IMG/VR virus record: IMGVR_UViG_3300001533_001964
Location: 1 to 27,347 of that record
Reading direction: 5' to 3' (one strand)
DNA: 27,347 nt
Origin: a virus
Shown here piece by piece: positions 1-27,347 of this stretch (position 1 is the first letter of the stretch; each line of letters starts with the position of its first letter). The notes beneath the pieces are model-generated. The model searched no databases. It worked only from the letters and a program-made list of their open reading frames with translations, and was not told the DNA's origin. The translations under genes and the position numbers were made by a program.

Positions 1-121
1 TGTCTGTATATTGGCTTTTTAGCGACGTAAGGAAAGGACCATTAGGCTCGATTTCTTCCCAATCTTCCTCACCAAAAGGATCTACTTTATCTGGTTTATT
101 ATATATATTAAAATAAAAAAT
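1..121 (-). CDS. Partial leader-motif protein, runs off the left edge
   Basis: Reading the minus strand leftwards from just after the fucose synthase stop gives an open frame containing NKPDKVDPFGEEDWEEIEPN, the same DPFGEEDW motif that begins many plus-strand genes between 3276 and 5683. It continues NGPFLTSLKSQ, resembling the NGPF of the 34-residue ORF at 6266. No ATG lies between the upstream in-frame stop (near 127) and the motif; the first codons are ATA and ATT, so the start would be non-standard, or the gene is a decayed or frameshifted copy. The frame is open to the window edge. Function unknown. Confidence 0.5.
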   Translation of the reverse strand, partial: MFYFNIYNKPDKVDPFGEEDWEEIEPNGPFLTSLKSQYTD

Positions 122-2130
122 TATTTAAACAAGGGATGTTTTTCTAATAAATCGTGATAAGTCATTCGTATACCTTCTTCTATATCAATTGAATGTTTCC
201 AACCTAAATTATTTATCTTAGAAACATCTAATAGTTTTCTTGGTGTTCCGTCAGGTTTTTCGATATTCCAAATAATTTCCCCTTCATATCCAACTACATC
301 CTTTACAATTTCTGCGGTTTGTTTGATAGTAACATCTGTTCCTGTTCCTATATTTATATGCTCTGTATAATCTTCATAATTTAACATACAGAAAATCGTA
401 GCTTCAGCCATATCTTTTACATGTAAAAATTCACGCATCGGACTTCCTGTTCCCCAAAGTTCAACACTAGATTTTTCTAACTTCTTGGCTTCATGGAACT
501 TACGTATCATCGCAGGTAAGACATGAGATTTTTCTAAATCATAATTATCACACTGACCTATCCAATTAAACTTATTATTTCTACCAGCATATATTATATG
601 ATTTTTCTCAGTAGTTACACAATACACTTTTTCATTATCTATATTTTCAGACCACATATTTTTATATCCAACAAAAAGTTCATTCCTAACATCACCTCTA
701 TAAAATATCCTCCAACAACCATCATTATTAACATTACCAATTCTTATTCCTAATGTGAAACATAAATGTATAAAATCGTTTTTTAATTCATCAGATTTTG
801 TAGTGTACCTCCTATACCCCCTTGTACCATCACCTTTAATCAAGTTTTCAAAAACAACTTTCCTATATTCCAATGGTAATTCAAATATAAATTTGGGTAT
901 TTTTTTGTTTTTGGAACCAACACCAATTTCATTTCTTATAAATGTTTTAAATGATCTCGATGTGAAATAGAACGCAAAACTATCTTTTCCATAATAAATA
1001 CCCATTCTTTTTAATAAATTATCAATTTCTTCATAATAATCTGGATTTTTTAGTAGGCTTTGTGTTATTCTAATCTGACCACAATCTAATTTTGAATATT
1101 TTGTCTTCATTTTATCTACTATAGAACCTTCTGATACATACCACCCAATAAATTTACATAAATCCATCAAATCATAATCTGTGGGATAATATTTAAATCT
1201 ACTATGTTTACCATCTTTCATAAATCCATCATCCCTGATAATATTATATTCATCTTTAAAGTTTTTAAAATCTATATTTTTTTCTTTCCCTTCATAAATT
1301 GGTTTATGATGAGCTAAGAGTATACCACCTCTTTTTGACATTAACCTTTTTTTAAATATAGATGCATCCCTTTTGATGTAAGGATATTCTGTTCTAGTTT
1401 TAAAATATATCTTATGATCTGGTGTTACTTTAAAGTCACATGTTTTTGTTTTAAAATTCATAAATTCGTTTGTTGTTGTTATTTGATTTGATATAATTTT
1501 TTCAATTTCTACGTTATGATTTTTTGGATTTAATGTGTAAATATCATCTCCTATTTTACAATCTTTAATATTCTTAATACCATCTGGTGTCAATACATCT
1601 GTATCGGATGAAAAACAAGTTGACCCATACAAATTCGTTGGCATGAGTGATATAAACTTTGTTCCATATTGTTCATTGTATTTATTACACATTACGATCC
1701 CTGCTATTTTTGCAATTGCATAAGAAATATTCGTTTCCTCTAAATATCCACCTAACAATTCAGATTCTTTCATCGGTTGATTTGCAAATTTTGGATAGAC
1801 GCAACTCGATGCAAGAAATACTAATTTCTTAACTCCATATTTATATGCATAATGTATAATATTTAATTCTATCATTAAATTATTATAAATAAATTCAGCT
1901 GGATATGTAGAATTGGCAATTATACCACCAACTTTTGCGGCAGATAAAAATATATAATCTGGACGATGTTTCTTAAAAAACTTCTTTGTTTGTTTTTGAT
2001 TCATCAAATCCAATTTTTTATGACTTTTAGTGATTATATTCTTATAGCCTTGTTGTTTTAGTGTCTTTAGAATTTCACTACCCACCAAACCACGATGACC
2101 TGCAACAAAAATTTTACCATTTTTTTTCAT
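121..2130 (-). CDS. fcl: GDP-L-fucose synthase (GDP-4-keto-6-deoxy-mannose epimerase/reductase) interrupted by an intein
   Basis: Extended SDR enzyme that converts GDP-4-keto-6-deoxy-D-mannose to GDP-L-fucose with NADPH, a sugar donor for surface glycans. The N-extein (residues 1-171) has the dinucleotide-binding GxxGxxG (G11, G14, G17), the ASSCVYP strand (107-113) and the catalytic YxxxK (Y137, K141), then PTNLYG. The C-extein (527-669) resumes with [26 protein letters not shown] and NIGTGTD, all typical of Fcl. Residues 172-526 are an intein, so the spliced enzyme would be 314 residues, close to the usual length of about 320. The junction (GST plus C) is about one residue longer than the usual NLYGPxDN loop. 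It sits downstream of the hydrolase gene on the same strand. Family assignment is secure; activity depends on splicing. Confidence 0.93.
553..1617 (-). mobile_element. LAGLIDADG intein within fucose synthase, with C-terminal Gln
   Basis: Protein residues 172-526 (355 aa) have intein blocks in order. Block A begins at C172 ([17 protein letters not shown]). Block B is KVTPDHKIY with the TxxH pattern around 236-239. Two LAGLIDADG-type endonuclease motifs follow: [12 protein letters not shown] (about 325-336) and [10 protein letters not shown] (about 427-436). Block F is [16 protein letters not shown] (501-516). The C-terminus reads NKFNWIGQ followed by C527 as the +1 nucleophile. The last residue is Gln, not the usual Asn, and the penultimate residue is Gly, not His. 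Gln-ending inteins are known but rare. The element splits the extein beside the substrate-binding loop after PTNLYG, a conserved-site insertion typical of inteins. Confidence 0.92.
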
Positions 2131-2192
2131 AAGTTTTTTCTTTTTTATAACTAAAAAATAGGAAAATGTTGAAAATAAAAAAAGGAGGGTCT

Positions 2193-2747
2193 TTATTTTA
2201 AATATAAATTATAAAATTTATCAAAATATTTCTCAAAAACATCTGGTGGAACCCAGTGAGACATACCATCTTCTACATACATTTTATTGCCTAACTTAAA
2301 GAAATTTCTACTTTGTAAAAATTCTAAAGATAAATGAAAATCTACACCTCTTCTAATCTTTAAATCTCTATTTCCTATTAAAACCATTTGTTTATTAAAG
2401 GTTGGAGCATCATAAAATTGTTTTGGCATTTTCTGAATATTTGGAGCCTCACTTGTTTTTGCAAGAGCCGGAACTAACATAAGAGCTGGAATTCTATAAT
2501 AATTAGATAAATAAAAAGCCATATAACCACCAGCGGAATTGCCAACTATTGCATCTATCTTATTATTTTGAATTTCTTTATTAACGGTGTTAAATAAACT
2601 AGGATCTGAATACCACATAGCAACTGGTGTTATTATATTATCACCATATTTAGCCATTATTTCAACTTTATCACTAACTTCAAAAGGTATCACTTTCCCT
2701 TCTTCGTCGATTTCTCTTCTCGATCCTTGTATACTTAAAATATTCAT
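2193..2747 (-). CDS. YqiA-like alpha/beta hydrolase (putative esterase)
   Basis: A 184-residue single-domain alpha/beta hydrolase of the small YqiA/UPF0227 type. The nucleophile elbow is VGNSAGG, with Ser71 in a GxSxG context. The likely acid is D128 in LIGNRDLKI and the catalytic His is H164 in GMSHWVPP, so a full Ser-Asp-His triad is visible in the expected order. The start MNILSIQGS fits the short first strand seen in this family, where the oxyanion loop follows it. No signal peptide or membrane segment, so it should be cytosolic. Substrate unknown. It precedes the fucose synthase on the same strand with a 62-base gap. Confidence 0.75.
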
Positions 2748-2763
2748 ATTTTTATATATTAAA

Positions 2764-2796
2764 TTAAAAAGGGGGATTTTTTTGTCCCCCTTTCTT
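2764..2796 (-). terminator. Rho-independent terminator
   Basis: A perfect 9-bp stem (AAAGGGGGA at 2768-2776 with TCCCCCTTT at 2785-2793) encloses an 8-base loop. On the minus strand it is followed by TTTTTAATTT, so it best ends transcripts arriving from the right, over the GC-rich island, just before the hydrolase gene. On the plus strand the trailing tract is weaker (TTTCTT), so it may work partly in both directions. Confidence 0.75.
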
Positions 2797-2797
2797 C

Positions 2798-2880
2798 ATG
2801 ATACCGTACCATCGGGATTTATTGTACGAGGCAGCGACTGACACTTATGTCGACCCTATCGACTCCCCATACATCCTAAA
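2798..2880. other. GC-rich, hairpin-dense island; possible small RNA or gene remnant
   Basis: About 50% G+C over 2801-2870, against a clearly AT-rich background. Three short perfect stems lie in a row: CGTAC/GTACG (2805-2809 with 2824-2828), GACA/TGTC (2840-2843 with 2848-2851) and GTCGA/TCGAC (2849-2853 with 2859-2863); the last two overlap and exclude each other. On the minus strand the island leads straight into the terminator, as a short terminated RNA would. An open plus-strand frame (from ATG 2798) crosses it but overlaps the zinc-ribbon gene out of frame. No tRNA cloverleaf can be drawn on either strand. Function unknown. Confidence 0.4.
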
Positions 2881-2940
2881 CCTATATAGTAAAATTTACA
2901 ACAAAAAATATTTAATATATAAGAAAAAAGATAAAAAAAT

Positions 2941-3276
2941 ATGGGTGAATTATTCTTTGATAAAGCTGGCGGTTCTTTTAGTAAAATGTTTCCTATTACT
3001 ACATTAAACAATCTTTATGTTTATTATTTATGTGATAATTGTGGTGCTCTTTATCGTGTTTTCAATCAAACAGAAGCTCGATGTGCTTATTGTGGTCAAA
3101 ACGATCTGAAAATGATATCAGAAGATGCTTATTACAATGAACTTAAAACCCGTTTAGAACCAGATGAATGGGAAGACGCCTTGAAAGAAAGAGAAAAAGA
3201 ATCCCATACAGATGTAGATCTTTATCGATTGGGTATAAATAAAACAATACAAGACATTAAAAGAAATACAAACTAA
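2941..3276 (+). CDS. Small zinc-ribbon protein
   Basis: A 111-residue protein with two CxxC knuckles, CDNCG (C31, C34) and CAYCG (C48, C51), spaced as in a zinc ribbon. A charged, helical C-terminal half follows, rich in E, D and K (RLEPDEWEDALKEREKE). No enzyme motif is visible. The stop overlaps the next start (TAATG at 3274-3278), so the genes are probably translationally coupled. It is the first gene of the plus-strand run that carries the leader-motif family but lacks the leader itself. Zinc binding is a strong inference from the cysteines; the role is unknown. Confidence 0.75.
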   Translation: MGELFFDKAGGSFSKMFPITTLNNLYVYYLCDNCGALYRVFNQTEARCAYCGQNDLKMISEDAYYNELKTRLEPDEWEDALKEREKESHTDVDLYRLGINKTIQDIKRNTN

Positions 3277-3671
3277 TGAAATATTTAAGAAAATTTGAAA
3301 ATATAAAGATTGATCCTTTTGAAGATGAGTTTGAATGGGAAGAATACGATCTGGAAGGAAATAATATTGGAGAAAAAGATTTAGAGGATATACTGAATCT
3401 TATTGATGAAATTGTTGAAAAACATGGATATTCTAAATATGAACCTAAAGATTTTAATATAGGTGATTTTTTAGGTCAAGATGGGATAACATCAAGAACA
3501 ATAACTATTTTTGAAAGTGAAGATAAAAACGCTAAAAGAGTTTTTGCTATAGAAATATTCTTTGATAAAAATAAAAGTACTGGATATTCCATAAGTTATT
3601 ATGATAAAAATATGCACATAATAAAAGGTAGATTGGATATTATAAAAATGTTATTGAAAGAACAATTATGA
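3276..3671 (+). CDS. Leader-motif protein, 131 aa, unknown function
   Basis: Begins MKYLRKFENIKIDPF followed by an acidic stretch (EDEFEWEE), the shared leader of this region, then an unrelated body of about 105 residues. The body looks like a small alpha/beta fold (DILNLIDEIVEKHGYSKYEP, then alternating strands such as RTITIFES and RVFAIEIFF). No catalytic motif recognised. It overlaps the previous stop by one base and the next start by four bases (ATGA at 3668-3671), indicating coupled translation in one transcript. Confidence 0.75.
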   Translation: MKYLRKFENIKIDPFEDEFEWEEYDLEGNNIGEKDLEDILNLIDEIVEKHGYSKYEPKDFNIGDFLGQDGITSRTITIFESEDKNAKRVFAIEIFFDKNKSTGYSISYYDKNMHIIKGRLDIIKMLLKEQL

Positions 3672-4681
3672 AGTACTTAAAATATTTTGAAAATATGGAG
3701 ATTGATCCCTTCGGTGAAGAAGATTGGGATGAAAAGGAATTGTATGGTATGGATTTTTATTTATCTGAAGATCAATATCCTGTATATTCTTCTGGCGAAC
3801 CATTTAAAGCGCCATGGACTGGTAAAAATTGGGTTTTAATAAAAAAGAATAATGTTTATTATATAATAGGTGAAATGAGATTTACAAATTCAGATTTCTT
3901 TATGTTTTACAGTGATTTTAGATCCATAGAAAATAATAATCTAAAAGAATATGATGATGAAATAAAAAGAATATTGAATGATGTAGAAAAGAATCTGGTG
4001 GTTGATGAATTAACAAAAAACTTTAAAATGTATAGAAGATTTGGTAATACCGAGCATTATATAGATATGATCAATAAATTTGTAAATGAAAATATGGATG
4101 TTGATCCCTTTGGTGAAGAAGATTGGAATGAAAATGACATTTATGGAATTAAATGGAAAGATTATTATCTTTTCAAGAAAGATAAAAACCCCAGTGGTAA
4201 ATATGCTACAGTTAATGGGAAAACTATAGCTTTTTATTTTATTCCAGCGATATTTCGACCATTAAAATCTATGGGATTTCCAGGAAATCGGTTGAAAAGA
4301 GGAATTAATGTACAAGTCCTTGAAGATGGAGAATTTCGATATGTTGATAGAACCTTTCGCACAGGAGAATCAGCTCAGAATTATATAGAAAAGTGGTGGG
4401 AAAGCCAAAATAAAGAAGATTATTTTGATTATTTGAACGAAAATATGGATGTTGATCCATTTCAAGAAGAAGATTGGGATGAAAAGGAAAATAAAAAAAT
4501 GCCTTTTCGTTCAATGTATACAATAGGTGAGACTTGTCCATGTGGTCAGGAAGCTTATCATAAAATATCAGAAATCATTTTTGATGACGACCCATTACCA
4601 CATAGACATCCATATACTATGTATGTATGTGACGATTGTTTTCAAAAAATAATGAGACCTCGAGGAATATGGAACATATAA
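3668..4681 (+). CDS. Triple-module leader-motif protein with a C-terminal zinc ribbon
   Basis: A 337-residue protein containing the leader motif three times: at the N-terminus (MKYLKYFENMEIDPFGEEDW), at about 137-155 (KFVNENMDVDPFGEEDWNE) and at about 254-272 (DYLNENMDVDPFQEEDWDE). Each copy precedes a different body: module 1 about 115 residues, module 2 about 100 with GINVQVLEDGEFRYVDR, and module 3 about 65 ending in a CxC...CxxC zinc ribbon (C290, C292, C321, C324). Neighbouring genes carry the same leader once each, so this looks like three such genes fused in frame, or a polyprotein. It overlaps the upstream stop (ATGA) and the downstream nucleotidase start. Function unknown. Confidence 0.78.
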   Translation: MKYLKYFENMEIDPFGEEDWDEKELYGMDFYLSEDQYPVYSSGEPFKAPWTGKNWVLIKKNNVYYIIGEMRFTNSDFFMFYSDFRSIENNNLKEYDDEIKRILNDVEKNLVVDELTKNFKMYRRFGNTEHYIDMINKFVNENMDVDPFGEEDWNENDIYGIKWKDYYLFKKDKNPSGKYATVNGKTIAFYFIPAIFRPLKSMGFPGNRLKRGINVQVLEDGEFRYVDRTFRTGESAQNYIEKWWESQNKEDYFDYLNENMDVDPFQEEDWDEKENKKMPFRSMYTIGETCPCGQEAYHKISEIIFDDDPLPHRHPYTMYVCDDCFQKIMRPRGIWNI

Positions 4682-5193
4682 AAGAATTTTCAATCACGGT
4701 TAATATCGTTTTAGGAGTTGATGTAGATGGTGTGCAGAATGACTTTGTTAATGGGTATTTTGATGTTTATGCTAAAAATTTCCCAGATAAGAAATTTGAT
4801 AGAAATGTAGATGATTGGTTTTTCTACGAAAAAGTTGATTTGGATGGTAAAGATCCTTTAGAATATTTTCTTAAAACAAGAGCTGAAGGATTTGAATATT
4901 CCAATCCTTATGATGGTGCACCCGAAGCTATGAAAAGAATATATAAATGGTGTAAAGATAACAATATTGTATTAAAAATAATAACAAATCAACCAACACA
5001 ACAAGCCAAAGAGAATGTTATTGAATGGTTAAAAAGATACAATATACCATATGATGATTTAATATTTGCAAAGGAAAGATATAAATTTGATAATTGTGAT
5101 ATATTAATAGATGATTCACATTTGGTTATTAATGAAAAACCAAATAATAAAGTATCAATAAAAGTAAATAGGGGATGGAATAAAGGAAGTTAA
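4669..5193 (+). CDS. 5'(3')-deoxyribonucleotidase-like HAD phosphatase
   Basis: A HAD-superfamily phosphatase of the NT5C type, which removes phosphate from deoxyribonucleoside monophosphates; such genes are common in large phages. Motif I is GVDVDGV (nucleophile D18, acid D20), motif II is KIITNQ (T106), and motif III includes a basic residue near K136 and the pair ILIDDS (D148, D149). ATG 4669 is chosen over an upstream TTG at 4636 because the TTG extension lies inside the previous gene. The protein ends at 174 residues in NRGWNKGS. The +1 frame carries on with plausible coding sequence (KSDIDVNELKDLTEDDLFYA) up to the next gene, so the C-terminus may be cut by a frameshift near 5166-5190. 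Confidence 0.82.
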   Translation: MEHIKEFSITVNIVLGVDVDGVQNDFVNGYFDVYAKNFPDKKFDRNVDDWFFYEKVDLDGKDPLEYFLKTRAEGFEYSNPYDGAPEAMKRIYKWCKDNNIVLKIITNQPTQQAKENVIEWLKRYNIPYDDLIFAKERYKFDNCDILIDDSHLVINEKPNNKVSIKVNRGWNKGS

Positions 5194-5281
5194 ATCAGAT
5201 ATTGATGTAAATGAACTAAAAGATTTGACAGAAGATGACTTATTTTACGCTTTGAATTTATATAAGAAAAGGAATAAAATC

Positions 5282-5683
5282 ATGGAACACATAAAAAAAA
5301 TGAAATATCTAAAATACTTTGAAAATATAGATATTGACCCATTTGGTGAAGAGGATTGGAATGAAAAAGAATTTCATTTCCCTTTCAGAAATCCATCCAT
5401 AAATGGAGATATATTATTAGTGGATTATGGGAGTCCTGAATACACCTTATCATCACCATTTCTTATAGAAGAATATGATGAAAAAAATTATCGAGTTATG
5501 TTATATAATAGATTTGTGTGGAATCTATTTGGTTCTCCTGGTTTTTATCCTATTGATGAATCAACATATAAAGTTATTAGAGAAGATCATCTGCAGATAA
5601 ATATATTCGAAAATGGTAGATGGGAAAAGATATCATATTCTAGACTTCCTGAAGATATTAAAAAAAAAATTGTGTTAAAATGA
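5282..5683 (+). CDS. Leader-motif protein, 133 aa, unknown function
   Basis: Starts MEHIKKMKYLKYFENIDIDPF then GEEDWNE, nearly identical to the leader of the gene at 3668. ATG 5282 is preceded by AAAAGGAATAAAATC, a usable ribosome site; the inner ATG at 5300, the exact leader start, is an alternative. The body (about 105 residues) has strand-rich segments such as GDILLVDYGSPEYTL and NYRVMLYNRFVW. The frame is open upstream to about 5166, where it reads as a possible continuation of the nucleotidase. The stop overlaps the next start (ATGA at 5680-5683). Function unknown. Confidence 0.75.
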   Translation: MEHIKKMKYLKYFENIDIDPFGEEDWNEKEFHFPFRNPSINGDILLVDYGSPEYTLSSPFLIEEYDEKNYRVMLYNRFVWNLFGSPGFYPIDESTYKVIREDHLQINIFENGRWEKISYSRLPEDIKKKIVLK

Positions 5684-6249
5684 AATATCTAAAAACATAC
5701 GAAGCAATAGATTGGAACGAAGAATGGGAAGATGAACCAGAATATTCAGAATCAACACATTTGGATACATATTCCGATGCAGAATTGGCAGATCACGGGT
5801 GGACAAGAGACGATGTAAATTATTTTAGAGATGAAATATTAGAATTAAATAAATGTTGGAAAAATACACATAGAGATATGAGAGTAGAATTTTTAAATAA
5901 ATGGTCTGGTATATCAAGAAAAGAAGCTTATGAAATAGATCCAGATGATGGAGATATAGGTGGATATCCATTAGAATTATTAGATGAAAATTTAATAGAT
6001 CACATAAGAAAATATTGTAAAAGTGTGGAAAAGAATAAATTTAACGCGGAAAAAGAAGCTAAAGAAATATACAATCGTTTTTGGGATGAATCGGATTGTA
6101 ATTATGATGAAGAGCCTGAAGATCTGATAGATAAGAGTGAATATATATTAGATCATATGAGAGATATATATGCTGATAATTATACGGATGATCAGTGGGA
6201 TGAAATTGAAGATATATTAAAAATTGATTATCTGATAAATTTAGATTAA
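5680..6249 (+). CDS. Acidic leader-motif protein, 189 aa, unknown function
   Basis: Begins MKYLKTYEAIDWNEEWEDEP, a diverged form of the shared leader that keeps MKYLK, an aromatic-Glu pair and an acidic Trp-containing stretch. The rest is highly acidic and mostly helical, rich in D, E and Y (SECDN-type runs such as DESDCNYDEEPEDLIDKSEY), with no recognised domain, membrane segment or cysteine cluster. It overlaps the previous gene by four bases. Charge and leader suggest the same class as its neighbours; a specific role cannot be assigned. Confidence 0.75.
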   Translation: MKYLKTYEAIDWNEEWEDEPEYSESTHLDTYSDAELADHGWTRDDVNYFRDEILELNKCWKNTHRDMRVEFLNKWSGISRKEAYEIDPDDGDIGGYPLELLDENLIDHIRKYCKSVEKNKFNAEKEAKEIYNRFWDESDCNYDEEPEDLIDKSEYILDHMRDIYADNYTDDQWDEIEDILKIDYLINLD

Positions 6250-6265
6250 AAAAAACTAAAATTCT

Positions 6266-6370
6266 ATGAAGTACTTAAAACGATACGAAGCAATAGATTT
6301 TGATCAGGATTTTGACTTAGATCCAAACCTGAACGCAAATGGTCCTTTTCGATTAATAAAAGATTGGTAG
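6266..6370 (+). CDS. 34-aa leader-only small ORF
   Basis: Encodes MKYLKRYEAIDFDQDFDLDP followed by NLNANGPFRLIKDW and a TAG stop. The first ten residues match the leader of the preceding gene (MKYLKTYEAID), and NGPF recurs in the fragment at the left edge of the window. There is essentially no body after the leader. It lies in the same run, 16 bases after the previous stop and 2 bases before the next ATG. It is either a genuine mini-protein or the stump of a truncated family member. Confidence 0.55.
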   Translation: MKYLKRYEAIDFDQDFDLDPNLNANGPFRLIKDW

Positions 6371-6372
6371 AT

Positions 6373-7242
6373 ATGAAGTACTTAAAATATTTTGAAAATA
6401 AAATAAATCTAAACGATTACATAACAAACGATGATATCGAAATTACAGACATCGAATTGGTAAATAAAATATCATTATTTATTTTGAATATTTTCAAAAG
6501 AAAAAAATGGAAAGGGATTGTGATAATTCCCCAACAGACAAAAATATTATCATTCATTAAAAAAGGAGATGAGATTAAAATATATTTCAAAAAAAACATT
6601 TATAGATCTTATTTTTCTTATTACAAAAAACCCAATGAAAAATACACTTATATACTAGCCTTCAATAAACTAGATATTAGTACAATTCACCATGAAGTAA
6701 AACATCTTATAAATTTCGATAATGATATAAATGCAGACTCACACATAGATACATTTACCATAACCGATACTACAAAATACAAAAATGATAGAGATATTAA
6801 AGAATTTATATTTTTAATGACTATTTGCTTATCGAGTGAAATGTCTTCGATTATAAATGAAATAACTTACGAATTAAAATATAAAATAAAACCAAAGAAA
6901 ATTGGAGATTTATCAAAAAATGAATTTTATAAATGGTATGATTACATAATTTATGATGATATGTATGGAGATAATATCATTACAAAATTAAAAAAATCCA
7001 AATCCTTCAGAAGAATATTTTTTTCAAAATTATTATATTCATTAGATAATATCGATGATATTAAAACAAAAAATAATATTTTTAGAAAAGTTCTAGGGAT
7101 GTCACCCACCATAGACTATGATAAAAAAATATCACAAAAAGATGCTGATGAATTATCAAAAAAATGGATTGATTATCTAAAAAGAAGAGCCATATTGGCT
7201 ACAAATATCATTAAAAAATTTTTTTATGAAAAAAAATTTTAA
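6373..7242 (+). CDS. Leader-motif protein with an HExxH putative metallopeptidase motif
   Basis: A 289-residue, very Lys/Ile-rich protein starting MKYLKYFENKINLNDY. ATG 6373 is preferred to the upstream in-frame TTG at 6364 because it begins exactly at the leader. The motif STIHHEVKHLINF contains H107-E108-x-x-H111, the zinc-binding signature of zincin peptidases, within a predicted helix; a later D/H-rich stretch (NDINADSHID, about 117-126) could supply a further ligand. The C-terminal half is helical with no recognised domain. HExxH can occur by chance, so peptidase activity is only a proposal. It closes the leader-motif run; the next genes lie on the other strand. Confidence 0.7.
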   Translation: MKYLKYFENKINLNDYITNDDIEITDIELVNKISLFILNIFKRKKWKGIVIIPQQTKILSFIKKGDEIKIYFKKNIYRSYFSYYKKPNEKYTYILAFNKLDISTIHHEVKHLINFDNDINADSHIDTFTITDTTKYKNDRDIKEFIFLMTICLSSEMSSIINEITYELKYKIKPKKIGDLSKNEFYKWYDYIIYDDMYGDNIITKLKKSKSFRRIFFSKLLYSLDNIDDIKTKNNIFRKVLGMSPTIDYDKKISQKDADELSKKWIDYLKRRAILATNIIKKFFYEKKF

Positions 7243-7243
7243 T

Positions 7244-7465
7244 TTATTTATTTTCCATCTTCTTTTTTGGTGGCACAATTACCATAATTATAAGTGCGAT
7301 AATTGCCATAAAATCAATCCACCAAAGACTATAAATATCAACATATGAACTAGTTAGCCCAACTAATATACCAATTAAAACGGCTGCTCCTACAGGAATA
7401 AGTGAATACCATTTCCATCCCTTAATCCAAGCAAAAATTGTTAAAATAATTTCAATAATAATCAT
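7244..7465 (-). CDS. Small membrane protein, 73 aa
   Basis: Two or three hydrophobic helices: IIIEIILTIFAWI (2-14), then SLIPVGAAVLIGILVGL (21-37), then IDFMAIIALIIMVIV (50-64), followed by a positively charged tail (PPKKKMENK) that should stay in the cytoplasm. No family recognised. Its stop lies two bases from the convergent HExxH gene. An inner-membrane location is likely; the role is unknown. Confidence 0.65.
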   Translation of the reverse strand: MIIIEIILTIFAWIKGWKWYSLIPVGAAVLIGILVGLTSSYVDIYSLWWIDFMAIIALIIMVIVPPKKKMENK

Positions 7466-7525
7466 AAATAATGTTTTTTTAGTTTAATCAAATATAATTT
7501 GTATAATATAAAAAACAAAAAAAAA

Positions 7526-7912
7526 TTAATAACTCTTAATCTTTTTAATATAATCATTCAGTTCTGAATTATAATATTCATATAGAAATTTTATATCACT
7601 CTCTTTCAAGTCCAAACGAACTCTCAACATTTCAACATCACTTTCAGGTAAATATTTTTTCTTTTCTTTTTTGCTTTTATTTCCCCAATACCAAAAAGGA
7701 ATTCTATTTGAGTTTTCAAAAACAAAATACCAACGATCCATAGCATCTGATTTATTCACACTTTTAAAATTAAAAAATTGTGCAATTTGTGGATATTTAC
7801 GAGCAAATTTACGATTTATAATGAAGAAATTCTTTTCTTTATCTTCATCCGATATTTCCCAATATTTATCTCGATTTATAAATATACGATCAACTATTTG
7901 TTTAAAATCCAT
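7526..7912 (-). CDS. Hypothetical protein, 128 aa; faint resemblance to phage clamp-loader small subunits
   Basis: A helical, Lys/Asp-rich protein. The order of features NFFIINRKFARKYP, then SDAMDRWYFVF, then RIPFWYWGNKSKKEKKK, then a C-terminal ELNDYIKKIKSY recalls the gp62-type small subunit of T4-like clamp loaders (FxINR, an aromatic pair, a basic W-containing loop). This is from memory of the pattern, not an alignment, and is weak. It overlaps the upstream 94-aa gene by 11 bases, so the two are co-transcribed. The SSB gene lies about 1.3 kb away, so a replication role would fit the setting. Confidence 0.6.
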   Translation of the reverse strand: MDFKQIVDRIFINRDKYWEISDEDKEKNFFIINRKFARKYPQIAQFFNFKSVNKSDAMDRWYFVFENSNRIPFWYWGNKSKKEKKKYLPESDVEMLRVRLDLKESDIKFLYEYYNSELNDYIKKIKSY

Positions 7913-8186
7913 TTTTTGTTATTGTTATATTATTTACGATTATAGATGACTCGGGTGTTTCACGAATATAAATTGAAACTTCATTAGTCGCTTTTGAAGT
8001 CGCTATGGAAAATTGATCTATAGTTTCATTATTTTTATACTCTAAAAGTATTCTCGTTAATCCACTAATCTTCTCATCTTTACCACCCCAATATCCATCC
8101 AATAAAAAATCTCTGCATTCATCTTTTAAAGAGTCTATATCAAACTTAAATTCATCTATTTCATCAAAGAAATTTTTTGTTTTCAT
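7902..8186 (-). CDS. Hypothetical protein, 94 aa
   Basis: Starts MKTKNFFDEIDEFKFDIDSL, an acidic helical segment, and ends with strand-like sequence (SIYIRETPESSIIVNNITIT). No motif or family recognised. It overlaps the next gene on the same strand by 11 bases, which implies coupled translation. It is transcribed divergently from the rhomboid gene across an 82-base AT-rich gap that must contain both promoters. Confidence 0.65.
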   Translation of the reverse strand: MKTKNFFDEIDEFKFDIDSLKDECRDFLLDGYWGGKDEKISGLTRILLEYKNNETIDQFSIATSKATNEVSIYIRETPESSIIVNNITITKNGF

Positions 8187-8268
8187 CTTAATTATTCTAT
8201 AACTTTTTTTTATTTTTGTTTTTTTCTTTCATTTATTTTTATGATATTTAAAACAAAAACTTAAAATT

Positions 8269-9147
8269 ATGAATGGTCTAAGAAGTATGTTCCCTAATAT
8301 TCCGATTCTAAATAAGATAATGTTAGCTAATTTAATATGTTTTGCTGGTATTAATATTTTATTTGCGATTTTTGGTCATTTTGATGGTGGAGCAGAATTA
8401 TTGAGTGATATATTCTTTCTAAAAGAAAATGTGTTGATGGTTCTTATCACCCCGTGGACACTAATTACATATAGTTTTATGCATCTTGATTTTTGGCATT
8501 TCTTAGGAAATATGATTTTTCTATATTTCACATCAATAATGTTTGTTCAAATATTTGGTGAGAAAAAACTTCTACCTTTTTATCTTACAGCCGCTGTTTT
8601 TGGTGGTATTTTAGCAATTGGTATTATGAATCTTATACCAAGTTTACCTTATGCACTTGGAGCATCTATTGTTATTTTTGCACTGCTTGTTGCTATAGGA
8701 ATAATGGCACCAAATATGAAAGTTAATCTTTACTTCTTTATTCCAATAAAATTAAAATGGCTTGTTATATTTCTTATTGTAATGCAATTACTTGTTTTAG
8801 GTGATTCTCAGTTTGGTCATCTTTCAGGTGTATTATTTGGTCTAATATTCGCTCTATATTGGAAACGTGGAGTAAATCTTACAGCTCTTGCTGAAAAAGT
8901 AATTTATAAAGGAAGAACTTATGATACTGATACAACCAGCAGCTTTGATTCAGAAATTAAATCAAAATATTCATTTGATGCACCAAATTGTCCTAGTTGC
9001 ACAACAACTAAGACAACAAAAATAAAAAATAAAAAAGTAGAAAGACCTTTGAATGTTGATGAAATTTTAGATAAAATAAATGAAAAAGGAATAAAATCAT
9101 TAACAAAGCGTGAAATGGAATTTCTAGTTACCAGTAAAAAAAAGTAA
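8269..9147 (+). CDS. Rhomboid family intramembrane serine protease
   Basis: A 292-residue polytopic membrane protein with about six hydrophobic helices up to residue 200. Rhomboids cleave transmembrane helices of other proteins inside the bilayer. The Ser-His dyad is visible: GASI with S133, and H184 in QFGHLSGVLFG. The conserved H77/N81 pair (WHFLGNM) and the WxxxTYSFMH approach to it are also present. The cytosolic tail has a CPSC pair (C241, C244) and ends LNVDEILDKINEKGIKSL..REMEFL, like Bacteroidota rhomboids, suggesting acquisition from a host of that phylum. It has no leader motif and faces the SSB gene across a shared terminator. Rhomboids are rare in phages; the substrate is unknown. 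Confidence 0.88.
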   Translation: MNGLRSMFPNIPILNKIMLANLICFAGINILFAIFGHFDGGAELLSDIFFLKENVLMVLITPWTLITYSFMHLDFWHFLGNMIFLYFTSIMFVQIFGEKKLLPFYLTAAVFGGILAIGIMNLIPSLPYALGASIVIFALLVAIGIMAPNMKVNLYFFIPIKLKWLVIFLIVMQLLVLGDSQFGHLSGVLFGLIFALYWKRGVNLTALAEKVIYKGRTYDTDTTSSFDSEIKSKYSFDAPNCPSCTTTKTTKIKNKKVERPLNVDEILDKINEKGIKSLTKREMEFLVTSKKK

Positions 9148-9153
9148 TTGAAT

Positions 9154-9185
9154 AAAAAAAGGGAGTTAAAAACTCCCTTTTTCTT
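9154..9185. terminator. Bidirectional terminator between rhomboid and SSB genes
   Basis: The sequence AAAAAAAGGGAGTT, AAA, AACTCCCTTTTT forms a long stem with a three-base loop, flanked by A and T runs on both sides. It lies 6 bases after the rhomboid stop and 15 bases from the SSB stop, so it can end transcription of both convergent genes. Confidence 0.85.
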
Positions 9186-9200
9186 TTTATGACAAGGATT

Positions 9201-10175
9201 TTAAGCCTCATCATCATTAAAATTATCAAAGAAGTTATCCATATCGTCTTCATCATCTATGGAAATGCTAGTCGGAGTACTCTCTGCTTTTCTTATTAAA
9301 TCTTCAGCGAAATCAACATCTTCGCCTGATAAAATAGCAATAACCTTTTCGACCTTATTAACCATTTCATCGTCCCATTCTTTTGCCATATGATCTTCCA
9401 AATTAACATTTTCATCTCTTCCTAAAAGAGTTTCTTTAATCTTTGTTTGCCATCTTGGATCAGATATTTTACCATCTTCATCAACTTTGACATCAACAAA
9501 TTTACTAGTCTTTTCGTTGAAAATCTTAATAGGTGATACACCTAAAAATTGACTGAATTCATAAGTTGGAACTGGTTTATTATTTTTCTTTGTTTTTTCT
9601 TTTATGATAAGACGAAAATCTTTACCATTTACAAAATCAAAAACATTTACTTGATCTCCACTTACTTCACCCTTTCTTTCAGCTTCAATTTTTTCCTTAA
9701 TTTGATAACCATAAGGAAATACCATAACCTTACCAACAAGATCAGGATTTTGATTGTCTTCCAAAATCATAACATAGCTATAATATTTGGTTGTACGACC
9801 AATCAATTCAGCCTTTTCTACATCAGCTTGATTATTGGATTTTGCTAATTTCCAATAAAATGTACAAAGATCACATTTTGGTGAATAATTCTTTGCACAC
9901 TCATAATAACCCCTCAAATCAGGGTGATTTGGTAAATCAACATAATGAATGTATTTTTCGATCGCTGCTGGACCGATTTTACCCTCACGGGTTAGATTAC
10001 GAAGAAAACGAATAGTTGCTTTGTACCCTTCTTTTGCATCTTTTGCTTGATCCAATGAAGGACGATAGATACCGTCTTGATTTCTTCTTTCTTTGTCTAG
10101 GAAGGAAAGTTCCTGTTGTTGAGCTTCCTCAGTTCCGTCAAATAGGAAACTGTCGTCTAAATAATCTTTTGCCAT
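9201..10175 (-). CDS. gp32-like single-stranded DNA-binding protein
   Basis: A 324-residue homologue of T4 gp32, which coats single-stranded DNA in replication, recombination and repair. The N-terminal basic and helical region is followed by an OB-fold core with a zinc site: H84 (NHPDLRGYY), C93, C101 and C104 (CAKNYSPKCDLC), matching the His-Cys3 arrangement of T4 gp32 (H64, C77, C87, C90). Aromatic residues RTTKYYSYVMILED and MVFPYGYQIKEKIE follow, as in the DNA-binding cleft. The tail (DDEDDMDNFFDNFNDDEA) is the acidic C-terminal arm that recruits partner proteins in this family. Two small genes precede it on the same strand. This is the clearest T4-type marker in the window. Confidence 0.93.
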   Translation of the reverse strand: MAKDYLDDSFLFDGTEEAQQQELSFLDKERRNQDGIYRPSLDQAKDAKEGYKATIRFLRNLTREGKIGPAAIEKYIHYVDLPNHPDLRGYYECAKNYSPKCDLCTFYWKLAKSNNQADVEKAELIGRTTKYYSYVMILEDNQNPDLVGKVMVFPYGYQIKEKIEAERKGEVSGDQVNVFDFVNGKDFRLIIKEKTKKNNKPVPTYEFSQFLGVSPIKIFNEKTSKFVDVKVDEDGKISDPRWQTKIKETLLGRDENVNLEDHMAKEWDDEMVNKVEKVIAILSGEDVDFAEDLIRKAESTPTSISIDDEDDMDNFFDNFNDDEA

Positions 10176-10298
10176 AAAGCTTTTTAATTGTTTTTTGATG
10201 AAAGTTAAGCTTTCATAATTAGAATAAAATCTAAAGCTATTAATTTGTTATATTAAACAAAATTCAAAAAGTTTTCATTTAATACAACAATTTATATA

Positions 10299-10658
10299 TT
10301 AATTTTCCAGTGCCCTAATCTTTGAATTACGTAAAAAATCTAACACTGTTTTATCACCCAAAGATGACATTATCTTTGCTTCGTATTCATTGTCTTCCAA
10401 TATTTTATCTCTGAGTGTTTTATTTAAAACTTGAGAAAAAATCTGATTATTCATCACAAAAAAATCATTATTATTTAAAGATTGAATTACATTATTTCTT
10501 ATTTTTATACAAAAATCATTATAACTATCAAATCCTTCAAATCCAAGTTGTTCTAACACATCGTCCAAGTTCTTCTTGTATATGAAAATTGTATCATAAT
10601 CATCAACAAATTGATTATCAATATCTCTTAATATATCATTCATCTCTTTTTGTAACAT
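10299..10658 (-). CDS. Hypothetical protein, 119 aa, paralogue of its neighbour
   Basis: A helical, acidic protein whose pattern DILRDIDNQFVDDYD, then SYNDFCIKI, then DFFVMNNQIF, then ILEDNEYE matches in order the protein of the adjacent upstream gene (EILNDSFVDNYD, DYNTFCREY, DLMENKYF, LEKEKEY). The two overlap by 23 bases and look like an old tandem duplication. It lies upstream of the SSB gene on the same strand, where T4 keeps genes 33 and 59, but no similarity to those was recognised. Function unknown. Confidence 0.7.
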   Translation of the reverse strand: MLQKEMNDILRDIDNQFVDDYDTIFIYKKNLDDVLEQLGFEGFDSYNDFCIKIRNNVIQSLNNNDFFVMNNQIFSQVLNKTLRDKILEDNEYEAKIMSSLGDKTVLDFLRNSKIRALEN

Positions 10659-10944
10659 TATATTCTTTTTCTTTTTCTAGAACCATACTTGCGGCTATCG
10701 CCCCATAAACTAAAAAATATTTATTTTCCATTAGATCAATATCAGGATTTTCATCTATAACATTCATGCACTTATCAATATACTCCCTACAGAATGTATT
10801 GTAATCGTAACGAAAGTCAATATCATATTTACCAAATAATTCATTTATCTTATGAATAGTATCTTTGAAAAAATCATAGTTATCAACGAAACTATCATTC
10901 AATATTTCTTTTATTTGAGATTTCTTTTTTTCTATTGCACTCAT
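10636..10944 (-). CDS. Hypothetical protein, 102 aa, paralogue of its neighbour
   Basis: The first gene of the minus-strand run leading to SSB. It shares an ordered set of motifs with the next gene: ILxD, FVDxYD, YNxFC, a D..M.N..F segment and an E-rich end (EKEKEY). It has no membrane segment or cysteine cluster. On the minus strand upstream of the start the sequence reads AATATATAAATT, a TATAAAT-like box that could be its promoter. Function unknown. Confidence 0.7.
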   Translation of the reverse strand: MSAIEKKKSQIKEILNDSFVDNYDFFKDTIHKINELFGKYDIDFRYDYNTFCREYIDKCMNVIDENPDIDLMENKYFLVYGAIAASMVLEKEKEYNVTKRDE

Positions 10945-11039
10945 GATGAAAATATATATTTTTCTTAATTTATATATTAACTATTGATTTTTGTTTAATA
11001 CGATTTTTATATATAAAGAAAATATAAAAAAGTTTAAAA

Positions 11040-13094
11040 ATGCCAAATCCAGTTGTAGATATTGATCCAGTAAGTACATCGAGAGTTGATGTTGATTTAA
11101 ATAAAGATAGAAAAGAAAATTATCGTTCAAGTGCAAATGCTGTAGAATTAATGCCGCAAATACAAGAGCAAAATGGTAAAATAAAATTAACAACGAAAGT
11201 AAATTCAAATCTAGTGATTGGTGATATTGTTTATTTGAGTGCTTTATCTGGAAGTTCGAGTGGGTATACAGATTTTTCGTATATTTTAGATAATGTTATC
11301 GAAGTAAGTGGATGTACTGATTGGTGGTACCACCCATATGCAAAAGGTTATAAAGTAATTGATTTACAAAATAAAAAAAATGAGATTGTTATAAATAGAG
11401 ATTTTGATGAAAAATTAAGAGATAAATCCATTTACAATCATTATTTAACAAAAATAACAGTTGAAGAACAATATTTTAAAAAAGGTATGATAGATTGTGT
11501 AGTGTTCAAAAATGTAACACTAAATGAACAAATATCCGCCACAACAATAACAAATGATATAGATATTCATCAAGCGATTATATTAAGTGGTGTTACAAAA
11601 TGTATCGAATTCAAAGATAAATATGATCAATTTTACAAAACTATTAACACAAAAGAAAAGGATGTTACTTCAAATATATTTACAACCGCGACAACAAGAA
11701 CAAGAGTTGCTCGAACATCTACAAGTACAAATATTATATCAAATGCCCTACCAGATACAGATATTTATTCTTATTATTATACAAACAATAATGATAAGTA
11801 TAGTTATACTATCGTCAAAAATCAATTTATATCTGGATCAACAATTGATAATGGATATTTTTCTGACTGTATCATAGTATATTGTGAAATAAATTATGGA
11901 TCTTTTGTGGATTGTGATTTGTCGTATAGTACAATCAATAATGGTTATTTCAGTGGTTCTACCATAAATTCAACTTGCACATGGTTATATGGAATATGGG
12001 ATGATGGTAATTTTCTTTTACCTTCATTTAATGATGGAATATGGAATAGTGGAAATTTCATAAATAAAACATGGATATATGGTATATTTAATAATGGAAC
12101 ATTTTCAGGTTCAACCTGGCTAGATGGTCTTTTTAATGGAGGATATATGGTAAATTCGAATTGGACAGGTGGAACATTTAATAATGGAGAAATTGTGGAT
12201 ATTGTGTGGTCGGGTGGAACATTTAATAATGGAACATTTTTAAGTTCGATATGGTACGATGGGATATTTAATAATGGTATTTTTTCATCTTCTGTTTGGT
12301 ATAATGGATATTTTAAGAATGGTACAATAAAAGAAAATTCAACTTGGTGGAATGGGTACTTATTTGGAGGAAATTTTTTAAATTCAATATGGCATGATGG
12401 GACTTGGATAAACGGTACAATGAGAAATAGTATATGGTACGATGGGACATTTAATAATGGTTACATGATAGATTCAGAATGGTTGGACGGAACATTTAAT
12501 AATGGAACATTTGATGCTCGTCAAACAGGGTTAACTTACACGACCACACTGGGTGTAAATTGGTCAAATGGAACATTTAATGGAGGAAATTTTAATAATG
12601 CTGTTTGGCAAAATGGTACATTTAATAATGGGGTGGTTAATAATTCCATTTTCTTAGGAGTAAATTGGATAAATGGAGTATTTAATGGATTGTATATGGG
12701 ACCAATAGCTATAGGTGGATATGGATCAGATTATATTATTAATTGGTCAGGAGGAACATGGAATTGGGGGACATTTGGTTTACCTAGAGAATATTGGGAT
12801 CTGAGTTTTCCAAATCCACCAGGTGCCCACATGATAATGAACTGGTTAGATGGTCAATTCTATGATGGGAATTTCTGGAATTCAGGTGTAACGACAGGTC
12901 CAAGTAGAACATTTTGGGGAGGATGGTCTGGTGGAACTTTCTATAATGGTAATTTTTACGGTGATTTCTTCGGTGGAGACTGGGTACAGGGTAATTTTTC
13001 ATCAGATTATGCTTATTGGTGGAAAAGTGGTAGTGCACCACAAGATAGATATAAAAATATAAAATATTTACCATATACTCCACCAGCATTTTAA
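11040..13094 (+). CDS. Large WxxGxFxxG-repeat protein, putative virion fibre or adhesin
   Basis: A 684-residue protein. Residues 1 to about 255 are a non-repetitive N-terminal part with a Thr/Ser/Arg-rich linker (TTATTRTRVARTSTST). From about 262 to 655 the chain is a long run of roughly 18-residue repeats on the theme W-x-x-G-T-F-N-N-G-x-F-x-x-S (for example SIWYDGIFNNGIFSSS). Such regular Gly/Asn/aromatic repeats are expected to form an elongated beta-solenoid. No signal peptide. A repeat of this kind next to a LysM protein suits a virion fibre, but no named tail-fibre domain was seen. A TATATAAA box lies about 25 bases upstream of the start. The repeats are nearly identical in DNA too, so copy number may vary by recombination. 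Confidence 0.75.
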   Translation: MPNPVVDIDPVSTSRVDVDLNKDRKENYRSSANAVELMPQIQEQNGKIKLTTKVNSNLVIGDIVYLSALSGSSSGYTDFSYILDNVIEVSGCTDWWYHPYAKGYKVIDLQNKKNEIVINRDFDEKLRDKSIYNHYLTKITVEEQYFKKGMIDCVVFKNVTLNEQISATTITNDIDIHQAIILSGVTKCIEFKDKYDQFYKTINTKEKDVTSNIFTTATTRTRVARTSTSTNIISNALPDTDIYSYYYTNNNDKYSYTIVKNQFISGSTIDNGYFSDCIIVYCEINYGSFVDCDLSYSTINNGYFSGSTINSTCTWLYGIWDDGNFLLPSFNDGIWNSGNFINKTWIYGIFNNGTFSGSTWLDGLFNGGYMVNSNWTGGTFNNGEIVDIVWSGGTFNNGTFLSSIWYDGIFNNGIFSSSVWYNGYFKNGTIKENSTWWNGYLFGGNFLNSIWHDGTWINGTMRNSIWYDGTFNNGYMIDSEWLDGTFNNGTFDARQTGLTYTTTLGVNWSNGTFNGGNFNNAVWQNGTFNNGVVNNSIFLGVNWINGVFNGLYMGPIAIGGYGSDYIINWSGGTWNWGTFGLPREYWDLSFPNPPGAHMIMNWLDGQFYDGNFWNSGVTTGPSRTFWGGWSGGTFYNGNFYGDFFGGDWVQGNFSSDYAYWWKSGSAPQDRYKNIKYLPYTPPAF

Positions 13095-13119
13095 AACTTT
13101 GAACCAATTTTTATTTATA

Positions 13120-13127
13120 TATAAATA
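13120..13127 (+). promoter_or_regulatory. T4-late-type promoter box TATAAATA
   Basis: An exact TATAAATA, the T4 late promoter -10 consensus, ends 16 bases before the LysM gene ATG (13144). It sits in a perfect 20-base palindrome (13110-13129), so the same box also occurs on the minus strand, where it is probably irrelevant. Similar TATATA(A/G) boxes precede the genes at 11040, 14245, 14908, 16201 and 27230. Confidence 0.45.
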
Positions 13128-13143
13128 AAACATAAATATAGAC

Positions 13144-14166
13144 ATGTCAGCATTATTTTTTAGTCGTCTTAAAAATTTTATAGTTCCATCACTTGTTATA
13201 GCTCTTATTGCTCTTGTGTTCTTTAATTTAAGAACTTGTGATCAGTTGAAAATTGAACGCCAAGCAAGAGAAAGAGATCAAAAGATTTTCAATCAAAATT
13301 TTGATGCATTATTTGATACAATTACAAAAACATATAACAAACAATTAGAAGCAAACGAATTCACAAAAAGTATTTTCCTTACAAAAATGGATGAATTAGC
13401 AAAATACGATTCTAATTTGTATGGGCTAGTAAGTAAAATGAAAGGCGATATAATAAGTGCGATCGATTCAAAAGTTTCTGTAAATATACCAAGCACAGAA
13501 GTTGGTAATGAAGTGGAGACATATGGGGATGACAATTATGGACTTAGATGGGAACACAAATATAGTGATCCTGGATTTAGTCAATATTTATCTGGGGCGT
13601 CAAAATTCAAATTAGTTAATAATCATATTACACCAGGAAAAACAATTATAGATTCAAATACCGTAAATATAAATATATCTTATGGTTTTAAAGAAGAAAA
13701 TGATAAGTATAAAGTGTGGGCAATATCAAAATCACCTATAGTCAAACTCAATGAATTATCAGGTGCTCAATTTATTGATAAACCACCACCATTTGAATCA
13801 ATTGAAACTTATAAAAAACCATGGGTAATAGGACCTTATATCGGATATGGTGTCAATTTTGATAGTAAATTTAGTGATTCTAGATTTGGATGGAGTGTTG
13901 GTGTTTCTTTTCAATATAATTTATTCAATTTTGGAAAAATAAAGCCAAAAAAAGAAGAATCAAAAACTATAGAAATTGATCCTAGTTCTATAATAGGCCA
14001 AATTCCATATGACACTATTTTTGAACATATTGTACAAAAGGATCAAACTTTATACACTATATCCGCAAAATACAATACATCAGTAGATAAAATAATTGCT
14101 TTTAATGATTTAGAAAATACCGGTATATATGTAAATCAGAAACTACTGATTCCAGTAAAAAAATGA
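13144..14166 (+). CDS. Membrane-anchored protein with C-terminal LysM domain
   Basis: A 340-residue protein with one N-terminal membrane helix (FIVPSLVIALIALVFF, about 12-27), then a charged, probably coiled region (about 35-110), then a strand-rich part including PWVIGPYIGYGVNF (226-239) and GWSVGVSFQYNLF (249-261). The C-terminus (about 295-337) is a LysM: EHIVQKDQTLYTISAKYNTS, then a helix DKIIAFNDLEN, then LLIPV. LysM binds peptidoglycan, so the protein would reach the cell wall from the inner membrane or be a virion part that meets the wall. It follows the repeat protein and has a T4-late-type box. A role in lysis or infection is plausible but not shown. Confidence 0.78.
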   Translation: MSALFFSRLKNFIVPSLVIALIALVFFNLRTCDQLKIERQARERDQKIFNQNFDALFDTITKTYNKQLEANEFTKSIFLTKMDELAKYDSNLYGLVSKMKGDIISAIDSKVSVNIPSTEVGNEVETYGDDNYGLRWEHKYSDPGFSQYLSGASKFKLVNNHITPGKTIIDSNTVNINISYGFKEENDKYKVWAISKSPIVKLNELSGAQFIDKPPPFESIETYKKPWVIGPYIGYGVNFDSKFSDSRFGWSVGVSFQYNLFNFGKIKPKKEESKTIEIDPSSIIGQIPYDTIFEHIVQKDQTLYTISAKYNTSVDKIIAFNDLENTGIYVNQKLLIPVKK

Positions 14167-14244
14167 TAAAAAAAATTTTATATATAGAACTGTAAAAAAA
14201 CAATATAATTTTTTTATATATACTAAAAAATAAAAATAGTAATC

Positions 14245-14820
14245 ATGAGTAAAAAAAACATATTCAGATTTGGTGAATTTCAAAACAAGAAAAATGGTAC
14301 AAAAATGGTTAAAGAAACCGTTATACCATTCGATGACCACTATAGAGTAAGACTTAATATTGAAGTACCTTTCTCTTTAGTAAATTCCTACGTAAAGAAA
14401 ATAAAAGAGGATACAGGTGAAGATATAAAAAGATTGTATTCAGAATCGGAGATTGCTGAAGAGATTGCAAAATATGTCTCGACATCATATCTAAATATTG
14501 AAAACATACCTGCAGATATATTAGCACCTGAAAAACCAGAACTTGTAACCGCTCAAGGTCAAGGGCAAGCACAACAAGGACAAGGCCAGATACAAGATCT
14601 AGATTTAGATCTACAGGATCAAGGTCAAGGTGGACAAGAATTGGATTTTGATCTTGATCTTCAAACACAAGGACAAGGACAAGGACAAGGACAAATCCAA
14701 CCACAAGGTCAAGGTCAAAGACAAATGCAAGGACAGGGTCAAAGACAAATGCAACCACAAGGACAGGGTAGACAAGTTCAAAGAACAGCTCAGGCTATTC
14801 CCCCAAAAGAGGAAATATAA
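14245..14820 (+). CDS. Protein with a Gln/Gly-rich low-complexity tail
   Basis: A 191-residue protein. Residues 1-100 look globular (VIPFDDHYRVRLNIEVPFSL, then helical SESEIAEEIAKYVSTS). From about 103 to 180 the sequence is almost only Q, G, L and D: GQGQ repeats, interrupted by two acidic DLDLDL-type blocks. The DNA shows short tandem repeats of CAAGGA and CAAGGT, prone to slippage. No family recognised. The tail could be an unstructured linker or a self-associating segment. A terminator follows directly. Confidence 0.7.
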   Translation: MSKKNIFRFGEFQNKKNGTKMVKETVIPFDDHYRVRLNIEVPFSLVNSYVKKIKEDTGEDIKRLYSESEIAEEIAKYVSTSYLNIENIPADILAPEKPELVTAQGQGQAQQGQGQIQDLDLDLQDQGQGGQELDFDLDLQTQGQGQGQGQIQPQGQGQRQMQGQGQRQMQPQGQGRQVQRTAQAIPPKEEI

Positions 14821-14840
14821 ACTTTTATTTTTCTAATAAA

Positions 14841-14876
14841 AAAAAAAGAAAGTCAAAAAACGGCTTTCTTTTTTTT
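14841..14876 (+). terminator. Rho-independent terminator after the Gln/Gly-rich gene
   Basis: An A-run, the stem GAAAGTC paired with GGCTTTC (one G-U wobble) around a short A-rich loop, then eight T residues. It lies about 20 bases after the stop at 14820 and directly before a TATATATAAC box that precedes the next gene. Confidence 0.8.
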
Positions 14877-14907
14877 ATATATAACCTAAAATAGACTTAT
14901 TTTTTTT

Positions 14908-15702
14908 ATGTTAAAAAGATTTGTAGATATAAAAGAAAACAAAGAAATTATAGATGCTTATAATAAGGTAAAAGAAACAAATCAAGAAGCTTTCACCATT
15001 TACGATGATGATGGAAATATCATAGATAAAAAAGTAGAGTATAAGGAAGAAAAAATGATTGCAAAAATAGAAGGAATAAACGAATTGAATGGTATAAGAA
15101 TAGGTGATATCGTTGTTTTTGAAAACAACGGACAAAATCTAACTGGTGAAATTTATAACATAAGAGAAGATAATTCAAAATATTTGGTTAGAGGAAATTT
15201 CACAGGTAAAATAAAACAAGATATGTATATAAAATTTGATCAAATTACAGAACATTACCCTAAAAATGCTAAATTCAATAAACAAACAGAAATTGAAAGA
15301 TCAAATTTAGAAACGTATCCAAGAGGGTGGAAAGAAGTTGATGGAATTATGATGGATAAAGATATTAATAAAAAAATAAAAGAATCCAAAAATTCAGTAG
15401 TTGTAACATTTCCACCTGAAATGAAACAAAAAGAAATTGATAAATTATTACCAAATTTTGAATTCGCAAAATATTTTATAGTAGAAAAAAATAATGAATT
15501 ACATATCGTAAGAATAAAAGAAGGTGTTGATATAAAACCTTTTGTAGAAAGTCTTTTAGAACATCTAATTAAGAAGAAAATGATTAAAGAAGATATATCA
15601 AATATGAAATTAGTTGGAAATAAATCTTTTTCAATTATAAAGAACCCACCAAAGAAATTAAATGAATTAATGAAAAATCTTTTAAAAGATTTATTAAAAT
15701 AA
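14908..15702 (+). CDS. Hypothetical protein, 264 aa, with an SH3-like segment
   Basis: Starts MLKRFVDIKENKEI, a basic-aromatic N-terminus that distantly recalls the shared leader. Residues about 60-115 (GIRIGDIVVFENNGQNL, then GEIYNIREDNSKYLVRG) have the spacing of a small SH3/Tudor-like barrel. The rest is a Lys-rich alpha/beta region including VVVTFPPEMKQKEIDKLLP and ends in amphipathic helices (LNELMKNLLKDLLK). No catalytic motif. It is followed, 12 bases on, by a leader-motif gene in the same transcript. Function unknown. Confidence 0.7.
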   Translation: MLKRFVDIKENKEIIDAYNKVKETNQEAFTIYDDDGNIIDKKVEYKEEKMIAKIEGINELNGIRIGDIVVFENNGQNLTGEIYNIREDNSKYLVRGNFTGKIKQDMYIKFDQITEHYPKNAKFNKQTEIERSNLETYPRGWKEVDGIMMDKDINKKIKESKNSVVVTFPPEMKQKEIDKLLPNFEFAKYFIVEKNNELHIVRIKEGVDIKPFVESLLEHLIKKKMIKEDISNMKLVGNKSFSIIKNPPKKLNELMKNLLKDLLK

Positions 15703-15714
15703 AATCTTAAATTC

Positions 15715-16101
15715 ATGAAATATCTAAAACTATTTGAAGATCAGACAAAAGAACCAGATCCTTTTTCACAAGAAGAAGAATGGGAAGAAGTCGATGAAGA
15801 AAAGGCAAAAATAATTGCTGAAATTATGGAAATCGAAATGAACGATCCATTATCTGGTAAATATGGACTAGATGAAAAAGGACAAAAAATTGTTGATATA
15901 ATGAAAAAGAAATTACCAGAAAAATTAGATAATATAGATATTGAAGATTTGAAAGTTATGAAGCATCTATCAGAAATGCAAATTGAAATGAGAAAATATA
16001 TGGCAGAACATGATAATATTATTCGAGTAACTCAGAAATTATTACAAGATATAATGGTAGAAATATTTTCTGATGAAGATTTATTGAATGATTTTAATTA
16101 A
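15715..16101 (+). CDS. Leader-motif protein, 128 aa, helical
   Basis: Starts MKYLKLFEDQTKEPDPFSQE followed by EEWEEVDEEK, a clear copy of the shared leader located about 8.5 kb from the main cluster. The body is strongly helical and Lys/Glu-rich (AEIMEIEMNDPL, HLSEMQIEMRKYMAEHDN) with no recognised domain. It ends the transcript, since a strong terminator lies 20 bases downstream. That the leader is found on a body unlike the others supports the view that it is a tag, not part of one fold. Confidence 0.75.
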   Translation: MKYLKLFEDQTKEPDPFSQEEEWEEVDEEKAKIIAEIMEIEMNDPLSGKYGLDEKGQKIVDIMKKKLPEKLDNIDIEDLKVMKHLSEMQIEMRKYMAEHDNIIRVTQKLLQDIMVEIFSDEDLLNDFN

Positions 16102-16120
16102 TTAAAAATATTTTTAAGTT

Positions 16121-16153
16121 AAAAAAGAAGTCTTTATATAGACTTCTTTTTTT
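16121..16153. terminator. Strong terminator, symmetrical
   Basis: AAAAAAGAAGTCT pairs with AGACTTCTTTTTT around a 6-base loop, a 13-bp perfect stem with A and T runs either side. It ends the 14908-16101 unit and isolates the downstream homing endonuclease gene. Confidence 0.85.
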
Positions 16154-16200
16154 GTGCTTAAATTTTAATATATAGATAGGATAAAGAAATAAAATTAATT

Positions 16201-17004
16201 ATGATCTTGACAAAGAATGTTGATGTGAAAATAATAAATCATAATATAAACCATTACAAGAATCTTGGTTATAAAGTGAATTATTTCGATACAATTAATG
16301 TACCTGTGGACCACTTAACAAAAGGATCTCATATAGAAATATATGTAAAATGTGATAAATGTGATTATAAAAGAAAAATAAGATATGATCATTATAATCA
16401 AAGAAAAATAAACGGCTATCTATGCCCAAAATGCACTAAAATTTATACAAGTAAAATATTATTTAAGAAATACGGAGTATATAATATATCACAATCAAAT
16501 AAAATTAAAGAAAAAAAGAAAAAAACTAATATAAAAAATTGGGGAGTTGAAAACGTATTTCAATCAGAAATAATAAAAAATAAATCAAAAAAAACCATAT
16601 TTGAAAAATATGGTGTGAATCATATAAGAAAATCCCAATATTTTATTAATATTTCGAAAAAAACCAGAATAAATAATGGTAATCAGATAAGTGATGATGA
16701 ACTATCAGAATTTCAACTTTATAAGAGAAAAGTAAATACCATAACTAGAAAATTAAAAAAAGAATTATTTGAAAAATGGGATGGTTATGATTTTTATGAT
16801 GGAGAGTATATAAAAAATAACAAAAATTACAAAGATAAATGTTATCCGAGTATTGACCATAAAATATCAATATATAATGGATTTAAAAATAAAATTGACC
16901 CATATAAAATAGGAAACATGAATAATCTATGTATTACTAAAAAATATTTAAATAGTTCAAAATCTTTTAAGAATTATACATTAGATAATGATGGTATAGG
17001 TTAA
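16201..17004 (+). CDS. Free-standing HNH-type homing endonuclease with KYGV repeats
   Basis: A 267-residue protein. The N-terminal part (NLGYKVNYFDTINVPVDHLT, KCDKCDYKRKI, CPKCTK) holds CxxC pairs of a zinc finger. The middle has three spaced copies of a KYGV-type unit (FKKYGVYNISQSNKIKEKK, NWGVENVFQSEIIKNKSKK, EKYGVNHIRKSQYF), a DNA-binding repeat seen in phage homing endonucleases. The C-terminus SIDHKISIYNGF ... NNLCITKKYLNSSKS fits an HNH nuclease core (D-H, N, and the LCxTKKYLNSSK end). The gene is bounded by a terminator and a poly-A stretch and breaks the run of small genes, as a mobile insert would. Target site unknown. Confidence 0.72.
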   Translation: MILTKNVDVKIINHNINHYKNLGYKVNYFDTINVPVDHLTKGSHIEIYVKCDKCDYKRKIRYDHYNQRKINGYLCPKCTKIYTSKILFKKYGVYNISQSNKIKEKKKKTNIKNWGVENVFQSEIIKNKSKKTIFEKYGVNHIRKSQYFINISKKTRINNGNQISDDELSEFQLYKRKVNTITRKLKKELFEKWDGYDFYDGEYIKNNKNYKDKCYPSIDHKISIYNGFKNKIDPYKIGNMNNLCITKKYLNSSKSFKNYTLDNDGIG

Positions 17005-17033
17005 AAAAAAAAAAATAAATAGACAATAAAATA

Positions 17034-18401
17034 ATGAATAAATTATTTGAAGGAGCTCCTACAATAGACGATTCCGAGCAACATTGGATAAGAAAAGGTA
17101 AAATTGGTAAACAATGCATGATATTTTTTCACGATGACTTAGATGGTATAATGTCAGCTATTGTAACTCGTGATTATCTTAGAAATCATGGATTCAGAAT
17201 TGTTGGTTATGGAATTGTAAATTATCAGGAAGGTTGGAAAAATATTGAATTAGATAATCGTTATATAAATATCGCTCTTGATTTTGCAGAAGATTTGGAT
17301 GAATTAGATGTATACATTGATCATCATGGTGATTTTGTAGAGAAGGGTGGTGATATATCAAAAATGAGTGTAAAATCAGTAAAAACTGAAACATCAAGTG
17401 CCTACGAAGGAATTTGTCATCAATTAGGGATGCCAGTAGATTCATTAATATTGAATGTCATTGATATGGTGGATGGGGCTCGTTATCAATTTTATGATGT
17501 AGATATAGAAACCATATTAAATTTTAATTTGCAAGATATAATGGATTCGGATAATCCAAAACTTATTTTCGCCGGAGCTTTCAACCAACTAATAAAAAGA
17601 GGAGACTATAGAACACTTATAGAAGTTGCCCATAACGCAACGCTTTCAATTATAAATATATTTTTAATGTTCAAAAGATTATATCCAGAAAACAATCCAG
17701 ATAGAAGAACAGGTATAGGAAAAGAATTTATTGCCGATGGACAGACTAGAATACAAACCATGATAAATAGAACAAGAGGAAAAGAAGAAAAACAAATATT
17801 TACCAATCAAAAAGAATTTTATGATGAATTTTGGAACGGTACTATACTAAAAATGGATGGTTATCAGATTATAGGTAATTTAGCATTTATTCCTCATGGA
17901 ACATGGGCAAATGCTTTAAGAGCAAGAGCAATAATTAGTGAAGATTTAAGAGAAAAAGAACAATTAAGAAACCATACCGTAAACTTCATACTTTTACAAT
18001 ATGGTGCAACTCTTCAAATTGCTGATACAGATAGAGGAATATCAAATATACCAGAAAATGAGTTGCCAAGACTAAAAAATGGAGAACCTATCAAACATCT
18101 AGGAGATTATACTCATTATCTATTAGATGGATTCAAAGAATTGGGGTATGATAAAGAAATGTCAAAAGCGGGTGGTCATCCAGGTATTGGAAATCTATCA
18201 AACATATTAGGGGTATACACAGGAAAAGGAAATTTACACGGTATCAAATGGGTTGATTTATTCAAAAATAAAATAATAAATGATTTATCTGGTGTTCGTT
18301 GGATATTGACAATGCCATGGGATGTTTATAAAGAACCCGAACCAAAAGAAAGAATAATAAATGAAAAAGTTCTTATGATAAATGAAATAAGAACACTTTG
18401 A
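17034..18401 (+). CDS. DHH-family phosphoesterase
   Basis: A 455-residue DHH/DHHA1 protein, related to RecJ nuclease, oligoribonucleases and cyclic-dinucleotide phosphodiesterases. Motif I is FFHDDLDGIMSA (H33, D35, D37), motif II is IALDFAEDLD (D83), motif III is the DHH box YIDHHGD (D96, H97, H98) and motif IV is VIDMVDGARY (D144), together binding two Mn ions. The C-terminal KAGGHPGIGNLSN (GGH at 380-382) is the DHHA1 substrate-binding loop. The middle region (about 170-300) is unusually long. No membrane segment. Whether it acts on DNA, short RNA or a cyclic dinucleotide cannot be told from motifs; an anti-defence role by degrading signalling nucleotides is a speculation worth testing. 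Confidence 0.82.
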   Translation: MNKLFEGAPTIDDSEQHWIRKGKIGKQCMIFFHDDLDGIMSAIVTRDYLRNHGFRIVGYGIVNYQEGWKNIELDNRYINIALDFAEDLDELDVYIDHHGDFVEKGGDISKMSVKSVKTETSSAYEGICHQLGMPVDSLILNVIDMVDGARYQFYDVDIETILNFNLQDIMDSDNPKLIFAGAFNQLIKRGDYRTLIEVAHNATLSIINIFLMFKRLYPENNPDRRTGIGKEFIADGQTRIQTMINRTRGKEEKQIFTNQKEFYDEFWNGTILKMDGYQIIGNLAFIPHGTWANALRARAIISEDLREKEQLRNHTVNFILLQYGATLQIADTDRGISNIPENELPRLKNGEPIKHLGDYTHYLLDGFKELGYDKEMSKAGGHPGIGNLSNILGVYTGKGNLHGIKWVDLFKNKIINDLSGVRWILTMPWDVYKEPEPKERIINEKVLMINEIRTL

Positions 18402-18427
18402 TATTTGAAATAATTTTTTTATTTTTG
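18397..18427 (+). promoter_or_regulatory. Possible Bacteroidota-type promoter TTTG-N19-TATTTTTG
   Basis: TTTG at 18397 and TATTTTTG at 18420 have the 19-base spacing of the Bacteroidota consensus (TTTG-N19..21-TAnnTTTG). However, the start codon of the next gene is at 18429, closer than the expected start of transcription, so it would be leaderless, or the match is chance in AT-rich DNA. Confidence 0.2.
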
Positions 18428-18428
18428 T

Positions 18429-18665
18429 ATGATGAGATACACTACATATTTTTCAGATATTCTTTGTTTACCAAGTGGCAGAGTTTTAACTGTTAGTACA
18501 AGAGCTACTGAAGAATTAAGAAAAAACGATTTGATAAAATGGAAAAGAAATATAGAAATGAGTGATGAAAAAATAAACATTCATGGATATGTTTGCAAAG
18601 ACAAAGATATAGAAAAAATAGAAGAAATTGATAAAAGAATAGTACCTTTTAATGAGAGAAGATAA
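18429..18665 (+). CDS. PSG-motif family protein 1, 78 aa
   Basis: The first of four tandem genes sharing a short N-terminal motif: here CLPSGRVLTVSTRATEELRK, with PSG at residues 15-17, followed by NDLIKW. The rest is charged and lacks a known fold. A second ATG directly follows the first. It overlaps the next gene by 14 bases. The motif (hydrophobic, P-S-G, polar, two hydrophobic residues, then an E-containing helix and an LI-x-aromatic end) looks like a small beta-hairpin plus helix. Function unknown. Confidence 0.7.
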   Translation: MMRYTTYFSDILCLPSGRVLTVSTRATEELRKNDLIKWKRNIEMSDEKINIHGYVCKDKDIEKIEEIDKRIVPFNERR

Positions 18666-19005
18666 GGATTATATCGTAGGTGTTCCAAGTGGAGAAATAA
18701 TACACTGTAGAAATAGTGATATTTACGATCTTGTTCTTTCCGGTTTGGTGAAATATAGAGAATATTATGGAAATGAACAAGTATCTTCTTATTTCTTTCG
18801 TGATATATTATTGGATGATATTATAAAAATCATACATGATAATATTAAGTATGGTGATTATATAGAACATAAAATTTTTGGAAAAGGTAGAATAAGTGGA
18901 TTTAGTGATAAAAAAGGTTTTTATGTATACTTCAGTAATAAAGGAATTAATCTTGAAGTAGATTTGGATTCTTTTTTATTACAAAAACATATTAAATTGT
19001 TATAA
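18652..19005 (+). CDS. PSG-motif family protein 2, 117 aa, with a UvrD/PcrA-Tudor-like segment
   Basis: Begins with the family motif (VGVPSGEIIHCRNSDIYDLV, PSG at 12-14, then SGLVKYREY). Residues about 64-100 read KYGDYIEHKIFGKGRISGF followed by YVYFSNKGI, the spacing of the Tudor-like barrel at the C-terminus of UvrD/PcrA helicases (GDxVxHxxFGxGxV), a module known to contact RNA polymerase. The match is by eye and could be a generic SH3-like fold. Start and stop overlap both neighbours (14 bases upstream, one base downstream). Confidence 0.72.
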   Translation: MREDKDYIVGVPSGEIIHCRNSDIYDLVLSGLVKYREYYGNEQVSSYFFRDILLDDIIKIIHDNIKYGDYIEHKIFGKGRISGFSDKKGFYVYFSNKGINLEVDLDSFLLQKHIKLL

Positions 19006-19415
19006 TGTATTACGTAGAAGATGATGTTTTGGTAGGATTACCTAGCGGACAGGTTATAACTGTAAATCGTCACGAAGCACATGTTCTATTAAATTTAGGA
19101 TTAATTGATTGGAATCCCGAATTAAATGAATTTACTTTTGATGATAGAGTATATAAAAAAATTATTGAATTTTTATATGAGATAAGAGAAGGAGATTTTG
19201 TCAAAATAAAATCAAGAAGCGGTCGTTATCAAAAAGCAAAAGTAATAGAAATAGTCGGTAGTTATGATGGTAGTGATATTATGGGTAGAAATTTTAATAG
19301 AGTATTTGATATTGGAACTACTGTATATGTAGTTAAATTTACAAATGGTCAGATTGGTATGTACGAAAAGGATCAAATAAAAAAAATAAGAGATGTCAAC
19401 GATGAAATTATTTGA
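19005..19415 (+). CDS. PSG-motif family protein 3, 136 aa, SH3-like C-terminal part
   Basis: The motif is VGLPSGQVITVNRHEAHVLL (PSG at 13-15) followed by LGLIDWNPE. The C-terminal half (IREGDFVKIKSRSGRYQKAK, VIEIVGSYDG, then TVYVVKFTNGQIGMYEKDQI) has an SH3/KOW-like alternation of strands and resembles the second half of the previous protein more loosely. It overlaps the upstream stop by one base and the downstream gene by up to 23 bases. No enzyme motif. Confidence 0.72.
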   Translation: MYYVEDDVLVGLPSGQVITVNRHEAHVLLNLGLIDWNPELNEFTFDDRVYKKIIEFLYEIREGDFVKIKSRSGRYQKAKVIEIVGSYDGSDIMGRNFNRVFDIGTTVYVVKFTNGQIGMYEKDQIKKIRDVNDEII

Positions 19416-19644
19416 GGATTTTTTTTCGGATGAAAAATCAAAAGAAATTTACGGAATGCCGAGTGGTCAAATGATCGAGGTCAGTGAATCTGAATTCAAT
19501 TTTCTTAAAAAGATAAAACTTATTAAATTTGTTGCTTTTTCCGAAAAAGATCTTATGATAGATGATATTATCCCAATATATGAATGGTTCTTTTATGATA
19601 AAGACTATGATAAAATAATCAATTTACTTATGAATTCACTTTAA
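19393..19644 (+). CDS. PSG-motif family protein 4, 83 aa
   Basis: Combines the two families of this genome: MKLFEDFFSDEK at the N-terminus resembles the MKYLKLFED leader, followed by IYGMPSGQMIEVSESEFNFL (PSG at 23-25) and IKLIKFV. The in-frame ATG at 19402 starts precisely at MKLFED and may be the real start. The gene overlaps the upstream one and its stop overlaps the end of the convergent minus-strand gene by 9 bases. Function unknown. Confidence 0.7.
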   Translation: MSTMKLFEDFFSDEKSKEIYGMPSGQMIEVSESEFNFLKKIKLIKFVAFSEKDLMIDDIIPIYEWFFYDKDYDKIINLLMNSL

Positions 19645-20241
19645 GAGCGTTGGATCATTTTTGTATTGTTCAATTAATTCATTCATTTCTGATTTGTCAA
19701 CGAGTTTCAAATCATCATCATCAAAATTAAATTTACCAACATTAATATCTTCATCAGTTTTTAATTCATCTCTTAGATCTCGATAAAAAATCTTCATTTT
19801 ATTTAATAATTCATGAATCATTCTGTTTGATTCACGTATTTCTTTCTGATAAGCATTTACAGCATTATGCATGTCGGGATCGTTTGATCCAGCATCCAAT
19901 TGACGCATACAATTAATTAAACCTCTTTTTGCACAAGATAATGAAAATTTTATATCACTTATTTCTTCAGCGTCATTCTTTATAAGTTTACTAATATTTT
20001 TATTTAACATTGTTTCATCATTTAGATAAAGACTTGATATACATTCTAAGGTTTCTTCTGCTTCATCATTAATTAATGAAATATCCTTTTCATAATCATA
20101 GACCTCAATTTCCATATTCAAACCAGGTAATGTATCATCGGTTGGAAATAAATTATCTGGTATACTCGTATCTATGCCCTTTATTTCTTCCTTTAATCTT
20201 TCTATATTATTCTTCAATCTTATAGAATGTTCTTGGTTCAT
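19636..20241 (-). CDS. Hypothetical coiled-coil protein, 201 aa
   Basis: A lone minus-strand gene inside a plus-strand block. Helical and charged: an N-terminal helix (IRLKNNIERLKEEIKGI), an acidic middle, and a central-to-C-terminal helical bundle (KRGLINCMRQLDAG, AYQKEIRESNRMIHELLNKM). It ends with an acidic segment (FNFDDDDLKLVDKSEMNELI). No known domain. Its last codons overlap those of the convergent PSG gene, and no terminator separates them, so the two transcripts can interfere. Function unknown. Confidence 0.7.
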   Translation of the reverse strand: MNQEHSIRLKNNIERLKEEIKGIDTSIPDNLFPTDDTLPGLNMEIEVYDYEKDISLINDEAEETLECISSLYLNDETMLNKNISKLIKNDAEEISDIKFSLSCAKRGLINCMRQLDAGSNDPDMHNAVNAYQKEIRESNRMIHELLNKMKIFYRDLRDELKTDEDINVGKFNFDDDDLKLVDKSEMNELIEQYKNDPTLLK

Positions 20242-20306
20242 AATAATTATTTCGTTTTAATTATATATTTAATTATAAAGGTTTAAAAAATAATATATAT
20301 AATCAT

Positions 20307-21074
20307 ATGAAAAAATTATATTTGTATAACTGGAATGAAACTAAAAACTTAGAGCCTTCTTCGTCACCAAGGCGAAAGATAAATGTAAATGATTTAGAAT
20401 GGGATTGGGAAGAAGATGAACCACTATCAGACCATGAAAAATTAAGAAATGAATTTGCATGGACAACAGCAGAAGGTAGTTTTATATATCTTAAAAACCT
20501 AAAAACTAACCATATAAGACATATAATAAATTATGTAAAAAGAAATAAGGATAGATACAAGGATAAATTTGATGTAATTATAAGTGCTATGGAAAGCGAA
20601 TTAAAATACAGAAAAGGAAACAAAAAAATGGAAAATCATTCTATCAGGGAAAGTTTAGGGAATGATAAATCAAAATTAAAAGATTTTGTAAAAAGAGAAT
20701 TATGGGATGAAGCTGATAAAGAGTTCGATAGAATATCAAATAAATATTGGAATGAATCGAAAACTATGGGTGAGTATGACAGAAAGATGGACGAATTAAA
20801 AACAATATATCCAGACAGATATAAACCAAAAATAAGTATTGATTCTAGTCCATCTTTATACAATAAACCTAAACAACCAATTAAACCACAAGAAGAAAAA
20901 ATGATTGATATATTATTAAAACCAAGTGGAGAAATTATAGAAGTTTCTGAAGAAGAATTTGAAGAATTAAATGAATTTTTTGAATTTGAATATATCAAAG
21001 AATATGATTGTTATTGGATAGAGGATGATTTAAGAGATGGTATAATATCAATTTTATACTATTTCAAAAAATAA
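20307..21074 (+). CDS. PSG-motif family protein 5, 255 aa, with an N-terminal acidic leader
   Basis: Starts MKKLYLYNWNETKNLEP and reaches an acidic Trp stretch, NDLEWDWEEDEPL (28-40), similar in layout to the leader-motif proteins. A helical middle (about 44-170) follows. The last 55 residues are a PSG module: ILLKPSGEIIEVSEEEFEEL (PSG at 206-208), then DCYWIEDDLRDGIISILYYF. So the family motif is here a C-terminal domain on a longer protein, showing that it is a movable module. A TATATATAA stretch lies just upstream. Function unknown. Confidence 0.72.
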   Translation: MKKLYLYNWNETKNLEPSSSPRRKINVNDLEWDWEEDEPLSDHEKLRNEFAWTTAEGSFIYLKNLKTNHIRHIINYVKRNKDRYKDKFDVIISAMESELKYRKGNKKMENHSIRESLGNDKSKLKDFVKRELWDEADKEFDRISNKYWNESKTMGEYDRKMDELKTIYPDRYKPKISIDSSPSLYNKPKQPIKPQEEKMIDILLKPSGEIIEVSEEEFEELNEFFEFEYIKEYDCYWIEDDLRDGIISILYYFKK

Positions 21075-21084
21075 TAAAATAAAC

Positions 21085-21420
21085 GTGAATCAACTAACAG
21101 GAGGTTTTGAGATTAAAAGAAAAAGTCCATTCGATAAGATGATTGAACAACAAAGAATTCAAATGGATGAACTAAATTCGCATATACCAGAAAAACCTCA
21201 AGAAAATTATATTGATGAATCTATAGTAAACAGTTTTCAAGCAAACATAAATGTTGTAAAGAATGGCCAACATGTAAGTAAAGGTGGCTATTATAGGGAT
21301 TTTGAAACAGACAAAGGTAGGTTATATACGAATCAGATACCCATAAGACCAACAAACGAACCAGTAGAACAAGTCGATCCATCTTCCTTTTTTGGTAGTT
21401 CTCTAAAAGGATTGATATAA
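21085..21420 (+). CDS. Hypothetical protein, 111 aa, GTG start
   Basis: Begins with GTG (NQLTGGFEIKRKSPF); no in-frame ATG precedes it, and the next one (at 21139) would remove the N-terminal basic segment. The C-terminal half has YYRDFETDKGRLYTNQIPIR and ends PSSFFGSSLKGLI. Polar, mostly unstructured, no known domain. It lies 10 bases after the previous stop and 16 bases before the next gene, in the unit that leads to the histidine kinase. Confidence 0.62.
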   Translation: MNQLTGGFEIKRKSPFDKMIEQQRIQMDELNSHIPEKPQENYIDESIVNSFQANINVVKNGQHVSKGGYYRDFETDKGRLYTNQIPIRPTNEPVEQVDPSSFFGSSLKGLI

Positions 21421-21436
21421 AAAATAATAAAAAATC

Positions 21437-21631
21437 ATGGAAAATTTTGAAAAATCACCAATCATAGATCCTGATAACTATGATCCACAGGATTATGAAA
21501 TTGGGCAAAAAGTAAGATATAGAGAAGGAAACAAATTATTAAATGCGATTATAAAAGATTTAGATTATACAACAGGAGCAGTAGTTGTTGATTTCATAGA
21601 ATATGAAAATGATGAAAATGAAGAGGAATAA
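21437..21631 (+). CDS. Small acidic SH3-like protein, 64 aa
   Basis: The core EIGQKVRYREGNKLLNAIIK followed by TTGAVVVDFIEYE has the spacing of a single small SH3/Tudor-like barrel, with an acidic tail (ENDENEEE). The TAA stop abuts the ATG of the histidine kinase gene with no gap (21629-21634), a sign of coupled translation. It may assist the kinase or simply share the transcript. Confidence 0.65.
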   Translation: MENFEKSPIIDPDNYDPQDYEIGQKVRYREGNKLLNAIIKDLDYTTGAVVVDFIEYENDENEEE

Positions 21632-22918
21632 ATGTCAGAGATAAAGGAATATCATAATGAAAATAAGACAGAAGAGGTAAAGAAGTTAGAAATAGAACTT
21701 CGAGATACAATTCAAGAACTTGAAATAAAAAATCAAGAATTAGAATCATATAATGAAGAATTAAAAAATACAATAATAGAATTGGATAAAGCTCGAATAG
21801 AAGCTGAAAAATCAGATAAAATGAAATCTATATTTCTAGCCAATATGTCACATGAGATAAGAACTCCTATGAATAGCATATTAGGATTTTCTGAGATTTT
21901 ACTAAATAATGGTTTCAATCGAAGACAAACAAAAAAATATTTGATTATTATTAATAAAAATGGTGAACAATTATTAAAATTAATAAATGATATTATCGAC
22001 TTATCAAAAATTCAAGTTGGTGAACTAAAATTAGAAGAATCAACTTTTTCAGTTGATGAATTTTGTGATGAAATTTACGAAAATTTTTCTGTAAATTCAC
22101 AATTAATAAAAAAAGATATAAAGTTATTATACAATATGCCAGAGGAACTTGATGATATTTATATAACAACAGACAGAGAAAGATTAAAACAAGTCATGAA
22201 TAACTTAATTGGTAATTCTATAAAATTCACAGAAAAAGGTCGTATAGAATATGGGTGTGATATAATTGGAGAAGATAAATTAAAAATATATGTAAAAGAT
22301 ACTGGAATTGGATTAGATGAAAAAAATAAATATGAAATTTTTAATCAATTTGTGCAAATTAATTCAAAAGAATATTCAAAAAAAGAAGGAACAGGATTAG
22401 GATTATCGATATCAAAAGGAATAATCGAATTATTGGGTGGTAAAATTTTTATAGAATCTGAAATAAATAAAGGAACAACAATATCTTTTACGATACCAGT
22501 TAAAATATCTAAAGAAGTATTTATAAATGAAAAGACTAATGAAAATTACGATTATAACTTTTATGATAAAAACATATTAGTCGCAGAGGATATTGAAGAT
22601 AATTTTAATTTAATAAAAGAAATGATATTACCTACGAATTGTATAATACAATGGGCAAAAGACGGAAAAGAAGCGATAGAATTATATAATAAATATGACT
22701 TTGATATCATATTACTCGATATGAGAATGCCTGTTATGTCAGGTTATGAAGTATTAGAAATAATAAGAAAAGAAAATAAAGAAATCCCTATAATATCACA
22801 AACAGCATATGCTTTTGCTGATGATAAAAAAAAATTGATCGATAAAGGTTGTAATGACTACATATCTAAACCTATAAATCGAAAAGAACTCTTGAATCTA
22901 ATATCCAAATATCTGTAA
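21632..22918 (+). CDS. Cytosolic hybrid histidine kinase with receiver domain
   Basis: A 428-residue two-component protein. An N-terminal coiled coil (about 14-62) replaces a sensor domain, and there is no membrane helix. The dimerisation/phosphoacceptor box is FLANMSHEIRTPMNSILGFS (His74). The ATPase domain shows the N box NNLIGNSIKFTEKG, the D box VKDTGIGLDE and the G box GTGLGLSISKGIIELLGG. The receiver (about 313-428) has acidic E319/D320, the phosphoacceptor D363 in IILLDMRMP, T391 and the conserved K413 (ISKP). All catalytic residues are present. The sequence is typical of Bacteroidota hybrid kinases, suggesting capture from a host. Hybrid kinases are exceptional in phages; a role in rewiring host signalling is inference. 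Confidence 0.93.
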   Translation: MSEIKEYHNENKTEEVKKLEIELRDTIQELEIKNQELESYNEELKNTIIELDKARIEAEKSDKMKSIFLANMSHEIRTPMNSILGFSEILLNNGFNRRQTKKYLIIINKNGEQLLKLINDIIDLSKIQVGELKLEESTFSVDEFCDEIYENFSVNSQLIKKDIKLLYNMPEELDDIYITTDRERLKQVMNNLIGNSIKFTEKGRIEYGCDIIGEDKLKIYVKDTGIGLDEKNKYEIFNQFVQINSKEYSKKEGTGLGLSISKGIIELLGGKIFIESEINKGTTISFTIPVKISKEVFINEKTNENYDYNFYDKNILVAEDIEDNFNLIKEMILPTNCIIQWAKDGKEAIELYNKYDFDIILLDMRMPVMSGYEVLEIIRKENKEIPIISQTAYAFADDKKKLIDKGCNDYISKPINRKELLNLISKYL

Positions 22919-22934
22919 ATAAACTTATTCTTTT

Positions 22935-22960
22935 ATTTGTATATAAGTTCATATACAAAT
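22935..22960. repeat. Perfect 10-bp inverted repeat upstream of the thioredoxin promoter
   Basis: ATTTGTATAT (22935-22944), a 6-base spacer AAGTTC, then ATATACAAAT (22951-22960). No T-tract follows, so it is a poor terminator for the kinase gene, though its hairpin could protect an mRNA end. Its position 19 bases before the -33 element of the next promoter suits an operator. Confidence 0.5.
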
Positions 22961-22978
22961 TCAATTAAACTATTTTTA

Positions 22979-23010
22979 TTTGATATAAATAAAAATTGGC
23001 ATTATATTTG
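22979..23010 (+). promoter_or_regulatory. Bacteroidota-type promoter for thioredoxin
   Basis: TTTG at 22979-22982, 20 bases, then TATATTTG at 23003-23010. Both elements and the spacing agree with the published Bacteroidota housekeeping consensus (TTTG, N19-21, TAnnTTTG). The start codon is 40 bases downstream, after an A-rich leader, also usual in that phylum. A T4-late-type TATAAATA lies in the spacer (22984-22991). Confidence 0.6.
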
Positions 23011-23050
23011 ACAAATAAAAAAAAACAAAAAAAAAAACAAAAAAAAAATT

Positions 23051-23422
23051 ATGGAACATTTAACAGAAGAAACATTTAAAGAAAAAATTCTTGATTACAC
23101 AATAGTAAATGAAGAAAATAAAAATGACATTCAATATAAAAACGAATTACCAACAATATTGACATTTAGTGCTCCGGGGTGGTGTGTTCCTTGCCAAACC
23201 TTGCATCCAGTACTTGAAGAAATATCAAAAGAATATAAAAATAAAGTAAATGTATATGAAGTTGATGTTGATCAAGAACCAATGTTATCAATGGCTTTTG
23301 GTATTAGAAGTGTACCAACAATTATATTTATACCAATGAATGAACAGCCACAAATGGCAACGGGATTTTTACCAAAGGATACTATAAAGCAAACTATAAA
23401 AGATTTACTAAAAGTAGATTAA
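23051..23422 (+). CDS. Thioredoxin-like protein with a WCVPC active site
   Basis: A 123-residue thioredoxin fold protein, a small cytosolic disulfide reductase. The active site is SAPGWCVPCQTLHP (C45, C48), with Val in place of the Gly of classical WCGPC. The cis-proline loop is GIRSVPTIIF (P89). Length and strand order match a plain thioredoxin; there is no signal peptide. It has a host-type promoter of its own. Phage thioredoxins can reduce ribonucleotide reductase; the Gly-to-Val change may alter redox potential or partner choice. It stands next to dnaK, as part of a small stress-protein cluster. Confidence 0.88.
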   Translation: MEHLTEETFKEKILDYTIVNEENKNDIQYKNELPTILTFSAPGWCVPCQTLHPVLEEISKEYKNKVNVYEVDVDQEPMLSMAFGIRSVPTIIFIPMNEQPQMATGFLPKDTIKQTIKDLLKVD

Positions 23423-23443
23423 TGAAAAAAAAGATGGTATAAT

Positions 23444-24007
23444 TTAAATTGTACCCCTTTTATTCCTGTTTTCTATATTTTTTCTAACTCTATTGTCTGT
23501 ATCCATAGTTAATCCCTTATTCCAGGGTATATTACCTTTTAAAGAATTTGATATATTTTTACATCTTTCTTTACTATATTTTTTTCCCAATCCAGCATTT
23601 CTTCTCTTTTCTTTTTCTGCCCTATTACCATATATTTCTTCATATACTTTTCCTTTTCTATTTTCTAAAATCTTTTCTAATACTTTTTTAGTATTTTCTT
23701 TATGTAGAATTTTAGATTCTTCATTGGTTAAAGTACCAGCACCTCCTTTTCCACCTTCAGCCATATTATAAAAATTTTTATCATTTATAGCATTATATTT
23801 ATCAATCCAATATTGTTCCTTTTCAAACAAATATTTACTATCATCATTTTCTTCAAGAATTTCTTTAGTAAAATTTTGTCTTCCATATTTTTTAAGTGCT
23901 AATTTTATTATTTTACCAGAACCATAATAATTCTTATTATTAGTTGTATCTACACCAATATATTTTTTTCCATTTATATTATTTGTTGTTAAATATATTA
24001 CACCCAT
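23444..24007 (-). CDS. GIY-YIG homing endonuclease with NUMOD3 motif
   Basis: A 187-residue free-standing endonuclease. The start at 24007 is chosen because MGVIYLTTNNINGKKYIG begins the GIY-YIG domain directly, as usual; the upstream extension to 24115 is hydrophobic and unlike the family. The nuclease core has GVIY (2-5), KYIG (15-18) and E64 (KEQYW) as the probable metal ligand. The C-terminal NISNSLKGNIPWNKGLT (151-167) is a NUMOD3 DNA-binding motif. It lies on the strand opposite to thioredoxin and dnaK, between them, and 312 bases from the dnaK intron, which has no ORF of its own. Family call is firm; the target is unknown. Confidence 0.88.
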   Translation of the reverse strand: MGVIYLTTNNINGKKYIGVDTTNNKNYYGSGKIIKLALKKYGRQNFTKEILEENDDSKYLFEKEQYWIDKYNAINDKNFYNMAEGGKGGAGTLTNEESKILHKENTKKVLEKILENRKGKVYEEIYGNRAEKEKRRNAGLGKKYSKERCKNISNSLKGNIPWNKGLTMDTDNRVRKNIENRNKRGTI

Positions 24008-24299
24008 ATTATTATATAATAAAATAAATAAAACCATTTTTTCAAAAAAGATATAAAAATAAGGATTTATATTAAAATTTTTGTATATTTGTAAATATGT
24101 TAAGAGGAGGTTCATAGTTATGACATAACGGTTGATTCTATAATAGAGAAAAATAAAAAACTTTATATAATATTAAAAAAAAAAAAATAAAAGCATAAAC
24201 TGTCATAAAAATTTTAAAACATATGACAAAATGTCAGCTATAATTAATTGGTATAAATTTTGAAAAGAAATAAGAAAAAAACAAAAGGAGAAAAAAATT
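24008..24299. other. Intergenic region upstream of dnaK
   Basis: About 290 AT-rich bases with no gene. A TATATTTG (24084-24091) could be a -7 element, without a matching TTTG upstream. Inverted half-sites TGTCA recur: TGTCAT at 24201-24206 and ATGACA at 24223-24228 form one dyad, and TGACA-AAA-TGTCA (24224-24236) another. TATAAATTTTG (24252-24262) lies nearer the gene. One of these should include the dnaK promoter and perhaps an operator; CIRCE is absent. Confidence 0.4.
24285..24290 (+). promoter_or_regulatory. Shine-Dalgarno AAGGAG that fixes the dnaK start
   Basis: AAGGAG with a 9-base spacing to ATG 24300 is one of the best ribosome sites in the window. It shows that translation begins at MSKIIGI in exon 1, not at the in-frame ATG at 24572, which lies in the intron and has no such site. 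Confidence 0.8.
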
Positions 24300-26458
24300 A
24301 TGAGTAAAATTATAGGGATTGGCTTTGGTCCCCTCAAATGGTAACATTTGTGTAAAATTGTCTAAACTGCTGGAACCCCCTTAAGATTTATATACTACAA
24401 AAGAATCTGAAAAGATAAATTTGAATGTTTGAAAAATATAAATATTGGGCAATCAGCATCCAAGGCTCTAAGTCAATTAATTGATATGAGCAAGGTTCAG
24501 AGACTATAATGACACATCCAAATGGATGAAGGTATAGTCCAGACTACAAAGAAGTTTATTAACTTCTGCTTATGAAAGTAAGTGTGGTAAGTGATTTAGG
24601 AACTACAAATTCGTGCGTTGCGGTTATGGAAGGCAGCTCACCTGTTGTTATTACAAATTCAGAAGGTAAGCGTACAACCCCATCTGTGATTGGATTTTCA
24701 GATGATGGTATAAAAACAGGAGATTCGGCAAAACGTCAAGCTGTTGTAAATAGTGAAAAAACCGTTTATTCCATAAAGAGATTTATGGGTGAAAAATATG
24801 ATGATCTTATTAACGAAGTAAAAAACGTATCGTATAATGTTAAGAAATCATCTAATGGGATGCCAAGTGTTGATATAGATGGTAAAAAATATACACCACA
24901 AGAAATATCAGCAATGGTACTTCAAAAAATGAAAAAAACTGCTGAAGATTATTTAGGACAAAAAGTTGATAGAGCAGTTATAACTGTACCCGCATATTTT
25001 GATGATTCACAACGTCAATCAACGAAAGAAGCTGGTGAAATCGCTGGTTTGAAAGTTGAAAGAATTATTAACGAACCAACCGCGGCAGCTCTTGCTTATG
25101 GATTGGATAAAAAGGATGGGGATATGAAAGTTGTAGTATTTGACTTAGGTGGTGGAACTTTTGATATATCTATACTTGAATTAGGTGATGGTGTATTTGA
25201 AGTGAAATCAACAAATGGTGACACTCATCTCGGTGGAGATGATTTTGACAAAGTTATTGTTGATTGGTTGGCTGAAGAATTTATGAAAGACTATGCAAAA
25301 GTTGATTTAAGAAAAGATAAACAAGCACATCAAAGAATGAGAGAAGCTGCTGAAAAAGCAAAAGTCGAACTTTCATCTTCAAGTGAAACTGAAATAAATC
25401 TACCATATATTATACCTATTGATAATGTACCACAACATTTGGTTAAAAAGCTCACAAGATCCCAATTCGAAAAATTAAGCGATAAATTAATTGAAAAAGT
25501 AAAATCACCATGTGTAAAGGCTCTAAAAGACTCAGGATTGTCAAAAAATGATATTGACGAAGTTATTCTAGTTGGTGGATCAACAAGAATGCCGATTGTT
25601 CAAAAAATCGCAAAAGATATTTTTGGAAAAGAACCATCAAAAAATGTTAATCCAGATGAAGCAGTTGCAATTGGAGCTGCAATTCAAGGTGGTGTTTTAA
25701 CAGGTGATGTAACTGATGTTCTTTTATTGGATGTTACTCCTTTATCATTAGGTATAGAAACACTGGGTGGTGTTATGACAAGACTAATTGATGCAAATAC
25801 TACAATTCCAGTTACAAAATTAGAAATATTTTCCACAGCCAGTGATAATCAACCTGGAGTAGAAATTCATGTTCTACAAGGTGAAAGATCAATGGCAAAA
25901 GATAATAAAACATTAGGTAGATTTCATTTAGATGGATTACCACCAGCCCCAAGAGGAATACCTCAGATTGAAGTAAAATTTGATATTGATGCAAATGGTA
26001 TACTTCATGTATCCGCAACTGATAAAGCAACTGGTAAAAATCAACGAATACGAATTGAAGGATCTTCTTCACTCACAGAAACAGAAATCGAAAAAATGAA
26101 ACAAGAAGCGAAAGAAAATGCTGAAAAGGATAAAAAAGAAAGAGAAAAAATTGATAAACTAAATCAAGCAGATGCTCTTGTCTTTAATACTGAAAAGCAA
26201 ATAAAGGATTTTGGTGATAAACTTCAAGAAAGTGATAAAAATGAATTATCAGAAATTGTTGAAAAATTAAAAGAAGCTCATAAAAATAAAGAAATGAGTG
26301 AAATTGATCAGCTATCTTCTAAACTAAATGAAACATGGACACGTATTAGTACAAATCTATATCAACAATCACAAAATGAAAATGTGAATATGGATGAAAA
26401 TTCAGATGGAATAAACGCGGAGGATGTTGAATTTGAAGAAGTAAATGATAAGAAATAA
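24300..26458 (+). CDS. dnaK: DnaK (Hsp70) chaperone, split by a group I intron
   Basis: ATP-dependent chaperone. Exon 1 is 24300-24319 and exon 2 is 24592-26458; joined, they read MSKIIGI then [14 protein letters not shown], the canonical DnaK start, giving 628 residues (E. coli 638). The ATPase domain has the phosphate loop DLGTTNS (8-14), a second phosphate motif [10 protein letters not shown] and the adenosine motif LVGGSTRMP. The interdomain linker is [19 protein letters not shown], followed by the substrate-binding domain ([17 protein letters not shown]) and a helical lid ending [11 protein letters not shown], like Bacteroidota DnaK. No dnaJ or grpE is in the window, so it probably uses host co-chaperones. 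Full-length dnaK in a phage is uncommon. Confidence 0.95.
24320..24591 (+). mobile_element. Group I self-splicing intron in dnaK, 272 nt, no ORF
   Basis: P1 pairs the exon end GGGAU (24315-24319) with GUCCC (24328-24332), leaving the required U-G wobble at the 5' splice site. The last intron base is G (24591). P2 is CAAATG/CATTTG with a GTAA tetraloop (24335-24350). P6 is GCTC/GAGC (24465-24468 with 24488-24491). The R segment GGTTCAGAGACTATA leads to P7, a perfect GACTATA/TATAGTC pairing (24502-24508 with 24533-24539). P8 is CATCC/GGATG (24515-24528). P9 is GAAGTT/AACTTC (24551-24566). Splicing restores ATT GAT (Ile-Asp) in frame. P3, P4 and P5 were not fully drawn, and the subgroup is not assigned. 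Confidence 0.92.
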
Positions 26459-26488
26459 AAAAAAGGGATGTAAATCCTCCCTTTTTTT
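26459..26488. terminator. Bidirectional terminator after dnaK
   Basis: An A-run and GGGA (26465-26468) pair with TCCC (26478-26481) and a T-run, around a 9-base loop. It starts directly after the dnaK stop and lies 9 bases from the end of the convergent membrane-protein gene. Confidence 0.75.
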
Positions 26489-26496
26489 ATTTCTTA

Positions 26497-27096
26497 TCAT
26501 TCAGTTTTGTATGCATTATCTCCATCTCGATCAAAATGCCCCTTTTTTGTTGCTGTAACAGTTGCTGCCCGGTCTTCATCACCATACACAGCAACATGTT
26601 TTTCACCATTTTCATCTTCTGTAACAACAACATGTTTGTTATAACCAGTTATTTTATATTCTACATAATAGGAACCGATTTTTCCCATTTTATATGTAAA
26701 TACAGCACCAAAACCCAATGGTATTGTTAATAATAATGCCAAAACAATCCCCTTAAAACCATATTTATCTATTATCTTAAATAAATATTTTAAAGATAAT
26801 AAAACCAATGCCAATACTATTAAAAACACTACAATTATAAGAAGAGATGATATTACTCCTTCTTTTTTAGGATATATTCTGCTTAATATATCGTTTACGT
26901 TTTTTATTCCCTTATTATATAAATTTTTAACCTTTTCAATTACATTTAATTTTCTTTCGGTTTTTTCTATTTTATCAATATCTATATCTGTTTTTACAAA
27001 TTCTTTAAGTTGTTTAAATAAATAATTAGGAAGATTACTGACGGTTTTATTAACCTTATTAATAAATGATTCATCATTTATAAGTATTGTAGACAC
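26497..27096 (-). CDS. Two-helix membrane protein, 199 aa
   Basis: An N-terminal charged, helical cytosolic part (about 1-78) is followed by two membrane helices (VISSLLIIVVFLIVLALVLL, about 81-100, and GIVLALLLTIPLGFGAVFTY, about 115-134). A strand-rich C-terminal part follows (YVEYKITGYNKHVVVTEDEN, KHVAVYGDEDRAATVTATKK). The start is GTG, directly after an in-frame stop. In another frame, just upstream, an ATG ORF (27155-27078) reads MILRFDNFMNESNTYDNISE, so the true N-terminus may be joined to it by a frameshift near 27096. No family recognised. Confidence 0.65.
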   Translation of the reverse strand: MSTILINDESFINKVNKTVSNLPNYLFKQLKEFVKTDIDIDKIEKTERKLNVIEKVKNLYNKGIKNVNDILSRIYPKKEGVISSLLIIVVFLIVLALVLLSLKYLFKIIDKYGFKGIVLALLLTIPLGFGAVFTYKMGKIGSYYVEYKITGYNKHVVVTEDENGEKHVAVYGDEDRAATVTATKKGHFDRDGDNAYKTE

Positions 27097-27155
27097 TCAG
27101 ATATGTTATCATAAGTATTACTTTCATTCATGAAATTATCAAATCTTAGTATCAT
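27078..27155 (-). CDS. 25-aa ORF, possible displaced N-terminus of the membrane protein
   Basis: MILRFDNFMNESNTYDNISE then CLQYL and a stop. The basic-aromatic start (ILRFDNFMNES) resembles both this genome's MKYLKYFEN leader and T4-type capsid-targeting peptides. It overlaps the GTG start of the membrane-protein gene in a different frame. It may be a short independent peptide, or the lost N-terminus after an indel. Confidence 0.35.
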   Translation of the reverse strand: MILRFDNFMNESNTYDNISECLQYL

Positions 27156-27229
27156 TTCTTTTAGTTTTTTTTTTGTATATATAAAAAAAACATTTTTCAA
27201 AAAAAATTATATAATAAAATAAAAATATC

Positions 27230-27347
27230 ATGTCAGACGGTTTCACAGATGCAATGCGAGGTACTTACTTTGGAGATAAAAGTAAAAAAGAAAAATACGA
27301 AATTAATATAGAAATTAGTGGCGAAATAAAAACAGGTAAAAGTACAA
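27230..27347 (+). CDS. P-loop NTPase, 5' part only
   Basis: Thirty-nine codons from ATG 27230 to the window end: MSDGFTDAMRGTYFGDKSKK then EKYEINIEISGEIKTGKST. The last stretch is a Walker A motif (GEIKTGKST) after a beta-strand-like segment, so this is the start of an ATP- or GTP-binding protein. A TATATAAA box lies upstream (about 27175-27182). The protein class cannot be told without the rest. Confidence 0.7.
   Translation, partial: MSDGFTDAMRGTYFGDKSKKEKYEINIEISGEIKTGKST

Follow-up and report, generated by a model that had tools for sequence, protein, structure and literature searches.

A short N-terminal leader on unrelated proteins of huge phages resembles the capsid-targeting sequence of T4

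Described head-targeting systems and the leader of the window

The closest described system is the capsid-targeting sequence (CTS) of the T4 internal proteins IPI-IPIII (Mullaney and Black 1996, as cited in PMC9026906). In the T4 CTS, residues 4 and 7 serve targeting and residues 8 and 10 processing, and the change E10D retains targeting while processing is lost (PMC9026906). Like the T4 CTS, the leader described here spans about ten N-terminal residues on unrelated bodies, is hydrophobic or aromatic at positions 4 and 7, closes with a glutamate followed by a small residue, and occurs in phages with a gp21 protease and a gp23 capsid. T4 tags only a few proteins, whereas huge phages tag tens to more than 100 genes per genome, use three leader variants, one of which is the short form MKYLKxFE↓ without I/L at P3 (↓, end of the leader or candidate cut), and tag enzymes as well, RNA ligase and tRNA synthetase among them.

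In phiKZ and SPN3US, N-terminal propeptides are also cut after glutamate, by an S77 protease, and head proteins are ejected; the vRNAP of 201phi2-1 is cleaved at TFE-275 (PMC5694885). These propeptides are mostly longer than 100 residues, share no common short sequence and have S/A-x-E sites. The leader, with its 8-13 residues and [ILVF]xE or xFE sites, was therefore not assigned to this type. Host-directed enzyme domains are predicted to be packaged in heads as polyvalent or MuF-fused effectors (PMC9503650), but these effectors ride on a structural domain fused to them instead of an 8-13 residue leader; no MuF or portal domain was found in tagged proteins among the families listed (25 of 32 families in the second list). 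A Sec or Tat secretion signal was rejected, since the leaders are charged and membrane-helix windows are depleted in the tagged proteins, which have few or no membrane helices.

The window, by which we mean the whole 27,347-nt stretch of viral DNA analysed, carries MKYLKx(F/Y)E at all seven gene starts where a sequence-only reading had placed it (Table 1), with a chance expectation close to zero. The motif heads six of the 39 called genes, compared with a mean of 0.14 after shuffling of N-terminal columns and 0 after shuffling within genes. The acidic (I/V)DPFGEEDW-like stretch, said usually to follow, is clear at four of the seven starts (3276, 3668, 5300 and 15715), loose at two (5680 and 6266) and absent at 6373. 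Among the leader versions listed as weaker, that at 27155 turned out to be a full T4-type form, albeit in an ORF of only 25 aa, while those at 14908, 19402 and 20307 still look weak on re-examination; the fragment at 1-121 does contain DPFGEEDW, with neither an in-frame ATG nor an MKYLK leader ahead of it. That the tagged bodies differ completely holds inside the window but not in relatives, which have a paralogous family among theirs. Searched for near-identical DNA among annotated phages, the window gave no match; domain searches with its tagged bodies gave nothing convincing, and the fragment itself has neither a protease nor a capsid gene. The sole convincing domain match in these searches was an untagged neighbour, an NT5C nucleotidase.

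A leader that lies exactly at starts, where ATGA overlaps are common, could also be explained by a conserved element for translation initiation or recombination at gene 5' ends, and leader codon use is mildly skewed at a few positions (e.g. GAA, 0.93 versus 0.74). However, codons vary at almost all positions and are near genome averages, bases change while amino-acid classes (L/I, K/R, F/Y) stay, and the peptide is kept despite an upstream in-frame extension (MEHIKK-MKYLK). Given these codon data we reject a DNA-level explanation as highly improbable; codon use near the genome average indicates that selection acts on the protein.

Table 1. Leaders, acidic stretches and candidate protease sites in the window
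Feature	Position	Strand	Context
Leader MKYLRKFE↓	3276..3299	+	heads 131-aa ORF 3276-3671
Acidic stretch DPFEDEFEW	3312-3338	+	in 131-aa ORF 3276-3671
Leader MKYLKYFE↓	3668..3691	+	heads 337-aa ORF 3668-4681 (tripartite protein)
Acidic tag DPFGEEDW, N-terminal copy	3704..3727	+	directly behind leader of 337-aa ORF
Candidate prohead-protease site FVNE↓, then NMDV	4079..4090	+	internal, 337-aa ORF
Acidic tag DPFGEEDW, second copy, internal	4103..4126	+	337-aa ORF
Candidate prohead-protease site YLNE↓, then NMDV	4430..4441	+	internal, 337-aa ORF
Acidic tag DPFQEEDW, third copy	4454..4477	+	337-aa ORF
Leader MKYLKYFE↓	5300..5323	+	ORF ending 5683; in-frame start MEHIKK upstream at 5282
Acidic tag DPFGEEDW	5336..5359	+	ORF ending 5683
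Leader MKYLKTYE↓	5680..5703	+	189-aa ORF 5680-6249; ATGA overlap with preceding stop
Leader MKYLKRYE↓	6266..6289	+	34-aa ORF 6266-6370
Leader MKYLKYFE↓	6373..6396	+	289-aa ORF 6373-7242; HEVKH in body, 6691-6705
Leader MKYLKLFE↓	15715..15738	+	128-aa ORF 15715-16101
Acidic stretch DPFSQEEEW	15757-15783	+	128-aa ORF 15715-16101
T4-type leader MILRFDNFMNE↓S	27123..27155	-	short ORF (25 aa)
Acidic tag DPFGEEDW without leader upstream	59..82	-	fragment at window edge

Leader counts, T4-type forms and candidate cleavage sites in related phages

A search of related, uncultured huge phages with complete genomes (635-735 kb) found 54-120 carrier genes per genome where about 10 were expected. Leaders head 95 genes in W02 (9.2 expected), 54 in W03 (10.2), 119 in W04 (9.0) and 29 of the 134 genes of contig G003 (2.3), the expected counts being derived from internal windows; W01 has 79 when all variants are counted. 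A strict DNA pattern of the leader occurs 18-19 times per genome in three huge phages and 0 times in the reversed control, in phage G or in phiKZ; PAU, PTm1, Lak-B1 and MA9V-2 have none. The classes of the leader regex were partly tuned on the same genomes, the genes come from a simple caller, and the T4-type regex has a chance level of about 8-10 matches per genome; a DegT-like aminotransferase of W03 at 213251 exemplifies such a match. As some T4-type matches are thus due to chance, we make no claim for individual payloads with little evidence (primase, polymerase).

In the cultured phage PAU, 17 leaders were found versus 1.5 expected, 12-13 of them inside the head block. They have their own consensus, MKTLxxLYE↓A, frequently with a second site, LNE↓A. 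The scaffold and both genes annotated by the depositors as 'internal capsid protein' carry a related leader (MKSLTNLYE↓NKLNE↓A in gp142, MKTISKLYE↓AKLNE↓A in gp154); protease, scaffold and tagged genes adjoin, and the capsid is of the gp23 type, as in the huge phages. N-terminal sequencing of the PAU MCP agrees with LME64↓N65 to within one residue (PMC5646251). PTm1, a cultured relative, showed no clear leader enrichment.

The leader grades into the T4 form [F/Y]xxFINE↓A through bridge forms such as MKYIKEYEDFINE↓A and MKYLKIFENWINE↓A. L/I4 and F/Y7 of MKYLKxF fit the targeting positions of the CTS, and T4-type forms have aromatic residues at i and i+3; the T4-form regex recovers ipII and ipIII of T4, and MLKYQEFINE↓A, of the T4-type class in huge phages, is almost identical to the T4 sequence. 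The residue after the closing glutamate is A/S/G/N in 55-77% of leaders as against 21% after any E. The related complete phages W01-W05 have a gp23-type capsid and a gp21-family (S77) protease, although four of the five S77 scores do not reach the Pfam cut-off; in relatives the protease occurs as a protease-scaffold fusion. While a single MCP gave no match to solved structures, a five-sequence MCP profile finds T4 gp23, and the relatives' MCPs share an invariant E43-N44, a candidate site that matches the leader motifs. Taken together with the leader swaps described below, the graded intermediates, the gp21/gp23-type head of relatives, the cleavage motifs and the PAU leaders point to a T4-type CTS as the probable identity of the leader. 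The core idea of the sequence-only reading is thus well supported by comparison, while its points on the acidic stretch, the protease site and host takeover need correction.

No prohead-protease site had been noticed in the window. Candidates do exist: the glutamate closing the leader, and FVNE↓N and YLNE↓N within the 337-aa ORF, which also holds two internal copies of NENMDVDPF(G/Q)EEDW. FVNE↓N has the same form as the scaffold repeats EYIAE↓N and the MCP junction INE↓N of related phages. The ORF could be a packaged polyprotein from which two extra cuts would release three proteins. The pattern [I/L]xE↓A/S/G/N is present at both of these internal sites and in the T4-type and YKIFE↓ variants. 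The short form keeps E↓N/S and has a variable P3, so that cleavage exactly there is uncertain. Mature proteins might therefore retain MKYLKxFE, only [ILVM]xE↓ forms being processed; T4 E10D, which is targeted without processing (PMC9026906), offers a precedent, and [ILVM]xE lies within residues 9-40 in about half of the leader ORFs from IMG/VR, so that a cut further downstream is also possible. We consider targeting without cleavage of the short form a real but rather unlikely alternative, because A/S/G/N occupies P1' in 59-77% of short forms and in ortholog alignments the short-form E falls on the E of a processed-type form.

Separable leaders, unrelated bodies and a second tag

Orthologous bodies may have their leader swapped or missing, with the border near the final E. 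One body, 85% identical, carries MIIKKYIKFINE↓EFDHL in one case and MKYLRTYE↓GFDHL in another, and leaderless orthologs start 0-3 residues past the leader's E. The folds among tagged bodies are unrelated (lysozyme, M15 peptidase, SET, AAA, 2H/Acb1-like, RNA ligase, NUDIX and tRNA synthetase), and we rejected the leader as part of a single conserved domain. A functionless leader could still be the recognisable N-terminus of one multiplied gene family whose bodies diverged: in W02 and W04, leader variants occur on a body family with 71 members, and tagged genes lie in tandem (33 adjacent pairs versus 7-11 after shuffling). Part of the leader count is indeed due to shared descent, as some tagged bodies are paralogs. 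However, that family takes in only 23 of the 211 short-form genes, and together with the unrelated folds and the swapped and leaderless orthologs this makes shared ancestry alone very unlikely.

Host takeover, the role first suggested for the tagged proteins, plausibly fits some payloads, namely the Acb1-like, T4-type RNA ligase and SMODS-associated NUDIX proteins; other tagged bodies are lysozyme-like, peptidase-like or without an assigned role. Many of the enzymes (GluRS, methyltransferases, RNA ligase) are potentially cytoplasmic, the short form lacks a perfect T4 site, and much of the tagged array of huge phages lies outside the head-gene blocks. The leader could accordingly send its proteins somewhere other than the prohead (a replication compartment, a membrane site or a hub encoded by the phage, for example), being read during infection and left uncleaved. 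We judge this improbable in view of the continuity with the T4 CTS and the cleavage-like P1' preference, the gp21/gp23 heads of leader-bearing complete phages, the association of PAU leaders with head genes and the depletion of membrane proteins.

The acidic DP(F/Y)GEEDW stretch does not belong to the leader but forms a second tag, independent of position. Its own distribution led us to reject a single tag made of both: in the 735-kb phage the octapeptide occurs 100 times in 85 proteins (about 8% of proteins), at N-terminal, internal or extreme C-terminal positions and often at the C-terminus, and it was not found in three other huge phages. It does co-occur with the CTS leader (odds ratio 8, p = 2e-12). 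We know of no system that matches DP(F/Y)GEE(D/N)W.

A possible route into the head and its meaning

What we read from sequence is the tag with its statistics and interchangeability, the matching sites, and the presence of protease and capsid genes in relatives; from these we infer packaging, cleavage and co-injection of the tagged proteins. During head assembly, the first 7-8 leader residues (hydrophobic at 4 and aromatic at 7, as in T4) would dock the protein onto the prohead core. A gp21-family protease would then cut behind the leader's final glutamate (E↓N/S/A/G), and the mature body would stay in the head until ejected together with the DNA. DP(F/Y)GEE(D/N)W would be a second signal, retained on the mature protein. 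Tentatively, this clade of the largest known phages may thus use a two-part address code, with an N-terminal CTS loading up to about 100 proteins into the head and the octapeptide docking its carriers, membrane proteins among them, to a single dedicated partner.

The octapeptide raises a question of its own. If the leader is a CTS, its short form would mark how far such a sequence may drift from that of T4, and a sequence signature would single out, from the hundreds of uncharacterised genes of huge phages, the proteins that are packaged and ejected, yielding a testable list. Since several payloads look like enzymes of anti-defence or repair (Acb1-like, T4-type RNA ligase, SMODS-associated NUDIX), huge phages may bring a large pre-made counter-defence kit into the cell.

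Leader and acidic stretch in the window

All seven gene starts that the sequence-only reading had grouped by a common MKYLKx(F/Y)E leader are present in the window, and the start motif stands on 6 of the 39 called genes, compared with 0.14 or none in shuffles. The acidic stretch, which that reading had joined to the leader as one tag, follows four of the seven starts clearly and two loosely. Two more copies lie within the 337-aa tagged ORF 3668-4681, and a further one, on the minus strand, has no leader. No head genes were found in this fragment of 27,347 bases. The closest matches to its gp32-type single-strand DNA-binding protein belong to huge phages of 634-735 kb: W01 (LR756501, 735 kb, 53% for this protein), W02 (LR745206), W03 (LR756504) and W04 (LR756502), with W05 (LR756500, 462 kb) more distant by the same protein. 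Our comparisons covered complete genomes for W01-W04 and part of the genome for W05. Identical sizes, 634, 636, 642 and 735 kb, are published for the biggest genomes in the Mahaphage clade, whose predicted hosts are Bacteroidetes (PMC7162821). Within limited literature coverage, "capsid targeting" and "Mahaphage" had no joint match, and the former term was also absent from the jumbo-phage reviews covered.

Table. Motifs and genes of the window (↓, candidate prohead-protease cut; octapeptide, DP(F/Y)GEE(D/N)W)
Feature	Position (strand)	Remark
Octapeptide	59-82 (-)	
Octapeptide	3704-3727	
FVNE↓N	4079-4090	Candidate site in ORF 3668-4681, precedes second DPF..EEDW copy
Octapeptide	4103-4126	
YLNE↓N	4430-4441	Candidate site in ORF 3668-4681, precedes third DPF..EEDW copy
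Octapeptide	4454-4477	
Octapeptide	5336-5359	
Nucleotide-sugar epimerase	121-2130 (-)	GDP-fucose-synthase-like; interrupted by intein-like Hint insertion
HEVKH	6691-6705	HExxH zinc-metallopeptidase-like motif in body of tagged 289-aa protein 6373-7242 (no match in Pfam search)
Rhomboid protease	8269-9147	
684-aa protein	11040-13094	Many (S/D)GxFNNGxF pentapeptide-like repeats; LysM protein next
(G/L)xPSG(Q/R/E)xIxV genes	18429-19644, 20307-21071	Motif common to several neighbouring genes, apparently tandem paralogs
Gene among the preceding	19393	Weak leader at start
DnaK-like (Hsp70) chaperone	24572-26458	Phage-encoded
25-aa ORF	27078-27200 (-)	T4-type leader MILRFDNFMNE↓SNT; overlaps start of 199-aa membrane-protein ORF in a different frame; possible frameshift or decayed gene

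A genome-wide leader class separable from its bodies

A strict DNA pattern for the leader, MK(Y/H/N..)(L/I..)Kx(F/Y)E, had 18 matches in W02, 18 in W03 and 19 in W04, plus 23 in contig G003 (61 kb); no match was obtained for the reversed pattern, and the strict form was absent from phage G (497 kb) and phiKZ. When gene calls with three leader variants were counted against an expectation taken from internal windows, we obtained 95 leader genes versus 9.2 in W02, 54 versus 10.2 in W03, 119 versus 9.0 in W04, 29 versus 2.3 in G003 and 59 versus 10.2 in W01, the last rising to 79 once the MIKKFKLFE variant was included. Because these same genomes were in part the source of the variants, the excess outweighs any single count as evidence. 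Leader codons are used at nearly the average frequencies of each genome, so conservation acts on the peptide, not on the DNA. In PTm1, a cultured gp23-type relative, enrichment is not clear; thus, the leader system is not universal.

Ortholog comparisons show that the leader is separable from the body. In one pair of bodies sharing 85% identity, the W02 protein starts MIIKKYIKFINE↓EFDHL and the W04 protein MKYLRTYE↓GFDHL, with E aligned to E; leaderless orthologs begin 0-3 residues past the E of the tagged partner, as in MVKKYFEFINE↓NFELILESD versus MDLILESD. The tagged bodies include phage lysozyme, M15 peptidase, SET and AAA domains, as well as 2'-5' RNA ligase/Acb1-like proteins, T4-type RNA ligase, SMODS-associated NUDIX, methyltransferases and glutamyl-tRNA synthetase. 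Because these folds are unrelated, and because leader-swapped and leaderless orthologs occur, the leader does not belong to a single domain, the alternative that the sequence-only reading had set against its own proposal. Glutamyl-tRNA synthetase carries a leader-like N-terminal extension in W03:263096 (T4-type) and in contigs G009 (11631) and G010 (87825), and none in W02 and W04.

Likeness to the T4 signal and candidate cut sites

No W01 protein has the MKYLK form; about 50 begin MIKKYKQFINE↓G, MLKYQEFINE↓A, MKTFNQFINE↓G or similar, and the regular expression for these T4-type leaders also recovers T4 ipII and ipIII (MKTYQEFIAE↓A). Both halves are joined in W05 and other contigs (MKYIKEYEDFINE↓A, MKYLKIFENWINE↓A). 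A third variant, MKHLKTYKIFE↓S, occurs in W02 and W04 within one paralogous body family whose members end the leader in FE↓S, YNE↓S or YKIFE↓S. Judged from sequence, the leader grades into the T4 signal. Mutational work in T4 assigned targeting to residues 4 and 7 and processing to residues 8 and 10 (PMC9026906); the window leaders have L4 and F/Y7.

An S77-family protease is found in each of W01-W05, scoring under the Pfam cut-off in four of the five, within a long ORF adjoining a gp23-type capsid gene; in W01-W04 the remainder of this ORF holds many YSEYIAE↓NLDKN-type repeats. The relatives' capsid proteins have a common T4-propeptide-like N-terminal segment with an invariant E-N in H-x-(I/M/L)-x-E↓N. 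The solved mature T4 capsid chain is 65 residues shorter than its precursor, which places the site at FLTE65↓A66. In the cultured relative PAU, the mature capsid protein keeps 520 of 585 residues according to N-terminal sequencing (PMC5646251), and its N-terminus is at most one residue from the LME64↓N65 site. A, S, G or N follows the leader E in 55% of T4-type, 77% of FNE-type and 59% of FE-type leaders, versus 21% after glutamates generally. FVNE↓N and YLNE↓N of the window match the site form seen in the relatives, and since they also precede the second and third acidic copies, we infer that ORF 3668-4681 likely encodes a polyprotein of three units. The short leader form, MKYLKxFE↓, is without the usual P3 residue; it may therefore target but escape cutting, or the cut may lie further downstream.

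The octapeptide and signs of packaging

In W01, 85 proteins carry DP(F/Y/W)xE(E/D)xW, with 100 copies in total. Of these, 38 lie at most five residues from the C-terminus, often preceded by KRVFSDL or similar, 18 are close to the N-terminus, and the other 44 are internal. A 100-kb stretch of contig G010 holds 38 copies; W02-W04, the W05 part, T4 and PAU have zero, and in IMG/VR the motif is limited to a restricted contig set. A DNA search gave 103 matches in W01 and 0 in the reversed control, phage G and phiKZ. The 100 copies use 80 distinct DNA spellings. Octapeptide and leader co-occur in W01 (odds ratio 8, p = 2e-12). By its distribution, the octapeptide is a clade-limited second tag, distinct from the leader. 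It probably does not act as a packaging signal in its own right, since 7 of the 38 proteins bearing it C-terminally have a membrane-helix window; our best guess is a docking motif, and we know of no counterpart to DP(F/Y)GEE(D/N)W. Leucine-rich-repeat-like proteins in tandem arrays, in contig G006 (IMGVR_UViG_3300035698_010599), W05 and the window (1-121, minus strand), start MKYIKEYNEYVDPFxEEDW or MKYIKEYEDFINE.

PAU has 17 genes starting MKT(L/I)xxLYE↓A or similar versus 1.5 expected, and 12 or 13 of them, depending on the boundary chosen, lie in or beside a head block of about 20 kb (portal, protease, scaffold, capsid). Among them are the scaffold and the two genes labelled "internal capsid protein" by the depositors, who gave no basis for the label. 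Membrane-helix windows were found in 0 of 120 tagged proteins in W04, 0 of 54 in W03, 2 of 79 in W01 and 3 of 100 in W02, where 8-12% is usual. Tagged genes are adjacent more often than when shuffled in W01, W02, W04 and G003. The PAU leader genes, the scarcity of membrane helices and the adjacency of tagged genes are independent signs that the tagged proteins may be packaged.
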